Assembly: GCA_027069135.1 (NCBI GenBank)
Contig: JALXFE010000342.1
Span: 40,576 to 104,575, forward strand
Length of the DNA stretch: 64,000 nucleotides
Direction of reading: 5' to 3'
DNA from: Thermoanaerobaculia bacterium
GTDB lineage: Bacteria; Acidobacteriota; Thermoanaerobaculia; Multivoradales; JAHZIX01
The notes under the pieces are model-generated. The model saw only the letters and a list, made by a program, of their open reading frames with translations. It did no database searches and had not been told where the DNA came from. Made by a program: the position numbers and the translations under genes. Shown in pieces: positions 1 to 64,000 of the stretch; the stretch's first letter is position 1, and every line of letters starts with the position of its first letter.

Positions 1-102
1 GATGACAAGCTCGGTGGTCAGCTCTTGGAGCAGGTGTTCCTGTCGGACCTTGGCCAGTGTAATCAGCGGAGATGCGTCGACGACCCAGGCTTCACCCTCC
101 AC
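1..102 (-). CDS. PIN-domain toxin, DUF3368-like (partial)
   Basis: Only the first 34 codons lie in the window; the gene runs off the left edge. The GTG start at 102 lies inside the last codons of the upstream UPF0175 gene, an overlap typical of toxin-antitoxin pairs. The N-terminus reads WVVDASPLITLAKV, matching the first acidic motif of PIN-fold ribonucleases (VVDASPLI.L). The family is thought to cleave RNA with metal-bound aspartates; only the first Asp is visible here. The toxin role is inferred from family and context. Confidence 0.7.
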   Translation of the reverse strand, partial: MEGEAWVVDASPLITLAKVRQEHLLQELTTELVI

Positions 103-343
103 GAGAGGCTTCAGCGATGATCTCCTCGGCGCTGTACTGGAAGGGTGAGACGTCGAAGCTTCCCAGGGCGTCGAGGAAAGCCGCGCGGGAAAGCCCTGCC
201 ACTTCGGAAGCACGGCCCTGGGAGAGGGCTCCTGTTTCAAACCACTTTACGGCAGCGGCGAGGCGCAGCCTGTCCCCGAAAGTGACGGGATCGTCGTCAA
301 AGGCACGGACGGCCTGGTCTGGAATATCTAATGTCACACGCAT
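92..343 (-). CDS. UPF0175 family antitoxin-like protein
   Basis: An 83-residue protein of the usual UPF0175 size. The N-terminal strand (MRVTLDIPDQAV) is followed by a helical segment with a predicted helix-turn-helix (GRASEVAGLSRAAFLDALG). These proteins are commonly encoded upstream of DUF3368 PIN toxins, as here, and probably act as DNA-binding antitoxins that neutralise the PIN RNase and repress the operon. Its stop overlaps the toxin start. The assignment rests on sequence pattern and gene pairing; no promoter was identified. Confidence 0.75.
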   Translation of the reverse strand: MRVTLDIPDQAVRAFDDDPVTFGDRLRLAAAVKWFETGALSQGRASEVAGLSRAAFLDALGSFDVSPFQYSAEEIIAEASRGG

Positions 344-746
344 TTCTTTTTGGCTCTCCCGTCAGAGATTCTAGCACCCCCGTCTTGACCTCAAGACCTG
401 TACTTCTGCCCCCTCTACTCGATCCTCAACCGCGCTCCGCTCGAATAGGCGACCATCTCCGGGGTGTACATGGGCTGGACGGTGGCGGGACCGACCCGGA
501 AATCGTCGTATGACGGCGAAGGGAGACTCTTCGGAGCGGCCGCCCGCCAGCACCTGCGGACTCCGGTCGCAATCAAGGACAGAGCCTCCCGTCTGGCGGG
601 GGGGGGCTCTCTCGGACGGCAACCTCAGGGAGTCGACACTCACCAGACCCTGTTAGACTCCGGTACAGTCCCCCATGGGGCGAGCCAGGGAGATCTGATA
701 GCAAGATCTGCATTGGAGCAGTCCGGTTCTTGACAAGGAGGTCACT
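344..746. other. Intergenic region between the two toxin-antitoxin loci
   Basis: No gene is supported here. It contains the duplicated alpha-2-macroglobulin 3' fragment (417-505). Short open frames on both strands have no recognisable motif. The only clear signal is the AAGGAGG ribosome-binding site just before the DUF433 gene. Confidence 0.5.
417..505 (-). pseudogene. Duplicated fragment of the 3' end of the alpha-2-macroglobulin gene
   Basis: About 89 bp here match 1329-1417, the last 30 or so codons of the large macroglobulin gene, with one difference seen (gaccatctcc against gaccatttcc). The match starts near the stop codon and ends abruptly inside the coding sequence. It is a non-functional remnant of a local duplication or recombination event that now flanks the DUF433/DUF5615 pair on the other side. 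Confidence 0.8.
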
Positions 747-995
747 ATGCCAGGAGTCCCTCGCATCGAAGTCAACCCCAAGATCATGCTGGGAAAGCCC
801 GTCATCCAGGGAACTCGGATTCCAGTGGATCTTCTCCTGAGAAAACTCGGCGAAGGAGCCGCCACGAAAGACCTCCTCGATGCCTATCCCCATTTGACCC
901 GTCAAGACATTCAAGCCGCTTTGACCTACGCCGCCGTGAGTCTTTCCCACGAAGAAACCCTCGTCTTCGACTTGCCTGCTGCAGCTGAAGGTTGA
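747..995 (+). CDS. DUF433 antitoxin-like protein
   Basis: An 82-residue protein with the DUF433 signature: IEVNPKIMLGKPVIQGTRIPVDLLL, then a helix-turn-helix-like part (LLDAYPHLTRQDIQAALTYAA). DUF433 proteins are the antitoxin-like partners of DUF5615 (Mut7-C/PIN-like) proteins, and a DUF5615 gene follows 6 bp downstream. An AAGGAGG ribosome-binding site sits 7 nt before the ATG. Intact length and motif suggest it is functional even though its partner looks damaged. Confidence 0.85.
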   Translation: MPGVPRIEVNPKIMLGKPVIQGTRIPVDLLLRKLGEGAATKDLLDAYPHLTRQDIQAALTYAAVSLSHEETLVFDLPAAAEG

Positions 996-1001
996 GGCGC
1001 G

Positions 1002-1202
1002 ATGCGCTTCCTCGCAGATGAGAGCTGCGACTTCGCAGCGGTCCGAGCCCTCTGTGAAGCGGGACATGAAGTCCTTACGGTCGCGGATGTGGCTCCAGCC
1101 TCAGAAGATCAGGCCGTCGTCAATCTCATCGATCGGATCGGAGACCGGATCAAAGGGAGATTTGTCGTCCTTCAACCGGGCCGGGCGAGAATCACCGGAT
1201 AG
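1002..1202 (+). pseudogene. DUF5615 (PIN-like) toxin with internal deletion
   Basis: The 66-residue product starts like a DUF5615 protein (MRFLADESCDFAAVRALCEAGHEV) and ends like one (DRIGDRIKGRFVVLQPGRARI), but the central part is absent. Family members are usually about 110-120 residues, with an internal segment carrying the T-D-K-D-F acidic motif. The missing stretch is roughly 45-50 codons and leaves the frame open, so the gene is best read as an in-frame deletion that inactivates the nuclease while the antitoxin gene stays intact. Confidence 0.75.
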
Positions 1203-1326
1203 CAACCGCCTAACACCCCGAGCAACAGAGCACCCAGGATCATCTGGATCATCGGCTGCGACCTCTTCGTCGCGGTCCGGACACCTCATCCGGTCCCTTC
1301 GTCCGGGCGGGCCCGGAGGCCGGGGC

Positions 1327-4300
1327 TTACTCGATCCTCAACCGCGCTCCGCTCGAATAGGCGACCATTTCCGGGGTGTACATGGGCTGGACGGTGGCGG
1401 GACCGACCCGGAAATCGCCGCCGGTGGTGGCCCGCAGACGGTATTTGAAGGTGTATTCGCCCACCGGCAGGCGATCGAAGAAGAAATTGGTGCCGCTGTC
1501 GCGAACCTCCTCGTACCAGCCGATTCCCAGATTCCATTTGTAGCCGGAGGTGAGGGTTTCGGGCTCGAAGCCGGCGCCCCGGGGGTCGCGCAGGTGAACG
1601 TACTCGAGGGTGTGGCGGCTGCGTAGGGAGAGGTGGACCTCCACGCTATCCCCGGGCTCAAGACTCTCGTCATCGGCTAGGGGCCGCAGAATCCACTGCC
1701 CGTCCTCCGGTAAGCGCTTGAAATAGCTGCGCTCGACGGAGAGGAAATCTCCCTGGGCGGCTTCCGGGAGCTTTTCGGTGGAAAAATGCCAGGTGGCCGA
1801 TGCGAAAAGGAGGCCCGGGGTCTCCTTCTCAACCGTCACCGTGGACATCGTCGCAGGATCGATCTCCTCTCCGGGGATCACCAACTGATTCTTCTTGCCG
1901 GTGTACTCATCCGGCTCGAATATGTAGGTCCTGGCGAGAGCCCCGGCAGTGATCGTGGCCTCCTCCCGGGTTCCCAGCTGGCCTTCCTGCTCGAGGTAAT
2001 GGACCAGGGAGTAGAGCACCTCCGCCGTCGCCCGGGTGCTCTGCCAATGGTTGAGCTTCTTGTTGAGCATCAGCCATTGCACCAGGCCACCGCGGCGAGC
2101 ATCCTCCGGATCGAGCTCCGAGAGGACCCGCAGGGCGAAAGCGTGGGTGTCAATGGTGTCGTTGTACCACAGCCAGGAGCGATCTTCCGGGGCCCAATAG
2201 GTCCCCAGGTCCCGCTCGGTCTTGGCGGAATCCATGACGCTATCGAAGACGAACCGGGCCTCCTTCCCTCGACCGGCCCGCTCCAGGGTAAGGGTCAGAT
2301 ACCCCTTGAGGAGCGGGGAGTGCTCCTTCCAATGACGAAAGGAGAAATCAAGCATCGAGCGGCGGTCGTCGTCACTCCACACGCCACCGGTCCAGGAAGT
2401 GTCGGGGTAGCTCGAAAGGACAAAATTCAAAAAGGTGACGGTCTCCCAACAGCAGTCGTTCGCGACCATCTTGCGAATCAGCTCGTCCACATAGTAGGTG
2501 TGGAGATAACCCCAGGCTCTTTGCACCATGGCTTGGGGAATCTCGATGCCGAACTCCAGGGCTCGGGAAAAACCCTGCAATAGATAGGCGGTCATATAGG
2601 TCGACGGCGGTCCCCCGGGCCACCAAGGGAAGGCGCCGGAAGGAATCTGGGCCTTTTCGAGCTTCGCCAAGGAAGCCTGCCTTTCGGCCGCCGCGATAGC
2701 CGGGTCGAGGACGTTGATCAAGGGTAGATCGCTGCGCCCGCCCTGAGCTTGGGCCAACCAGGGGGTTTCTTCGAGGGTCATCTTACGGTTCGGGTCGCCC
2801 TCGTCCCAGGCTTCAAGAGGCGTATCCCGATCCGAGAGCTTCTGCGCCATGGCCGCCACCGCCGGGTACTCCTCGTAGAGGCTCGAGACGATCCCTGTCG
2901 AGAGAAAGCGGTTGAGGGTCTGCTCAGTACATTCGTAGGGGTAGTCCGCCAGATAGGGCAAGGCGGACAAGACGCTGTAGAAGAGCTGACCTTCGAGAGT
3001 CACGACCAGCTGCTCGTCGATGCGGCTCGGATCCTCGTCCGCGGCCAGCTCTTTGAACGTAAGCTGCCGACGGTCAGCGTCCCTCAAGGCAGCGAAGCGA
3101 GATTGGGCGAGATGCACTCGCGAGGGCAAGACCGGCAGGGGCCGCAGCTCGCCATCGCTAAAAGAGCCGGCCCGGCCCACGGCTCGGAAGGCCACGGTCC
3201 CCAGACGCCGTGGCACTTCGATGGGAAAGGTCAACTCGGCACTGCCCCCGACTTCGACCTTGAAAGGACGATCGGTGGTCTCCTCCGGCGAAAGGCCGAA
3301 GAGGGAGGAGAGATCCTCGCCGGTCTCCGGATCCTCGACAGTGAAATTCAGCAGCCCTTCGAAGTCTTCCTCCCCGGCATTGTTGACGACGACCTTGAGC
3401 CGAGCCCGGTCCCCCTCCCGCAGGAATCGCGGCAGGTAGGGACGCACCAGGAGCTCCTTGACGGTCCGTACCCGCTGGGCCAGGGTTCCGGCTCGCAGAT
3501 CCCGAGTCATGGCCACGACCCAGAGATTCCACTCCGTGACCGAGTCCGGAACCTCGATCTCGATAGCGACGGATCCGTCGTCTCCGGTCAGCAGGTGGGG
3601 ATGCCAAAAGGCCGTCTCGGCGAAATTGCTGCGCACCGGCTCCTGTGCCGGTGGAGCCTCTCCTAATGTGGCGGTGTCCTCCAAACGTGGGGAGCCGCCG
3701 CGGAATGAAACTCCATCGGTCTCTTCATCTCCGGCCTCGAAAACCGCATCCGCACTCATGCTTGCCCTGGCCTTCAGGACCCCACCTCTTTCCATCATCA
3801 TGGCTTGCGGTGCCATGGCGTTTCGGAATTGGCGCATCCCCATGCCGCCAATGCCATAACCGCCATAGAACTTCAGGCGATCCCCTTGGAGGCGGGGATA
3901 GGGCATCACCCGACCGAGGCCTGCTCCCCCATGCCAAACGGCACCTCGGGAACCGAGATTGCTCGCCACCGAAGGCAGGCTCGCCGACGAAGGGTAGAGA
4001 TTCAAGGGGTCGAAGGGTCGGTGCGGGGCGAAGAGATCGAGGCTCCGGTCTACCATATAGGCCAGGACCTCCGCCGCCCCTCGGTGGAGCTCTTCCTGAT
4101 CCGCCCCGCGGACCACCAACCGCCAGGTCTCCCGGGCTCCCGGCCGCAGGGTGTCCCGGAAAGTAGAGAACGATACGTTCAGCTGGCGATCGTCCCACGG
4201 CACGAAGAACCGCACCTGGCGGGTCATGGGTTGGTAGTCCCGCACCGTAGTCAGCCGCAGGGCGAACCCTCCCCGATCCTCTGCGGTGACGGGAATTTCG

Positions 4301-7300
4301 AGGACCCGTGGACCCCCTTGAGAACGGAGAATCCGCCGTTCCAGACGTTCTCGACCTCGAAACCGCTCGAGGACCAGGTCCTGATCTTCGAGGCCGGAAT
4401 GGACGAGGATCCGAGCCGTCTCCCCCACCGCTACGGAGGATCGCTGCGCCCACAGCGCCAGAGGAAGCACCAGAGAGTCCCGATTCTTCCGGGAATCCTT
4501 GCCCGGAGCTACAACGAGATCTTGTTGGGTTTTAAAGACGGCGCCGAAATCGTCTGGGGTCGAATAGCGCAAACGGTAGACCCCGGGGCGCAATGCCGGC
4601 AACTCGACGGTGCCCATCCCCGCCTCGCCATGGGTCACGGATCCCCTCGCCAGCTCGCGACCGTCGCTCCACGTGCGAAACGGCTGCGCATCGTCGAGAT
4701 TCGTATCCCAGCGGGCCTTCTTGCGATCGCCGGCGGTTTGGTAGACCTCAAGACCCGGGGGCGCCGGAACGGCGGGTTGTTCCGCCGGAAGAATCGCAGC
4801 TGCCGGCTGCTCCACGGAAAAAAGCCGCCACGCCCCTTCTCCGGATCGGGGCTCGCCATCGAGATCCGTCCGCAGGAGGTCTACGCTCGCACCCTTCCCT
4901 TCGACCAGAAATCCTCTCGTCGAAAGAATCTTCGCTTCGACGGCTACAAACCCCAGGCGGAAGACCCGGGAGGCGGTGCGGGTCTCCCCTCCCTCCGCCG
5001 TGAGATCCGCCGTGACGCGATATCGATAGCTGACCTGCTGGTCCTCGCTACCCGCCAAACGCTCGTCGGCAAGGGGCGTGAAGCTGAGGACGAAGCTGCC
5101 TTTTTCATCGAGACCTGCCTCTCCGGAGGCAACGATCTCTTCCGATCTGCGGGGAGCCCACCACCACCACGAAGGGTAGATCGGCTCCCGGGAGATCCGC
5201 CAGGCGACCTCACCGCCAGTAACCGGCAACCCGAAATAATATTTCGCCTCCCCCTCGAGCCTCGCCGGTTGGTTGAGCCGCAACGCCGTCGCGGGCGGAG
5301 CCAGGGACACCTCGAAGGTGGGGCGCTTGTACTCTTCGACTCGAATACTCGCCTGCCCCGGCAGACTCGACCGGACTTGCCAGGCCCCCAACGCCCGCCC
5401 GGTCGGCACCCGAAAGCTGCCGGAAGCGGATCCGAAAGCGTTGGTCTTCGCCGAGACGGTCTCGACGACTTGACCGTTCGCGTCTACCAGGCTGACTTCC
5501 ACCGCGGACTCCCCTCGGGTCTCGAAGCGGCCGGCAAGTGCATCGGCACGATAGGCGACGATCTTCCACAGAACTTCCTGCTGGGGACGGTAAATACTAC
5601 GGTCCGTGTAGACCAAGGCCGCGCTGCGCTCCTGAGGGTCGGGGCGGGGGTAGAGCCTAAAGGGCCCACCGTCTAAGGCTAGATCTCTTCCGCGACGGGC
5701 GATCAAGAAGTAGCTGCGACGCCCCTCATCTTCCGGTTCCAAAAAAATGCGGCCGTCCGCTGCGGTCCGCCGTGTCGGTTGGGGCTGATGTCCCTTCTGC
5801 CAATCGTAGCGGTAGGGGGTAACCTCCACCCCTTCCAAGGGCTTGCCGCTATCTCCGTCCACCACCGTGATCTCTCGGCCACCCTCGAGCTCGCGGTTCA
5901 GGATCACCATCGAAGTCACCACCAGGCGGACGGCGCTCATGGAGTTGCCGGACCTCTTGAAATCCTCCCGCGTCGAGGCGGCGACCACGTAGATGCCGGC
6001 CTCGTCGAGGGCTCCCGCCGGCGCCGTGACAAAGGTCCGGTGGAGTCGATGGTCCCGGGTCGGCGGAAGATCCACAGTCCAGGCCGCGACGGGCTTCCCG
6101 TTGCTCACCAGGGGCTCGATTTCCTGGTGGGTCGGCAGGAGGTCGTAGCTCTTCGCCGCCTCGAGGCCCTTCTCGAAATCGATCGCATAGGCGCGCAGAA
6201 ACAAGCGCTCGATGTTCTTGTGCAAAACCTCGATGGACCGCCGACGGGGGCCGTCGGCGAGCATGGCCTCCAGCGAGTATTGAGGCAGCTCGATGGACTC
6301 GGCGATAGACCGGCAACGCCGGCCCCCGACGCTCCCCTGATGCCGCTGCTGCCCCTCTCGGGCGATCTCCAAAGCCCGAATGAGAGCATCCGGTTCCCCG
6401 GTATCCCGCACCCACTCGGCCTGGGTAGCCTTACCCATGGACCACCAGGCGTAGCGGCGGCCCAGACGCTCCAAGTTCTCCTCGAGATCCCTCTGCAACA
6501 CGGAGCGATCCCCGGCGTCAGAAAACGAGCCCGCCAAGACTTCCAGGAGCTGGCGCCGAGCCTCGAAGGCGGCTTCCGGCCGCTGATTCTCCCGGTGCCA
6601 AGCCTCGAGATCGCCGAGGACGGCAGCCACCCTCAGCAGCGGATGGGTGCTGCTATCGCTCGGATCCGCCACCCCGCCGGCCCCCCTGCCGGTTTCGAGA
6701 AGCTGGGCCACGTCGAGGCGGTAGAGGCTGGTGCTCTCTTGGGGGGTCCATTGGGCAGAATTTGCCAACGCCTCCTGCCACAGATAGCTCACCGCATCCC
6801 GCAGCGTGCCTCGGATACGGGCCGGATAGTCGTTGGCGTCGAAGTACTCCGCCAACGTACCCAGGGACTCGCCTCCCCAGGCTTCCCGCTGGGCCCAGGC
6901 GCGGCCGAAAGCGGCCATGGCTTCCTCGAAAATCTGGTCCCGATCCCAGGCTTTCAAGTCAACTTCACCGACGGTATCGACACGCTCTCGCTGGCCGATT
7001 TCCCAGGAATAGGCCTCGAGGTAATGGGTCAGGGTCCGAGCATAGAAAAGCTCCAGGACCAGCCGCTCCATGGCCCCCGTCGGCCACGGCTCCTGGCGCA
7101 GGAAGCGCACAGTGGTCTCATACCCATGGAGCCCGGTGCGCAGCTGCACCTCTTGGATCAACGACCGAGCCCACGCCGGTCCGTTCCCGGCCGCCTGGGC
7201 AGCGGCACGGGCCTCGGCCGCCACAATCGCTGCGGCCTCAAATTTCTGTTCCGCGACGAGTCGCTCGATCTCCTCAAAGGGGTCCTTGGACGCCACGGCG

Positions 7301-7443
7301 TTCTCCTTTTCCGGGTCCGGCATCGGTGGGGTTTCTTGGGCGCCGGCATGAAGAGGCCCACATCCGCTCGAGGCGAAAGAGAGCGAAATCAAAAAAAGCG
7401 AAAGCCAACGAGAGGGCGAGCGAGTCTTCAGATCATTCACCAT
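1327..7443 (-). CDS. Bacterial alpha-2-macroglobulin (MG domains, thioester)
   Basis: A 2038-residue cell-envelope protein. The N-terminus is basic and hydrophobic, ending in SSGC near residue 28, a weak lipobox, so it may be a lipoprotein. Macroglobulin-like beta-sandwich domains follow, with an MG2-type part near 600-720 (VYTDRSIYRPQQEVLWK). The alpha-2-macroglobulin core (about 1270-1400, FWHPHLLTGDDGSVAIEIEVPDSVTEWN) leads into the thioester motif YECTEQ, Cys1505 and Gln1508, and a terpenoid-cyclase-like helical domain. Such proteins trap attacking proteases by covalent thioester capture in the periplasm, usually with a PBP1C partner; no pbpC is seen here. A 3'-end fragment is duplicated at 417-505. 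The central Gly/Met-rich stretch (about 1150-1200) is probably a flexible bait-like linker. Confidence 0.9.
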   Translation of the reverse strand: MVNDLKTRSPSRWLSLFLISLSFASSGCGPLHAGAQETPPMPDPEKENAVASKDPFEEIERLVAEQKFEAAAIVAAEARAAAQAAGNGPAWARSLIQEVQLRTGLHGYETTVRFLRQEPWPTGAMERLVLELFYARTLTHYLEAYSWEIGQRERVDTVGEVDLKAWDRDQIFEEAMAAFGRAWAQREAWGGESLGTLAEYFDANDYPARIRGTLRDAVSYLWQEALANSAQWTPQESTSLYRLDVAQLLETGRGAGGVADPSDSSTHPLLRVAAVLGDLEAWHRENQRPEAAFEARRQLLEVLAGSFSDAGDRSVLQRDLEENLERLGRRYAWWSMGKATQAEWVRDTGEPDALIRALEIAREGQQRHQGSVGGRRCRSIAESIELPQYSLEAMLADGPRRRSIEVLHKNIERLFLRAYAIDFEKGLEAAKSYDLLPTHQEIEPLVSNGKPVAAWTVDLPPTRDHRLHRTFVTAPAGALDEAGIYVVAASTREDFKRSGNSMSAVRLVVTSMVILNRELEGGREITVVDGDSGKPLEGVEVTPYRYDWQKGHQPQPTRRTAADGRIFLEPEDEGRRSYFLIARRGRDLALDGGPFRLYPRPDPQERSAALVYTDRSIYRPQQEVLWKIVAYRADALAGRFETRGESAVEVSLVDANGQVVETVSAKTNAFGSASGSFRVPTGRALGAWQVRSSLPGQASIRVEEYKRPTFEVSLAPPATALRLNQPARLEGEAKYYFGLPVTGGEVAWRISREPIYPSWWWWAPRRSEEIVASGEAGLDEKGSFVLSFTPLADERLAGSEDQQVSYRYRVTADLTAEGGETRTASRVFRLGFVAVEAKILSTRGFLVEGKGASVDLLRTDLDGEPRSGEGAWRLFSVEQPAAAILPAEQPAVPAPPGLEVYQTAGDRKKARWDTNLDDAQPFRTWSDGRELARGSVTHGEAGMGTVELPALRPGVYRLRYSTPDDFGAVFKTQQDLVVAPGKDSRKNRDSLVLPLALWAQRSSVAVGETARILVHSGLEDQDLVLERFRGRERLERRILRSQGGPRVLEIPVTAEDRGGFALRLTTVRDYQPMTRQVRFFVPWDDRQLNVSFSTFRDTLRPGARETWRLVVRGADQEELHRGAAEVLAYMVDRSLDLFAPHRPFDPLNLYPSSASLPSVASNLGSRGAVWHGGAGLGRVMPYPRLQGDRLKFYGGYGIGGMGMRQFRNAMAPQAMMMERGGVLKARASMSADAVFEAGDEETDGVSFRGGSPRLEDTATLGEAPPAQEPVRSNFAETAFWHPHLLTGDDGSVAIEIEVPDSVTEWNLWVVAMTRDLRAGTLAQRVRTVKELLVRPYLPRFLREGDRARLKVVVNNAGEEDFEGLLNFTVEDPETGEDLSSLFGLSPEETTDRPFKVEVGGSAELTFPIEVPRRLGTVAFRAVGRAGSFSDGELRPLPVLPSRVHLAQSRFAALRDADRRQLTFKELAADEDPSRIDEQLVVTLEGQLFYSVLSALPYLADYPYECTEQTLNRFLSTGIVSSLYEEYPAVAAMAQKLSDRDTPLEAWDEGDPNRKMTLEETPWLAQAQGGRSDLPLINVLDPAIAAAERQASLAKLEKAQIPSGAFPWWPGGPPSTYMTAYLLQGFSRALEFGIEIPQAMVQRAWGYLHTYYVDELIRKMVANDCCWETVTFLNFVLSSYPDTSWTGGVWSDDDRRSMLDFSFRHWKEHSPLLKGYLTLTLERAGRGKEARFVFDSVMDSAKTERDLGTYWAPEDRSWLWYNDTIDTHAFALRVLSELDPEDARRGGLVQWLMLNKKLNHWQSTRATAEVLYSLVHYLEQEGQLGTREEATITAGALARTYIFEPDEYTGKKNQLVIPGEEIDPATMSTVTVEKETPGLLFASATWHFSTEKLPEAAQGDFLSVERSYFKRLPEDGQWILRPLADDESLEPGDSVEVHLSLRSRHTLEYVHLRDPRGAGFEPETLTSGYKWNLGIGWYEEVRDSGTNFFFDRLPVGEYTFKYRLRATTGGDFRVGPATVQPMYTPEMVAYSSGARLRIE

Positions 7444-7523
7444 AGTATTAGTTTAGACGCCCCGCCCCCAGGAAAGGGAAACCGGAATCTCGAAATCCGC
7501 ATGCATCCGCCCTTGTTCGGGGC

Positions 7524-9446
7524 TTACCGCTCCTCAGAGCTCAACTCCCACGCCAGATCTTGAGTGGTGATCAGATAGGACAGGCGCCGCTCCTCGTCGC
7601 CTTCTTTCCTCAGAAGCCAACAATCCGATCGCGGCCGCCAACTCCAATCTCCGAGGGTCTTGCACTTGGATTCGACGAAGATTCGGCCATCCCCAACCGC
7701 CAGCTTCCACTTCCACCGGGAAGCTCGATTCGCTCCTCCGGGAACCAAAGGGCGTCCGAGGAAACTCATCGGCCGTTTCTCTCCCAGGAGGTGCAGGATC
7801 GTGGGGGCGATGTCGAGGAGCCCCCCGACTTCGGGGACGATACCCTCCAAGTCCTTGGGGGCGCCGCGAGGCAAGCGGAGGTAAAGGGGAACAAATGTGA
7901 GACCGGCGGCCAACGGCGCCTCCTCCGGGAGGCCGGCCACCCCTCGTAATCTCTGGTGATCGAATCCCTCCGCCGTATGGTCCCCATAGATAACGACCAA
8001 GGTATCGTCCAACAGGCCTTCCTCTTGAAGACGCTCGAAATAATTCCGCAGGGCCCCATCGAAATAATGAAACACCTGGAGATATCGACCTAAGGGAGTT
8101 CCTTCGAGGGATCCCATGGGCATCCGAGGGAAGCCCGGGGGCAGAGGCTCGAAAGGTGGATGGGTGGAGAGGGTGACAAGAAAGCCGAAGAAGGGCTTCG
8201 GGGTACGCCGCAGGATTTCCACTGTACGCTCGACGAAGAAGAGGTGATCCGCTAAACCCCAGGAGATTCGCATGCCTTCTCCCAGCTCTCGGCGAAAGTA
8301 GGAATCTTCGAAGCCGTAGGCCGGATGGATTCTCCCCCGATTCCAAAACCCGCGCTTGAAGGCATGGGCGGAGAACGTCCCGTACCCCCGATCCCGGAGG
8401 AGGGCCGGAAGGGCCACGAAACGGTTCTCGGCATGGACGTAGGCCACCGCCCCCCGCGGCAGGGGGTGGAGAGAATTGAGCACCAGATACTCCGCATCGG
8501 AGGTCCGCCCGTCCGAAGTCTGGTCGAGAATCCGTGGATAATGACGGGAGCTCCGCCGCAATTCCTGTAGGAAAGGGGTCACCGGTCGCCCCTCGACCTC
8601 GGCGTCGACCACCCAATGGGCCAAGGCCTCCACCTGGATGATCAAGACATTGGCACCCCGGATGGCGCCAAAGTGGGGTAGCCGGGCCGATTCCTGAGCC
8701 CGCCGACGGGTGAGCTCGAAGATGCTTTGACGATCTTCGGCGGAGAGCTCGGATCGCTGGGCTCTATCCTCCAGGACCCGTGAAATTTCGAAGAGATGAG
8801 CCCGGAGAAAGCCGTCTTCCAACTGCTGTGCCATATCCGGCTGAACTCGGCTCCTAGGCCCCGAAAGGTCCTTCCGGACCTCGGCAACGCCCGGGCTCGC
8901 CGCAGCCAGAACGGCCAGCAATGCAGCCCAGGGTAGGAGGCGTCCCCGCTTCCTTAGCTGGCGCGCTTGGCGCCGGGGCCACGCCACCGTGAGGGCAGCT
9001 CCCGTAAGGAGGAGGAACATCAGATCGCGCCTCTCGAGGAGATCCCTCACGATCCCAAAGAGGCTCAGGGCTTGGTGGGCGGACCGCGCTGCTTGAGGGG
9101 GCACGATGGTGCCGAAAAACCGAAGATAGAGCACATCTGCGAGGCCAAAAAAGACCAACATCAGAGCCATCGCCGCGGCCGAGCGCCAACGCCAGCGGAG
9201 AGGGCACAGAGCCACCGGGATTGCCGGCAGGACCGCGCAGGCCCAGGCGATCCCGGATAGACCGAACCAGGGTCCGCCCTGCAACGGCTGGTCGCCTAAG
9301 GTCGCCACGAGATGATCCGCGAGAGCAGCCGCGAGAACGGTCCAAAGCAGCGGCAGAACTCCCAAGAAAAAGGCTCCCCGGGGCCGGTGTTGCCGCCAGG
9401 ACAGAGCCCCGCTCGCGAGGCAGAAGATAGTAAGTGCGACCGCCAA
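7524..9446 (-). CDS. LTA-synthase-like membrane sulfatase-family protein
   Basis: About 640 residues. The first 200 contain several hydrophobic membrane segments. The extracytoplasmic alkaline-phosphatase/sulfatase-fold domain begins with ANVLIIQVEALAHWVV (metal-binding acidic residue) and has DQTSDGRTSDAEY at the expected nucleophile Thr/Ser position. FSAHAFKRGFWNRG, LSTHPPF and VVIYGDHTAEG are the usual later metal-ligand motifs. Homologues transfer phosphoglycerol or phosphoethanolamine groups to envelope glycans or lipids; the substrate here is unknown. The start is uncertain: no in-frame ATG precedes the first membrane segment and a TTG at 9446 is used. Confidence 0.8.
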   Translation of the reverse strand: MAVALTIFCLASGALSWRQHRPRGAFFLGVLPLLWTVLAAALADHLVATLGDQPLQGGPWFGLSGIAWACAVLPAIPVALCPLRWRWRSAAAMALMLVFFGLADVLYLRFFGTIVPPQAARSAHQALSLFGIVRDLLERRDLMFLLLTGAALTVAWPRRQARQLRKRGRLLPWAALLAVLAAASPGVAEVRKDLSGPRSRVQPDMAQQLEDGFLRAHLFEISRVLEDRAQRSELSAEDRQSIFELTRRRAQESARLPHFGAIRGANVLIIQVEALAHWVVDAEVEGRPVTPFLQELRRSSRHYPRILDQTSDGRTSDAEYLVLNSLHPLPRGAVAYVHAENRFVALPALLRDRGYGTFSAHAFKRGFWNRGRIHPAYGFEDSYFRRELGEGMRISWGLADHLFFVERTVEILRRTPKPFFGFLVTLSTHPPFEPLPPGFPRMPMGSLEGTPLGRYLQVFHYFDGALRNYFERLQEEGLLDDTLVVIYGDHTAEGFDHQRLRGVAGLPEEAPLAAGLTFVPLYLRLPRGAPKDLEGIVPEVGGLLDIAPTILHLLGEKRPMSFLGRPLVPGGANRASRWKWKLAVGDGRIFVESKCKTLGDWSWRPRSDCWLLRKEGDEERRLSYLITTQDLAWELSSEER

Positions 9447-9585
9447 AAGAAAACCTCGAAAATCCCAAGAGCTCGACGCCCCGGGACAATATCAGGGCCA
9501 TACTCCACTGCGCATAAACGCAGGAGAAGAGAGAAGATATTCCAGGAAACCAAAATGAGAGGTGGTGAATTCCCGAAGTGGCCGA

Positions 9586-11586
9586 TCAGGCGAAACTAGC
9601 TTCGAGGACCCGACGAAGGCTACCGGCCAAGTCTTCGTCCTTTTGCAGCATGGCCATGATCCCCTGCTCTACCAACAGACTGTCCTGGTGCGAGAGGTCC
9701 CGGGCGGTGACGATGACGACCTTCATGTCGTGGAATCGAGGATCTCTGCGAACATCGTTCAAGAATGCGATGCCGTCCATCCCGGGCATAATCAGGTCGA
9801 CGAGGATCAGATCCGGCCGTTGGCGCTGCATTTCTTCCAACGCCGCAGGGCCGGAAGCGGCGAAGCTCAGCTGAGCCCCCGTGCTGAGCAGATGCGCCTC
9901 CAGAAGCTTGCGCTCCCCCTCTTCGTCGTCGACCACGAGGATTCGGGAGGCCCCCAGCGGACAGGCCCGCTCCACGACCTCCAGGAGGTCCTCCGTCTCG
10001 ACGGGTTTCCTCAAGACCTCGAGGGCACCCAGGATCGTTCCTCGCTGCTCCTTGGCCTCGACGCTGACCACCACGACGGGAGTCTCGGCCAGAGCTTCGT
10101 CGGCCTTGAGATTGGCCAAGACCTCCCACCCGCTCATTCTCGGCATGTTCAGATCGAGGACGATGAGGGCCGGGAGCTGGCGCTTGGCGGCCAGAAGCCC
10201 CTCCTCCCCCGAGGCCGCCACTTCGACATCGCATCCCATCTCACCCAAAAGGCGATGGAGCAAGATGCGCGAGTCGGCGCTATCGTCCACCACCAAGACC
10301 TTCCGACCCGCAAACTGGGGGTCCTGCAGGTATTCGTCCCGGATCTCCTCGAGAATGGGGATCTCCTGAGAGTCGTAGATCTCCTCTTCGAGGTTCTCTT
10401 CTTTCGAGGACTGCTGCGCTGCAAACGCCACTCGGAAGGTCGAGCCCACTTCGAGGGAGCTCACGACGCTCAGCTCATAGCCCATCAACTCACATAGGGA
10501 CTTGCTGATCGACAGACCGAGCCCGGTGCCCCCATAGCGGCGAGCCGTTCCGGCATCCCCCTGGCGAAAGGCGTCGAAGATCCTCGGCAGACGGTCCTTG
10601 GCGATCCCGATCCCGCTATCGATGACTTCCAAGGAGGTCGGCTGCAAGGTTGCGGCGTCGGAGCGCAGACGTACCGTCACCGTTCCCTCTTCCGTGAACT
10701 TGAGGGCGTTGCTGATCAGGTTGATCAATACTTGCCGCAACTTGAGCTCGTCGGTTTCGAAGGGAGTGATGCTCGGCGGTACCCGCAGGACGAGACGGAC
10801 TTCCCGGTCCACGATTTGCCCTCGCATCTGCCCGACCGTATCGCGGAGCAACTCCTTTACATCCAGCCGGACGAGGTTGACCTCGAGCTTCCCGGATTCC
10901 ACTTTGGAGAGATCCAGAATGTCGTTGATCAAAGTCAGGAGATGCTCGCCGTTGGCACCAATCCGGCTCAGATACCGCATCTGCTCCGGACTGAGCCTCC
11001 CCTCCTTGTTCTTGAGCAGGACGTTGGCGAAGCCGATGACCGAATTCAAGGGGCTGCGCAGCTCGTGGCTCATGCTGGCGAGGAATTGGCTCTTGGCCCG
11101 GCTGGCGTCCTCGGCCACCTCTTTGGCGATCTGCAGCGCTCGCTGGACCTTCTCCCGCTCCCGGATTTCTCGTTGGAGCTCCTGGCTGCGCTGGGAAAGC
11201 TCCGTCGTACGCTCGCGGACGCGCTGCTCTAGCTCCTCGTGGGCGCGGCGTAAGTCAGCTTCCGCCCGCCGCCGGGCTCCGATGTTCGGCAACCACAGCC
11301 AGAGGCCGACGGCCAAGAAGGAAAAGCCGCCGAGAAAACCGACGACCTTTTCGACGAAGCTTTGCTGCGGCGTGCGGCCTAGAATCACGAAGCGGCTAAG
11401 GCTGTCGAAATGGTCGCTCAGGTCCACCACGGCCCCCAGCAGGAGGAGAAAGAACCCTATTTCGATCAGCCGGAAGCCCCGCTCCCGGCGCAGATCCTCC
11501 CGGTACCCGACGCGCCAGGCGATCGTGACTACTAGAACCAACACCACCACGATGATGGATTCTAGAAAAAAGCTGAACGGAAGCAT
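9586..11586 (-). CDS. Hybrid sensor histidine kinase with two receiver domains
   Basis: About 666 residues from ATG 11586; the open frame extends further but this start precedes the first membrane helix. Order: two membrane segments, a third near residue 100, a coiled coil (RRAHEELEQRVRERTTEL), HisKA with the phospho-acceptor H-box (SMSHELRSPLNSVIGF), an HATPase domain (N-box LINLISNALKFT, G1 DSGIGIAKDR, G2 YGGTGLGLSIS), then two REC domains (VLVVDDSADS...LDLNMPRMSG and ILVVDDEEGE...VDLIMPGMDG). No sensor domain is seen, so signal input may be through the membrane part or a partner. No output DNA-binding protein is adjacent. It is divergent from the SDR gene across about 100 bp. Confidence 0.88.
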   Translation of the reverse strand: MLPFSFFLESIIVVVLVLVVTIAWRVGYREDLRRERGFRLIEIGFFLLLLGAVVDLSDHFDSLSRFVILGRTPQQSFVEKVVGFLGGFSFLAVGLWLWLPNIGARRRAEADLRRAHEELEQRVRERTTELSQRSQELQREIREREKVQRALQIAKEVAEDASRAKSQFLASMSHELRSPLNSVIGFANVLLKNKEGRLSPEQMRYLSRIGANGEHLLTLINDILDLSKVESGKLEVNLVRLDVKELLRDTVGQMRGQIVDREVRLVLRVPPSITPFETDELKLRQVLINLISNALKFTEEGTVTVRLRSDAATLQPTSLEVIDSGIGIAKDRLPRIFDAFRQGDAGTARRYGGTGLGLSISKSLCELMGYELSVVSSLEVGSTFRVAFAAQQSSKEENLEEEIYDSQEIPILEEIRDEYLQDPQFAGRKVLVVDDSADSRILLHRLLGEMGCDVEVAASGEEGLLAAKRQLPALIVLDLNMPRMSGWEVLANLKADEALAETPVVVVSVEAKEQRGTILGALEVLRKPVETEDLLEVVERACPLGASRILVVDDEEGERKLLEAHLLSTGAQLSFAASGPAALEEMQRQRPDLILVDLIMPGMDGIAFLNDVRRDPRFHDMKVVIVTARDLSHQDSLLVEQGIMAMLQKDEDLAGSLRRVLEASFA

Positions 11587-11632
11587 TGTGGCCCCACCTC
11601 CCCACTCGGATTCGCGGGATCGAGAAGGTGAG

Positions 11633-11640
11633 ATTATACT
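11633..11640. promoter_or_regulatory. Putative -10 box in the kinase/SDR divergent region
   Basis: ATTATACT reads as a perfect TATAAT on the minus strand (11638-11633), suited to the kinase gene, and as TATACT on the plus strand (11635-11640), suited to the SDR gene. The -35 regions are poor on both sides, so this is a weak call. Confidence 0.35.
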
Positions 11641-11687
11641 CCTCCGGCCAGTGGGATCTGAGACCGGCGTCAAACTATGGAGAATTC

Positions 11688-12461
11688 ATGCAACAGACAT
11701 TGAAAGACCGTGCAGCCTTGGTCACCGGCGGAGGATCCGGCATCGGTCTGGCCATCGCCAAGGCCCTGGTCGCGGCGGGGGCGAAGGTCGCGATTTCCGG
11801 TCGACGGCGAGACCCCCTGGACCAGGCCGTCGCGGACCTCGACAAAGACGGGGGGCAGGCCTTGGCGGTTCCCGGGGATGTGGCCGACCCGGCGGACGCC
11901 CGGCGCATGGTCGAGGAGACCGTCGAAGCTTTCGGGGGCCTACAAATCCTCGTGAACAATGCCGGTATCGCCCGTGGCGGCCCCCTTGCGGACATGTCTC
12001 CGGAGACCGTTCATGCCGTCGTCGACATCGACTTGAAGGGCCCGATCTTCGTCACCCAGGCCGCCCTTCCCCACCTCCGAGAGCATCGCGAGGGGGACGG
12101 TGCGGCGGTGGTCAACATCTCCTCCTCTGTAACCTTCTCCGCCACGCCGAATTTCTCGGTGTATTCCGCCGCCAAGGCCGGTGTCGAGATGCTCACCCGC
12201 TGCTGGGCTCTCGATCATGCAAAAGACCGTATCCGCTGCAACGCCATCAGCCCCGGTGTGGTAGAAACGCCGATCTTCGAGACCATGATGAGCGCCGCCG
12301 CAGCCTCCCGAGCCCTCGGTCAATTCGCCTCCGCGACCCCTCTGGGCCGGGTCGGTCAACCCCAAGACATCGCCGAGTTGGCTCTGTTTCTTGCCGATCC
12401 CCGGAGCCGTTGGATGACCGGTGCCATCATCCCCCTGGACGGCGGTTTGAGTCTTGCCTGA
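11688..12461 (+). CDS. Short-chain dehydrogenase/reductase (SDR)
   Basis: A 257-residue classical SDR. The N-terminal Rossmann motif is TGGGSGIG (about residues 13-20); NNAG is present (LVNNAGIARGG), and the catalytic Ser and YxxxK are in NISSSV and YSAAK. The family reduces or oxidises a hydroxyl/carbonyl group with NAD(P)H; the substrate cannot be told from sequence. ATG 11688 is preferred to upstream in-frame starts because it directly precedes the conserved fold. It may share a divergent promoter with the histidine kinase. Confidence 0.9.
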   Translation: MQQTLKDRAALVTGGGSGIGLAIAKALVAAGAKVAISGRRRDPLDQAVADLDKDGGQALAVPGDVADPADARRMVEETVEAFGGLQILVNNAGIARGGPLADMSPETVHAVVDIDLKGPIFVTQAALPHLREHREGDGAAVVNISSSVTFSATPNFSVYSAAKAGVEMLTRCWALDHAKDRIRCNAISPGVVETPIFETMMSAAAASRALGQFASATPLGRVGQPQDIAELALFLADPRSRWMTGAIIPLDGGLSLA

Positions 12462-12520
12462 AGCCCGCCCCTAGGATCGTTTCTATTTCAGATTTCAAAG
12501 AAGCCAAGCGAGGTTAGACC

Positions 12521-13435
12521 ATGGGCCTATTGTCCGGATCCGCCAGTATCAGCCGTTTCAAAGTCGTCAGCCGACCTCCGGAGCCGGATTTCGAAACAGC
12601 GCGTTTCACCGAAATCCAACCCGGGTCCGAGGTGCGGGAGCGCTCCGGCTTTGTGCCCATGGAACCGGAGGCCGCCTACCAGGTGGGCCACGAGCGCTTC
12701 GCCTTTAGGGTCCGTCAGGACCAGCTCAAACCGGATCCGACGGCGGTGCGGGAACGGGTCAAGGATCTTATCCGCATCGAGCTCGACACCAGCGGCGCCA
12801 GCTCCGTGGGGCCCAAGAAACGCAAAATGCTCCGTGAGCTGGCGGAAGAGGAGCTCATCGTTCGCTCCTCCCCGCGGTCCAAGATCGTCGAAGGGACCAT
12901 CGACGGCGAGACCCTCTACATCGCCAGCACCGCCAAGAACTTCCTCGGCACCGTCCTGCTGCTGCTACGCCAGGTGGGAGTCGTGGTCGAACCTTTCGCC
13001 CCCTGGACCGCGGACGGAAGCGCCGAGGAGATAGAGAGCGAATTGATCGAAATCCGCGAGCCCGGCCACTCGGTCCTCGGCTGCCGCTTTCTCAAAGCCT
13101 TGCTCGAAGACCGGGAGCTGCTCATGGAACCGGTGACCGGCAGCGTACGGCTGCAGACCCGGGAAGCCAAGGTCTCCCTCACCGGCGCCGTCTTGACGGA
13201 GCTCTTCCGCTATGTCGAGCAGGACGCAGAGATTCTCTCCGCCAAGCTCACCACCGGTGAGATCACCTTCCGCCTGGACGGCCCCAGCTTCCGCATCACC
13301 GGCCTCTCCATCGAAACCGCCCGCCACGACCATTGGACCGAGCTCCTCGACGAACGGATCGAAAAAATCTCCGCCGCCTACGAGCTCTTGGACGGAAAAT
13401 ACGCCAGCCTCGCGGAACAGCTGGTCAAGAGCTGA
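12521..13435 (+). CDS. RdgC-like recombination-associated protein
   Basis: A 304-residue protein starting MGLLSGSASISRFKVV. The layout resembles RdgC: an early GFVP motif, a long charged helical part (PTAVRERVKDLIRIEL...GPKKRKMLRELAEEEL), then an SKIVEGTIDGETLYIASTAKNFLGTVLLLLRQVG segment similar to the RdgC region with its ID...NG...VD.AS.K motif. RdgC binds DNA as a ring and restrains RecA. Similarity is judged by eye and is remote, so the name is tentative. The Sec ArsC-like gene starts 18 bp downstream on the same strand. Confidence 0.6.
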   Translation: MGLLSGSASISRFKVVSRPPEPDFETARFTEIQPGSEVRERSGFVPMEPEAAYQVGHERFAFRVRQDQLKPDPTAVRERVKDLIRIELDTSGASSVGPKKRKMLRELAEEELIVRSSPRSKIVEGTIDGETLYIASTAKNFLGTVLLLLRQVGVVVEPFAPWTADGSAEEIESELIEIREPGHSVLGCRFLKALLEDRELLMEPVTGSVRLQTREAKVSLTGAVLTELFRYVEQDAEILSAKLTTGEITFRLDGPSFRITGLSIETARHDHWTELLDERIEKISAAYELLDGKYASLAEQLVKS

Positions 13436-13453
13436 GGAAGGAGAGCTAAAAAG

Positions 13454-13810
13454 GTGATCACTCTGATTTGCACCCGCACGTGAGGCACCTGTCGCAAGGC
13501 GGTCGCCTTGCTCGACGAAAAAGGCATCCCCTACGAGTACCGGGAGTACCGTTTGGATCCCTTGAGCGAGGAGGAGATCCGGGCGGTGTTGAAGAAGCTG
13601 CGGCTCCCCGCCTCGGGCGTCCTTCGTAAAGGGGATAGAGCCAACAAGGAGCTTGGGCTCACCGGGGAAGAGCCGGAGGTGGAATTGATCCGGCATATGG
13701 CCCGGCAGCCTACCCTCCTGCAGCGACCCATCGCGATCCTCGGAGACGAGGCCGTTCTCGGCCGACCGGTGGAGAGGGTCTTGGAGCTGCCAGTAGAGCC
13801 AGGACAGTAG
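13454..13810 (+). CDS. Selenocysteine-containing ArsC/Spx-family (thioredoxin-fold) protein
   Basis: The open frame from GTG 13454 has one in-frame TGA at 13481-13483. With Sec at codon 10 it gives a 118-residue protein, the usual ArsC/Spx length, starting VITLICTRTUGTCRKAVALL. Relatives have Cys-x-x-Cys or Cys-x-x-Ser followed by RKA at this place, so Sec10-x-x-Cys13 replaces the redox motif. The rest is typical: IPYEYREYRLDPLSEEEI and a C-terminal ARQPTLLQRPIAIL. No start codon between the TGA and the conserved region restores the active site. A SECIS-like hairpin lies 17 nt after the TGA, and a GGAAGGAG ribosome-binding site precedes the GTG. Probable role: thiol/selenol reductase (arsenate-reductase-like or disulfide exchange); substrate unknown. 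Confidence 0.85.
13491..13516 (+). promoter_or_regulatory. SECIS-like hairpin of the ArsC-like gene
   Basis: A perfect 7-bp stem (GCAAGGC, 13494-13500, with GCCTTGC, 13505-13511) closes the loop GGTC (13501-13504). An outer GTC/GAC pair extends it past a two-base bulge. The loop begins 17 nt after the UGA. The size, distance and G in the first two loop bases fit the known rule for bacterial SECIS elements bound by SelB. The same GGTC loop is found after the UGA of selD and of the M16 gene. Confidence 0.85.
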
Positions 13811-13888
13811 AGACGGGCCAGTAGAGACGGGCCAGTAGAGACGGGCCAGTAGAGACGGGCCAGTAGAGACGGGCCAGTAGAGCCGGGC
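13791..13888 (+). repeat. Tandem 14-bp repeat (about 7 units)
   Basis: The unit CAGTAGAGACGGGC occurs five times exactly from 13805, followed by one unit with a single change (13875-13888). A diverged first unit (13791-13804) lies in the last codons of the Sec ArsC-like gene, whose TAG stop falls inside the second unit. The array looks like slippage expansion of the gene's 3' end. Confidence 0.9.
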
Positions 13889-13949
13889 TGGTTGCGAGCC
13901 CGCCGGGCGGCGGCCAGGGGAGGGCTGGAAGTCCGATGGAGGGCTCTGG

Positions 13950-14903
13950 TCAGGGGATCATCTGGATCTTTCGCACCCCGGACTTGGCGGCGTGCTCCAG
14001 GGCTTCAAGGGCCTGGCGGAGCGGATACTCACCGTCGATCAAGGGCTCGACGGCAATGGCGCCTTGCTCCAGGAGGCGAAGAGCCGGCTCGAAGGGGCCG
14101 CAGCGGGAGCCCAGGACTCGCACTTCTGCGACCACCAACTTGGTCAGGTCCACGGTGACTCTCTTGGCGAGAGTGCTCTTCAGGACCAGATCCCCCTTGG
14201 GGCGGACCAGGCGTAGGGACTCGGCCAGACCGCCCTCGTTGCCGGTGGCCTCGACCACCAGATCGAAAGCATCGCTGGGCGACTCCGAGGCCAGGCCGGT
14301 CTCCAAACCGAGCCTCTCGGGCAGGGTCAGCGACTCCTTCCGGCGACCGAGGACCTTGGGGGCGCCGCCGGCTAAGGCCAGGACCTGGGCAATCAATAGG
14401 CCTAGACGCCCTGGGCCCACCACCGCCACCCGCGCCGAAGGGGGCAAAGGTAGCTGCTCCCGAATGCGCAGGGCGGCGGCCAGAGGCTCTGCAAAGACCG
14501 CGACCCGATCCTCGAGGCTCTCCGGGACCGGCAGAAGGTTCGCTTCCGGCAGGGTCAGGTAATCGGCGAAGGCACCGTCCTTGCCATCGATCCCTAGGAC
14601 CTTGCGTCGGGGGCAATGCTCTGGACCGGAGCCTATGCATTCCGGGCATTGGCGGCAGCCCAGGTTGATCGAACCGACGACCCGCTGTCCTTGCCACTCC
14701 GGATCTTCCGACTCCTCGACGACGCCGACGAACTCATGCCCTAAGACCCCACGAAAGGCGCGGTAGCCCTTGAGGATCTCCAAATCCGTGGCGCAGATTC
14801 CCAATCGGATCACCCGGATGAGAGCCTCCCCGGGGCCCCGCTCCGGGAGGGGGCGGTTCAGGACGAGGCGAGGGCCGGTGTCGGTGACCTCAACCGCTCG
14901 CAC
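13950..14903 (-). CDS. Zinc-dependent medium-chain alcohol dehydrogenase-like protein
   Basis: A 317-residue MDR-superfamily protein. Catalytic zinc ligands appear as GICATD (Cys) and GHEFVG (His, Glu). The structural-zinc lobe has the cysteines CRQCPECIGSGPEHC. The Rossmann segment VAVVGPGRLGLL binds NAD(P). It is shorter than the usual 340-350 residues. A GTG start at 14903 overlaps the end of the DUF6986 gene by 14 nt, suggesting co-transcription. The substrate is unknown; sorbitol/threonine-dehydrogenase-type oxidation of a secondary alcohol is plausible. Confidence 0.85.
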   Translation of the reverse strand: MRAVEVTDTGPRLVLNRPLPERGPGEALIRVIRLGICATDLEILKGYRAFRGVLGHEFVGVVEESEDPEWQGQRVVGSINLGCRQCPECIGSGPEHCPRRKVLGIDGKDGAFADYLTLPEANLLPVPESLEDRVAVFAEPLAAALRIREQLPLPPSARVAVVGPGRLGLLIAQVLALAGGAPKVLGRRKESLTLPERLGLETGLASESPSDAFDLVVEATGNEGGLAESLRLVRPKGDLVLKSTLAKRVTVDLTKLVVAEVRVLGSRCGPFEPALRLLEQGAIAVEPLIDGEYPLRQALEALEHAAKSGVRKIQMIP

Positions 14904-16248
14904 GGCGAGTCTCGAGAATCCTCAGGAAAGAGCGCCCGCGAAGCTCCTCTAGGGTCAGGCCCGTGGCCAGCACCTCGTCTTCCGTCAAGGCTCCGCAGCT
15001 CAAGCCCCGCAGAAAGTAATTGAGCAGACCCTGACCCGTAGCGGCGTCGTCGAACACATCTCCCACCAGGGTCGCCTGGGCCGCCTGGCGGACGAAATTC
15101 GACAGGCGCTCCGTGGCCGCCTCGCGGCCTTCAAGGAAGAACGAGTAGAGGGCGGCGTAGCGGGTCGGCAGCTGGGCCGGGTGCAGATCCCAACCCTGAA
15201 AAAAGGCGTTCTCCAAGGAGTGGAGCACGTGCTCGAAGTGGAGACACCAGGCGCCATGGACCCGCCGGGCGTTCTCTTTCTCCTGCTCCCGGGTCAGCGC
15301 GGCGTCCGCGGTGGCCCGATGGGGTGCGACCGGCAGGATGTTCGTGGCGCCGTCGGAGAGGAACACTCCCGTCCCCGCCAGGGCGATCTGCATCAGGCCG
15401 CGGGCCGCATCGCAGGCCGCGTGATCCATGGTCTGCTGCTCGGCGGTGATCTCCAGGCTGGCCGTATAGTCGTAGACGCCGAAGTGGGCGCCGGTGCAGC
15501 GGCCCCGGGCGGCGGCCACCAGAGCCGGTAACGCGAGGCGTCCTTGGGGATCAAAAAGGCTCTGAGGGGTCTCCACCATCAACTCCAGCTTTAGGGAACC
15601 CGGTGCCAACCCGGCCTTCTCCTCGAAGGCCTGAAGCAGATCCACCAGGCCCGCCACCTGTTGCGGAACGGTGACCTTCGGCAAGGTGATCACGAAGCCC
15701 GCCGGCATCTCGCCGCCGGTCTTTTCGAGCAACGCGGTCAGGAAAAGATCCAAGGTCCGGGCGCCACGGCGGGCCAGCTCGCGGCTGAACGTCTTGATAC
15801 GGATTCCCAGGAACGGCGGCAGGATCCCAAACTCCGCGCCGCGAGCCACCTGGTGGGCGGCGGAGACGGCGCAGGCGTCCTCCTCCTCGTCCGGACGGTT
15901 GCCGTAGCCGTCCTCGAAATCGATGCGAAAATCCTCCACGGGCTCCCGCCGGAGCTTGGCGACGACGCGGTCGTACACCGTCTCGGCTAACTCGCTCGAA
16001 TGTTCCATGCCGATGGCGTTGGCGAAGGCCTCGGCGTCGGGGCCGTATCGCTCCAGCGATCTGAGCGCCAGCTGCCCCAGCTTCTGAGCGGAGTCTGCAC
16101 GAAAAAGATGAGCCCCACCGTAGACCGTATGTACCGGCTGCCGGGCTGTGGATTGTCCCGGGTAGAGGGCCGCCCAGGAGTCGTAGGCGCCCAGCATGGG
16201 GCCGAAAATCGTGGCGATGGCGGTGGAATCAAGGGTCGTCTTCATCAT
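14890..16248 (-). CDS. DUF6986 / CitE-like aldolase-family protein
   Basis: A 452-residue protein resembling a family annotated as DUF6986 (sometimes 'phosphoenolpyruvate kinase') with an HpcH/HpaI or CitE-like TIM-barrel. Visible barrel motifs are DFRIDFEDGYGNRPDEEED, LKLELMVETPQSL and AHFGVYDYTASLEI, equivalent to the Mg-binding acidic residues of C-C lyases. It sits between the alcohol dehydrogenase and xanthine-dehydrogenase-type genes on one strand, so a role in purine or related carbon catabolism is a reasonable inference. The reaction is not established from sequence. Confidence 0.65.
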   Translation of the reverse strand: MMKTTLDSTAIATIFGPMLGAYDSWAALYPGQSTARQPVHTVYGGAHLFRADSAQKLGQLALRSLERYGPDAEAFANAIGMEHSSELAETVYDRVVAKLRREPVEDFRIDFEDGYGNRPDEEEDACAVSAAHQVARGAEFGILPPFLGIRIKTFSRELARRGARTLDLFLTALLEKTGGEMPAGFVITLPKVTVPQQVAGLVDLLQAFEEKAGLAPGSLKLELMVETPQSLFDPQGRLALPALVAAARGRCTGAHFGVYDYTASLEITAEQQTMDHAACDAARGLMQIALAGTGVFLSDGATNILPVAPHRATADAALTREQEKENARRVHGAWCLHFEHVLHSLENAFFQGWDLHPAQLPTRYAALYSFFLEGREAATERLSNFVRQAAQATLVGDVFDDAATGQGLLNYFLRGLSCGALTEDEVLATGLTLEELRGRSFLRILETRRASG

Positions 16249-16266
16249 GGTTCCTCGGATCCTGCC

Positions 16267-17091
16267 TTATTTCTCATCTGAGAATAAGGCATGGAAGAGC
16301 GTGCGGGAAAAGACCTTCTGCCGATACTGTGCCGTCGAGCGGATATCGTCGATGGGAGAAACATCCTGCCGGATCGCAGGCATCAGATCCTCCGGTCGCC
16401 GAATGGGAGAACCGTGCTCCAACATCCCTTCGAGAGTCCGGCAACGGCAGACCGTCGGCGCCATGCTGTTGGCCACCACCCGCCAACCGGCGGCGCTGTG
16501 AGTGGCCGCGAACCCCAATTTGGTGATCGCCTGAGCCCTCCGAGGCCCGATCTTCTCGAAGACTTCTACGTCGTGGCGGCGACGCGGCAGCCGTACCGCC
16601 CGGACCAGCTGGTTGGGGCGACGCCGCATCTGCTTATAGCCCAAATAGAACTCCGAAAGAGGAATTTCCTCCTCCCCTTGAGTCGAGACCAACTCCACCA
16701 CCGCGTCGTAGGCCATCAAGACCGGAACCCCGTCGGCTGCCGGGGATGCGTTGACGATATTCCCCGCCCAGGTGCCCCGGGCCTGGATCTGCACCGCTCC
16801 CACCTGCCGACCGGCCTTTTCAAGGAGCGGGAAGGCATCGCAGACCGCCCGGTCCCCGAGGGTCTGCCAATAGGTCACTCCCCCCCCCAGGATGAGAGCG
16901 CTGTCGCTCCAGCGGATCGCTCGGAGCTCCGCCAATTGGGAAAGATCGAGGAAGGTGCGGCCGTGATCCTCGAAACGCTGGGGCCAGTGGACCAGAAGAT
17001 CGGTTCCTCCCGCCAGGGGAACGGCCTTTCCATCGGAGGCCGCCAACATCTCGCAGGCTTCCTCGAGATCCGAGGGAAAGAGCATCGTCAT
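16267..17091 (-). CDS. Xanthine dehydrogenase family FAD-binding subunit
   Basis: A 274-residue protein with the FAD-binding PCMH-type fold: AVPLAGGTDLLVHW near residue 30 and ARGTWAGNIVNASPAADGVPVLMAYDA near 105-130 bind FAD. A CO-dehydrogenase-flavoprotein C-domain follows. It passes electrons from the 2Fe-2S subunit to NAD or another acceptor. The start overlaps the stop of the 2Fe-2S gene (ATGA-type), placing it in the operon MoCo subunit - 2Fe-2S subunit - FAD subunit. Confidence 0.9.
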   Translation of the reverse strand: MTMLFPSDLEEACEMLAASDGKAVPLAGGTDLLVHWPQRFEDHGRTFLDLSQLAELRAIRWSDSALILGGGVTYWQTLGDRAVCDAFPLLEKAGRQVGAVQIQARGTWAGNIVNASPAADGVPVLMAYDAVVELVSTQGEEEIPLSEFYLGYKQMRRRPNQLVRAVRLPRRRHDVEVFEKIGPRRAQAITKLGFAATHSAAGWRVVANSMAPTVCRCRTLEGMLEHGSPIRRPEDLMPAIRQDVSPIDDIRSTAQYRQKVFSRTLFHALFSDEK

Positions 17092-17561
17092 GGCGATGTT
17101 TCCTCCTGGCGCAGAGCCTCGGCGATCCCTTCGATGATGCCGTCATAGCCCGTGCAACGGCAGAGGTTCCCCGCCATCAGCTGGCGGACGGACGCACGCT
17201 CTAGCAGCCCCGGATGATCGATCACAAACCGAGCGGTCATCACGACGCCGGGAGTGCAGGCGCCGCATTGGGTCGCACCGGACGTGTGAAGCTCGACGAG
17301 AGCCTCCGGCGCCACGCTCTCTACGGTGTCCACCCGGCGATTCCGGACCTGACCGACCAGGATCAGGCAGGAGTTGACGGGAACTCCGTCGAGATGCACG
17401 GTGCAGGCGCCGCATTCGCCTTCGCCGCAACCCTCCTTGGTCCCGGGCAACCCCAAGCGGTAGCGCAGGACGTCCAGGAGCCGCTCGGTTCCGGTACCGC
17501 TGAACCGGATCTCTTCGCCATTCAGGGTGAAGCCGATGTCTCGGTGCTCGGGCTTCGTCAT
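17088..17561 (-). CDS. Xanthine dehydrogenase family (2Fe-2S)-binding subunit
   Basis: A 157-residue protein with two 2Fe-2S domains. The plant-ferredoxin-like cluster ligands are CGEGECGAC...C (about residues 45-67); the C-terminal helical domain has CGACTPG and CRCTGY. It carries electrons from the molybdenum site to FAD. It overlaps both neighbours by 4 bp, indicating translational coupling. Confidence 0.93.
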   Translation of the reverse strand: MTKPEHRDIGFTLNGEEIRFSGTGTERLLDVLRYRLGLPGTKEGCGEGECGACTVHLDGVPVNSCLILVGQVRNRRVDTVESVAPEALVELHTSGATQCGACTPGVVMTARFVIDHPGLLERASVRQLMAGNLCRCTGYDGIIEGIAEALRQEETSP

Positions 17562-19759
17562 CGGGCAACCTCCCGGGCTTCGAGCACCGACATCATCCGC
17601 TCCGGGGTCAATGGGATTGTGCAGGGATCCGCTCCCGTGGCCGCGGCGACGGCATTGACGATGGCGGGAGCCGGGCCGTCCATGGGGAGCTCACCGATGC
17701 CTTTGGCCCCTTGAGCGCCGTGGGCATAGGGGTTCTCCAGAAACGCTACCCGGATCGGCGGTACGTCATCGCTGGTGGGAATGATGTAGTTGGTCAGCTG
17801 ACCGTTGGCCATGGCGCCGTCCTTGAAGCGGAAATCCTCCAAGAGGGCCCAACCGATGCCCTGAACGACGCCCCCTTGGATCTGCCCCCGGGCCAGGACT
17901 TCATGGAGGACTTTTCCGATTTCCTGAACGGCGACAAAATCCAAGACCCTCGCCGTGTAGGTTCGAAGGTCCACTTCCACGGCGGCGACATAGGTCGCCC
18001 AGGCGAAGGCCCCATAAGCCTCACCGCGATAGTTCGCATCATCCCAGTGGATGCCATCGGGTGGCTCGTAATGGGCGGTGCCCAACAATTCCTCACCGGG
18101 GTGTTGCCGGTGCCAGAGCGCAAGGGCGGCGGTCAAGACCTCGCCACGCTCCTCGTTCCCCAAACCGAGGCGTCGGCGCAAATCGTCACAGGCCTTCTCG
18201 ATGAGACCGCCCACGACCATAGTCGTGCGAGAGGCCACGGTGGGTCCGCTATCCGGAACCCGGGCGGTGTCCGGCTCGGCGATCACCACATCCTCCGCCT
18301 TAAGGCCCAGGCGATCCGTCACCAATTGGGTGAACACCGTCTGGGTACCCTGCCCCATCTCCGTGTTGGCGGTACGCACCTCGACTTTGCCGTCCGCCAG
18401 CCCCGCCACGTGGACTTCGGAGGCGAGATATACCTCACCGCTGCCGGTAAATCCGGCACCATGGAGAAACGTCGCGAGCCCGACACCCCGACGCAGATAG
18501 GGGTGGGTGTCGTTGAAATCCAGGTAGGCGCGGCGTTTGTGCTGAAAGGAGGAAAGCTCGAGAGCCCGGTCGAGAACCTTAAGACGGTCCGTACCGTCGG
18601 TGATGACCTGACCGGTGGCCGTCTCCTCGCCGTCCCGGATCAGATTCCGGCGCCGGATGCGAACCGGATCCAGAGTCAACTCCGAAGCGATGCGGTCCAT
18701 CTGCCGTTCGCAGGCGAAGAGGCTTTGGGGAGCTCCGAAGCCCCGAAAGGCTCCGAAAGGGACCGCGTTGGTCAGGACGGCGCGCCCCCGGATGCGCACA
18801 TTCTCACAGTGGTAGGGCCCAGCGGCGTGGATCACCGCCCGGCTCAGCACCACCGAAGAGAGCGTGGCGTAGGCTCCGGCATCGAGAACCACTTCGATAT
18901 CTTGAGCCAGAAGCCGTCCCTTGGTATCGACCGCCGTGCGGTGCCGGATCCAGGAAGGGTGGCGCTTGGTGGTCGCCACCATATCCTCGCCCCGCTCGTA
19001 GATGAGCTTCACGGGCTTGCCCGCTTTGAGCGCGAGCAACGCCGCGTGGAGGGCGATGCCGGAAGGGAACTCCTCCTTGCCCCCGAAGCCACCGCCGGTG
19101 GGAGCTTGGACCACCCGCACCTCGTGATCCTCCCGCCCCAGGGCCAATTTCAACGCCTTCTGCACGTAATAGGGGCATTGCATCGAGCCCTTCACCGTCA
19201 CGACGCCATCTTCCACCCAGGCCAACATCCCCTGGGTCTCGAGATACACGTGTTCCTGGGCACCGGTCGTAAAGACGCCCTCGACGACGACGGGGGCCTT
19301 CGCCAGGGCCTTATCCACGTCGCCTTTTTCGATCTTGAGCTCTTTGAAAACGTTGTCGTTCCCGTGCTGGATCTGCGCGGGTTCCGGCGGCTGCCGAAAA
19401 TCAAAGATCGGCGGCTCCTCCTCCACCACCACCTCTACCGCCTCCACCGCTCGCCGCAGGAGGTCCCGGTCGGCGTGAGCCAAGAGCACCACCGCCTCGT
19501 GGACATGGCGCACCGCCTCCGCGGCCAACACCGGCTGATCCGTCTCGATCAAGGCGATGACGTTCTCGCCGGGCAAATCCCGATGATCCACCACCACGAA
19601 CTCCCCCCAATCGAACCCCTCCCCGAACCGCACCTCCCGGATCCGCCCCCGGGCGCAGGAGCTTCGAACCGTCGCTCCCCACAGGCAATCCGCTACCGTG
19701 AGGTCGTCGACATAAGCCTCCCGGCCCATCAATTTGGCCAGCCCTTCCCGGCGCTTCAA
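17558..19759 (-). CDS. Xanthine dehydrogenase family molybdopterin-binding subunit
   Basis: About 733 residues from a TTG start at 19759. That start has GGAGG 7 nt upstream and directly precedes the conserved REGLAKLMGREAYVDDL; a longer open frame to 19828 is less likely. Molybdenum-cofactor motifs include APTGGGFGGKE, AFRGFGAPQ, FLHGAGFTGSGE, TEMGQGT and GAQGAKGIGE with a Glu near the C-terminus as expected for the catalytic base. The subunit hydroxylates a purine or other N-heterocycle with water as oxygen donor. The exact substrate is unknown. Because the host makes selenophosphate, a selenium-modified cofactor is possible, but the accessory genes yqeB/yqeC are not in the window. Confidence 0.88.
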   Translation of the reverse strand: MKRREGLAKLMGREAYVDDLTVADCLWGATVRSSCARGRIREVRFGEGFDWGEFVVVDHRDLPGENVIALIETDQPVLAAEAVRHVHEAVVLLAHADRDLLRRAVEAVEVVVEEEPPIFDFRQPPEPAQIQHGNDNVFKELKIEKGDVDKALAKAPVVVEGVFTTGAQEHVYLETQGMLAWVEDGVVTVKGSMQCPYYVQKALKLALGREDHEVRVVQAPTGGGFGGKEEFPSGIALHAALLALKAGKPVKLIYERGEDMVATTKRHPSWIRHRTAVDTKGRLLAQDIEVVLDAGAYATLSSVVLSRAVIHAAGPYHCENVRIRGRAVLTNAVPFGAFRGFGAPQSLFACERQMDRIASELTLDPVRIRRRNLIRDGEETATGQVITDGTDRLKVLDRALELSSFQHKRRAYLDFNDTHPYLRRGVGLATFLHGAGFTGSGEVYLASEVHVAGLADGKVEVRTANTEMGQGTQTVFTQLVTDRLGLKAEDVVIAEPDTARVPDSGPTVASRTTMVVGGLIEKACDDLRRRLGLGNEERGEVLTAALALWHRQHPGEELLGTAHYEPPDGIHWDDANYRGEAYGAFAWATYVAAVEVDLRTYTARVLDFVAVQEIGKVLHEVLARGQIQGGVVQGIGWALLEDFRFKDGAMANGQLTNYIIPTSDDVPPIRVAFLENPYAHGAQGAKGIGELPMDGPAPAIVNAVAAATGADPCTIPLTPERMMSVLEAREVAR

Positions 19760-20041
19760 GGAGCACCTCCGGGCCCAGAAAAGTCTTTGAAATAGAGCAT
19801 TTCGGCGATTCTCTCCCGAGGTATCCAAAAGCGCAAGACAGCCCCCGACCCGAGAACCGACCTCTCCAGCACAGCCGCCGTGAAGAGAGCCTTACGAAGA
19901 GGGTGGGGAGGCGTCTAAGGCGTCTAGGTTGTTTGCCACTTCTCAAGACCCCGCCCGCCATCCTCGGACCCCGTCGACAGTGCCCTGCGGGAACGAAGAT
20001 CTACCTGCAAACTGGAACCCCTCATCTTCAGCGCTCAAAGC
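19760..20041. other. Intergenic region upstream of the xanthine dehydrogenase operon
   Basis: No gene is supported between the molybdopterin subunit and the promoter of the Cys-rich gene. Open frames on both strands lack family features. Confidence 0.5.
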
Positions 20042-20071
20042 TTGCCGGAGATGTCGCAGTTATGCTATCCT
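20042..20071 (+). promoter_or_regulatory. Putative promoter and short leader of the Cys-rich protein gene
   Basis: TTGCCG (20042-20047) and TATCCT (20066-20071) are 18 bp apart. Downstream, a strong GAGAGGAG ribosome-binding site precedes ATG TCG TGA (20103-20111), a two-codon leader frame. Read past the TGA, the frame would end at a stop overlapping the ATG of the Cys-rich gene. The promoter is moderate by eye; the role of the leader is unknown. Confidence 0.4.
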
Positions 20072-20197
20072 GTGAGAACTCTTTTCAGAGAGGAGATTTT
20101 CTATGTCGTGACTTACCCTGGCCCTTGCAATCCGGCTTTGGGCCGCGGCTTTGAGCGCCCTGGGGGAAGTTCACAATCAGCTTATGGAGGTATTCCC

Positions 20198-20644
20198 ATG
20201 AAGAAACTCTGCCTTGTTACAAGCCTTCTGCTCCTCTCCTCTGTAGCCTTCGCAGGAGAGAACCCGGAAAGTGCAGACCCGTCGCAAGAAGACGCCGTCC
20301 TCTCGACGCAAACCGAAGCTGCCCCGTCCCCAGACATCGAGTTCGAACCCTTCGGTGCTGATCCGGTCTTCCTGGCGGGTAGCTGCAGTGCCACTGCCGA
20401 CTGCTGGGATGGATCCACAGTGACCTGCACCACCACCAGCGGGAGCTGCGATTTCGCCGACAGCAGCTGTCCATCGGAGCATGGCTGGGCAACCTGCGGT
20501 TCTAACGAAAGTCATTGTCCGGCCTGCCCATGCCCGCCCCCGGCTCCGAAATGTATTGAGAATAGGAGTTGCACCAACCCCTGCGGATCAGAATGCGGAC
20601 CAGCAGGAACCTGCATAAGAGGTTCTTGTAATTGCTTGATCTAG
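20198..20644 (+). CDS. Cys-rich secreted protein of unknown function
   Basis: A 148-residue protein with a clear signal peptide (MKKLCLVTSLLLLSSVAFAG, cleavage near residue 20) and an acidic spacer. Its C-terminal half holds about 17 cysteines, in repeats such as CSATADCWDGSTVTC, CPACPCPPP and CGSECGPAGTC. GGAGG lies 8 nt before the ATG. The cysteine spacing suggests several disulfides in an extracytoplasmic protein. I do not recognise the family. It is followed by the inverted-repeat element at 20678. Confidence 0.7.
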   Translation: MKKLCLVTSLLLLSSVAFAGENPESADPSQEDAVLSTQTEAAPSPDIEFEPFGADPVFLAGSCSATADCWDGSTVTCTTTSGSCDFADSSCPSEHGWATCGSNESHCPACPCPPPAPKCIENRSCTNPCGSECGPAGTCIRGSCNCLI

Positions 20645-20677
20645 TCCCGGTGCCGGAGGCATCGACGTAGAAATAGT

Positions 20678-20817
20678 AGCCTGTGGCAAGAGTCGGTCTG
20701 CGTTCCGAGCGGAGTTATCGGGTCGGATCTCTGTTGAAAGACCTCGATAATTCCAGGAATTATTTGCGGATTCTCGCGTCGATTCGACTCGAGAACTCCT
20801 GACTCTTGCCACAGGCT
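20678..20817 (+). mobile_element. Non-autonomous inverted-repeat element, copy A
   Basis: A 140-bp element with perfect 17-bp terminal inverted repeats (AGCCTGTGGCAAGAGTC, 20678-20694, and its complement at 20801-20817). Inside is a second palindrome centred near 20757 (GATAATTCC/GGAATTAT). A homologous copy in the opposite orientation lies at 58866-59021, directly behind a RAYT-like transposase gene. The palindrome arms differ between copies but still pair. This fits a REPIN/MITE-like element mobilised by the transposase. Confidence 0.8.
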
Positions 20818-20889
20818 GGTAGGCCACGAATCGCTGCGAATCGGGTGGGGAGTCGTTGAGTCTTGCGTAGGACTTCGCCCGAGGAACCT

Positions 20890-21195
20890 TCAAGGCCGCA
20901 TGGCAGCGAAGGCGAAGAACAGCAGGAGCCCACCCCAAACGAGGACCCCCAGGGAGCCACAGCCGATCCCTACCCAGGCATGAACGGACCCCTTCACCCA
21001 GGGGGCTGCCTTTCGCTTCTTGAGACCCAGAACTCCGAGCGGAACCGAGATCAGCCCCAACAACAAACCCAGGCCTGGGATCAATGAGAAAAGACCCAGG
21101 TAATAGGACAGCAGCGCGGGCATGTTCTTGTAGGGGATCACCCCGCCGGTGGCGTCGCCCTGGGGCAGCACTTCTGGTTCGAGAGGTTCAGTCAT
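20890..21195 (-). CDS. DUF4190-like small membrane protein
   Basis: A 101-residue protein with an N-terminal soluble tail and two membrane helices: LLSYYLGLFSLIPGLGLLLGLISVPLGVLGL (one long or two short segments) and AWVGIGCGSLGVLVWGGLLLFFAF. The G-L-x-x-L-x-R/K-K pattern after the first segment is typical of DUF4190 proteins, whose function is unknown. It stands alone between repeats. Confidence 0.6.
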   Translation of the reverse strand: MTEPLEPEVLPQGDATGGVIPYKNMPALLSYYLGLFSLIPGLGLLLGLISVPLGVLGLKKRKAAPWVKGSVHAWVGIGCGSLGVLVWGGLLLFFAFAAMRP

Positions 21196-21630
21196 TCTTC
21201 AATCCTCATTTCGCAGTTTTGGAAAAATGTCCCTATACCTAGAGCTTCAACCTCGCAGAAAATTGGCCAAGAGCCCTAGTTTCCCATAGCTAACCGCGAG
21301 TTCCTATCCCCAACTCCACGAATCCACGACTCGGGTAAGGAATCCTTCAGGACCTGTGGTGCCAACTCCACGAGTCGGGTGGGGAGTCGTCGAATCGCGG
21401 CGCTACGCGTCCTGGACACTACCTGCTGGCGGCGAGTTGAGCTGAGTAGAGGGATCAAGGAGGAAACCGGGTTGAAAGCCCTTCACCGGGGGGGGAGTAC
21501 CAACTGAGCGAAGGGGGGGTGGGTGAACATTGACAAGCCCTCCAGGGAGTCTCCAGCTTGCGCGGAGGCCCTGGAGGGCAAGTGATTCTTGTCTGGTCCC
21601 GGCGAAGGGCATTTCCGCCGGAGGTTCCGA
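21196..21630. other. Intergenic region with repeats and a terminator hairpin
   Basis: No gene is supported. The region contains a copy of the CCCCACCCG-type repeat (21371-21390, complement strand) that matches 20837-20856 in 19 of 20 bases, and the hairpin at 21538-21578. Confidence 0.6.
21538..21578 (-). terminator. Hairpin terminator downstream of the SdrD-like gene
   Basis: A perfect 10-bp inverted repeat (CCCTCCAGGG, 21538-21547, with CCCTGGAGGG, 21569-21578) lies about 50 bp beyond the stop of the minus-strand SdrD-like gene. No strong T-run follows, so termination is inferred from structure and position. Confidence 0.5.
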
Positions 21631-22647
21631 TCAGCCGCCGGTGTCATTGTCCCCGGTATCTTGATCCCCGGTGTCATCGTCCCCGGTGTCATCGTCGCCG
21701 GTATCGTCATCACCGTCGTCGGGCGGTGAGAAGACGAAGCCGAAATCGACGGTCAGGTCCACCGAATCATCCTCTTCGAGAGTGAAGGCAGCGGCAGAGC
21801 CCAGCAAAGAGGCTTGACCGTTGCTATCGGCGCTCGGATCTCCTCCCTGAAAAGCCAGGGTCGGCACGAATTGGTAGAGCGGATCCCCGGGAAATAGGAA
21901 ATTCCGATCGGCAACAGCTGCCAAATAATCCCCGGCCACCAGACCGGCGAAGTAATAGCGCCCGTCCGGAGAGGTGTAGGTCTGATCCAGGTAGATGTCG
22001 CCCCCGTCCACGGCGCCATCGCCGTTGGCATCTTCGAGAAGGATCACGTTGACACCGCCGATACCGGGCTCGATCGCTTCCTGAAGGCCATCCGGTGCCG
22101 CGCTATCGTCCCAGACGAAATCTCCCACCACTCCCGGGCACATGGCGTCAAAGATATCGTCTCCTTCTTCCGAGACCCGAATCGTCATGTGATCATCGAA
22201 TTTGTCCTGACCCGGACGGGCGAGGTAGATCCGGAACCTTCCGTCCCCATGGTTCCCGGTACCCGATTCCGCGTCGCCCGGCCCCACCTCGACGAAAGCA
22301 CCGGCGTTGAAGTCGCTGAGGTGCCAGTTCGCCTTCGGTGCGCTGACGGGATCGTCCGCCTCGGCATCGGTGTAGGTAAAGAAGGCCTGGGACCAATCGA
22401 CCCGGTCGCCTTCCCGGTCGCCATCTTTGAACCGGACGAAGTTGCGAATATTGAAACTCTGACCGAAGGCGAGATCGAGATTGTAGGTACAAAACTCGAG
22501 CTCGCCGTCGTCACCACCGGCCAGCGCAGCGGGGGCCGGTGCCAGCAGAAGCACCAAGGCCGCCACGGCAGCCAGAGGCACGAAGCTCCCTACAAAAAAT
22601 CGCATCAGTCCGGAGGCTTCAAAGACATCCTTCTTGGCTTTTCTCAT
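21631..22647 (-). CDS. SdrD B-like domain secreted protein
   Basis: A 338-residue protein with an N-terminal signal or anchor (residues 15-43). A novel N-terminal part precedes an SdrD B-like/CnaB beta-sandwich (VGDFVWDDSAAPDGLQEAIEPGIGGVNVILLEDANGDGAVDGGDIYLDQTYTSPDGRYYFAGL), which binds calcium through Asp-rich loops. The C-terminus is a repetitive acidic tail made of DDDTG units. It is probably surface-exposed or secreted with the M36 peptidase encoded next to it on the same strand. Function beyond adhesion or envelope structure is unknown. Confidence 0.75.
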   Translation of the reverse strand: MRKAKKDVFEASGLMRFFVGSFVPLAAVAALVLLLAPAPAALAGGDDGELEFCTYNLDLAFGQSFNIRNFVRFKDGDREGDRVDWSQAFFTYTDAEADDPVSAPKANWHLSDFNAGAFVEVGPGDAESGTGNHGDGRFRIYLARPGQDKFDDHMTIRVSEEGDDIFDAMCPGVVGDFVWDDSAAPDGLQEAIEPGIGGVNVILLEDANGDGAVDGGDIYLDQTYTSPDGRYYFAGLVAGDYLAAVADRNFLFPGDPLYQFVPTLAFQGGDPSADSNGQASLLGSAAAFTLEEDDSVDLTVDFGFVFSPPDDGDDDTGDDDTGDDDTGDQDTGDNDTGG

Positions 22648-22751
22648 GATCTTTTCCTCATAGGTCCTTTGGGGGGAACTTGTCGGAAAAACACGAGCCC
22701 GCGCCCGCGGGCTCGATTGCTCAACTATTTCTGTCGACTACTTCCGAAACC

Positions 22752-25682
22752 TCATTTGGTAGCGACCGCAGCCGTATCGGTACCACCGCCGCTGGAGGTC
22801 ACGGTGATGGTTCCAGGGTTGGCGGTGACGGCACCGAAGGTCGCCCGGAACCTCCCCGCGTCGTTGAATACGGCCTCGGTCCGGGTACCGAAAGTGGCGG
22901 TCAAAGTCGCCGTCGAGCTCGAGGCCGACCCTTCGATCTGAAGCTCATTCTTGGCGCTATCCCATTGGGCCTTGTTGATCGTCACCGAGTCCGCCGGGGG
23001 TGGTGGCGGAGGAGGCGGATTGCCGACCGTGATGGAGATCGAGTCGGATCCGGTCCGCCCACCGCTATCGGTCACGGAGGCGGTGATGGTGTGGTTTCCG
23101 TCCGCCAGGGTGATCGAAAAACCACCTCCGGTACCGATCGCTCCGCTGACGCTCGATGTCCAGGCCAGACCGGTGGTGAGGACACCGTCCTCCGCGTCGG
23201 TGGCCGTGCCGCTGAAGCTCACCAGGGCCCCCGTGGGGAACACCGTGCCATCCGCCGGAGCGGTGATCGTCACGTTAGGCGTGGCGTTGGCTGGAGGGTT
23301 GCCGTTGTTCTTGACCTCGATGCGCTGCAGCGTCGCGGTAGCGGTAAGCCCTCCGGAATCGGTGATGCTAGCGGTGATCTGGTGACGTCCTTCGGAAAGG
23401 GCGCTGGTCGTAAACGTCGCCCCGGAGCCGATGACCCCGTCGAGACTGGAAGTCCACACAAGATTCGCCGAAATCACACCATCCTCGGCGTCGGTGGCCG
23501 TGCCGGAAAAGGTGACTGGGAAAAAGAGGTCCACCTTCGAGCCGTCCGCCGGGGCGGAGATGGCCACTGTCGGCGGGTTGTTGACGGGGCCCAAGCACTC
23601 CGGCGGCATGGAAAATCCGTTGGTCGGGAAGGTGCTGTTGGGCCCTCCCGAAATTGCGTCGGTGCCGAGCCCGTAGTCGGCGAAGACCTGCCACACGGTA
23701 CACAGATCCTCGCCGGCGAAGTTGTCGGTGGCCACTTGGATGATGCCGTTGCGGTTGTCGACGAAGGTCGGCGAGCAGACGGTGTTCTTGAGCCCTTCGT
23801 TGACGTAGAGGAGGGCCCGCTGATTGCCGGCCCAGCCCGGGGCCGGGTTGTGGAGATCCGGATCGAAGCCGTGGACATCGACCAGGGCCCAGTACATCTT
23901 CCAGATCACCTGTGCCCAACGCGATCCGACACCGTGGGGAATGGCGGCACCGGCGACCGATTGGTAGGTCCAATTGTTCACTGCCGGGTTCGTGCTGTAA
24001 GGCAGATCGCGGATGCCGGGACCGTTGGCGGGCTGGCCAAAAAGATAGGTGCCGATACCCCGGGCGTCGGTGCCCAGGTCGCCGACCTCGGCGGTGTACA
24101 CCAACGCGTGCCAGTCGCTCCAGCCTTCACCGGCCTGCTGCAAATTGTTGAGACAACTCGAGTTCGACGGTCCACCGACCTGACGGATAGAGATACCGTG
24201 GCCGTATTCGTGGACGATCACGCCGTTGTCGTAGTCGCCGTCGGCGGCGGGAATCGAGTTGGTGCAGGTGAACATCTGCATCCGCGGGTTGCCGCCGTCC
24301 GGCGGGGTCGAGAAGTTGGCGTTGCAATTGCCGGAGCCGTCCTGGGCGTCGGCGTTGACCGAATCGCCGCCAAAGCCGCCGCGGCCGAAGTTGTTCTCCT
24401 GGAAATTCCCCGCCGCTTCGTCAAAACCATATTTGTACTGGACGTCGTGGATCGTGTTGTTCCAATAAAAGAGGTTGGTGATGGCGGCGTCGATCGAGAC
24501 CGACGGCGCGCTGCTCAAGTTGATGGGGAAATCACACACCTGGGCGACTCCGCAGCTCGGCTGGCCGGCATCGCAGATGTTGTTGGGGAAGATGTCGGCG
24601 CAAGCATGGACGTTGTTTCCGGCCATGATCGTCGATCCGGCGTTGAACCAGCCGTTGGGGGAGGCGGTAGCGTCCTCCGGATTGATCACCAAAGTCCGGC
24701 TGTCCGCCGGCGGTGTCGGGGTGGTGTGATTGGGACTCTCGACGGGTTGGGCGTAGGCCCGGAATTGAGCATGGCTGGCCCAATCGAAGCGGGTCCAGAC
24801 CTGGCCGGAAGTCGCGTCCACGGTGTAGTCGAAGGCGTGTTGATCGTCGGTGGTATAGACCTGGAAGTTCCACACCAGCCGCACGTCACCGGCAGCGACC
24901 GGCAGCCACATGAGCTGAGAGGTGATCGGCTCGCGGGAGACAGCCTTGGCTTCGAAAAGAGTCTTCATTTGCGGCCCGGGCTCGACGCGAGCGGTTCCCG
25001 CAAGGTTCTGCAATCCCATGCCGGCGGAACCCACGGCGCTCGCGACGGCGCTCTTGGCGTCGAGCTGTGGAATCGCAGAGCGGGAAAGGGCCGCCGTGGA
25101 GATATTCGGCAGGAAGGTGTTGTTGACGCTCAAGATGCGTCCTTCCCGGTTGACGTTGATCTGTAGGGCAGCGTTGTAGACGGGAAGTCCCTGGTGACGC
25201 TGGCGCAGGTAGACGTGGGTCGAACCCGTCGCTCGGCTATACACCACGTCGGTTACCTCGAAGTCGGCGAGGTCCGTGGGCTTCAAGCCCAAGAGGTCCA
25301 GATGGGAGGCGACAAAGTCGACGGCGCTGCCCAAGGCGCCGGCCTTGTTGTCGCTCGGGCCGCTGAGATAACCGGTGTGATTGACCACGGTTCGGGTCGC
25401 GCCGGTGACCCGATCGTAGGTGACTCCGAGATTTTGTCCGAGGCTCCGCAGCGCTTCCGATGCGGCCCGTTGGGACGGTGCGATCTGCGCCTGGAGGCCT
25501 CGATTGAACTCGATGCGGGCGTCAAGATTTCGCCCTTGCGCCAGACTGCCGGTGGGTGGTGCTGCTGCTTGAAGGGGCGATACGTTGAGCAACACTGTGG
25601 CAGCCAGGATCGCTAGCGCAACCCTCGGGGCGGTGTGGGTCGAGGGCCAACGTTTCACATTCTGATAAACGGGATGGTCCAT
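22752..25682 (-). CDS. M36 (fungalysin-type) metallopeptidase with Ig-like C-terminal domains
   Basis: A 976-residue secreted protease. A signal peptide (about residues 1-40) is followed by a FTP-like propeptide (VYLRQRHQGLPVYNAALQINVNREG), then the M36 catalytic domain with the zinc motif VIVHEYGHG (HEYGH) and a downstream Glu region (EGWSDWHAL). The last 300 residues contain two repeated immunoglobulin-like modules (VTFSGTATDAEDGV... and VSFSGTATDAEDGV...) and a final beta domain. The propeptide is usually removed by self-cleavage. It probably degrades extracellular proteins. Confidence 0.9.
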   Translation of the reverse strand: MDHPVYQNVKRWPSTHTAPRVALAILAATVLLNVSPLQAAAPPTGSLAQGRNLDARIEFNRGLQAQIAPSQRAASEALRSLGQNLGVTYDRVTGATRTVVNHTGYLSGPSDNKAGALGSAVDFVASHLDLLGLKPTDLADFEVTDVVYSRATGSTHVYLRQRHQGLPVYNAALQINVNREGRILSVNNTFLPNISTAALSRSAIPQLDAKSAVASAVGSAGMGLQNLAGTARVEPGPQMKTLFEAKAVSREPITSQLMWLPVAAGDVRLVWNFQVYTTDDQHAFDYTVDATSGQVWTRFDWASHAQFRAYAQPVESPNHTTPTPPADSRTLVINPEDATASPNGWFNAGSTIMAGNNVHACADIFPNNICDAGQPSCGVAQVCDFPINLSSAPSVSIDAAITNLFYWNNTIHDVQYKYGFDEAAGNFQENNFGRGGFGGDSVNADAQDGSGNCNANFSTPPDGGNPRMQMFTCTNSIPAADGDYDNGVIVHEYGHGISIRQVGGPSNSSCLNNLQQAGEGWSDWHALVYTAEVGDLGTDARGIGTYLFGQPANGPGIRDLPYSTNPAVNNWTYQSVAGAAIPHGVGSRWAQVIWKMYWALVDVHGFDPDLHNPAPGWAGNQRALLYVNEGLKNTVCSPTFVDNRNGIIQVATDNFAGEDLCTVWQVFADYGLGTDAISGGPNSTFPTNGFSMPPECLGPVNNPPTVAISAPADGSKVDLFFPVTFSGTATDAEDGVISANLVWTSSLDGVIGSGATFTTSALSEGRHQITASITDSGGLTATATLQRIEVKNNGNPPANATPNVTITAPADGTVFPTGALVSFSGTATDAEDGVLTTGLAWTSSVSGAIGTGGGFSITLADGNHTITASVTDSGGRTGSDSISITVGNPPPPPPPPADSVTINKAQWDSAKNELQIEGSASSSTATLTATFGTRTEAVFNDAGRFRATFGAVTANPGTITVTSSGGGTDTAAVATK

Positions 25683-25860
25683 CGTTACGTCCTACTTTCT
25701 TAAAATAACTCAAGGAAAATATAGCTCCGCTCTATCCCCCCCTCTGAGTCCGGTTGGCGAGGACTGTCATAGCTCGGCCGAGACAATTTTTCTCTGGGAA
25801 AAATTCTAGTATAGTCTACATTAACAGAAGATGAAGCCCGGAAGAGTTCCCGCCGGTGGG

Positions 25861-27228
25861 TCAGCCGGGAGAACCGGCCGAGGTCGCGCGGCTCCAGGGC
25901 AGCGGCCGCATGCGCTCTTCTACCGGACGGGCGATGGCGGATACCTCCGCCGCTGGCCTCCCCCAGAGAAAGCCCTGGCCAAAATGGCAGCCCGCGTCCC
26001 GTACGGTGCGCAGGTGCGCCTCCGTCTCGACGCCCTCGGCGACGACCTCGAGGCCGAGATGGCGGCCGAGTATCGCGATCGCTTCGATCAACGAGGATCC
26101 GGCCCCGTCGGCCGCCTCGAGAACAAATTCCTTCGGGGTCTTGATCCTGTCCACCGGCAGCTGGTGGAGATAGCTCAGCGAGTTGTACCCGGTGCCGAAA
26201 TCATCCAGGGCGAGACGGACACCCATGGCCTTGAGATCCCGCAGAGTCGCTATCGTCTCGTCCGAGCCGTGGACGGATGTGGTTTCCGTGAGCTCCAGCT
26301 CGAGCAGGTCGGGACGCAGCCCCGATTGTTCCAGGATTCGTTGCACCTGAGCTGCGAAGCCCTCACTGAGCAACTGAATCGGCGATACGTTGACCGCGAC
26401 GGGCGTGTCGAAATCGGCCCGGGCGTTCCACTCGCGGCATCTGCGGCAGGCATCCCGGAGCACCCATTCGCCCAATTCGAAGATCAGCCCGTTATGCTCC
26501 GCCAACGGTACAAAGGTGTAAGGGCCCAGAACGCCGAGGTCCGGGTGACGCCATCGGGCCAGCGCTTCGAAGCCGCTGAGCCGTCCGTTGGCAAGCTCGA
26601 CTTGTGGCTGGTACTCGAGAAAAATCTCCCGCTCCTGCAATGCTCGCAGGAGGGTCTCTTGTTGGCCGAAGGGTGAAGAAGCGTCGAAGGCGGCGCTCTG
26701 CCAGCAGCGAACCAAGCTGCCGTCGTTGCGCCCCTGCCGTCGGGCGAGCTCGGCACGGGTCAGCAACTCCCGGGGCTTGATCCCGGTCACGTGAAAGCAG
26801 ACGCCGACGGTAGCGCCAAGGCGCACCGTCGTCTCCCCTTCTTGCACCGGAGCCGTAGCACACGCCAGCAACCTCCGGGCCAAGAACATCGCTCCCTCGG
26901 GCTTCCCGATGGCCCGTTGCAGGACCACGTACTTGCCGGTCGTCAGCTGCGTCCAGGCGTCACTCTCGCGGACCAGCGCACCGACCCGGTGGGCAATCAC
27001 CGCGATGGCCCATCCTTGATCGGCCGGGGCCTCGACTTCCAGAATATGTACGGCCACGCGCTCCCTCGTACGCTCTGCCTGGGCGACCGCCTGCCGTAGC
27101 CGATCCTCGAATCTGGAATCGAGAGGGGTGCCCTGCGGCAACAGCGATTTCTCCAGCTGCTCCAAGAGGCGGCAGGTTTCAGGATCCTTCACAGGATCTG
27201 CACCGAAGACGGGTTTCGTGGAATTCAT
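25861..27228 (-). CDS. EAL-domain protein with degenerate GGDEF-like region
   Basis: About 455 residues from ATG 27228; an upstream in-frame start adds 18 residues of poor quality. The first part resembles a GGDEF fold without the GGDEF motif (VAVHILEVEAP...TGKYVVLQRAIGK). The EAL phosphodiesterase domain is well kept: FLEYQPQVEL, FEALARW, NVSPIQL, ELTETT, LDDFGTGYNSLSYL and VAEGVE. It probably hydrolyses c-di-GMP, with the N-terminal part as regulatory domain. No membrane segment is seen, so it is cytoplasmic. Confidence 0.85.
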   Translation of the reverse strand: MNSTKPVFGADPVKDPETCRLLEQLEKSLLPQGTPLDSRFEDRLRQAVAQAERTRERVAVHILEVEAPADQGWAIAVIAHRVGALVRESDAWTQLTTGKYVVLQRAIGKPEGAMFLARRLLACATAPVQEGETTVRLGATVGVCFHVTGIKPRELLTRAELARRQGRNDGSLVRCWQSAAFDASSPFGQQETLLRALQEREIFLEYQPQVELANGRLSGFEALARWRHPDLGVLGPYTFVPLAEHNGLIFELGEWVLRDACRRCREWNARADFDTPVAVNVSPIQLLSEGFAAQVQRILEQSGLRPDLLELELTETTSVHGSDETIATLRDLKAMGVRLALDDFGTGYNSLSYLHQLPVDRIKTPKEFVLEAADGAGSSLIEAIAILGRHLGLEVVAEGVETEAHLRTVRDAGCHFGQGFLWGRPAAEVSAIARPVEERMRPLPWSRATSAGSPG

Positions 27229-27306
27229 CTCGGCGACTGTACGAGAGCCAAAATTAACAGGCCATGAACGACAAAGGAACACATTCGCCGTTCATGGCCC
27301 CTGGCC

Positions 27307-30153
27307 CTAGCAGCCGGCCGGCGTACTGGCCGGATCTGCCGGATCGAAGCCGGCGTCGAGCTCGTCCCGATCGGGGCAGGCGTCTAGATCCCGGTCGATA
27401 CCGATCCGCCTCTGCGTCCCCTCCACCACCGCCGTGAAGGTGACCTCGGAACCGAGGCCGGCGGCGAGGCGAAGGGCGTTTAAGGTCGTGGTCTCCAGCT
27501 TGCGATCGCTCTGCAGGACTCCACCGCCGACGTACTCCCAACCCCGTTGCAGGGCCAGCTGCCGCCCTTTGGCCACCAGGCCGATCTCGCCAACGTCCGC
27601 CAGCCCCTGAAGGAAAATGAGCTGGTTGACGACCGATGGATCGAGACGGTTGCCGGCATGGACGGTGAGCTGCAGACCGACCCCGGCGTGGGTATCGAGA
27701 CTGGTGGGGCCCAAGGGGTGGTCGTCGGCGGGATCGAGGGATCCCGTCGGCAGATCCGGGCCGGAACCCGAGAAAGCCAGCAGGAAAGCCATCAGATCCG
27801 AGACCTCCTGATCGCTTTGGGTGTTGGTGATCACCTCGTAAAGGAAAGTCGACATCGAGTCTACGGAGCCGTCATGGGTAAAACCGAAACCGGAACGGCT
27901 GACGTTCTGGATCACGTCGAAACCGGTGCGCTCGTAGAGATTCCTCAGCTGAGCGGGCTTGACGGTGGTCTCAGGAGTCCGACCCGGACCCAACAAGAAG
28001 AGATGACGTTCACCGAGGGATCCTGGGGGAAGGGCCGTGAAAGCACCACCCACGAAGGTCAGATCCGCGCTGGTTCCCGTCGGCAGGGTATGGCAGCGAG
28101 TGCAGGCGCCGGTCACCCCGGCGAGGCCGTTGACGTAGAGGTCCCGACCGGTCACCGCGTTGCCGTTGGCGAGCGGTGCCCCACGGGCGAGTCCCACGGG
28201 GAAGAACCTTCCCGTCGAGACCTGGCCCGGCAGCGCTACATCCGTCGGCAGGGTGTTGTCCGGGTTGCGAAAAGGATTGGGTGGGAACCGCAGGGTGGCG
28301 AGAAAATCCTCGAGCTCCTGCATCTCCAGCCCGCTGAGCTGCTCGTCGTCTCCGTTGAGGGTCTTGAAGGCGCCGTTGAACTCCTCCAGGCCATCTTTGT
28401 CCCCGCGCCAATGGAACGGCTCCTTGCCGATGATGTCCTGCAGCGTCTGGGTCACCATGGGGCCCTTCATCGGGTGGAAATCATCGATCCCGCCGGTAAA
28501 TCCCGGATCGGGGACGTTCATTCCCAGATTGTGCTGACCTCCCAGGGTTACGTCCGTCACCACCTTGATGTCGCCTGCCGGATCCCCGAGATCCCAGGCC
28601 AGATGGTCCATGCGGCCGTCCGGATGGCAGGAAGCGCAGGAGATCTGCCCCAGACCGGAGGTCTCGTGGGTATCGTAGAGGTGCCGGCGGCCGATGCGGA
28701 TCTCTCCCGGGGTCGGATCGAAAAAGCCGAAACGGCCGATCTCGAGCTCGCTGGTGAGATCGACCGCCGACACGGAGGCACTGAATCGATTGAGCACGTA
28801 GAGGCGATTGCGCGCCTCGTCCAGGGCCAGGCCCGTGGGGCCCGGCCCGACAGAAATGGTATCCGTCGCCGCGGCGCTGCAGGTCGTGACCCGATTCCCC
28901 AGGCTATCGATAGCGACGACGTTGCTCGAGCCCATTCCCGCCACGTACCCTCGGTTGCCGGCGCTCCTCCAGACGATGGCTCGTGGATCCCCGATGGAAC
29001 AATCCCGTTGGGCCTGGGTGGCGGTATCCACCGCCGCCTGAGTGTAGGTCAGGTGATCGTTGAGATCTCGCACAGAGCCGGCGGTGGGAGCCGTCGGGGA
29101 GACGCGGCCCACGCCAACCCGCAGGAACACGCCGCGGAGATTCGGCTCGAAGCGAACCTCATTGGTCGCATCGGTCCCCACGACGGTGACATCACCGGTG
29201 GTCGGATGCACTGCGATGGCCATCACGGCGTTCATCAAGCGGGTGGCGTAGGTGACCGCCCGGGTCGCGGTATCGATGATGGCGACATCGTTGTCGAGCA
29301 GCGTCCAGCCCACCGGGCGCCCGCTCAGATCGGCATTGGCTCCACTCACCCATTGGCTCCAATCGCCGCCGTTATCGTCCATCCACCGGCCCGCGGGATC
29401 CTCTTTGACGATCAGACTCACCCGCGGTGCCGGGGTGAGACCACCCGGGAGATAGTCCGGGTCGATGGTTGGCTCGAAGAGCAGACCGGCGTTGGGGGGC
29501 GGGTTCGTGCCACCGTAGGGGGTCGCAGAGCTCGGAAGACTGACGATCTGGGGCGGCGGCCCGGCGGGGGTTCCGCCACCTAAGACCGTCGATCCGTTGC
29601 CGGAGTCAAAAATCGCCACATAGACTTGGGAACCATCGGCGCTCACCGCCATGGCCCGAGGATCTTCGCCGTCGATGGGAATCTCCACCGGTGCCAGATC
29701 CAGATTTGCCGGATCGAAGACCTGGACTAGATTTGCCTGGGAGCAGGAGACGAAAGCTAGGGCCGGCGTGCCGGCAAAGACGACGTCGGCGGGCTCATCG
29801 GCGGTTCGGAGGGAGAGGCGGACATTCCCGGTCGTCAGATCGACGATGCTCACACTATCGGAAATCTGATTGACCACCCAGGCCTCATCCGGCCCGTTGG
29901 CCCGAACGGAGACGGGATCGAGCCCCACCGGAATGGAATCCACCAGGGGCGGCGGCAAGGCACCGCTGACGTCGAAGACCTCCAGCCGGCCGTCCGCCGT
30001 GTTGACGACCAGCAAAAGGCCGCCGCTGGTGAGATCCATGGGGTGGACTTGGGGGGTCTCCCAATTGGCGAAGCTCTGAGCCCCGACGACCCCGGGCGAC
30101 CAGGCCCACAGCAAGAGAGCAAAGGACAGAATAACAAGGGCGGTGCGCTTCAT
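27307..30153 (-). CDS. YVTN beta-propeller protein with c-type haem motifs
   Basis: About 948 residues from ATG 30153, chosen because GGAGGAG lies 6 nt upstream. A signal peptide is followed by a YVTN/lactonase-like propeller (VDSIPVGLDPVSVRANGPDEAWVVNQISDSVSIVDLTTG). Two CxxCH haem sites (SCASCHPDGR and ACTRCHTLP) mark a cytochrome-c/MauG-like region. Such periplasmic proteins combine a propeller with peroxidase-like cytochrome domains; the substrate is unknown. It lies alone, convergent in layout with the EAL gene on the same strand. Confidence 0.8.
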   Translation of the reverse strand: MKRTALVILSFALLLWAWSPGVVGAQSFANWETPQVHPMDLTSGGLLLVVNTADGRLEVFDVSGALPPPLVDSIPVGLDPVSVRANGPDEAWVVNQISDSVSIVDLTTGNVRLSLRTADEPADVVFAGTPALAFVSCSQANLVQVFDPANLDLAPVEIPIDGEDPRAMAVSADGSQVYVAIFDSGNGSTVLGGGTPAGPPPQIVSLPSSATPYGGTNPPPNAGLLFEPTIDPDYLPGGLTPAPRVSLIVKEDPAGRWMDDNGGDWSQWVSGANADLSGRPVGWTLLDNDVAIIDTATRAVTYATRLMNAVMAIAVHPTTGDVTVVGTDATNEVRFEPNLRGVFLRVGVGRVSPTAPTAGSVRDLNDHLTYTQAAVDTATQAQRDCSIGDPRAIVWRSAGNRGYVAGMGSSNVVAIDSLGNRVTTCSAAATDTISVGPGPTGLALDEARNRLYVLNRFSASVSAVDLTSELEIGRFGFFDPTPGEIRIGRRHLYDTHETSGLGQISCASCHPDGRMDHLAWDLGDPAGDIKVVTDVTLGGQHNLGMNVPDPGFTGGIDDFHPMKGPMVTQTLQDIIGKEPFHWRGDKDGLEEFNGAFKTLNGDDEQLSGLEMQELEDFLATLRFPPNPFRNPDNTLPTDVALPGQVSTGRFFPVGLARGAPLANGNAVTGRDLYVNGLAGVTGACTRCHTLPTGTSADLTFVGGAFTALPPGSLGERHLFLLGPGRTPETTVKPAQLRNLYERTGFDVIQNVSRSGFGFTHDGSVDSMSTFLYEVITNTQSDQEVSDLMAFLLAFSGSGPDLPTGSLDPADDHPLGPTSLDTHAGVGLQLTVHAGNRLDPSVVNQLIFLQGLADVGEIGLVAKGRQLALQRGWEYVGGGVLQSDRKLETTTLNALRLAAGLGSEVTFTAVVEGTQRRIGIDRDLDACPDRDELDAGFDPADPASTPAGC

Positions 30154-30349
30154 GAGCTTCTCCTCCATCAAAAGTCCATGCCTGGGAAGGTGCGGTCTGG
30201 CCGTGCGGTCCGACCACGGTGGATTCTTCCCCCGGCGATAGGCGAAACCCTAGAAGGACTCCGGCGGTTTTGTCCTCCGGCGCAAGTCAGAGGAACCTCA
30301 GGGGTTCCTCAGGAAGGAGATCTTTGGACGGCTCAAGGAGGATCGTCGC

Positions 30350-31801
30350 ATGACCACGGACCAGGAATTTTCTTTCTCCGGCTGGCGGGCCCAGCCAGAC
30401 CTCAATCGCTTACAGGGAGACGCGGGAGGGCGGAACCTGCAACCCAAGGTCATGGCGGTTCTCTGTAGCCTAGCCCGACAGGCCCCCCGGGTCGTGTCCA
30501 AGGAGCAGCTACTGGAAGACGTATGGGGCGAGACCTTCGTCACCGACGAAGTTCTCACCAACGCCATTTGGGAGTTGCGACAGGCTCTGGGAGATAGCGC
30601 TAGGCACCCGCGATATATCGAGACCATTCGGGGTCGCGGGTATCGGCTATTACACCTTGTCGAAGAGTCCGTCGAAGAGTCCGCCGGCCCGCTTCCTCGA
30701 AACCGGGGCCGGGGCCGATGGAAGATCGGCGCAGTCGCTGTGAGCTCTGCGATCGTTCTTCTCTGGCTGGCGACCCACGGATTCGACTCCGCCGCTCCCC
30801 CGGCCTGGGCACCTCCCCTCGAGCCTGGAACCACAAATCCGGAGGCTCTCCGCTCCCAAGATCGCAGACTTTCCGCCCAGGACCTCTACCTTCAAGGGCG
30901 TTTTCTCCTCACCAGCGGGGGCCAAGGAGGGCGGCAAAGAGCCCTGAGACGCTTCGCCGAGGCGGTGACTCGCGATCCCAGCTTCGCACCGGCCTTCGCC
31001 GGGCTCGCCGACGCCTATCCCTTGGATCCCAGAAAACGCCTCCAGGTCGCCGCCCGAACCGCAGCCCGCCGAGCCGTGGAGCTCGACGACGGCCTCTCCG
31101 AGGCCCATCTGGCCCTAGCTCGAGTCCTCGGCGCCTGCGATTGGAATTGGCCGCAAGCGGAAGAGGCTCTGGGGAGGGCCATCGCGCTGGACCCCCGGGA
31201 CGCCCGAGCCCGGGCCTCCCACGCCGCTCTCCTCTCCCTGCGGGGCCGCCACGCCCAAGCCCTTGAGGAAGCGGACGCGGCCGTCGCTCTTGCTCCCTCA
31301 TCCCTTCGCTACCGACAGGTGAGGATCCGCACCCTTTATCAATCCCACCGTTTCGAGGCAGCGAGCGACGAGGCCCGGAAGGTTCTCGGGGGAAGCCCCG
31401 AAGCCAGATTCCCCCGCTTGTTTCTGGCTCTCAGCCACCTGCACCAGGGATATTTGGAGGCCGCCGCAGGGCAGCTCTCCCAGCTGAGGCCAGGATTCGG
31501 CCACCCGGGGGAGGTCGGCTACGCCTACGCCAGGCTCGGCGACGAGGCCGCAGCTCTACGCAGCCTCGACCGCCTCCTCAGCACCGCGGTACCTTCGCCC
31601 TATCAGGTGGCTCAGATCCGCACGGGTCTGGGAGATCTCGACTCGGCCCTCGAGTGGCTGGAAAGAGCTCTCCTCGAGCGCGACCCGCATATCGTCCGCC
31701 TGGCAGTGGACCCGATCTTCGGCGATCTGGCCCAGGATCCGAAATATCGGCAGTTCTGCCGTCGACTGGGCTTTGAGCCCACCCCCTCGGCCGTGATCTA
31801 G
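30350..31801 (+). CDS. CadC-like transcription regulator with TPR repeats
   Basis: A 483-residue membrane regulator. The N-terminal OmpR-type winged helix (residues 10-100; LEDVWGETFVTDEVLTNAIWELRQALGD, ending YIETIRGRGYRLL) binds DNA. One membrane helix (about 125-142) is followed by an extracytoplasmic TPR array (ALRRFAEAVTRDPSFAPAFAGLADAY, LSEAHLALARVLGACDW). AAGGAGG lies before the ATG. This one-component layout is frequent in Acidobacteriota. The neighbouring ECF sigma operon may be a target, but that is only a guess from position. Confidence 0.82.
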   Translation: MTTDQEFSFSGWRAQPDLNRLQGDAGGRNLQPKVMAVLCSLARQAPRVVSKEQLLEDVWGETFVTDEVLTNAIWELRQALGDSARHPRYIETIRGRGYRLLHLVEESVEESAGPLPRNRGRGRWKIGAVAVSSAIVLLWLATHGFDSAAPPAWAPPLEPGTTNPEALRSQDRRLSAQDLYLQGRFLLTSGGQGGRQRALRRFAEAVTRDPSFAPAFAGLADAYPLDPRKRLQVAARTAARRAVELDDGLSEAHLALARVLGACDWNWPQAEEALGRAIALDPRDARARASHAALLSLRGRHAQALEEADAAVALAPSSLRYRQVRIRTLYQSHRFEAASDEARKVLGGSPEARFPRLFLALSHLHQGYLEAAAGQLSQLRPGFGHPGEVGYAYARLGDEAAALRSLDRLLSTAVPSPYQVAQIRTGLGDLDSALEWLERALLERDPHIVRLAVDPIFGDLAQDPKYRQFCRRLGFEPTPSAVI

Positions 31802-31859
31802 GCCGGCCCATACGAGGAGGATTCGGATAGGGTCACAACAAAATCCCCACCGATGTCAT

Positions 31860-32447
31860 ATGAAACCACCCCCGAAACGAGTCAGTAGCGAAATGGATGC
31901 ACCGAGTCTTGATGCGGAGGATCTATGCACCGAGATAGAACGACTTCACGAACAGAGCTTCGCCTGGTCCCTGATCTGCTGTCAGGGAAACCGTGCGGAG
32001 GCGGAAGACGTTCTGCAGACGACCTATCTCAAGGTTCTGGACGGCCGAGCCCGCTTCGCCGGCGAGGGCCGTTTGAAGACCTGGCTCTTCGCCGTGATTC
32101 GCCGCACCGCCGCCGGGTTGCGGCGCCAACGGGTCCTTCGCGAGCAGTTGCTGAGCTTCGCGGCTCTGTTTCGCCGACCGAGTCCGGCGGTCCGCAATCC
32201 GGAGGAAGAGGCCTGGGAATCGGAACGAAACCAGCAGCTCAGGCATCGCCTTTCCAGGCTCTCGCCCAAGCAACGACAAGTACTGGAACTGGTCTTTTTC
32301 CACGAACTGACGATCGAGCAGGCCGCCCAGGTCTTGGGAGTGGCCCTGGGCACCGCCCGCATACACTACCAACGGGGCAAGAAACGCTTCGCCGAGAGCC
32401 TGCGAGCGGAGAAGGAAGGATATGAGCTCACCGCTAGATCCGGATGA
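31860..32447 (+). CDS. ECF-family RNA polymerase sigma factor
   Basis: A 195-residue sigma-70 of the ECF type. Region 2 is around LICCQGNRAEAEDVLQTTYLKVLDGRARFAGEGRLKTWLFAVIRRTA, and region 4 is LSPKQRQVLELVFFHELTIEQAAQVLGVALGTARIHYQRGKKRF. An alternative ATG at 31893 exists. It overlaps the next gene by 26 bp; that gene has one membrane helix and probably encodes its anti-sigma factor. The downstream Spy-like genes suggest an envelope-stress regulon. Confidence 0.9.
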   Translation: MKPPPKRVSSEMDAPSLDAEDLCTEIERLHEQSFAWSLICCQGNRAEAEDVLQTTYLKVLDGRARFAGEGRLKTWLFAVIRRTAAGLRRQRVLREQLLSFAALFRRPSPAVRNPEEEAWESERNQQLRHRLSRLSPKQRQVLELVFFHELTIEQAAQVLGVALGTARIHYQRGKKRFAESLRAEKEGYELTARSG

Positions 32448-32853
32448 CGCTCTGAGAGCCAGCCTCCGAGAGGCCCATGAGGCTCTGGATCCGCCAGCCC
32501 CGAGCTTCGAGCGCCTGTGGTCCCGGGCGCAGTCCGGGGCTCGGGCGGGACGCACCGGCCCGAGCCGCCCAAGGCCGGGGCTTCGTTGGGCCCTGGTGAC
32601 AGCCTTCACGCTGGCTCTCCTCACGCCTCTCCTACTGCCCCGCCTCGGATCCCTGCTACCGGGCTCTCAGCAGGAGAACCCGACCCTCATGAGCGAGGAG
32701 GAAGCTCTGCGCTTCGCCGAGGATTTGAGCGCTTGGGGAAGCAGCCTCGAGTTCCTCGACCAGGCGCCAGGACTGGAACTTTTCGACTCGTTCCCCCAGA
32801 TCTATCAGCTACCCCGGAGCTTCGGTGACTCCCTCACCGTCGAGATGAATTAG
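32422..32853 (+). CDS. Putative membrane anti-sigma factor
   Basis: A 143-residue protein with a cytoplasmic N-terminal half, a single membrane helix (about residues 55-74, WALVTAFTLALLTPLLLPRL) and a short periplasmic tail. Its start lies inside the sigma gene, a layout usual for sigma/anti-sigma pairs. No zinc-finger anti-sigma motif (HxxxCxxC) is visible, so the call relies on topology and position. Confidence 0.5.
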   Translation: MSSPLDPDDALRASLREAHEALDPPAPSFERLWSRAQSGARAGRTGPSRPRPGLRWALVTAFTLALLTPLLLPRLGSLLPGSQQENPTLMSEEEALRFAEDLSAWGSSLEFLDQAPGLELFDSFPQIYQLPRSFGDSLTVEMN

Positions 32854-32861
32854 GAGCACTC

Positions 32862-33410
32862 ATGAATTTCTGCCCATCCCACCCCGCGTTTCTTCGGCGC
32901 CCTTTCAAGGCCCGCACGGGCCTGGCTCTGGCACTGCTGGTCTGCGCGCTGGCTCCCCTGGGAACCCTCGAAGGTCAAATGCCCCGGGACCGCATGCGAA
33001 ACCGGGCTACCGATCAGCCGAGGGCCAAGGCCCGAACCGGTATGGATGCCATCCAAAGACATTTCTTCTCCCCCCGGGTCGTCATGCATCTGCGCCGGGA
33101 GATCTCTTTGACCGAGGAGCAGCGCAAGGCTCTCATCGCCGAGTTGCAATCCGCCCAATCGGATTTGGTGCCCTTGGAATTCGAGGCCCAGGAAGCCCAG
33201 GAGGCCCTCAGCCGATTGGCTCGGGAGAACCGCCTGGACGAAGAGAGCGTCCTGCACCAAGCCCATCGGGTGATGGACCTCGAAGCGGAGGTCCGAGCCC
33301 GGCACCTGGTGTTGCTGGTGCGAATCAAGAACCTGCTGACTCCGGAGCAGCAAAGAAGAATCCAGGAAATACAACGCCGACAACGGGCGAACCGGGCCCC
33401 CCAGCACTGA
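32862..33410 (+). CDS. Spy/CpxP-like periplasmic protein
   Basis: A 182-residue protein with a signal peptide (to about residue 45) and a mostly helical mature part. HLRREISLTEEQRKALIAEL and LTPEQQRRIQEIQ-type segments (here KNLLTPEQQRRIQEIQRRQR) are LTxxQ motifs found in Spy, CpxP and metal-resistance proteins such as CnrX. It probably serves as a periplasmic chaperone or stress/metal sensor. It is 8 bp downstream of the anti-sigma gene, so likely part of the same operon. Confidence 0.7.
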   Translation: MNFCPSHPAFLRRPFKARTGLALALLVCALAPLGTLEGQMPRDRMRNRATDQPRAKARTGMDAIQRHFFSPRVVMHLRREISLTEEQRKALIAELQSAQSDLVPLEFEAQEAQEALSRLARENRLDEESVLHQAHRVMDLEAEVRARHLVLLVRIKNLLTPEQQRRIQEIQRRQRANRAPQH

Positions 33411-33478
33411 GGGTGGCGGCCCAAGTCAGCAAGCTTCGAACCCATAACCCTGTTTCTTGAACCCACAAAGGAGATCCC

Positions 33479-33946
33479 ATGCTCAATTCCCCGCGATTCC
33501 TGCGCCACATCCTGTTGACGACATCCCTGGCCCTCGTGGCCCTGGCAGTATTCCCCACGTCTGCCCTCGCTCAAGGAGAAGACACTCCGCGGGTCGTCCG
33601 GGTCGTCGCCCGCACCCTCCAATTGGACGAAGTGCAAGTGCAGCAATGGGCGGACATCCGCGCCACTGCGGCAGCGGCGATTGAACCGCTGGCGGCGCAA
33701 GTCGAAACGCTCCAGGGTGAGTTGGAGGAGCTCCTGGCCTCCGACGCCCCGGATCCGACCGCCGTGGGCACGCTGATCCTCGCCATCCGAGCCCTGCGGC
33801 AGCAGATTCGCGGCATCGGTGCCGCGGCGACGGAACAATTCGAAGCCTTGTTGAGCGAAGACCAAGCCGGACGCCTCAACGCGGTGCGCCGAGCTGCCCG
33901 CCTTCAGCGGGTCCTGCCAGCCTTTAGAGCCCTGCATCTACTCTGA
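33479..33946 (+). CDS. Helical periplasmic protein, Spy-like
   Basis: A 155-residue protein with a clear signal peptide (MLNSPRFLRHILLTTSLALVALAVFPTSALAQ). The mature part is a helical hairpin rich in Ala, Leu and Glu (VQQWADIRATAAAAIEPLAAQVETLQGELEELL) with an ALLSEDQAGRL segment like a degenerate LTxxQ motif. AAAGGAG lies before the ATG. It closes the sigma-factor operon and is followed by a strong hairpin. Confidence 0.65.
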   Translation: MLNSPRFLRHILLTTSLALVALAVFPTSALAQGEDTPRVVRVVARTLQLDEVQVQQWADIRATAAAAIEPLAAQVETLQGELEELLASDAPDPTAVGTLILAIRALRQQIRGIGAAATEQFEALLSEDQAGRLNAVRRAARLQRVLPAFRALHLL

Positions 33947-33972
33947 GTTGAACCTGACCGTTACCCCAAACC

Positions 33973-33997
33973 CGGCGCCCCGCCCACCGGGGCGCCG
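33973..33997 (+). terminator. Hairpin terminator after the sigma/Spy operon
   Basis: A perfect 10-bp stem (CGGCGCCCCG with CGGGGCGCCG) with loop CCCAC starts 27 bp after the stop. Only a weak T-rich tail follows. Confidence 0.65.
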
Positions 33998-34236
33998 TCC
34001 CAATTCTCGGCCTCTGCGTCCGCCCAAGAGCAGGAACACAGTCTCCTCCGTCCCCGACCGCCGGGCATTCATACCCGGGAGGCCGCGACTTCCGCAATTA
34101 CATCCGAAGCCAAACCAAGTCTTGGCTCATCTGGTTGGAAATTTGCGCCGGTCCCCACAGGCAAGATCACGACGCCGTCGCTGCGGCCACCCAGGGGCGG
34201 GGGGCGAACTCCGGGAGGGGTAGGGACACCCCGGGC

Positions 34237-35187
34237 TCATCCGAACCGGCGGACCAGCTCCCGAGTGAGGATGGAGACCAGGTCGCCGAGCACGACGATG
34301 GCGGCTCCGACCAAGATCAGGGCGAACATTTCGTCGTAGTGGTTCCGGGCCCGGGCATCGACGATCCAATAGCCCAAGGAGACGACCCCTAACATGCCCA
34401 GAACCGTCGCTTCCCGAACGCAAGTCTCCCACCGGTAGAAGAAGAAGAGAAGGAATCGAGGGAAGACGAGGGGATAGAGGCCAAAAACAACGATTTGAGG
34501 TCTGCGGGCCCCCAAGCCCCGGAGAGCCGCCATGGGTTTCGGGTCGAGATTCTCCACGATTTCAGCCGTCAGCTTACCGAGAATTCCCGAGTTGTGGATT
34601 GCCAGGGCAAGCACCACCGGCCAAGCTGTCGGGCCCAACATCGCCAATAGCAAAAACGCCAGAACATACTCGGGCATCGAGCGAAACAGGATCAGAAGCG
34701 CTCTTCCCCCCCAGACCACCGCCTTCCAAGACGTTCGCCGCAGGGGGCCCGGCGGCCGGGGGCCCGGCAAATAGGGTTCCGGAGATGCGAAAGTGCGAGC
34801 CGCCGCCGGAGCCAGGACCAAGGCTCCGAAGGCTGCCAGAACGATAGCGGCGACCGACAGGGCCAGGGTCTTCCCCGCTGCGGCCCACCCCTTTTCCGCC
34901 ATCAGATCTCGGGCCCACCGGAATGCAACCCCGGCATCGAAGGCCTCTCCCTGCAGGGGATAGGGTACGAGCTCACCGACGAAGCGCTCAAGATTCGCCA
35001 GCCGCCTCGCCGAGAACAAATCGTCGGTCCCCAACTCACCACTGAACCAGGAGGCTATGGCCAGTACAGCCAGAGCAGCTGAGCTCCAGCGCAGGAATCG
35101 GCTCCGGGGTCGCTGCCGGTAGAGCTCTCGGATCTCGACCTGCCGGCTCATGCCACGAACCTCCGGCGCAGCGCTCCACTCCACCAA
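34237..35187 (-). CDS. PhnE-like ABC transporter permease (second permease)
   Basis: A 316-residue inner-membrane permease with about six hydrophobic segments. The BPD-type EAA loop is in LTAEIVENLDPKPMAALRGLGARRPQIVVFGLYPLVFPRFLLFFFYRWETCVREATVLGMLG, typical of PhnE-family permeases. It overlaps the upstream permease gene by 40 bp. It is the last gene of the run tRNA-Sec - selB - selD - porin - phnD - phnC - phnE - phnE. Family members import phosphonate, phosphite or other oxyanions; context here suggests a selenium compound. Confidence 0.85.
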   Translation of the reverse strand: MVEWSAAPEVRGMSRQVEIRELYRQRPRSRFLRWSSAALAVLAIASWFSGELGTDDLFSARRLANLERFVGELVPYPLQGEAFDAGVAFRWARDLMAEKGWAAAGKTLALSVAAIVLAAFGALVLAPAAARTFASPEPYLPGPRPPGPLRRTSWKAVVWGGRALLILFRSMPEYVLAFLLLAMLGPTAWPVVLALAIHNSGILGKLTAEIVENLDPKPMAALRGLGARRPQIVVFGLYPLVFPRFLLFFFYRWETCVREATVLGMLGVVSLGYWIVDARARNHYDEMFALILVGAAIVVLGDLVSILTRELVRRFG

Positions 35188-36065
35188 TCCACCACGAGGA
35201 CCAGAGCGATCAGAGCATAGAGGTAGGTCCAGACCTCACCGAAATGGAGGTTTTCAAACGAAGCGGCCAGGTAGTAGCCGAGGGTTGGGTAGCCGAAGAA
35301 CCCTAAGACCGCGGAGGAGCGTAGAGCACACTCGAAGCGATAGAAGGCGTAGGCACTGATGTCCGGGAGGGCCTGGGGCAGGAGACCGAAGAGAAAGACC
35401 TGAGCCGGGGAGGCGCCGGCAGCCCGCAGAGCCGCCGCCGCCTCGCGGGGGGACTCGTCGAGGATCTCTGCGAAGACCTTGGCCAATGTCCCGGTGTAGG
35501 GGATAGCGATAGCGATCACCGCCGCAAAATTACTGAGGCCGAAGGCCGCCAGAAAGAGCACGGCCCACAGGAGCTCATGGACCGATCGCATCAAGGAGAT
35601 CAAGACTCTCGTGCCGCCGTAGACCACCGGCGCCACGCTTCGCAAAAAGACTCTTCGAAGACGGGTGCTTCCGCCGGCGGGATCCTCGAACCACCAGGCC
35701 GTCGAAGCCAAGGAGCCGAGAATCAGCCCGCCCAACACGGCGAGACTGATGGCCGCAGCGGCGAAGATCACCGTCGTCCGTACTGCCTTCAGGACCTTGA
35801 AGGGCAAGGGCTGGGTTCCCTCGGGAACAAAATCCGCTTCGTAGGTCAGCGCCGGCTTGAAGGCCCGGGACAGAAACTCCTTGCCCTGGGCAAGGCCACC
35901 GGGCCCCGGCACCAGGTCTCGGGGGTCCAGGTCTAGCACCACAGCCGCCCAGAGCCCGGCAACCGCGAGAGCCCCGATGACCAGGCCTCGCCATCCGATT
36001 CCGCTCCTCCAGGCCCGGAGCCAGGCGCTCTCAGACCACACGGAAGCGAGGGATGGGAGCCACAT
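35148..36065 (-). CDS. PhnE-like ABC transporter permease (first permease)
   Basis: A 305-residue permease with about six membrane segments and the EAA-type loop AEILDESPREAAAALRAAGASPAQVFLFGLLPQALPDISAYAFYRFECALRSSAVLGFFG. Its start overlaps the ATPase gene by 35 bp and its end overlaps the second permease. Paired PhnE-type permeases probably form a heterodimeric channel. Confidence 0.85.
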   Translation of the reverse strand: MWLPSLASVWSESAWLRAWRSGIGWRGLVIGALAVAGLWAAVVLDLDPRDLVPGPGGLAQGKEFLSRAFKPALTYEADFVPEGTQPLPFKVLKAVRTTVIFAAAAISLAVLGGLILGSLASTAWWFEDPAGGSTRLRRVFLRSVAPVVYGGTRVLISLMRSVHELLWAVLFLAAFGLSNFAAVIAIAIPYTGTLAKVFAEILDESPREAAAALRAAGASPAQVFLFGLLPQALPDISAYAFYRFECALRSSAVLGFFGYPTLGYYLAASFENLHFGEVWTYLYALIALVLVVDWWSGALRRRFVA

Positions 36066-36858
36066 CGGTGCTCTCGCGGTTTTCCAACTCGTATAGAGAG
36101 TAGAAGTCTCGGTCGTCCAGCCGATCCGTCGGCCGGTCGAAGATCGCCACTCCGTCTCGCAAGCCCACCAACCGAGGAAGGAACTCCCGAGCCAGCTCCA
36201 GGTTGTGAAGACTCATGCATAGGGTCAGACCGGCTCGCTGCGAGATGTCCACTAGGAGCTCGACGGTCTCCCGGGCCCGGGCCGGATCGACGCTCGATAC
36301 CGGTTCGTCAGCCAGCAGCACCGAGGGCTCCTGAAAGAGGGCTCGGGCGACGGCAACCCGCTGCCGTTGCCCGCCGGAGAGACGATCCGTGCGTTCGTAG
36401 AGCTTGTCCGCGATGCCCACCATCTCCAGAATCTCGTGGACTCGCTCCACATCCTGCGGGGGAGGAAAGAGCATCAACCGCGCGGAACCGAGGATCGAAC
36501 GTCCTCCGAGCCTCCCCGCGAGAACGTTGTGCAGAACTCGCAGATTCGGCACCAGGCTCAGATCTTGGTGGATGGTACCGATGCGGCGGCGCACTTCCCG
36601 AAGCTGCCCAAGGCTGAGCTGCTTTATGTCTTGAGAGTTGAAACGGACGGCTCCGGAGGTCGGCCGCTGGGTGCCGCTCAATAGCCGCAGCAGGGTTGTC
36701 TTTCCGGCACCGCTGGGGCCTACGAACCCCACCCGCTCCCCGGGCCCGACCCGCAGATTCAGGCCGTTCAGCGCCCGGGTCTGGCCACCGAAGAGCACCG
36801 AAACCTCCTCGAGCTCGAGGCTGGCTCGTCGTCCCTTCACGGCACCTCCACTCCCCAA
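36031..36858 (-). CDS. PhnC-like ABC transporter ATPase
   Basis: A 275-residue ATPase with all motifs: Walker A GPSGAGKTT, Q-loop (TIHQD), signature LSGGQRQRVAVARAL, Walker B VLLADEPVSSVD and switch His in SLHNLELA. The segment after the Q-loop (LSLVPNLRVLHNVLAGRLG) is characteristic of the PhnC branch. It energises the adjacent pair of permeases. Confidence 0.9.
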   Translation of the reverse strand: MGSGGAVKGRRASLELEEVSVLFGGQTRALNGLNLRVGPGERVGFVGPSGAGKTTLLRLLSGTQRPTSGAVRFNSQDIKQLSLGQLREVRRRIGTIHQDLSLVPNLRVLHNVLAGRLGGRSILGSARLMLFPPPQDVERVHEILEMVGIADKLYERTDRLSGGQRQRVAVARALFQEPSVLLADEPVSSVDPARARETVELLVDISQRAGLTLCMSLHNLELAREFLPRLVGLRDGVAIFDRPTDRLDDRDFYSLYELENRESTDVAPIPRFRVV

Positions 36859-36907
36859 CCTTCGGGTTTGGGAAAACCGGCGGCGCAGACCTCCGATCGG
36901 TGGCTCT

Positions 36908-37837
36908 TCACCGCAGCATTCCTAACTCGAGAGCCACACTCCGGATGCCCTCGAATTCGCCATTGGTCGCCTTGATCAAACGCTCTCTCGGCAGCGCCCG
37001 GAGCAATGCCGGATCATCGATGCTGACGAGGGCCTCCTGCAGGCGATCGGTGAATCCCTCTCCGAAGGCTGCGTCGAGATCGGGACGTGCCGTCCAGTTG
37101 TAGTCCGCAAAAAGGGGTGTCTTCCAGATGATTCGAGCCACGTCCGGGTCGGTCTTTCCGCTCTGAACCCGCTTGTTGTAGACCTTGTAGTTGACGACTC
37201 CGACCTGGTATTGGCCGGATTCCACCAACTCGACGGTCTTGTCGTGGCTGCCCGAGAAGCCTACCGGGTCGGCAAAGAACTCCGACGGAGTCTTGCCGGT
37301 GGCCTCGCGAATGAAGTACTCCGGCAGCAACCGACCGGAGGTCGAGCTCTCAGAACCGAAGGTGAACTTCATCCCCTCGATCGCCATCGGAAACTCCTCT
37401 TCGGACTCCAACCCCGTCGACGCGTGGGCGATGAAGTAGGAATAGTACTGGGGATCCGCCGCACCCTGGGCGATAGCCTTGGCTCCCGGCACCCCTTCGC
37501 GGGCCTGTACTCCCGTCAGACCGCCAAACCAGGCGAAATGAACATCGCCGTTGCGAAACATCTCGACAGATGCCTGGTAATCGTGGGAGGGGACGTACTC
37601 GACGGGTACCTTAAGAACCCGGGACAGGTGCTGTGCCAGAGGCCGAAACTTCTCCTCGAGCTCGGTCGTGTTCTGGTCCGGAATGGCGCTGAAAAGCAGC
37701 TTGGGAACCGGCCTTGAGCCCTTGGAGGACGGTTCCTGACCAGCTCCGTTGCAGCCCGCCAAGGCCACCGCGACAGCAGCCACCCCAAGGGCTGCCAGAA
37801 GGGCCGATGAGCTCGGAAATTTCTGCGAATATCTCAT
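36908..37837 (-). CDS. PhnD-like substrate-binding lipoprotein
   Basis: A 309-residue protein with lipoprotein signal (VALAGC). The PhnD-type fold is marked by LLFSAIPDQNTTELEEKFRPLAQHLSRVLKVPVEYVPSHDYQASVEMFRNGDVHFAWFGGLTG, the anion-binding region FGSESSTSGRLLPEYF, and SGSHDKTVELVESGQYQVGVVNYKVYNK. Family members bind phosphonates, phosphite or hypophosphite. It lies 18 bp behind a porin and downstream of selD, so the ligand may be selenite or a selenonate-like oxyanion. That specificity is inference only. Confidence 0.85.
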   Translation of the reverse strand: MRYSQKFPSSSALLAALGVAAVAVALAGCNGAGQEPSSKGSRPVPKLLFSAIPDQNTTELEEKFRPLAQHLSRVLKVPVEYVPSHDYQASVEMFRNGDVHFAWFGGLTGVQAREGVPGAKAIAQGAADPQYYSYFIAHASTGLESEEEFPMAIEGMKFTFGSESSTSGRLLPEYFIREATGKTPSEFFADPVGFSGSHDKTVELVESGQYQVGVVNYKVYNKRVQSGKTDPDVARIIWKTPLFADYNWTARPDLDAAFGEGFTDRLQEALVSIDDPALLRALPRERLIKATNGEFEGIRSVALELGMLR

Positions 37838-37855
37838 AGGCTTTCTACCTCTCGC

Positions 37856-39283
37856 CTAGAAGTTATAGGTCAAATAAAGATTCGTTCGGTTGTCGGTGCC
37901 GTCGGCCAGCCCCTTGAACTCTGTCGTCCAATGGAGAAAATCGATTCCGACGAGGAAGGATGGAGCGAGGCGGAAGCGGTTGACCAGGTACCAGGATCGG
38001 TTCTCCGTCCTGCCGCCCGCCGGTAGGTCGGAATCTTCCGGATCATCCAGGGTGAAACCGCCATACACCGAGTAGATCTCGGTAAGTTTGACCCCCAATT
38101 CCACCCAACCACCCTCGCTGTCGATCTCCTCCCCAGTGCTCCGGTTGATCCCCTGTCCGATACCGCCGCGGAAGTCGCTCAAGTTGCTGCCGCTCCAAAG
38201 CTCGCCCTTGAGCTGAACCCGCTCGCCTAAATCGAGAGTGTAATCGACCCCCACCGAATAGCTGGTGAACTGATCCTCCCCGGCAATGGTGGTGGTGGTT
38301 TCTTCCCAGCCGCGATGCCCCCAAAGCCCGATCTTAACTCGATCTCCGTTGAAGCCAAACCGCGTCTGGAGATTCGGGAGCGATGAGTCGTCGCCGTCCC
38401 GCACCCCGTCGCCATCGAGATCTTTGCGATCGATGGCGCCCGTCAGGCCGATGCCACCGACGAAAGAGAATCCCGTATCGCCAGCCTCGTAGCCGACCCG
38501 AATCTGAGGGCGGCGATCCCCCAGGTTGCCGGCGTTCCACATCAGGCTGTCGCTGTTGACCGTCGGATAGAGGGGGGAGAAGGCGTCCCAGGTCTGGCCG
38601 GCCAAAAGCGACCACCTCTTGCCGGAAAGCTCGAGCCAGCCGTGGCGCATGCGGATCGCCTCTCGCGACTCGGAGCCGCCGTTTTGAAAATCGATCTCGA
38701 TCTTTCCGCGGATTGTGGCGTTTCCGAGCTTGCCGACCTTGGGGCCCGAGAAGTTCATTCCAAAGCGGGTCAGACGGGGGTGAAAATTGAACTGGCTGTC
38801 TCCCGGCGGTCCCAGGCTGGGATCCTCCGAAAGGATATAGCTCGGGAATTGAGGATGGTTGGGCCGCGAGTCGTCAAAGATCGCATCGAGGCGCACGAAT
38901 CCGTAGAAGGAAAGCCGACTGGAGCCGATCGCGACATCCTTGGGCAAGACGGCCCCTTGATCGCTCACGGCTCCGGCCGGGGATACGGAGCCTGCCACCA
39001 CGGTAGCCGTCGACAACACCGCGTCGGGCCGAACTTCCCGACCCTCACTGCGGCGAACCTCCGGAGACCTCGAGAGCTCGGGTGAGGCGGAATGAGGGGC
39101 ATCGCCGTCCGGGCTGCCGCGCAACTCCTCCAACAATGCGAGAATCTCCCGGTTTTGAGCCTCGAGAGCGGCGATCCGCCCCTCGAGGGCCCGCACCCGT
39201 GGATCTTCTTCGGCCTGGGCAGAGCTACCGGCCACAACCATCACAGAAACTAGAAACATCACAGACATCCAGACAAACTTCAT
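37856..39283 (-). CDS. DcaP-like outer-membrane porin
   Basis: About 475 residues from ATG 39283 (an upstream start adds 19 residues before the signal peptide). A signal peptide is followed by a short coiled coil (VRALEGRIAALEAQNREILALLEEL), a linker, then a beta-barrel beginning SRLSFYGFVRLDAIFDDSRP and ending in the C-terminal aromatic residue (NLYLTYNF), as in trimeric DcaP-type porins. It sits between selD and the PhnD-type binding protein on the same strand, with 66- and 18-bp gaps, so it is probably the outer-membrane entry for the same solute. Confidence 0.85.
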   Translation of the reverse strand: MKFVWMSVMFLVSVMVVAGSSAQAEEDPRVRALEGRIAALEAQNREILALLEELRGSPDGDAPHSASPELSRSPEVRRSEGREVRPDAVLSTATVVAGSVSPAGAVSDQGAVLPKDVAIGSSRLSFYGFVRLDAIFDDSRPNHPQFPSYILSEDPSLGPPGDSQFNFHPRLTRFGMNFSGPKVGKLGNATIRGKIEIDFQNGGSESREAIRMRHGWLELSGKRWSLLAGQTWDAFSPLYPTVNSDSLMWNAGNLGDRRPQIRVGYEAGDTGFSFVGGIGLTGAIDRKDLDGDGVRDGDDSSLPNLQTRFGFNGDRVKIGLWGHRGWEETTTTIAGEDQFTSYSVGVDYTLDLGERVQLKGELWSGSNLSDFRGGIGQGINRSTGEEIDSEGGWVELGVKLTEIYSVYGGFTLDDPEDSDLPAGGRTENRSWYLVNRFRLAPSFLVGIDFLHWTTEFKGLADGTDNRTNLYLTYNF

Positions 39284-39349
39284 AACACTCCCATCCAATC
39301 GCTGTGGTTGCCTCGATCCGCCTCTATCCGAGAGGGACACGACCTCGCG

Positions 39350-40411
39350 CTAACCGAAAATCAATCGTTTCCCGCCCTCGAGGGGCTCTACGGTACCGAC
39401 CACGCAGGCCTCAGGACTGCCCTCCTTCTTCAGCTCCAGGACCAGGCCGTCGGCCTGGTCCTCGGGCACTGCCACCATCAAACCACCGCTGGTCTGGGGA
39501 TCGACGAGCAGGCCCTCCTCCCAGCTGGCAAAAAACCGATCGAATCGAGCCTTGCCCTCGATCACCTTGCGGTTCGTCCCGTTGACTCCCGTCGTCCCTC
39601 CCCTTTGGTAAGCCTCGGCGGCTTCCGGCAAGAGCGGCAACGATCCGAAGTCGATCCGTAGGGCGCCCTCGGCTCCCTCCGCCATCTCGAGGGCGTGCCC
39701 GGCCAGACCGAACCCCGTGATATCCGTTGCCGCGTGGACATCGAAGCCGGCAAGAACCTCCGCGGCTCGCCGGTTGAGAGTCGTCACGGATTCAAGACAC
39801 CGGCTCATCGCCTCCGGCGAAATCTGGGCTTTCAGATTCGCGTTGAAGACTACACCGGAACCGATGGCCTTGGTCAAGATCAGCCGGTCGCCGAGCCGAG
39901 CTCCGGCGTTGGCCCAGAATCTCTCGGGATGGACTAAGCCGGTGACGCTCAAGCCGAATTTCGGCTCCTCATCTTCCGTGGTGTGCCCGCCCGCGAGAAC
40001 CGCGCCGGCTTCCGTAATCTTGCTGAGAGCTCCGGCGATGATCTGCCCGAGAACCTCCTGCTCCAACCTCTCCGAAGGGAATCCCGCCAGGTTCAAACAG
40101 GTGATAGGCCTCCCCCCCATGGCATATACATCGGAGAGGGCGTTCGCCGCAGCGATCTGGCCGAAGACATAGGGATCATCTACCGGCGGGGTGATGAAAT
40201 CCGCCGTCACGACGAGGGCGGTATCTTCGCTCAGGCGGTACACCCCCGCATCGTCACTGGTTTCGAATCCTACCAGCAGATTGGGGTCTTGAGCCTTCGG
40301 CAGGCTCCTCAATAACTCTCCGAGCCCGACCGGGCTCAATTTGGCCGCTCAGCCGCAAGTCTTGGCCAGACTGGTCAGCGTCGGCTTCTTGAACAAGGCT
40401 CCTAAAGCCAT
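39350..40411 (-). CDS. selD: Selenide, water dikinase (selenophosphate synthetase) with Sec
   Basis: Makes selenophosphate from selenide and ATP, the selenium donor for Sec-tRNA. The frame from ATG 40411 contains one in-frame TGA at 40351-40349, codon 21. Read as Sec, the N-terminus ends TSLAKTCGUAAKLSP, the known SelD active-site motif with Sec in the Cys17 position and the essential Lys three residues later. The total is then 353 residues, the normal length. The rest includes DDAGVYRL, TADFITPPVDDPYVFGQIAAANALSDVYAMG and AGGHT. AAAGGAG precedes the ATG. It lies 34 bp after selB. A gene caller starting after the TGA would miss the catalytic residues. Confidence 0.95.
40322..40337 (-). promoter_or_regulatory. 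SECIS-like hairpin of selD
   Basis: On the minus strand a perfect 6-bp stem GAGCCC/GGGCTC (40337-40332 with 40327-40322) closes the loop GGTC (40331-40328). The loop starts 17 nt after the UGA, the same spacing and the same loop as in the ArsC-like gene. Confidence 0.85.
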
Positions 40412-40445
40412 GAGTCTGCACTCCTTTAAAGGTTTCGAAATCCTC

Positions 40446-42416
40446 CTAAATTCCCCTCGAAACTGCGACCGATGATTGACGTAAAACCAGTCGCTCGTTG
40501 TCGACCCGTCGGGTCAGGCCCGTCGAGTCGAAATACTCCAGGAGGGGAATCGCCCATTTGCGACTGAGCCCGAATTTCTCTTTGAACTGAGCTACGGAAA
40601 ACCGTTGCCACGAACCTTCAAGAATCTCGTCCCGGACGGTACTCACCGTCGAAGTTGCGATCAAGGCTCCGTTGGGAAGCCGTCGCAGATGACCCTCTTG
40701 AGAAAGGAAGCGAAGGGCAGATTCCAGATCCTCCCTCTGCCCTGGGTAGTCTTCCTTCAATTCCCGTTCCCCCGGCGGATCGAAGCCGGCATCTTCGAAC
40801 CGACGCCGGAGATCCGCCACGAGCTGTGCCTCCCGACCCTTTAGCTGGACGGTTCGGCCCGGCAGGACCAGCAGGTCCCCCTCGGCCTCCAGAACTCCGG
40901 ATTCCTCGAGCCAGGACAGGTAGACACGGCTGACGTGCGGGGGAACCGGGGGCAGGATTCGCCGCAGAGCCTCGGCCTTGGGAATTCCCGGAGCGAGGCG
41001 GTCCCTCTCGAAATACTCCTTGAGAACCCGCTGAGCCCGCTCTCGGACCTGCTCGTAGACACTGCTTGCCAACCACCGGCAAGGGCTGTCCTGACTCTCG
41101 AGAATGGGACGTAGCTCTCCCGCCTCGGTCATCTCGTCCAAGAGTGCGGTGACTTGTTTCTCCTGCCTGCCCAGCCTTCTCGCCAGCTCCCCCGCCTCGA
41201 GCCCCATCTCCCGCCGGTCCCGCGCCCAAAGCAGGCTCGCTGCTCGGGAGTCACCGCAGAGAGCCTCTAACGCCGGGACCAGATCGAGACCGCGACGGCG
41301 CTGCCAACCCGGATCTAGAACCTCGCCGCCGCCGAGGGTGGTCGCCGGCGAAGGGCGGCGCAGAATGACCTTGTCGCCCCGAACGGCGACCATGGGATCC
41401 CGGAGTTTCACCTCCACGATTCCGCCCTCCCCGGGTTCGATCCGGGACGGACTCAAGGGTCGCACCATGCCCAGGACATCGCTTGAATAAAGATGCAATC
41501 GGATGGGGATCGGATCTTCCAAAGCCTCAGCGACATCGTCCAGGAGAGTGAGACGCAGGCAAAGACTGTGACTGGCGGCAAAGGCGCCGGTGCTGACCAG
41601 GCGCATTCCACGGGAAAGATGCTCGAGGCCGGTACCGGCGAGCTGTACCGACGTCCGCTCCCCGGCGAGAGCCTCTTCGCGAGCCTGCCCATGAACCTGG
41701 AGACTCCGGACCCGCACCGGCATCTGCGTCGGCAGGATCTCCAGAGCCTGCCCGCGCCGGATCCTCCCGGAGGCTAAAGTCCCGGTCACCAAGGCTCCCA
41801 AACCTTTCAGCAAAAAAGCTCGATCGATCGGTAAGTGCGGGGGATCGTCGAGATCCACAACGACTTGGCACTTTCCAGCCATTTCGACCAGAGCGGATCG
41901 CAGCTCTGCAATCCCTTCGCCGGTAACGCTCGAAACACGAACAATTCGGGAGCCGGAAAACGCAGAGCCCTCTAGAAACTCATCGACTTCGAGCTCAGCC
42001 AGCTCCAGCAGATCGGGAGTTACCAGGTCTACCTTCGTCAACGCGACGAGGGCGGAAGGGATCCCCAACAAAGAACATATCGCGACATGCTCGCGAGTTT
42101 GCGGCATGACTCCCTCGGTCGCCGCCACCACCAGGAGGACGCCCCGAATCCCGCCCATTCCTGCCAAAGCGTTATGCAGGAACCGCTCATGGCCTGGAAC
42201 ATCCACAAATCCTATCTGTAAATCTCCTTCCATCAACTGGGCGAACCCGAGGTCTATGGTGATACCTCGCTTCTTTTCCTCTTCCCAACGATCACAGTCA
42301 ACACCCGTCAGGACCCGTACCAATTGCGTCTTACCATGATCGATGTGACCGGCGGTACCGATCACAACTCGACGAAGATCTGAAATGGAAGTTGAGCTGG
42401 TAGGCAGTGGAGTCAC
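40446..42416 (-). CDS. selB: Selenocysteine-specific elongation factor
   Basis: A 656-residue GTPase that carries Sec-tRNA to UGA codons by binding the SECIS hairpin. G1 is GTAGHIDHGKTQLV, G3 FVDVPGHERF, G4 ALTKVDLV. Translation-factor domains 2 and 3 follow, and the C-terminal 250 residues hold four winged-helix modules ending GLSRKWAIPLLEYFDSTGLTRRVDNERLVL. Length is normal. It is between tRNA-Sec (37 bp upstream) and selD (34 bp downstream) on one strand, so it is probably co-transcribed with both. Confidence 0.96.
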   Translation of the reverse strand: MTPLPTSSTSISDLRRVVIGTAGHIDHGKTQLVRVLTGVDCDRWEEEKKRGITIDLGFAQLMEGDLQIGFVDVPGHERFLHNALAGMGGIRGVLLVVAATEGVMPQTREHVAICSLLGIPSALVALTKVDLVTPDLLELAELEVDEFLEGSAFSGSRIVRVSSVTGEGIAELRSALVEMAGKCQVVVDLDDPPHLPIDRAFLLKGLGALVTGTLASGRIRRGQALEILPTQMPVRVRSLQVHGQAREEALAGERTSVQLAGTGLEHLSRGMRLVSTGAFAASHSLCLRLTLLDDVAEALEDPIPIRLHLYSSDVLGMVRPLSPSRIEPGEGGIVEVKLRDPMVAVRGDKVILRRPSPATTLGGGEVLDPGWQRRRGLDLVPALEALCGDSRAASLLWARDRREMGLEAGELARRLGRQEKQVTALLDEMTEAGELRPILESQDSPCRWLASSVYEQVRERAQRVLKEYFERDRLAPGIPKAEALRRILPPVPPHVSRVYLSWLEESGVLEAEGDLLVLPGRTVQLKGREAQLVADLRRRFEDAGFDPPGERELKEDYPGQREDLESALRFLSQEGHLRRLPNGALIATSTVSTVRDEILEGSWQRFSVAQFKEKFGLSRKWAIPLLEYFDSTGLTRRVDNERLVLRQSSVAVSRGI

Positions 42417-42453
42417 TCACACACTCCAACAAGAAGAATTCAACAAAAAATAG

Positions 42454-42552
42454 TGGCGGAAGTGCATGGGAATCGAACCCACACCCCGTACAGCAACCTG
42501 CCGAGACTACGGTTTTGAAGACCGCGGGAGGCACCAGCCCCCGAGCACTTCC
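42454..42552 (-). tRNA. selC: tRNA-Sec (anticodon TCA)
   Basis: A 99-nt minus-strand tRNA with an 8-bp acceptor stem (GGAAGTGC with GCACTTCC), discriminator G and encoded CCA. The anticodon loop CTTCAAA has TCA at 42518-42516, which reads UGA. The T-arm (GGGTTCGATTCCC) is clear, and the variable arm is long, as in bacterial tRNA-Sec. The 5' base lies only 6 nt after a good -10 box. Confidence 0.96.
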
Positions 42553-42558
42553 AAACAA

Positions 42559-42587
42559 ATCTTAGCCCGCAATAAGATATTTGTCTA
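42559..42587 (-). promoter_or_regulatory. Promoter of the tRNA-Sec/selB/selD operon
   Basis: On the minus strand TAGACA (42587-42582, one mismatch to TTGACA) is followed by a 17-bp spacer and TAAGAT (42564-42559). Predicted transcription starts at or next to the first base of the tRNA, leaving almost no 5' leader. Confidence 0.7.
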
Positions 42588-42838
42588 TAGGTTTTTGGTT
42601 CAATTCTTCAAAATTCTACCGTCCGCTAGATCGAGAAGCTGGAGATTGAAATTCCATATACATTCGATCCGTCTCTCCAATGAGATTTCCGATAGTTCTT
42701 GCTACGGAACCTATCGACAATGCCATTACATTCGACGGAGATCGATCGGAAAAATCGATACAAACAACCCGAATTCAAATCGCCTACCTTTCTAAACGAA
42801 TATCTCCCTGGATTCGACCACGATGCCGCATAGGCTGC

Positions 42839-42844
42839 TACAAT
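42839..42844 (+). promoter_or_regulatory. Putative -10 box of selA
   Basis: TACAAT ends 9 nt before the selA ATG. A weak -35 (TCGACC, 42814-42819) lies 19 bp upstream. Transcription would begin within a few bases of the ATG, and no ribosome-binding site is seen, so selA may be translated from a leaderless mRNA. Confidence 0.4.
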
Positions 42845-42853
42845 TCAACGGCT

Positions 42854-44272
42854 ATGAAAGAAGGACACACGGCCCAGACGCTGTTGCGCAATCTCCCGAA
42901 GGTGGACCGCCTCCTCTCCTCGCCTCACTTCGTTGATCTCCTGGGGACCTACCCACGCCGGCAGGTCGTAAGCGAGCTGCGAGAAGCGTTGAATGACCTT
43001 CGGCAGGAAATCCTAGAGGATCAGCGATCGATGGAGGACCTAGACCCCGAGGCCATCCATGGCCGCGTCCTGGAACGGCTGGTCCGTCGAGCTCGTCCCT
43101 ATTACGAGCGGGTGATCAACGCCACCGGGGTGATCTTGCACACGGGCCTCGGCCGAGCTCCCATCGCTGCGGACGCCGCCCAGGCGCTCCGGGAGCTCGC
43201 GGTTCGCCCTCAGCGGATTGAAATCGACCTCGAGACGGGCCAGCGGGGAGGCCGGGATCGAGGCTGCGACCTGCTGATTCGTGAGTTGGTGGGATGCGAG
43301 GCGGCGACGGTGGTCAACAACAACGCCGCCGCCACAATCCTGATCCTCGCTGCTCTGGCCCGGGACCGCCGGGTACTCCTTTCCCGAGGGGAGTTGGTGG
43401 AGATCGGCGGCTCCTTTCGCATTCCGGAGATCATGAGCGAGAGCGGGGCCATTCTGGCGGAGGTGGGGACCACCAACCGCACCCACGAACAGGACTACCT
43501 CCGCGCCCTTGACGAAGACACCGGGATGATCCTCAAGGTCCACACCTCCAACTACCGGGTCGTGGGCTTTACCAAGGAAGTCGACATTCCCACCCTCGTC
43601 GCCATGGGCCAGGAACACGGAGTGCCGGTGGTCCACGATCTGGGCTCCGGGTGCCTGATCGATCTGGCGAGCCATGGCCGCCCCGGCGAAGACCTGGTGC
43701 GAGACTCCATCGCCGCCGGATGCGATCTCGTCTGCTTCAGCGGCGACAAACTCCTCGGGGGCCCCCAGGCGGGGATCATCGCCGGCCGCAAGGAAGCGGT
43801 GGACCGGTGCCGTCAGCACCCATTGCTGCGCGCCATGCGCCCGGGCCGACTCATCTACACCGCCCTCGAGGCGACCCTACGCCTCTACCTCGAAGATAGC
43901 CCCGTCCCTCGAATTCCCATCCTCGAGAAGCTCCTGGCGTCGGAGGGCGAGCTTCGCAAGAGGGCCCTACGACTGGCCCGGCAGCTGGATGAGATCGAGG
44001 GATACGAGATCGAAGCCGTCGAGAGCCTGTCCCAGGCCGGCAGTGGTTCCTTGCCGACCCGCGAATACCCAAGCTGGGCGGTGAGCGTGAAGCACCGAAA
44101 AGCCTCCGCCCAAGACCTGGCCCAGGCCCTGCGCAGCGGCCAACCCCCGGTTCTCCCTCGGATTCGCGACGATGTCGTCCTACTCGATCTGCGCACCGTA
44201 GAAGACGACGAATTCTCTCTCCTCAAAGCGCGCTTAAGGGAGATCTCTGCGGAGTCTCAGGGCGGGGCCTAG
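42854..44272 (+). CDS. selA: L-seryl-tRNA(Sec) selenium transferase
   Basis: A 472-residue PLP enzyme that turns Ser-tRNA-Sec into Sec-tRNA-Sec using selenophosphate. ATG 42854 begins MKEGHTAQTLLRNLPKVDRLLSSP, the normal N-terminal domain. Key parts are RARPYYERVINATGVILHTGLGRAPI, AATVVNNNAAATILIL and the PLP-lysine segment FSGDKLLGGPQAGIIAG. Length is normal. It is divergent from the tRNA-Sec/selB/selD operon and converges on a small minus-strand frame. Confidence 0.95.
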   Translation: MKEGHTAQTLLRNLPKVDRLLSSPHFVDLLGTYPRRQVVSELREALNDLRQEILEDQRSMEDLDPEAIHGRVLERLVRRARPYYERVINATGVILHTGLGRAPIAADAAQALRELAVRPQRIEIDLETGQRGGRDRGCDLLIRELVGCEAATVVNNNAAATILILAALARDRRVLLSRGELVEIGGSFRIPEIMSESGAILAEVGTTNRTHEQDYLRALDEDTGMILKVHTSNYRVVGFTKEVDIPTLVAMGQEHGVPVVHDLGSGCLIDLASHGRPGEDLVRDSIAAGCDLVCFSGDKLLGGPQAGIIAGRKEAVDRCRQHPLLRAMRPGRLIYTALEATLRLYLEDSPVPRIPILEKLLASEGELRKRALRLARQLDEIEGYEIEAVESLSQAGSGSLPTREYPSWAVSVKHRKASAQDLAQALRSGQPPVLPRIRDDVVLLDLRTVEDDEFSLLKARLREISAESQGGA

Positions 44273-44291
44273 CTCTTCCGGAGGAGTCCCT

Positions 44292-44480
44292 TCAAGACTC
44301 TGCCTGGAAACGAAACAGGATGAAGAACGTGGCGCCGCGGGCAGGATCGCTCTTGCCGACCGCTCCATCCTCCCAATAGTCGACATGGTGGGAGTAGCTG
44401 ACCACCTGAGAGTGCCTCCCGGCAGGGAAAAGGACGCGGTTGCCAAACGAGCCCACGGGCGCCTCGTCCCACCAAGACAT
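44292..44480 (-). CDS. Small open frame, possibly a gene fragment
   Basis: A 62-residue frame starting MSWWDEAPVGSFGNRVLFP and ending in FFILFRFQAES. The codon third positions are mostly G or C as in real genes of this genome, and the frame stays open upstream to the LysR stop without a good start or ribosome-binding site. The end resembles a final beta-strand. It could be the 3' remnant of a longer gene, or a leaderless gene (TATATA lies upstream). I do not recognise it. Confidence 0.35.
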   Translation of the reverse strand: MSWWDEAPVGSFGNRVLFPAGRHSQVVSYSHHVDYWEDGAVGKSDPARGATFFILFRFQAES

Positions 44481-44561
44481 CTGAATTAAATCTATATATG
44501 CCTGGAGATGGGTTGGATCGGGAGCACCGATGGGAATCCTGTTCCTACCTTGAAAGGCCGA

Positions 44562-45479
44562 TCAGGCGGCGGTGTCCTTGACACCGGCCTCGTGGAGCTG
44601 GTGCTCCAGAAAAACCTCTGCCAGGGGAGAGGCCGTTCGTTGAGTATTTCGTACGGCATAGAAATCCCGCATCAACGGACCGCTCCCGTGAAGCCTCAAC
44701 CGGCGCATAATGCCGGCCTCCAGATCCTGATGCACGCTGAGATTGGAGAGGATGGAAGCTCCCATCCGGCTCCGAATGGCTTCGACGATCGCCGTTGTGC
44801 TTCCCAGCTCGGCGACGATATTGAAGTCCTCGAGCTCGGCTCCCAGGTCGCGAAACTTGGCCTCGACCTTCATTCGGCTACCGGATCCCCGCTCTCGCAC
44901 GAGGAAGGGAAGCCTCTTGAGCTCCGCCATCCGGATCTCATCTGTGAAAGCATTCCAAGGAGCACAATTCGGAACCACCAGGGTGAGCTCGTCGGCGGCG
45001 TAGCGATGAAAGTCCAGCACCGGATGATTGGCTCGGGCTCCGACGAAGCCCAACTCGACCTTGCCCTGCCGAACCCGGCGGAGGATCTCGTGGGTATCGT
45101 GAATCTCGAGGCTCACCCGCACCTGGGGATACACCTCGCGGAAACTGCCGATCACAGACGGCAAGAGGTATTCCCCGGGAATCGAGCTGGCCCCGAGGTG
45201 GAGATCTCCTTCGAGGCGATTGAGAAAACGGGTGATGGCTTCTTCCGTCGTCTGCTTTAAGCGAAGGATCTCGAGGCCGTAGCGGTAGAGCAACTCACCG
45301 GCTCCGGTAACGCCGATCTTCCGGCCCAGGCGATCAAAGAGTCGGGTTCCCAGCGATCCTTCCAGGCTCTTGATGTGGCCGCTGATCGTCGGTTGGGTCA
45401 GGCCGAGTTTCCTGCCCGCCATCGAGAAGCTCCGTTCTTCGTACACACAGCAAAAAATCTCCAAGAGGCGAAGATCCAT
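44562..45479 (-). CDS. LysR-family regulator, selenium-metabolism-associated type
   Basis: A 305-residue LysR protein. The N-terminal helix-turn-helix is in FSMAGRKLGLTQPTISGHIKSLEGSLGTRLFDR, followed by the substrate-binding domain (LHLGASSIPGEYLLPSVIGSF...). It resembles the CysB/YeiE-like subgroup found next to sel genes. TAGGAGG precedes the ATG. It is divergent from the beta-helix/GMC/M16/peptide cluster across 287 bp and close to selA, so it probably controls selenium genes or that cluster. Confidence 0.85.
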   Translation of the reverse strand: MDLRLLEIFCCVYEERSFSMAGRKLGLTQPTISGHIKSLEGSLGTRLFDRLGRKIGVTGAGELLYRYGLEILRLKQTTEEAITRFLNRLEGDLHLGASSIPGEYLLPSVIGSFREVYPQVRVSLEIHDTHEILRRVRQGKVELGFVGARANHPVLDFHRYAADELTLVVPNCAPWNAFTDEIRMAELKRLPFLVRERGSGSRMKVEAKFRDLGAELEDFNIVAELGSTTAIVEAIRSRMGASILSNLSVHQDLEAGIMRRLRLHGSGPLMRDFYAVRNTQRTASPLAEVFLEHQLHEAGVKDTAA

Positions 45480-45630
45480 GGCTACCTCCTACGAGAAAAT
45501 CAAAATACCTCGATCACTATAGCATGAAATATTAAATCGAGTATGTCGATCACTCCGATAAGTTTTACCGATGAGGGAAGGGACCTGGACGACGGAGCTA
45601 TCTATCGGGAGTTCCGATGGGCTCTTTAGG

Positions 45631-45671
45631 ATAATATTATAGTTGACAATATTATTAACTATGAGTAAGGT
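45631..45671 (+). promoter_or_regulatory. Promoter with overlapping AT-rich dyad, upstream of the selenopeptide cluster
   Basis: TTGACA (45643-45648, perfect) is followed after 17 bp by TAAGGT (45666-45671). Two nested inverted repeats cover the -35: ATAATATT/AATATTAT (45631-45638, 45648-45655) and ATAGTT/AACTAT (45639-45644, 45657-45662). The dyad is a good candidate operator for the divergently encoded LysR protein. Confidence 0.5.
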
Positions 45672-45766
45672 TTGCCCATCGAGCACCGATTCACGGCCTC
45701 CCACCATGGAAGTGGAAAGGTGCTCCCTTTTTTCGATAGAGCCGATCTGAACTGGAGGAATGCACA

Positions 45767-46975
45767 ATGAGCCGGACCCTTTTTCTTTCTTTTCTTCTCA
45801 TCCTGGGAGCACCCCATGTCCTCTTCGGGTACGGCCTCGGCGTTGAAAACGACGAAGGCGCTACCGAAACGGATCTACAGATGACTTCGGACGCCCAGCA
45901 CATTCGGCGGATACGCGTCAACTGCGACCGGGGGCACACCATCGCCCGGGCCCTCCGAAGCACCGCTGAGAAGCTTCGGATCCATTTTCGAGGAACCTGC
46001 GAGGAGGACGTTCTCATCGAACGCGACGACGTCACCCTCAGCGGCTTCCGCGACGCGCCGACCATCATCGGTACCGTGACCGTTCGATCATCCTCCCGAA
46101 TCGTTCTTGAAGACTTCCTGGTTCGCGACGCACCCAACAGCGGCATCGAAATCTTCAACGGATCGGCCGCGACTCTCCGTCGCTTGGACGTTTCGCGGAC
46201 CGGAGCCCGGGGGATCAATATCCGCAACTCCTCGGCGGATTTAAGCGATATTCGGTCCGATTCGGCCGGCAACGTAGCGCTAGTGTTTCGCGGATCCCAG
46301 GTTCTTCTCACCGGATCCATTCTCGCCACGAACTCGCTCTTCGGGGTTTCGGTCACCGAGGGCAGCAGCGCCTTCCTGCGCGGAGGCTCCATCGATGCCA
46401 ACAACAACACCGTCGGGTTGACGGTGCAGATCGCCTCAGAGCTTGCCGTCGTCGAAGGTTCTGCCCTGTCCACCAACGACAATCTGAGCACCGGCATCTT
46501 CATCGGCGCTTCGGGGAACCTCTCCTTTGAGGAATCGACCCTCGAATCCCTGAACAATGGCTTTCTCGGACTTTGGATGAACCAATTCGCTTCCTTCGCT
46601 GGCTTTTCCGGAACCTCCTCCCCGGTGTTATTCGCCGGCAACGGCCTCGCGGGAGCCCTGGTGGAGAAAACATCTTCCGCTGAATTCGGTCCCGACAGCG
46701 TCTTCACGGACAACGGTTTCGGTGGTGTTCTGGTATCTGAAAGCTCCGTCGAGCTCACCGATGTCACCATCCGAGACAACGCCGTCCTCGATCTCAGCAT
46801 GCGCTTCGGCTCGACTGCGACCTTTGACGGCGAGGCGATCGATATCGGCCTTCCCATCGACTGCGACGACACCGTCCTGACGCGGGGCCCCCTCGCCTGT
46901 GCCGAAGGTGCGGCGGCGGTTTCCGTAGACCTTGCGCCCCTGAAGAATCTTCCCCGCCTCCCGACGATGCCCTGA
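45767..46975 (+). CDS. Secreted right-handed beta-helix protein
   Basis: A 402-residue protein with a signal peptide (MSRTLFLSFLLILGAPHVLFG). Repeated turns such as GIEIFNGSAATLRRLDVSRTGARGINIRNSSADLSDI form a parallel beta-helix (NosD/PbH1-like), with two late cysteines (DCDDTVLTRGPLAC). No catalytic motif of polysaccharide lyases is evident. GGAGG precedes the ATG. It is the first gene of the plus-strand run leading to the GMC, M16 and peptide genes; whether it belongs functionally is unclear. Confidence 0.7.
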   Translation: MSRTLFLSFLLILGAPHVLFGYGLGVENDEGATETDLQMTSDAQHIRRIRVNCDRGHTIARALRSTAEKLRIHFRGTCEEDVLIERDDVTLSGFRDAPTIIGTVTVRSSSRIVLEDFLVRDAPNSGIEIFNGSAATLRRLDVSRTGARGINIRNSSADLSDIRSDSAGNVALVFRGSQVLLTGSILATNSLFGVSVTEGSSAFLRGGSIDANNNTVGLTVQIASELAVVEGSALSTNDNLSTGIFIGASGNLSFEESTLESLNNGFLGLWMNQFASFAGFSGTSSPVLFAGNGLAGALVEKTSSAEFGPDSVFTDNGFGGVLVSESSVELTDVTIRDNAVLDLSMRFGSTATFDGEAIDIGLPIDCDDTVLTRGPLACAEGAAAVSVDLAPLKNLPRLPTMP

Positions 46976-47033
46976 GATTCTTCGCTCCACCTCGCCCTAT
47001 TCTTGAATTCCTGTACGGAGGTATCGCTAGGCC

Positions 47034-47468
47034 ATGGACACCGCAACACTTGCCGCCGTCGCGGAATGTATCCTGCCTTCCGGCGACGGTGCCGGCGCCC
47101 GCGAGACCGGCGTCGCTCAATACCTCGAGACGACCCTCCGGGAGCCCTACTTCCACAAGCTCCGGGGACCCATCGATCAGGGTCTCGAACGGATTCGGGA
47201 CTTCTCCCGAGAGCGTTTTAGCAAGGATTTTCCAGCCTGTTCTCCTTCGGATCAAACGGCTGTGCTCGAGAGCGTCCAGGCGGGGGATGCCGACACACCG
47301 AAATTCCCGGCTCATTGGTTCTTCGAAATCTTCATTAGCCTCGTCCTCGAGGCCTACCTCTGTGACCCGGCCCGGGGCGGTAATCGGGATGCGGGGGGAT
47401 GGAAACACATCGGCTATTCCCCCCGTTTAGGTAGCGACAGCCCCTGTGTAGCGGAGGGGAGCCCATGA
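47034..47468 (+). CDS. Gluconate 2-dehydrogenase subunit 3-like protein
   Basis: A 144-residue protein with family features: an early VAECILPSGDGAGARETGVAQYLE and a late EAYLCDPARGGNRDAGGWKHIGY. Such small subunits accompany GMC-type flavoprotein dehydrogenases and are needed for their assembly or export. The stop overlaps the ATG of the GMC gene (ATGA), so the two are translationally coupled. No Tat signal is seen at this start. Confidence 0.8.
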   Translation: MDTATLAAVAECILPSGDGAGARETGVAQYLETTLREPYFHKLRGPIDQGLERIRDFSRERFSKDFPACSPSDQTAVLESVQAGDADTPKFPAHWFFEIFISLVLEAYLCDPARGGNRDAGGWKHIGYSPRLGSDSPCVAEGSP

Positions 47469-49108
47469 GAGACGTCCTGATCATCGGGAGCGGTGCCGGT
47501 GGCGGCTCCCTTGCCTTACAGCTGGCCCGCGCAGGAGTCGATGTCCTGGTCCTCGAGCGGGGTCCCCGGCTCAACCGCAGTGACTACGGTAGAGACGAAG
47601 TCGCCATGACCCGGCGGGATTTCTTCAAACCCAGTCCCTATGACGAGCCTCACGCCTTACTCAACCACGGGGAGGAGCATCCTATCCCCAGCGACCTGGG
47701 TTGGACGGCTACCTGTGTAGGTGGCGGGACGGTCATCATGGCGTCCTATCTCTACCGGCTTCATCCGGACGACTTCCGAATGAACGAGCTCTATGGTGAT
47801 TTTGAAGGTCTTGCGGACTGGACCTATTCCTATTCCGAGCTCGAACCTTTCTATTGCCAGGCCGAATGGGAATTGGGAGTCTCTGGCGTCGCGGGATCGA
47901 ATCCCTTCGAAGGACCTCGCTCCCGGCCTTACCCTATGCCTCCCATTCGATCCAATCGGTTGGCGCAGACTTTCGATGAGGCCTGCAGCCGCCTGGGACT
48001 CCACGCTTTCCCGACGCCCCGAGGCATCAACTCTCAAACCTACGACGGTCGGCCGGCATGCTCCTATTGTGAATCCTGCGCCGGATTCGGGTGTCCGACG
48101 GGGGCGAAGGCCAGTGCTCAAGAGACTCTCTTGGCCAAGGCGGAAGCGACCGGCAACTGCGAAATCCGACCGGAGTCAATGGTCCACCGGGTAACCGTGG
48201 GCCGAGACGGCCGAGCTACCGGCTGTGTCTACTCAGATGCCGAGGGGACGGAGCATCAGGTGCGGGCCCGGGTCGTCTGCGTGTGCTGCTCCGCCATCGA
48301 ATCTGCCCGACTGCTTCTTCTCTCGACATCTCCCTCCTTCCCGGATGGGTTGGCCAACGGCGGCGGTCGGGTGGGGAAAAATCTGCAGTTCCATAGTTAC
48401 TCCGGTGGCGTCGGCTATTTTCATTACGGTTCCAATGGTAACGAGATCTTCAAAGATCCCGCTCCTTTTCTCAACCGTTCAGTGATGGATCATTACTTTC
48501 TGCCGGAGGGAGTCGCTGACCTTCCGAAGGGTGGTGTCTACCGCTTTGGGATCCATTCCGATACCCCGCTTGCCAATGCCCAACGTATTGCGGAAGAACG
48601 ACCCCAACGACTCTGGGGACGAGAGCTCAAGGACCGCCTCCGCGGATATCTGCGGGACCAGAGGATCCTAGATTTCGAAGTCTTCGGCGATTTTGTCGCC
48701 AATGATCGAACCTTCGTTGAGCTGGATTCCGAGCATCGAGACCGGTGGGGAGAACCCATCGCTCGAATCCACCTCGACAATCTTTCCCTTCACGAGGTTG
48801 TCGGACGCTGGACGGCAGATCGTTGTTCCGAAATCCTAAGAGAAATGGGAGCTGACGAAGTCGCCCCCATCTCCATCGGGCAACCTGCCGGAATTCTGTC
48901 CTATGGCACTTGCCGAGCCGGCCGCGATCCGGAGACTTCCGTCTTGAACAGCTTCTGCCAGACCCATGAGGTCCCCAACCTCTACGTTGTCGATGGGAGC
49001 TTCATGCCGACCTCCGGAGGGGTACCGCCGACCCTGACCATCGTCGCCAACGGCTTTCGGACCGCGGACTCCATCCTGCGCCGCACACGGGCCGGAGAGC
49101 TCAGCTGA
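47465..49108 (+). CDS. GMC-family FAD-dependent oxidoreductase
   Basis: A 547-residue flavoprotein. FAD binding: DVLIIGSGAGGGSLALQLARAGVDVLVLERG at the N-terminus. WTATCVGGGTVIMASYLYRL is the GMC signature region, followed by a cysteine-rich segment (CSYCESCAGFGCPTGAKAS). The C-terminal end has NLYVVDGSFMPTSGGVPPTLTIVANGFR. GMC enzymes oxidise alcohols or sugars; next to two peptidases and two tiny peptides it could oxidise a peptide-derived substrate, a role inferred from context. It is coupled upstream to the subunit-3-like gene (ATGA) and downstream to the Sec M16 gene (TGATG overlap). Confidence 0.88.
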   Translation: MRDVLIIGSGAGGGSLALQLARAGVDVLVLERGPRLNRSDYGRDEVAMTRRDFFKPSPYDEPHALLNHGEEHPIPSDLGWTATCVGGGTVIMASYLYRLHPDDFRMNELYGDFEGLADWTYSYSELEPFYCQAEWELGVSGVAGSNPFEGPRSRPYPMPPIRSNRLAQTFDEACSRLGLHAFPTPRGINSQTYDGRPACSYCESCAGFGCPTGAKASAQETLLAKAEATGNCEIRPESMVHRVTVGRDGRATGCVYSDAEGTEHQVRARVVCVCCSAIESARLLLLSTSPSFPDGLANGGGRVGKNLQFHSYSGGVGYFHYGSNGNEIFKDPAPFLNRSVMDHYFLPEGVADLPKGGVYRFGIHSDTPLANAQRIAEERPQRLWGRELKDRLRGYLRDQRILDFEVFGDFVANDRTFVELDSEHRDRWGEPIARIHLDNLSLHEVVGRWTADRCSEILREMGADEVAPISIGQPAGILSYGTCRAGRDPETSVLNSFCQTHEVPNLYVVDGSFMPTSGGVPPTLTIVANGFRTADSILRRTRAGELS

Positions 49109-50430
49109 TGGCAGCACCCGGAGTCCTCCCGCAACCGCGAAGGCGCCCCGGCTGACCGGACGCTTGCTGGAACCTGTCGGTCGACAGGTTTCGTCTCGCC
49201 AACGGCCTTCGGATCGTCTTGCAGCCGGACCCACGGACTGCGGTGGTGGCGGTCCATCTGGGCCTCCCCGTAGGATCCGGGGATGAGCCCCAAGGCCTGA
49301 GCGGCCTAGCTCATGTCAGTGAACACCTGGCCTATGCCGGCCTGGCCCCGGAGAATCCTCGGGGCTTCCCGAGTCTGATCCAGAGCCGTGGTGGGATTCC
49401 TGGAGCGTTCACAGCTCATGATCGAAGCCATTACTTCGAGATTCTCCCGGCTGATCAGGTCACCCTCGGCCTGTGGATCGAAGCTCAGCGTTTGGGCCAT
49501 CGAGGGGCTCCTATCTCCAAGGAAATTCTAGACCGGGAACGGGCGGTTCTCCTTGAGGAAAGGGCCCAGCATGTGGAGAATCCACCCTACGGCAGTCTCT
49601 ACGAAGACCTCCACCGGGCCCTCTATCCCGCCCCGCACCCTTATCACCACTCCCCCATGGGAGACCGTGTAGGACTCGAGGCCGTGACTCCGGAAGATTG
49701 CAATGCCTTCTTGCAGGCCGGTCTGGCTGTCGACGGAGCAGTCCTCGTCGTCACCGGGAGATTCTCGTCTCGCGACCTGCGCAAGCAAATCGAAGAGCTC
49801 TTCTCGGAGCTTCCACGCCCTTTGCCACGGCCCGAGCCGGCCCACGAGCACATCCAGGCCGCCGGTGAGCGGTATGTCCGGCTCGTCCGTAAGGTTCCCT
49901 TCGTTCGCTCTATCCTAGCCTTCCGGATTCCGGGCGAGGGACGGTCGGGCTTTCACGCCGCAGCAGTTCTCGCTGCGCTCTTGGGTTCGGACAACGTCGG
50001 TCCCCTGCAGCAGCGCCTGGTCCAAGACAGCGGAGTCGCCCAATCGGTCACCGTCGGCCTGGTGGAGATGCGCAGAGCCAGCACCCTGGTGATCGATGCC
50101 ATGGCCGCCTCGGGGACGAGTCGTCGACGGCTCGAAGAGGAGCTCTCCCGAGCTGTCCAGGAGTTCCTGACTCAAGAGCCGTCGATCCAGGCCGTAGAGG
50201 CTGCCTGCCGGGATCGCCTGAAGGCCCTTGCCTGCTCCATCGACGCTCTAGATACACGGGCGGAAACCCTCGCTCGATTGGAGCTGTTGAAGCCCGGAGC
50301 GGGGCTACAGCAGGAAGTCGATCACTATCGATCTGTAGATGAGATGGCGATCAGGTCTCTCGTCGAGCGCAGCTGCCAACCGCGGCACCAGGTATTGCTC
50401 TCCGTCGAGGCTCCTGGAGACACCCGATGA
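49108..50430 (+). CDS. M16-family zinc peptidase with N-terminal selenocysteine
   Basis: The ATG at 49108 overlaps the GMC stop (TGATG), with GGAG 10 nt upstream. One in-frame TGA at 49153-49155 is codon 16. Read as Sec, the protein has 440 residues and an N-terminal extension ending RRRPGUPDACW, with Cys20 four residues on. Then comes the conserved first strand RFRLANGLRIVLQPDPRTAVVAVHLGL. There is no ATG, GTG or TTG between the TGA and this strand; the next start (TTG 49219) would cut into it. The active site HVSEH (His69, Glu72, His73) and downstream DRERAVLLEE are intact, so this is the catalytic chain. A perfect 8-bp SECIS-like stem follows the TGA. It is probably paired with the next M16 gene. 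Sec in M16 peptidases is not known to me. Confidence 0.88.
49171..49190 (+). promoter_or_regulatory. SECIS-like hairpin of the M16 gene
   Basis: A perfect 8-bp stem (AACCTGTC, 49171-49178, with GACAGGTT, 49183-49190) closes the loop GGTC (49179-49182). The loop begins 23 nt after the UGA. The loop is identical to those of selD and the ArsC-like gene. Confidence 0.88.
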
Positions 50431-51872
50431 ACGCCACCTTTGACGGACGATCCATCTCCGACCACTGCAAAGTTGGAGCCCGTGCCTGGCCAGCTGAGGA
50501 GATCCGTTTCTCGCCCCCTCCTTTCTCGTGCATCGAAATCTCCGAAGGTCTGCGAGTGATCCTCTGCGAGACCTCGACGACCCCGCTTCTGCATCTACAG
50601 GTGGCCTCTCCCACCGGTGCTGCTCTGGACCCTCCGGGCCTCGAGGGTCTGGCGGCCCTGAGCCTACCCATACTGCTTGAAGGAACGGCTCACCACGAAG
50701 CCTCCGACGTTGCTCGCCACTTTAGGCGACGGGGGGGCTCCCTGACAGCTGAGGCAACCTGGGATCTTTCCTTCCTCGGGGTCGAGCTCCTGGCGGACCG
50801 AGCCGAGGATTCCTTGGAACTTCTCGCAGAGTTGACCTTCGAACCTTCTTTCTCTCCCTCGGCCCTAAGGCGATGGGGGCAACACCGGCTGGCCGAGCTG
50901 ACCCATCTTGCCCATGATCCTGCCCAATCGATCGAAGACGCCCTGGCTCGGATCATCTTCGGCGACGAGCGGTATGGACACGGCCCCCTTGGCACCGAAG
51001 TTGGCGTCGCCTCCATCCAGCGGAAGGATCTCGAGACCTTTCATCAACGACGCTTCCTCAGCGCCGGTCTGATTTTCACCGCGGTAGGTTCTTTCGACCG
51101 CGAGGACCTGCTCCGCCGAATCGCCGACGCCTTCGCCCAATCTGGGGCGACCCACCCCGGCAGAGACACCCCACCAATGCCGCGCACCGTCGTCGGGCCT
51201 CCCCGCAATCACTTCATCGATCGGCCCGAAGCGCCCCAAACAGACCTGCGCCTGGGCTGTGCCACAGTCCCTCTGGATCATCCGGATATGCCCGGCCTCC
51301 AGCTACTCGCCGGTCTCCTCGGCGGCGGACCCTCAAGCCGTCTCGACCAAGCGCTCCGGGAACGACGCGCTCTGACCTATGGAGCTTTCAGCCGCATCGA
51401 AGCCCGACGGGGGGCCTCTCCCTGGATTCTCGGCGCCGCCGTATCGACGGGGCACACCGTCGAAGCTCTGGACGTGATCCATCGGGAGCTGCGGCGGCTA
51501 CGCCGGGAGCCGGTCTTAGACGCCGAGCTCACCCGCACCAAAGATCTGCTGATCGGCCGCGCTCAAACGGCCTTGCGCTCCGGCCGGGCCATCACAGGCT
51601 TCCTTCAGCATGTGGTGATCCACGATCTCCACACCGATCTCGAGGAACGCTACGACCGACAGCTTCGCTCTGTCAGCGCTCAACGATTGATGGAATTGGC
51701 GGCAGAGTATCTCGCCCCATCCAACCTGGCACAAGTGATCGCCGGCCCCGGAGCGCTCCTACGGGCACAGATGGAAGCCACAGATCCGGCCTTAAGAGTC
51801 TCTGAAACAGATTCGGTCTCTCAAATCTCAGGTTTTGTGGAGCAGTCGCAAATCCACGACGAAAGGAGGTGA
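50427..51872 (+). CDS. M16-family peptidase-like protein, non-catalytic partner
   Basis: A 481-residue M16 homologue starting with an ATGA overlap with the previous gene. At the place of the zinc motif it has GLAALSLPILLEGTAHHE, without HxxEH, so it cannot bind the catalytic zinc in the usual way. The C-terminal half keeps the substrate-binding R...Y motif (SSRLDQALRERRALTYGAFSRIEARR). Paired active/inactive M16 chains form heterodimers, as in other bacterial M16B pairs. Its last codons run into the ribosome-binding site and the first conserved repeat of the peptide-1 unit. Confidence 0.88.
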   Translation: MNATFDGRSISDHCKVGARAWPAEEIRFSPPPFSCIEISEGLRVILCETSTTPLLHLQVASPTGAALDPPGLEGLAALSLPILLEGTAHHEASDVARHFRRRGGSLTAEATWDLSFLGVELLADRAEDSLELLAELTFEPSFSPSALRRWGQHRLAELTHLAHDPAQSIEDALARIIFGDERYGHGPLGTEVGVASIQRKDLETFHQRRFLSAGLIFTAVGSFDREDLLRRIADAFAQSGATHPGRDTPPMPRTVVGPPRNHFIDRPEAPQTDLRLGCATVPLDHPDMPGLQLLAGLLGGGPSSRLDQALRERRALTYGAFSRIEARRGASPWILGAAVSTGHTVEALDVIHRELRRLRREPVLDAELTRTKDLLIGRAQTALRSGRAITGFLQHVVIHDLHTDLEERYDRQLRSVSAQRLMELAAEYLAPSNLAQVIAGPGALLRAQMEATDPALRVSETDSVSQISGFVEQSQIHDERR

Positions 51873-51877
51873 TATCC

Positions 51878-51958
51878 ATGACCAACAATCATTACGTTTA
51901 TGGCCCTACTTGAACGTGCAGCAGAGGTCCTCAAGCTCCAGTTTGGAAGCTTTGGTAA
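51878..51958 (+). CDS. Selenopeptide 1 (26 residues, Sec12, Cys14)
   Basis: AAAGGAGGTGAT, complementary over 12 bases to the usual 16S 3' end, lies before ATG 51878. The frame reads MTNNHYVYGPT, then TGA (51911-51913, Sec12), Thr13, Cys14, SRGPQ, and ends APVWKLW with TAA. The second copy, 378 bp downstream, keeps MT-N-HYVY, the UGA, Thr13 and APVWKLW with no indel over 81 nt; many differences are silent (ACC/ACT, AAT/AAC, CAT/CAC, CCT/CCG, CTT/CTC). Where this copy has Cys14 (TGC) the other has TGA, a Sec/Cys exchange. No signal peptide. Without readthrough the product is 11 residues. Probable role: precursor or mature redox- or metal-active selenopeptide; unknown family. Confidence 0.75.
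51933..51952 (+). promoter_or_regulatory. SECIS-like hairpin of selenopeptide 1
   Basis: AAGCT + CC (51933-51939) pairs with GG + AGCTT (51945-51946, 51948-51952), with a bulged A at 51947 and loop AGTTT (51940-51944). The loop starts 26 nt after the UGA, with G-U at loop positions 2-3 as in the GGTC loops. The stem lies inside the APVWKL codons. In copy 2 the outer A-T pair is G-C. Confidence 0.7.
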
Positions 51959-52255
51959 TCGAAGTCGAATAGGACTCTAGCGCCTTGGCGCAGGAAGTCT
52001 CGGATCGTTCTCGGCGCAAGCCTAAAGCGGTCAAAATGATAAGTATGCGGACACTGCGACTGCTCCACATATTGACTATGGACCCTAGAAAAAAGACGTC
52101 TACCTCAATAGGCCACCTTACGGAAACGACAGCATGCATAAAGTACGGTGACATCAAGAAATCGGAAGAACCTGATAGATCACCATGACGCCAAGAAGAA
52201 CAGGAATCGGCACTGTGGAGCAGCCGCAAATCCACAATGAAAGGAGGCGATAACC

Positions 52256-52336
52256 ATGACTAGGAACCACTACGTTTATGCTCCGTCTTGAACGTGAGGA
52301 TCGTCCCCGAGAGCTCCAGTTTGGAAGCTCTGGTAA
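52256..52336 (+). CDS. Selenopeptide 2 (26 residues, Sec12 and Sec14)
   Basis: AAAGGAGGCGAT precedes ATG 52256. The frame reads MTRNHYVYAPS, then TGA (52289-52291, Sec12), Thr13, TGA (52295-52297, Sec14), GSSPR, and ends APVWKLW with TAA. Thus Sec-Thr-Sec replaces the Sec-Thr-Cys of copy 1. The conserved ends, silent-site changes and Sec/Cys exchange support translation through both UGAs. One hairpin could serve both codons (26 and 20 nt to its loop). It follows copy 1 and precedes the ADOP permease gene. If UGA terminates, the product is 11 residues. Confidence 0.72.
52310..52331 (+). promoter_or_regulatory. SECIS-like hairpin of selenopeptide 2
   Basis: AGAGCT + CC (52310-52317) pairs with GG + AGCTCT (52323-52324, 52326-52331), with a bulged A at 52325 and loop AGTTT (52318-52322). 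It matches the copy 1 hairpin with a compensating A-T to G-C change. Confidence 0.7.
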
Positions 52337-52531
52337 TCGACCTAGAGTAGATCCTCTTCGCGCTTCGGTGCGTGAGGTGAAGGGTCGCCCTTGGAGGGGT
52401 CCACGGGCGATCAAAGAAACGTAAGAACGCAGGCACTACGGCTGCTCCATAGGCTATCTGCAAATGATGAACAGTTCCTATTTCCCCACGAAGGCTGCCC
52501 CTTCTTGAGAACCCGGCTTCACTACAATCGA

Positions 52532-52565
52532 GGCCTATTTCTTCGTTCTCGCGAAGAAATAGGCC
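52532..52565 (+). terminator. 14-bp perfect hairpin before the ADOP permease gene
   Basis: GGCCTATTTCTTCG (52532-52545) pairs perfectly with CGAAGAAATAGGCC (52552-52565); loop TTCTCG. It lies 25 bp before the ATG of the permease gene and just upstream of its GGAGG. There is no T-run, so it may be a partial terminator/attenuator or an mRNA-stabilising or processing site that sets peptide expression above transporter expression. Confidence 0.6.
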
Positions 52566-52589
52566 AGGCACCGGAGGTCATCGGCCGTT

Positions 52590-55019
52590 ATGATGAGAGA
52601 AATATTCTCGAGCCTGCAAACCGCAGCTCGTAGCCTTTACCGGGCACGATTCTTTTCCATCCTGGTGGTCCTGATTCTCGCCCTTGGCCTTGGGGCCAAC
52701 GCTGCGATTTTCGCAATCCTTAACGGGGTTCTCTTCAAGCCCCTCCCCTACCCAGCTTCGCAAGAGCTCCTCTCCATCGCCTCCGTACCGCCAGAGTCCG
52801 CCGGGGTCGCAACCGACGTCTCCGCTCTGGACTTCTTCGATTGGCAGAAGCAAGTATCGACTCTCAAGAGCCTGAGCGCCTATATGATCTTTACTCCGGT
52901 GCTCGAGGGGGACGGAGAGCCTGAGAACCTCAACGCTGCTGCGGTCGTCCCAGGATTCTTCTCGACCCTTCAAATGCACCCGCTCCTTGGGCGGACGTTC
53001 GTTCCTGAAGACGGCATCTTGGGTCGAAACAACTATGCCATCCTCACTTATGCACTCTGGCAGGGGCGCTTCGGCGGCGACCCGGAGGTCCTCGGCCGGA
53101 CGATTCAACTGGATGATGAGCTCTACGAAATCGTTGGTGTGGCAACGAAGGAGCACGAAATCCCCTCACCGAGAATTCAGATCTTTCTGCCGTTGGCTTT
53201 CGCTCCCGAAGGCTACAATCGGCAAGGCTTGGTCTTGACAGTCATCGGTCGGCGGAACCCTGGGGTCACGCTGGCTCAGGTACGCTCCGAAATGGACGCT
53301 CTCGCCCGAGCCTTTGAGCAGAAATACCCGGAAACCAATACCGGCCGAGGCGTACGGATCACTCCATGGCTCGAAACACGGGTTGGTGAATTCCGCTCTC
53401 CCCTCCTCGCCCTGCAGATCGCCAGCGGTGCTCTCCTACTGATGATCTGTCTCAACGTTACCGGCCTACTTCTGACACGGGTCTCGGCCAAACGCCGGGA
53501 GTTGGGCATTCGACAGGCCTTGGGCGCCGGCAGCTGGACCCTGGCCCGAGGCGCCATGGCAGAAAGCTGTCTTCTCGCCTCCGCGGGAGCGCTTCTATCC
53601 TGGCCCGTGGCGGCCTGGTTTCTCCGCATTCTCCTGGCCTTCACACCTTCGAAAATTCCCCGGATCGAGCTCATTCGAATCGACGGCAACGTGTTGTTGG
53701 TCTCGTTCCTGCTAGCCGCCACCGTGGCTGTAGCTTGCGGTTTGCTGCCAGCTCTAAAGAGCGCGAGGCGAGCTCCCAACTCGACCTTGAGGGGCATCTC
53801 CCCCGGAACAGCCGGAGCACGCCGTCCCCGAGTGGCCCTGGCTGGGGCCCTGGTTATCACCGAAGTGGCTCTCGCACTCTGCCTCCTGGTCGGTAGCGGT
53901 CTCTTGTTGCGCAGTCTCCGAGAGCTCGAAAAGGAGTCCAAAGGGTTCGATCCGGAGAATCTCTTGGTGGTGCAGTTGGCGCTGCCGCGGACGAGATATC
54001 CCGATGGCACACGCATCACGAGCTTCCAGCAGCGGCTCCTCGGGGAGCTGGCAGCTCTTCCCCAAAGCCTCGGTGCCGGGTTGGTCTCGGCCCTCCCTAT
54101 GCAAGGAGGGGGCAGCGACTTCGATGTCGAGGTCAGCGTAGAGGGAAGGGGTGACGAAGACCGGATCGAGGCCCGAAAGCACGCCAACGCTCGCATGGCA
54201 TCACCCGGGTATTTTAGGGCTATGGGAACACCTCTCCTGTCGGGGCGGGCGCTGAGCGAAGATGACGACTCCGACCGCCCGATCGTTGCAGTGATCAACG
54301 AAACCATGGCGAATCGCTTCTGGCCCGACGGACGGGCCGTCGGTCGGCAGATCAACATTCACCTCGGGGGAGGGCGTAGCTGCGAAGTCGTGGGCATCGT
54401 CGGCGACACCCGTTTCGACGGCCTCGGCCGCGCTCCCAAACCGGAGCTCTTTTTGTCCTACCTCCAACTCCCCACCCACTTCGCCTCGATCGTCCTGCGC
54501 ACCCGTTCCGCCCCACTGGATCTAGTCCCAGCGGTCAAGGAGAGGATCTGGCGATTGGATACCAAACTGCCCATCTTCCGTGCCATTACCATGGACCAAC
54601 TCGTCGAGCGGTCCGTGGCGGAGCGGCGCTTCAACCTGCGCCTGCTGGCGGCCTTCGGTGCCGCCGCTCTCCTGATCTCCGTCCTGGGCCTCTACGGGGT
54701 CATGGCTCGCCGGGTCGAAAGCCAGCGCCATGAGATAGGTGTCCGCATGGCTCTCGGAGCCGACCGCACAAACGTGCGGGGAGGTGTCCTGGGCCAAGCG
54801 ATGGTCCTGACCGGGACCGGGTTGATCCTCGGCGCCGGCCTGGCCCTGATCCTCGCTCGATCCCTCGAAGCGTTGCTCTACGGCGTCTCCACAACAGATG
54901 TACCGACGTTTCTCGGGTCTGCTCTGGCCCTCGCGGCAGCGGCCTTCCTCGGTGCCTTTCTGCCGGCAAGACGGGCCGCCAATACCGACCCAGCCCAGGT
55001 CCTCCGCGTCGGAAACTAA
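52590..55019 (+). CDS. ADOP-type duplicated FtsX/MacB permease
   Basis: An 809-residue membrane protein. An N-terminal helix (ILVVLILALGLGANAAIFAILNGVLFKPLPYP) is followed by a MacB-like periplasmic domain (about 50-250) and an FtsX block of three helices (about 280-400). A second periplasmic domain (about 440-670) and a final FtsX block (LLAAFGAAALLISVLGLYGVMARRVESQRHEIGVRMALGA) complete it. This is the acidobacterial duplicated orphan permease layout, which lacks its own ATPase gene; the ATPase would be encoded elsewhere. MacB-like systems move peptides or lipoproteins across the envelope, so export of the adjacent selenopeptides is plausible. Confidence 0.88.
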   Translation: MMREIFSSLQTAARSLYRARFFSILVVLILALGLGANAAIFAILNGVLFKPLPYPASQELLSIASVPPESAGVATDVSALDFFDWQKQVSTLKSLSAYMIFTPVLEGDGEPENLNAAAVVPGFFSTLQMHPLLGRTFVPEDGILGRNNYAILTYALWQGRFGGDPEVLGRTIQLDDELYEIVGVATKEHEIPSPRIQIFLPLAFAPEGYNRQGLVLTVIGRRNPGVTLAQVRSEMDALARAFEQKYPETNTGRGVRITPWLETRVGEFRSPLLALQIASGALLLMICLNVTGLLLTRVSAKRRELGIRQALGAGSWTLARGAMAESCLLASAGALLSWPVAAWFLRILLAFTPSKIPRIELIRIDGNVLLVSFLLAATVAVACGLLPALKSARRAPNSTLRGISPGTAGARRPRVALAGALVITEVALALCLLVGSGLLLRSLRELEKESKGFDPENLLVVQLALPRTRYPDGTRITSFQQRLLGELAALPQSLGAGLVSALPMQGGGSDFDVEVSVEGRGDEDRIEARKHANARMASPGYFRAMGTPLLSGRALSEDDDSDRPIVAVINETMANRFWPDGRAVGRQINIHLGGGRSCEVVGIVGDTRFDGLGRAPKPELFLSYLQLPTHFASIVLRTRSAPLDLVPAVKERIWRLDTKLPIFRAITMDQLVERSVAERRFNLRLLAAFGAAALLISVLGLYGVMARRVESQRHEIGVRMALGADRTNVRGGVLGQAMVLTGTGLILGAGLALILARSLEALLYGVSTTDVPTFLGSALALAAAAFLGAFLPARRAANTDPAQVLRVGN

Positions 55020-55030
55020 CCCGATAGACC

Positions 55031-56371
55031 GTGACCTCCTACCCTTCCGGTATCCGTACTTTCCTGGCCATCTGGACCGGCCAGCTGATCTCCGGAGTCG
55101 CTTCCGTCATGGCCGGATTCGCTCTCGGGGTCTGGGTCTACCAGGAGACCGGATCCGCAACCCGCTTTGCTCTGATCACTCTCTTCACGACCCTCCCGGG
55201 AATCGCCCTCGGTTCCCTGGCCGGCGGGCTGGTGGACCGCTGGAGCCGGCGAAAACTGATGATCGGTGGAGATTGCATCGCCGCCCTGGCCAGCCTCGCC
55301 CTGCTCTTCCTCCTCTTGCCGGACCCCCGCCTGCGCCCCTGGCATATCTACTGTGCCGCCGCGGTCGTTTCGGGATTTGCAGCCATTCAGGGCACAGCCT
55401 TCGAAGCCTCTGTGCCTCTCTTGGTGCCCGAACGTCACCTTGGGCGAGCCGCGGGCTTCTCCCAGATCTCCGCTGCCACCTCTCGGATCCTGGCCCCAGC
55501 TCTCGCCGGAGCCTTCCTCGTGTGGATGGGGCTCGCCGGGGTCCTAGCTCTCGACGTCGGTGCAGCCCTCGTCGCCGTCAGCATCTTGCTCATGGTTCGG
55601 ATCCCTCAACCGCCGGCACCGGCTGGCGACGTCAAGCTGGCCACTCTGATCGACGATGCAAGGTTGGGCTGGCGGTACATCTCGCTGCAGCCCGGGCTCC
55701 TTAGGCTGCTCCTCCTCTTCACAGCTGTCAACCTTGCAACCGGCATGGTGCAGGTACTTCTCGGCCCTCTCATCCTCAGCCTCGCGAACGCCAAGGCCTA
55801 CGGATTGGTGATCTCAGTCCATGCCTCAGGATTCTTCTGCGGTGGTCTCCTGATGAGCCTCACCGGCGGCCCTCAGCGGCGCGTGCGCTCTATCTTGAGC
55901 CTCCTCTTCGTCCTGAGCCTCGCCCTCGTCGTCTCAGGCCTGATGCCGAGCGTTGCGACCATCGCCGGGGCCTTCTTCTGCTTCATGTTCGCCATGCCCA
56001 TCATCTTCGGAACCAGTCAGGTCATCTGGCAAAGGAAAGTTCCGCCGGAGCTGATGGGAAGGGTATTTGCCATCCGTAAGCTGGTGGCTCTCTCGGCGAC
56101 GCCGGTCGCCATCCTTGCCGCGGGACCGTTGGCCGAATTCGTCTTCGAGCCCGCCCTACACCCGGACGGGGTCCTGGCGGCCAGCCTCGGCCCGATCTTC
56201 GGTACCGGCCCCGGCCGGGGTATCGGGGTCCTCTTCGCCGCTCTCGGCCTCTTCATCGCCCTGGTCACCGCCCTGGCCGCCACCCATCCGGGCCTGCGCT
56301 CTCTCGAGGAGGAGCTGCCGGACGGGATCACCAAAGAGGTTCCCCGGGCCGACTCAGGCACCTCTTCCTGA
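55031..56371 (+). CDS. MFS transporter
   Basis: A 446-residue protein from GTG 55031, 11 bp behind the permease gene. It shows about 12 hydrophobic segments, with the MFS loop motif GGLVDRWSRRKLMIGGD between helices 2 and 3. This resembles the enterobactin-exporter (EntS) and macrolide-efflux branch of MFS proteins. Position suggests it belongs to the same transcription unit as the peptides and ADOP permease and exports a small product or precursor; substrate unknown. Confidence 0.85.
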   Translation: MTSYPSGIRTFLAIWTGQLISGVASVMAGFALGVWVYQETGSATRFALITLFTTLPGIALGSLAGGLVDRWSRRKLMIGGDCIAALASLALLFLLLPDPRLRPWHIYCAAAVVSGFAAIQGTAFEASVPLLVPERHLGRAAGFSQISAATSRILAPALAGAFLVWMGLAGVLALDVGAALVAVSILLMVRIPQPPAPAGDVKLATLIDDARLGWRYISLQPGLLRLLLLFTAVNLATGMVQVLLGPLILSLANAKAYGLVISVHASGFFCGGLLMSLTGGPQRRVRSILSLLFVLSLALVVSGLMPSVATIAGAFFCFMFAMPIIFGTSQVIWQRKVPPELMGRVFAIRKLVALSATPVAILAAGPLAEFVFEPALHPDGVLAASLGPIFGTGPGRGIGVLFAALGLFIALVTALAATHPGLRSLEEELPDGITKEVPRADSGTSS

Positions 56372-56417
56372 ATTCGGCCGGAAGCCCCCTAGAGCCCTCG
56401 TAGTCAACATCCCCCCC

Positions 56418-56470
56418 GAAGCCCCACCCTCTTCGGAGAAGCCCTGGTAGAAGCCCCACCCTCTTCGGAG
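56418..56470 (+). repeat. Direct repeat pair, CCCCACCC family
   Basis: The 21-bp sequence GAAGCCCCACCCTCTTCGGAG occurs at 56418-56438 and again at 56450-56470. It belongs to the degenerate CCCCACCCG-containing intergenic repeat family also seen near 20.8, 21.4, 57.8 and 63.9 kb. Confidence 0.8.
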
Positions 56471-56587
56471 CTACCATAGGGTCCTTCGCCTTGTGGGTTG
56501 TCCCAGGGTCAGCCAATCCTCAGTCTCTGCGAGTAGTATCCTTCCAATACGATGGAGCTCCGGCCAGGAAAGGAACTGGAACCCAAG

Positions 56588-57841
56588 ATGAAGATTGCAG
56601 TTCTCGGAGGCGGAATTTCCGGCCTCACCGCCGCCCGCAGGCTCCGAAGCTGCGGAGAGGTCACGGTCTTCGAGGGCCGGGACCGACCCGGTGGCAACAT
56701 CCGTACCGACGACTTCGACAGCTGCCGAGTGGAGTGGGGCCCCAACGGCTTCCTCGACAACAGCCCACCGACGCTGGAATTGGTGGCCGAATTGGGTTTG
56801 ACGGAACGTCTCGTCCAAGCTCGCTCGAAAGCGGGGCGCCGCTTCATTTTTCGCCAAGGTCGTCTGCGGGAGCTTCCTACCAAGCCACCGCTATTCCTCC
56901 TCAGCAGTGCCCTGCCCTTGTTGGGCCGGCTTCGGGTCCTCCTCGAGCCTTGGGCTAGAAAGCCACCGCGGGGAGAGGAGACCGTCTTCGACTTCGCCCG
57001 CCGGCGGATCGGAAGAAGCGCCGCCGAGATCCTCGTCGATGCGATGGTCACGGGCATCTTCGCCGGAGACCCCCACCGCCTCTGCGTCGGTGCCGCCTTC
57101 CCCAAGCTCAAAACCCTAGAGGCACGATACGGCTCGCTGATCAAGGGGGCCAAAGGACGGGGGTTCGGCCCGACAGGTACCCTCACCTCCTTCGACCAGG
57201 GCATGGAGGTTCTTATCGATGCCCTCGCCGAAGATATCGATTTACGAACCGGAGCCGAGCTCTCGACAATTCCATCCGGATTCGACCATATCTACTGCGC
57301 CCTTCCGGCCTCGCGAACCGCAGCCCTGGTCGATGGAGAACTGGCCAAGCTCCTGCGAAAGATCCCGACGGCCCCCGTCGCCGTGGTTGCCCTCACCTTC
57401 GATCATCTTCCCCAAATTCCCGACGCCTTCGGCTTCCTCGTTCCAGGAAACCAGGGCCTGCGTATCCTGGGCACCCTCTACGACAGCTCCATCTACCCCG
57501 GTCGAGCTCCAGCCGACCGCCGTCTCTTCCGCATTCTGATCGGCGGTCGTCGAGATCCTTCCGCCATCGACCTGAACGATCAGAAGCTCCTGCAGATTGC
57601 CCTAGGGGACCTCCGGAAGGCCTGGGGTAGAACCCCGGACCCCCGCAGCCACCGCATTTTCCGCCACCCTCTCGGCATCGCCCAATATGAGCTCGGCCAC
57701 CAGGATCTCGTCCGACAAATCCACGCCGCCAGCCCGCCCGAGCTGCACCTGATCGGTTCCAGCTACCATGGCGTCGCCCTAAATGCATGCATCGACGAAG
57801 CCCGGAACTTACCCCTGCCCGGATCCCCACCCGTTTCGTAG
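56588..57841 (+). CDS. hemG: Protoporphyrinogen oxidase (HemY/HemG type)
   Basis: About 417 residues from ATG 56588 (an upstream ATG at 56552 adds 12 residues before the conserved start). The FAD motif is MKIAVLGGGISGLTAARRL with FEGRDRPGGNIRTD. VEWGPNGFLDNSPPTLELVAELGL and the C-terminal LIGSSYHGVALNACIDEARNLPL are typical of the oxygen-dependent protoporphyrinogen IX oxidase family in haem synthesis. It is somewhat short (about 420 instead of 450-470). It stands alone between repeats. Confidence 0.88.
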   Translation: MKIAVLGGGISGLTAARRLRSCGEVTVFEGRDRPGGNIRTDDFDSCRVEWGPNGFLDNSPPTLELVAELGLTERLVQARSKAGRRFIFRQGRLRELPTKPPLFLLSSALPLLGRLRVLLEPWARKPPRGEETVFDFARRRIGRSAAEILVDAMVTGIFAGDPHRLCVGAAFPKLKTLEARYGSLIKGAKGRGFGPTGTLTSFDQGMEVLIDALAEDIDLRTGAELSTIPSGFDHIYCALPASRTAALVDGELAKLLRKIPTAPVAVVALTFDHLPQIPDAFGFLVPGNQGLRILGTLYDSSIYPGRAPADRRLFRILIGGRRDPSAIDLNDQKLLQIALGDLRKAWGRTPDPRSHRIFRHPLGIAQYELGHQDLVRQIHAASPPELHLIGSSYHGVALNACIDEARNLPLPGSPPVS

Positions 57842-57860
57842 AAACCCCACCCGTTTAGGG
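57825..57860 (+). repeat. CCCCACCCGTTT repeat pair after hemG
   Basis: Two copies of CCCCACCCGTTT about 20 bp apart, the first overlapping the last codons of the hemG gene. They match the tandem array at 63915-63992. Confidence 0.7.
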
Positions 57861-57922
57861 AAGCATCCCCAGATTCTTCCAATCTGCAAGATTTCCCTCC
57901 CCTTTGCGTCCTAGTAAGTACT

Positions 57923-58864
57923 ATGGCTACAAAACCGAGATACATCCCAAATCCGGGGCAACTCGTCCTGGTCTCCCAACGCGCTTTCCAAGCCCGATTC
58001 CTCCTCCGCCCCTCGGAGAGGGTGAATAAGCTGATCATCGGCGTCCTCGCAAAGGCCCAAGAAAAATACGCGGTGCCGTGCTTTGCACCTACCTATCTCT
58101 CGAACCATGGGCACCTTCTCCTGCAATTTGACAACGCCAAACAGCAGGCGGACTTCATGAACTTCGTCGCGAGCAACATCGCCCGCGAGGTTGGTAGGGC
58201 TCATCGCTGGGACGGGAAGTTCTGGCACGAACGCTTCGCCCCTTCCGCTGTGGCGCCGGATGAGGCCTCTCAAATCTCCACCCTGAGGTATGTCCTGGAG
58301 CAAGGTTGCAAGGAGAATCTGGTCCTACGACCGCAGGACTGGCCGGGAGTACATGCCGCGAAGATTCTCCTTTCAGGTAGGAATCCGAAGGGTATTGGGG
58401 TCGACCGGACAGCCCTCTACGAGGCTCGACGACGCGATGGTGGCAAAGGCAAGGTACGAGAGGTCGATTTTGAGGAAGTGGTTGAGCTCAAGATCTCTCC
58501 ACTCCCGTGTTGGGCGCACCTGTCGCCGGAAGAACAGTATCGGCGGATCGCCGACTTGATCGGACACATCGAAGAAGAGACCAAGACGCGGCATTCTCGC
58601 GAAGGAACTTGCCCTCTGGGCCGCCGAGCTGTCCTGCGTCGAAAACCGGACTTCCGCCCCAAGACTGCCAAGAGGAGCCGGCTTCCGCTGGTCCGCTCGA
58701 CACGAAAAGCGACTCGTCGACGATATCTCGAGATGTACCGAATCTTCGTGGCCGCGTACCGAGCAGCAGCCCAGAAACTGAAAGAAGGCCACCTCGATGT
58801 CGAGTTCCCGGAGGGTTGTTTCCCTCCCCGGCGGCCCTTCGTGGAAGCTTGCGGCCCGCCTTAG
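57923..58864 (+). CDS. RAYT-like transposase (HUH, Y1 family)
   Basis: A 313-residue IS200-like Y1 transposase of the REP-associated type. The HUH pair is His62 and His64 in LSNHGHLLLQF; the catalytic Tyr is about residue 123 in TLRYVLEQGCKENLV. The C-terminal 120 residues are basic and unlike classical IS200 enzymes, as expected for single-copy domesticated RAYTs. An inverted-repeat element begins 2 bp after its stop codon, and a homologous element is at 20.7 kb, so it is probably the enzyme that moved them. Confidence 0.8.
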   Translation: MATKPRYIPNPGQLVLVSQRAFQARFLLRPSERVNKLIIGVLAKAQEKYAVPCFAPTYLSNHGHLLLQFDNAKQQADFMNFVASNIAREVGRAHRWDGKFWHERFAPSAVAPDEASQISTLRYVLEQGCKENLVLRPQDWPGVHAAKILLSGRNPKGIGVDRTALYEARRRDGGKGKVREVDFEEVVELKISPLPCWAHLSPEEQYRRIADLIGHIEEETKTRHSREGTCPLGRRAVLRRKPDFRPKTAKRSRLPLVRSTRKATRRRYLEMYRIFVAAYRAAAQKLKEGHLDVEFPEGCFPPRRPFVEACGPP

Positions 58865-58865
58865 C

Positions 58866-59021
58866 AGCCCGTGGCAGAAGTCAGGCGCTAGCGAGAGCGA
58901 GGAGTATTCGAGCCGAATCAAGGCGGAAAACCGCAGATGATTCGGGAATCATCGAGGTTTGACAACGAAGATTCGGCCGAATAGAACCGCTCGGAGCGCG
59001 GTTCGACTTTTGCCACGGGCT
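58866..59021 (-). mobile_element. Non-autonomous inverted-repeat element, copy B
   Basis: A 156-bp element with imperfect terminal repeats (AGCCCGTGGCAGAAGTC at 58866-58882; GACTTTTGCCACGGGCT at 59005-59021), placed directly after the RAYT-like gene. Its reverse complement aligns with copy A along most of its length, including an internal palindrome GATGATTC/GAATCATC that replaces the GATAATTCC/GGAATTAT of copy A. Confidence 0.8.
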
Positions 59022-59363
59022 GTTAGGCTTCCATGTCTCCCTAGATAAGACCAATGTCTCAAGATGCCCCACCGGGCCAGAGTTCTCGGTACAGCTTTGG
59101 GATCGCTGGTCCCTTCCACACCAGGCGAGGATGAGCTCCTTGACCAAAGCCCGGGACATGAGCGAGACTAGTCTGCCTATGATTGTTTGAAGCCTTGTTG
59201 CTCACCCCGACGGCAGATGGAGCCGTGCCTGATCCCCTCGACCGGTCGTGGGGGTATAAGGGTATGTGTAGCTCTCCCCGATCCAAGGCCCGTTCCTTGA
59301 GTTCTGGCCTTTCGAAGAGACTTCTGCCGTTCCCTCGAATCACCTTCGAGAAGGCTTCAAATC
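59022..59363. other. Intergenic region before rsgA
   Basis: No gene is supported. A 94-codon minus-strand frame and partial plus-strand frames exist but show no family motif or good ribosome-binding site. The region may hold decayed mobile DNA next to the RAYT element. Confidence 0.4.
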
Positions 59364-60446
59364 ATGCAACCGAAAATCTCCCATTCCCTTTATGACTTCG
59401 GATACTCAGCTTCTTTTGCCGCGTCGTTTCTATCCCTGACCGCACAGCGGCCGGATCGAGCCCTGGCGGTCGGCCGAGTCACCTTTCAATCGCAGGAGCT
59501 TTACCGGCTGTTGACCGAGGTCGGTGAGCTGGAGGCCTGCCCCTCCGGGCGGTTACGCCGCGAATTCGAGCTGCCGGTGGTGGGCGATTGGGTCGTATTT
59601 TCTCCTCAAGACGACGGCGTTGTACCGATCGTCGGAGTCCTTCCTCGCAAAACCTGCCTTTCAAGGAAAGTCCCCGGTGAGGCGACCCGAGAGCAGGTGG
59701 TCGCCGCCAACCTCGACACCGTATTCGTCGTGATGGGGCTGGACGGCGATTACAACCTTCGACGCCTCGAACGGTTTGTGGTCATGATCTCCGCCAGCGG
59801 TGCGCAACCGGTAGTGGTCCTCACCAAAGCGGACCTGCACGCGGATCCCCTGGGGGCACGCTTGGACTCCCAGGCAGCAGTGCCGGGAACGCAGGTGGTC
59901 GCTGTGTCGTCTCTGCTCGGGGAAGGCCTGGAGCCACTCCGGGCTTTCCTGGGTCCGGGGGCGACGGTGGCCCTCGTCGGATCTTCCGGCGCTGGAAAAT
60001 CGACACTGCTGAACCGTCTTTGTGGCTCCCGATGGATGCGTACCAGCGCTGTCCGGGCAAGCGATGATCGGGGCCGCCACACCACCACTCATCGGCAACT
60101 CGTCCGGCTGCCCGAGGGTGGCGTCCTCATCGACAACCCGGGGGTGCGGGAAATCCAGCTCTGGGCGGATGAGAAGGATCTGTCCGGAGCCTTCGAAGAT
60201 CTCGAAACCCTGGCCCGATCCTGTAGATTCGGGGATTGTAGCCATCGCGACGAACCCGATTGTGAGGTCCGGGCAGCCCTCGGCGACGGACGTCTGGACC
60301 CGGCGCGCTTCGAAAACTGGCTCGGCTTGCAAAAGGAACTCCGGCATCTGGAGCGGCGCCGGGATGTGGCCGCAAGCCGCAAGGAGGATCGGCGGCTGGG
60401 CCGTTTCTACAAACGCGTCCAGGCGGAGAAGAAGGCACGCCGCTGA
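59364..60446 (+). CDS. rsgA: Small ribosomal subunit biogenesis GTPase RsgA
   Basis: A 360-residue circularly permuted GTPase. An OB-fold (VVGDWVVFSPQDDGVVPIVGVLPRKTCLSRKVPG) is followed by G4 (VVLTKADL), G1 (VGSSGAGKSTLLNRLCG) and G3 (DNPGVRE), then a zinc-binding segment CRFGDCSHRDEPDCEV. It helps 30S maturation by releasing assembly factors. The permuted order and zinc knuckle are diagnostic. Confidence 0.94.
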   Translation: MQPKISHSLYDFGYSASFAASFLSLTAQRPDRALAVGRVTFQSQELYRLLTEVGELEACPSGRLRREFELPVVGDWVVFSPQDDGVVPIVGVLPRKTCLSRKVPGEATREQVVAANLDTVFVVMGLDGDYNLRRLERFVVMISASGAQPVVVLTKADLHADPLGARLDSQAAVPGTQVVAVSSLLGEGLEPLRAFLGPGATVALVGSSGAGKSTLLNRLCGSRWMRTSAVRASDDRGRHTTTHRQLVRLPEGGVLIDNPGVREIQLWADEKDLSGAFEDLETLARSCRFGDCSHRDEPDCEVRAALGDGRLDPARFENWLGLQKELRHLERRRDVAASRKEDRRLGRFYKRVQAEKKARR

Positions 60447-60509
60447 TCTACGGCGGATCCGGAGTGGCCGACCACGGCGATTCGCTCCGGATCCGCTCCG
60501 ACCTTCCCG

Positions 60510-63500
60510 TCAAAACGGCCTTGGCAGCGAACGGCCCGCGGTCCAGGGAGCCCCCGCCGCTTCCAAGGCATCTTCGATCTCACGGAGATCTTGCTCGAGA
60601 AGGCGCTGAAGCTGGGGCAGTAGGTCGTCGAATCGCTCGCTGGCGATCTCGAGACTTTGGCGGTGGGTTTCGGTGGGGCCGGAACGAGTTTCCCAATGGC
60701 CGAAGGTGATTTCGGAAATACGCTCCTCCACCGTAGGAATCGAAGACTCGCGGAGACGGCTGCGAACCCGATCTCTGACCAATTGCTTGCGGACACCATA
60801 GAGCTCGCGTCGCAGGCTCCTGATCCGTCCCATCAAGCCGAGGTCGGCAGCCGGAGTTTGGAGGAGGGCTTTCTCCAACAGCTGTAGCCTTTCTTCTCCC
60901 CGACCGAGCTCCCGGACCGCTCCTTGGACTTGCCGATAGAGCTCGCTCGTTCGCCGCTGAAACTCTGCCATCTCCGAGAATTTCTCAACCGGCAACGCAC
61001 TATTCTCGAGGAGTCGGACCTTGAATTCCTGCACCCCGGCGATCCTCTCGAGGCCAAGCGGTTCGAGACGGGCCAATTCCACCCGGTAGGTTCCCGGGAC
61101 GACCAGGGGGCCGTGGTCCGGGCTGGCCCACGGCGCCAGGGGACCGGGTTCCTGAAGAGGCACCGGATCCGGCGCCGGCCAGCGAAAATCCCAGGCAATC
61201 CTCTGAAACCCCGCCTGGTCGGCGATGGAGAGCCTTCGGATCACACGGCCGGCGACGTCCTTGACCGTCAGTACCCATCGGCTTTCCTTCTCGAGGGCCT
61301 CCTCCTCCAACACGTCCCAGCCTGGGAAGGGGATATCCTGCCCCTGCTCCTCCAGCTCCTTTTCCTGCTTGCGGCGCAGATCCTTCGCCGTTTCGGAAGT
61401 GTCCTTCAAATACACCGTAAACAGAGCCCCAAAGGGGGGATTCTGTGCTCGAAAAAAGCTCGAACCCTGGTATCCCCGGTCACGGACCGCCAGGGGTGTC
61501 GAGGGTACGTACCACCAGGCATCGCGAACCGGGAAGAGGTGAGCTTCCTGCTCCAAAGAATCCTCGCTGACCTGCCGCAGCGGTGAGTAGTCATCGAGGA
61601 TGTAGATCCCTCGGCCGAAAGAACCCCCGACCAGATCGCTCTCCCGACGCTGAATCACCAAATCTCGAAAGGCAATGGTGGGGACTCCGCCCTCGAGCTT
61701 CAACCAATGATCGCCACCGTCGACGGTAAAAAAGATCCCGAACTCCGTCCCGGCAAAGAGGAGCTCCTTCCGCTCGTGATCCTGGGCGATGGACCACACC
61801 AGATGGCGATCTGGAAGATCCCCGGCGATGGAGCTCCAGGTGCGGCCTCGGTCCACACTCTTCAATAGGTAAGGCTGAAAATCCCCAGTCTTGTGACGGT
61901 CGACGGCAGCGAACACCATGTCGGGATCCATCGGGGAAGCCGTCAGCTCATTCACGAAAGCCCGAGCCGGCCCCCCCGGGAGGGTCTCGACCCGGCGCCA
62001 ACGGCCTCCGCCATCCTCCGAAACTGCGATCACGCCGTCATCGCTGCCGGTGTAGATCAACCCTTCCACCAACGGGGATTCCGCGAGAGCCGTCAGGGTT
62101 GCGTATTGAGACATGGCCCCGTTGTCGTAGAGATCATCGATACTCCGGACCCGCCCCGCCATCTTCAACTCATAGCGATTCTCTCCGAGGGTCAGATCTT
62201 CAGAGATCGGAGTCCAGGAATCACCGCGATCATCGCTGCGCCAAAGGCGGTGGGAACCAAAGTAGAGGCGGCTCGAAGAATGTGGGCTGATCAACAACGG
62301 AGCATCCCAATTCCAACGCTCCACCGAATCACCTCTCCCCGATTGCGGCTGGATCCCCAAGGCCTCGCCGGTTCTCAGATCGACACGGTAGAGACTCCCG
62401 ACCTGGGTTTCTCCATACATCACCTGGGGGAGCTCGGGATCAAGAGCACAGGCATAGCCATCCGCCCCTAGAGGAACGGTCCAATCTCGATTGAGAATCC
62501 CATGGACGTTGAGTGTGGCCGAAGGGCCGTGCTGGGTACCGTTGTCCTGGGTTCCACCAACGACGTTGTAGAAGGGCTCGGAATTGTCGACGGCGATCTT
62601 ATAGAACTGCGTCAGCGGCAAATTCGCTACGAAACGCCAGGAAGTGCCATGGTCGAAGGTCTCATACAGACCCCCGTCGCTTCCGGCCAGCAAATACTCC
62701 GGATCTGCAACGTCGAAAGCCAGGGCGTGATTGTCGCTGTGTTTGTCCGGCTCGCCCAATGCTTGAAACGTCTTACCTCCGTCATCTGACACCTTGAGCC
62801 ACACATCCATCTGGTAGACGCGGTCGGCGATGTGGGGAGAGGCGTAGATCTCCTGATAATAATGAGGGCCCGTGCCGCCGGAAACATAGTCGCTGCGCTT
62901 CTCCCAGCTCTCACCGGAATCCTGAGATCGGTAGAAGCCTCGCTCTTCTTCCTGCGCCTCGATCGTGGCGTACACCACACCGGGCAGCATCGGGGAGACC
63001 GCCAGACCGATCTTTCCCATCTTCCCCGCCGGGAGCCCCTTCTCGAGTCGACGCCAGCTCCGGCCACCGTCGGTCGATTTCCACAGGCCGGACTCTCGGC
63101 CTCCGGCCAGGAGGGACCACACTTGCCGTCGGCGTTGATACGCTGCGGCGTACAGAACCTCCGGATCGCGGGGATCCGCCACAAGATCCGTAACGCCGGT
63201 GTCCTCACCGATCGAGAGGACCGAAACCCAGGTCTCGCCTCCATCCTCGGTACGAAAAATTCCCCGCTCCCCGCCCGGGGACCAAAGAGGGCCCTCACTA
63301 GCGACCAGGACGACGTTCGAATCTCTGGGATCGATGTGGATCTTGGCAATATGCTCGGAGTTGGACAACCCCAGGTTCGTCCAACTCTTGCCACCGTCGC
63401 GGCTCCGGTACACCCCGTCTCCGAACCCCACATGACGACCGCTGACATTCTCCCCGGTGCCGACCCAGATCACTTCCGGGTTGGAAGGATCGATCGCCAA

Positions 63501-63839
63501 GCAGCCGATGGAGTAGGACGCCTCCCGGTCGAAAATCGGTGACCAGGTCGTACCCCGGTTGGTCGTCTTCCACACCCCTCCGGAGCCCGCCGCGACGTAC
63601 CAAGTGTTCCGATCCGTGGGATGGATGGCGATATCGGAAATCCGGCCGGACATCAGCGCCGGACCGATGCCGCGTAACGCCAAGCCACGGAAGGACTCCG
63701 CTTCGAGGGAAGTCCGGGGCTTCTCCGTCACCTCCTTCTTCCCCCGCTTCGCCTCCACCGGGGCGAAGGACAAGAGACCGAAACACAATGCCAGGACCGA
63801 GACGGGCCGAACCACAGACCTTGGACAGGGAGTCATCAT
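60510..63839 (-). CDS. Secreted VPS10/BNR-type beta-propeller protein
   Basis: About 1109 residues from ATG 63839, selected because CGGAG lies 9 nt upstream and a signal peptide follows directly (VSVLALCFGLLSFAPVEA). The large N-terminal part is built of sortilin/BNR-type repeats with Asp-box motifs (YRSRDGGKSWTNLG, FRTEDGGETWVSV, WKSTDGGRSWRRL, YRSQDSGESWEKR). The C-terminal 250 residues are helical with a beta domain before them. Such proteins are often annotated as glycosyl hydrolases, but no glycosidase catalytic residues can be assigned. It is probably periplasmic or secreted. Confidence 0.82.
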   Translation of the reverse strand: MMTPCPRSVVRPVSVLALCFGLLSFAPVEAKRGKKEVTEKPRTSLEAESFRGLALRGIGPALMSGRISDIAIHPTDRNTWYVAAGSGGVWKTTNRGTTWSPIFDREASYSIGCLAIDPSNPEVIWVGTGENVSGRHVGFGDGVYRSRDGGKSWTNLGLSNSEHIAKIHIDPRDSNVVLVASEGPLWSPGGERGIFRTEDGGETWVSVLSIGEDTGVTDLVADPRDPEVLYAAAYQRRRQVWSLLAGGRESGLWKSTDGGRSWRRLEKGLPAGKMGKIGLAVSPMLPGVVYATIEAQEEERGFYRSQDSGESWEKRSDYVSGGTGPHYYQEIYASPHIADRVYQMDVWLKVSDDGGKTFQALGEPDKHSDNHALAFDVADPEYLLAGSDGGLYETFDHGTSWRFVANLPLTQFYKIAVDNSEPFYNVVGGTQDNGTQHGPSATLNVHGILNRDWTVPLGADGYACALDPELPQVMYGETQVGSLYRVDLRTGEALGIQPQSGRGDSVERWNWDAPLLISPHSSSRLYFGSHRLWRSDDRGDSWTPISEDLTLGENRYELKMAGRVRSIDDLYDNGAMSQYATLTALAESPLVEGLIYTGSDDGVIAVSEDGGGRWRRVETLPGGPARAFVNELTASPMDPDMVFAAVDRHKTGDFQPYLLKSVDRGRTWSSIAGDLPDRHLVWSIAQDHERKELLFAGTEFGIFFTVDGGDHWLKLEGGVPTIAFRDLVIQRRESDLVGGSFGRGIYILDDYSPLRQVSEDSLEQEAHLFPVRDAWWYVPSTPLAVRDRGYQGSSFFRAQNPPFGALFTVYLKDTSETAKDLRRKQEKELEEQGQDIPFPGWDVLEEEALEKESRWVLTVKDVAGRVIRRLSIADQAGFQRIAWDFRWPAPDPVPLQEPGPLAPWASPDHGPLVVPGTYRVELARLEPLGLERIAGVQEFKVRLLENSALPVEKFSEMAEFQRRTSELYRQVQGAVRELGRGEERLQLLEKALLQTPAADLGLMGRIRSLRRELYGVRKQLVRDRVRSRLRESSIPTVEERISEITFGHWETRSGPTETHRQSLEIASERFDDLLPQLQRLLEQDLREIEDALEAAGAPWTAGRSLPRPF

Positions 63840-63914
63840 GAAGGGCATCTCCGAAGTCGTTGTCGAGGGAAGCCGATTATGCCCCGAATCCCGCAGAATT
63901 CGCCCGTTTTCCGG

Positions 63915-63992
63915 TTCCCCATCCGTTTCGGGCAACCCGTCTCGGGCTATTCCCCACCCGTTTCGGGCTATTCCCCACCCGTTTCGGAGAGG
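63915..63992 (+). repeat. Tandem repeat of about 21 bp (TTCCCCACCCGTTTCGGGCTA)
   Basis: Three full units and one shortened unit follow each other upstream of the propeller gene, with small changes (CCATCC, CGTCTCGG). The core CCCCACCCGTTTCGG recurs at 57.8 kb and, more diverged, at 20.8, 21.4 and 56.4 kb. The array may continue beyond the window. Confidence 0.8.
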
Positions 63993-64000
63993 TCGGGTCT

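Follow-up and report, generated by a model that had tools for sequence, protein, structure and literature searches.

Candidate Sec-containing RiPP precursors encoded by two tandem 26-residue peptide genes with in-frame UGA codons in a RiPP-like operon

The known pathways of PQQ (PqqA, PqqF/G) and mycofactocin (MftA, MftG) start from a very short precursor and involve an M16 pair or a GMC oxidoreductase. The selenobacteriocin family, TIGR04081, is defined by a radical SAM maturase nearby, and the source cited for it, Lewis et al. 2021, reportedly deals with thio(seleno)oxazole RiPPs. VhuU has a mature size of about 25 residues.

The prokaryotic selenoproteins are counted as 119 families and subfamilies in PMC13188914. 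Table 1 of that paper lists Selenobacteriocin (TIGR04081, SGUG, two Sec, from RiPP work), as well as VhuU, a very short Sec polypeptide. Given the former entry, RiPP precursors with Sec are already on record; given both, the preliminary description of this DNA went too far in saying that genetically encoded selenopeptides so short were undescribed. Excerpts of PMC8960859 and PMC10885120 describe M16B heterodimers, composed of an HxxEH subunit and an R/Y partner, which mature lanthipeptides.

The window, i.e., the whole stretch of 64,000 nucleotides that was analysed, contains two short genes on the forward strand: gene 1 at 51878..51958 and gene 2 at 52256..52336. Each has 27 codons including the TAA, the two align with no indel, and their predicted 26-residue products, written with UGA as Sec, are MTNNHYVYGPTUTCSRGPQAPVWKLW (UGA at 51911-51913) and MTRNHYVYAPSUTUGSSPRAPVWKLW (UGAs at 52289-52291 and 52295-52297). 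Their calculated masses, for unmodified peptides with 80Se, are 3056.33 Da and 3105.31 Da, respectively, and each oxidised pair would lower these by 2.016. The ribosome-binding sites, also on the forward strand, are GAAAGGAGGTGAT at 51861..51873, which overlaps the stop codon of the M16b gene, and GAAAGGAGGCGAT at 52239..52251. The paired frames, these sites, the UGA at codon 12, Thr13 and the common end APVWKLW-TAA were all found where the preliminary description had placed them, and so was the change at codon 14 from TGC in gene 1 to TGA in gene 2, a Cys/Sec exchange between paralogues. Its description of the differences as largely silent or conservative holds only in part: 22 of the 81 bases differ, and although six of the 14 differing codons are silent and one is the Cys/Sec exchange, the other seven change the residue. 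It also overlooked that each ORF lies inside a larger duplicated unit with complementary ends, and that the operon context is RiPP-like. As judged from the sequence, both ORFs are still best read as short peptides that contain Sec. The frame kept across the UGA, the hairpin and the codon-14 exchange speak for this reading, yet no homologues that keep the downstream frame, whose absence the preliminary description had itself named as contrary evidence, were found in the genomes or databases searched.

The Sec machinery genes lie 7.6 to 12.5 kb upstream of the peptide pair, and all those previously reported for this window were located: selA at 42680..44272 (+), the tRNA-Sec gene at 42454..42552 (-), selB at 40446..42416 (-) and selD at 39350..40411 (-). 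The last is itself a predicted selenoprotein gene with a tentative start codon. SelD reads LAKTCGUAAKLSP through the UGA at 40349-40351, and a GAGCCC-GGUC-GGGCUC hairpin follows 17 nt on. The table-11 ORF list begins selD downstream, at TTG. A peroxiredoxin-like gene elsewhere in the host genome (L057, G000:C123, about 325-699) reads GAWUPFC through a UGA, which is followed 20 nt later by the hairpin GCAGCU-AGUUG-AGCUGC, with an AGUU loop. Given the CGUAAK of SelD and the GAWUPFC of the peroxiredoxin-like protein, the host very likely possesses genuine selenoproteins. Sec decoding appears usual in the group, since selA was matched in 138 of 147 genomes (the host's own included), in 131 of them above the family cut-off. 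When the selA regions of 20 relatives were searched for SelD genes, toward a SECIS consensus, one more was found.

The computed fold of both peptide genes contains a SECIS-like hairpin, AGCUCC-AGUUU-GG(A)AGCU, located at 51929..51955 (+) in gene 1 and at 52307..52333 (+) in gene 2. The AGUUU loop lies 26 nt after UGA12 in both genes, against 17 nt in SelD and 20 nt in the peroxiredoxin-like gene, and 20 nt after UGA14 in gene 2. One stem pair is changed on both sides between the genes, from A-U to G-C (columns 98 and 117 of the two-copy RNA alignment), and the change is silent on the 3' side. According to the bacterial SECIS rule, as excerpted from PMC13188914, the hairpin lies 16-37 nt after the UGA, its loop has 3-9 nt with a G in the first two bases, and its energy is at most -7.5. 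Both peptide genes agree with this rule, with -10.4 and -14.1 kcal/mol at 26 and 20 nt; since 66% in a sample of 600 window TGAs also pass, the rule was dropped as uninformative. A stricter rule, set after the loops were seen (loop [AG]GU, at least 6 pairs, 16-28 nt), retains 22 of the 1,447 TGAs in the window, including the three peptide UGAs and that of SelD, and it retains the peroxiredoxin UGA as well; the stems in question have 6-8 bp.

The ease with which the general rule is passed also leaves room for UGA12 to be a true stop. The two genes would then encode 11-residue leader peptides, MTNNHYVYGPT and MTRNHYVYAPS, and the hairpins would act as an attenuator or Sec-status switch for the ADOP permease gene, whose start lies 253 nt after gene 2. 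The substitutions between the genes bear on this in both directions. With UGA scored as Cys, frame +0 retains 0.78 of its self BLOSUM score and the other five frames 0.36-0.60. Frame +0 is also the best of six both before the UGA (0.74) and after it (0.77, against 0.35-0.63 in the other frames), which argues against a stop there, as do the TAA at the same codon and the codon-14 TGC/TGA exchange. In 20,000 trials that reassigned these substitutions to other sites carrying the same base, 0 reached the observed frame +0 score and 29% created a stop; such permutation does not preserve how the substitutions cluster, which makes the frame comparison the safer control. Third positions account for 12 of the 22 differences (P=0.033), yet this bias is significant only before the UGA (6 of 9, P=0.042) and not after it (6 of 13, P=0.24), as a stop would lead one to expect. 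The segment after the UGA is short and mostly within the hairpin, and the conservation of APVWKL, which sits inside it, may thus reflect the RNA rather than the peptide. On the other hand, a consensus scan finds no terminator-like site, an attenuator in two tandem copies would be odd, and the gene at the same place in the related G044 operon described below is a full 44-residue frame. Overall, a true stop at UGA12 seems doubtful. Genes on the minus strand, where ORFs are open at 51906-52235 and 52260-52571, were rejected, this being the least conserved frame (0.36).

Homologues of the peptides were sought widely. Translated searches found none in the other 146 of 147 genomes, nor in the 395 other genomes of a 396-member phylum sample; none was found in IMG/VR or by an exact pattern scan of GTDB contigs, and neither these translated searches (147 and 396 genomes) nor the GTDB scan found a Cys homologue for codon 12. 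Hence, the selenopeptide family rests on two paralogues. With E allowed up to 10, NCBIfam returned 0 families for either peptide, a search in which HMMER filters may miss very short queries. Two GTDB pattern hits were dismissed, as neither continues to APVWKLW. Protein matches at E up to 1 in 89 of the 147 genomes, with a best value outside the own genome of 0.011, were taken as chance, and so was a match in G450 (E of 0.0043, query residues 9-26, with no UGA).

The genes around the pair all lie on the forward strand. Upstream are those of a right-handed beta-helix protein (45767..46975), which has a 32% relative in the G044 cluster; a gluconate 2-dehydrogenase subunit 3-like small subunit (47034..47468, PF13618); a GMC-type FAD oxidoreductase (47465..49108), likely a tailoring enzyme; the M16a peptidase (49219..50430), with HVSEH, the catalytic HxxEH, at residue 32; and the M16b peptidase (50427..51872), an R/Y-type partner that lacks HxxEH and has RRALTY at 313. 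Downstream are those of an ADOP-family permease (52590..55019), a possible exporter with relatives near the G044 and G299 clusters, and of an MFS transporter (55031..56371), a putative cluster member. The ADOP family suggests Acidobacteriota as the group. A perfect 14-bp hairpin with a 6-nt loop and no T run is located just before the ADOP start, at 52532-52565. Beyond the MFS gene are those of a protoporphyrinogen-oxidase-like flavoprotein with an amine-oxidase fold (56552-57841, +) and of a REP-associated tyrosine transposase-like protein, below the family cut-off (57923-58864, +).

The M16a and M16b proteins fit an M16B heterodimer, in which one subunit carries HxxEH and the other lacks it and has the R/Y pattern. 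By annotation, the layout is that of a RiPP cluster: a short precursor gene stands beside peptidase, tailoring enzyme and exporter genes. A Pfam scan of 26 window ORFs found no class-defining maturase (YcaO, LanM, asparagine synthase or radical SAM), and a YcaO with a ThiF/SagC partner beside the precursor was not found in the window; one YcaO is encoded elsewhere in the own genome (C297). M16 proteins are common, M16b being matched in 59 of 59 genomes (own included), and the ADOP gene is weak evidence, given that a stretch of 16.5 kb in G044 holds two ADOP relatives. Neither selenopeptide shows a clear leader or visibly resembles the G044 peptide in sequence.

In genome G044, the operon order is the same as in the window: beta-helix, small subunit, GMC (59%), M16 and M16. 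The next gene there encodes a Cys-rich 44-residue peptide, MDNETLIEIERLYDSADELDAEAVCPCGFCMCACVICIIPNDDQ, and its 20-nt start region, GAAAGGAGGTGATATCCATG, is identical to that of gene 1. This gene is followed by ThiF, YcaO, nitroreductase and ADOP genes. The YcaO reaches 313.7 bits with the SagD model (cut-off 219.25), and the ThiF is above the Pfam ThiF cut-off and below those of the SagC models. The whole locus, G044:C616 (L013 11073-19756, L091 29-3106), is a cluster of the YcaO/ThiF type and includes a core peptide with six Cys, a GMC, an M16 pair and an ADOP. The start motif GAAAGGAGG[TC]GAT-N1-6-ATG, defined after seeing the three genes, has 3 matches in 745,255 bases on both strands (the window plus chosen, non-random loci), namely genes 1 and 2 and the G044 peptide gene.

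GMC proteins of more than 50% identity were found at five other loci (G044:C616, G023:C25, G023:C50, G000:C182 and G299:C1) in overlapping searches of 59, 148 and 396 genomes, the own genome included, with at most 9 and at most 3 candidates per genome scored in the last two, respectively. RiPP-type clusters are present at all five: one of the YcaO/ThiF type, two of the lasso type and two with LanM. The lasso type is indicated by an asparagine synthase and a transglutaminase-like protein at G023:C25 and, by tblastn only, at G299:C1; LanM is present at G023:C50 and G000:C182. At the latter locus, in the own genome (L016 10118-16013), LanM and an O-methyltransferase accompany a second copy of the GMC subfamily. 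At G023:C50, a small Cys-rich peptide, MKKQDVIRAWRDGEF...TGGCSYGTFCPTSAICSPCPPKHC, is encoded beside LanM (L015, about 3913-4227, -) and is probably its precursor. The G023:C25 region (L014) contains a CRISPR-like array of GTCTGCCCCGCGCACGCGGGGATCGGCC repeats. ThiF/YcaO, lasso and LanM markers were absent by tblastn at nine loci with GMC proteins of 35-38% identity from the 396-genome search, a set that includes the small contigs L114 (4.7 kb) and L115 (5.4 kb) and also L112, where the GMC gene lies 1.1 kb from the contig end. No GMC relatives were confirmed in GTDB contigs.

Given the operon shared with G044 and the RiPP-type clusters at five of five other close GMC loci, genes 1 and 2 are most likely, on genomic grounds, Sec-containing RiPP precursors. 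The full reading, in which peptides with UGA read as Sec occupy the precursor slot of a RiPP-like operon and give rise to a selenium-containing modified peptide, is probably correct. SelB and tRNA-Sec would act via the hairpin in the 3' half of each ORF, and Sec would be inserted at codon 12, and in gene 2 also at codon 14. The U-T-C/U core could then either be oxidised by the GMC flavoenzyme together with its small subunit, or close to give a selenenylsulfide or diselenide. The M16a/M16b pair, one catalytic and the other the R/Y partner, would trim the precursor, and the ADOP permease would export the trimmed peptide. Of these steps, we infer as most likely that the GMC oxidises the core, that the M16 pair trims the precursor and that the ADOP acts as exporter. 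The long-range stem around each gene may insulate or release the short mRNA, such that it would be made in excess over the enzymes. It is rather unlikely that the cluster instead yields a selenium analogue of PQQ or mycofactocin, a small redox cofactor or signal released from a ribosomally made Sec peptide, for which the GMC flavoenzyme would oxidise the U-T-C/U core and the M16 pair would digest the remainder.

The RNA itself has to be considered as well. Unit 1 spans 51836..52069 (+) and is closed by a 15-bp stem (51836-51850 with 52055-52069); unit 2 spans 52214..52451 (+) and has a homologous closing stem with one U-A to C-G change, the unit ends pairing over 13-15 bp. Applied to the two copies, RNAalifold gives 56 pairs, seven of them with changes on both sides. 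The long-range stems of genes 1 and 2 are the strongest (39 and 35.5; next 30) among 41 window ATGs with an SD-like site, and the stem arm is located at -42, -43 and -43 from the ATG in gene 1, gene 2 and the G044 gene, respectively. Taken alone, the G044 stem is weak, being matched or exceeded in 9 of 2,000 shuffles, and 2 of 39 other SD-led ATGs in the window are as high. A covariance model of the two units has its best hit in 80 kb at the start of the G044 peptide gene (E=0.0027), and G044 was not reported by the genome-wide search under strict filters. With perfect inverted ends of 15 nt, a length of about 235 nt, the seven pairs changed on both sides, and the REP-associated transposase-like gene (below cut-off) 5.5 kb away, the units resemble a structured non-coding RNA or a MITE-like element, in which the ORFs would be accidental. 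We consider this improbable, given that no third copy was found in the own genome, that the covariance model matched nothing in the other 146 of 147 genomes under strict filters, and that Rfam yielded no family at gathering score except tRNA-Sec, with only a sub-threshold match in the unit region. Moreover, the substitution pattern is frame-specific, both copies have a near-perfect, correctly spaced ribosome-binding site, and the same start region precedes the G044 peptide gene. Slightly less probable still is that the genes encode free redox or metal-binding selenopeptides with unrelated operon neighbours, an idea in keeping with the CxC-like UTC/UTU motif, the unclear leader and the lack of a class-defining maturase beside the genes among the 26 ORFs scanned, but at odds with the gene position and operon order common with G044 and with the RiPP-type clusters at all five other close GMC loci.

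If genes 1 and 2 are indeed Sec-containing RiPP precursors, Sec would be used in RiPP chemistry beyond the selenobacteriocins, the one such family in the excerpt of PMC13188914, and precursors of 26 residues would carry up to two Sec in a U-T-U core. Ordinary gene finders could miss such precursors, since table 11 ends each gene as an 11-codon stub. Given the RiPP-type clusters at five of five other loci found, UGA-aware mining around the GMC subfamily is feasible at once. Among the literature matches listed, in which subscription journals are thinly covered, there was no report of a Sec precursor in an M16/GMC cluster.

In comparison with the known systems, the pair resembles the selenobacteriocins (TIGR04081) in the genetically encoded Sec of a presumed RiPP precursor, with two Sec in the table entry for that family, yet its motifs are PSUTU and PTUTC rather than the SGUG given there. 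Neither peptide matches the TIGR04081 HMM, and no radical SAM enzyme was found among the scanned window ORFs. This last point also sets the locus apart from PQQ and mycofactocin, as does the absence of an NCBIfam match for the selenopeptides. VhuU differs in being an archaeal hydrogenase subunit with a UxxC motif, and is not a RiPP. The lanthipeptide proteases Bcn-gP1/2 and PttP1/2, as described in the excerpt of PMC8960859, have in common with the M16 pair the HxxEH subunit, the R/Y partner and a likely role in precursor processing; here, however, the pair lies inside the cluster. The TOMM-type YcaO/ThiF cluster of G044 differs in its ThiF, YcaO and nitroreductase genes, which were not found in the window, and in its peptide, which has Cys for Sec and likely a 24-residue leader, yet it shares with the selenopeptide locus the five upstream genes, the position of the peptide gene, the 20-nt start region and the ADOP downstream.
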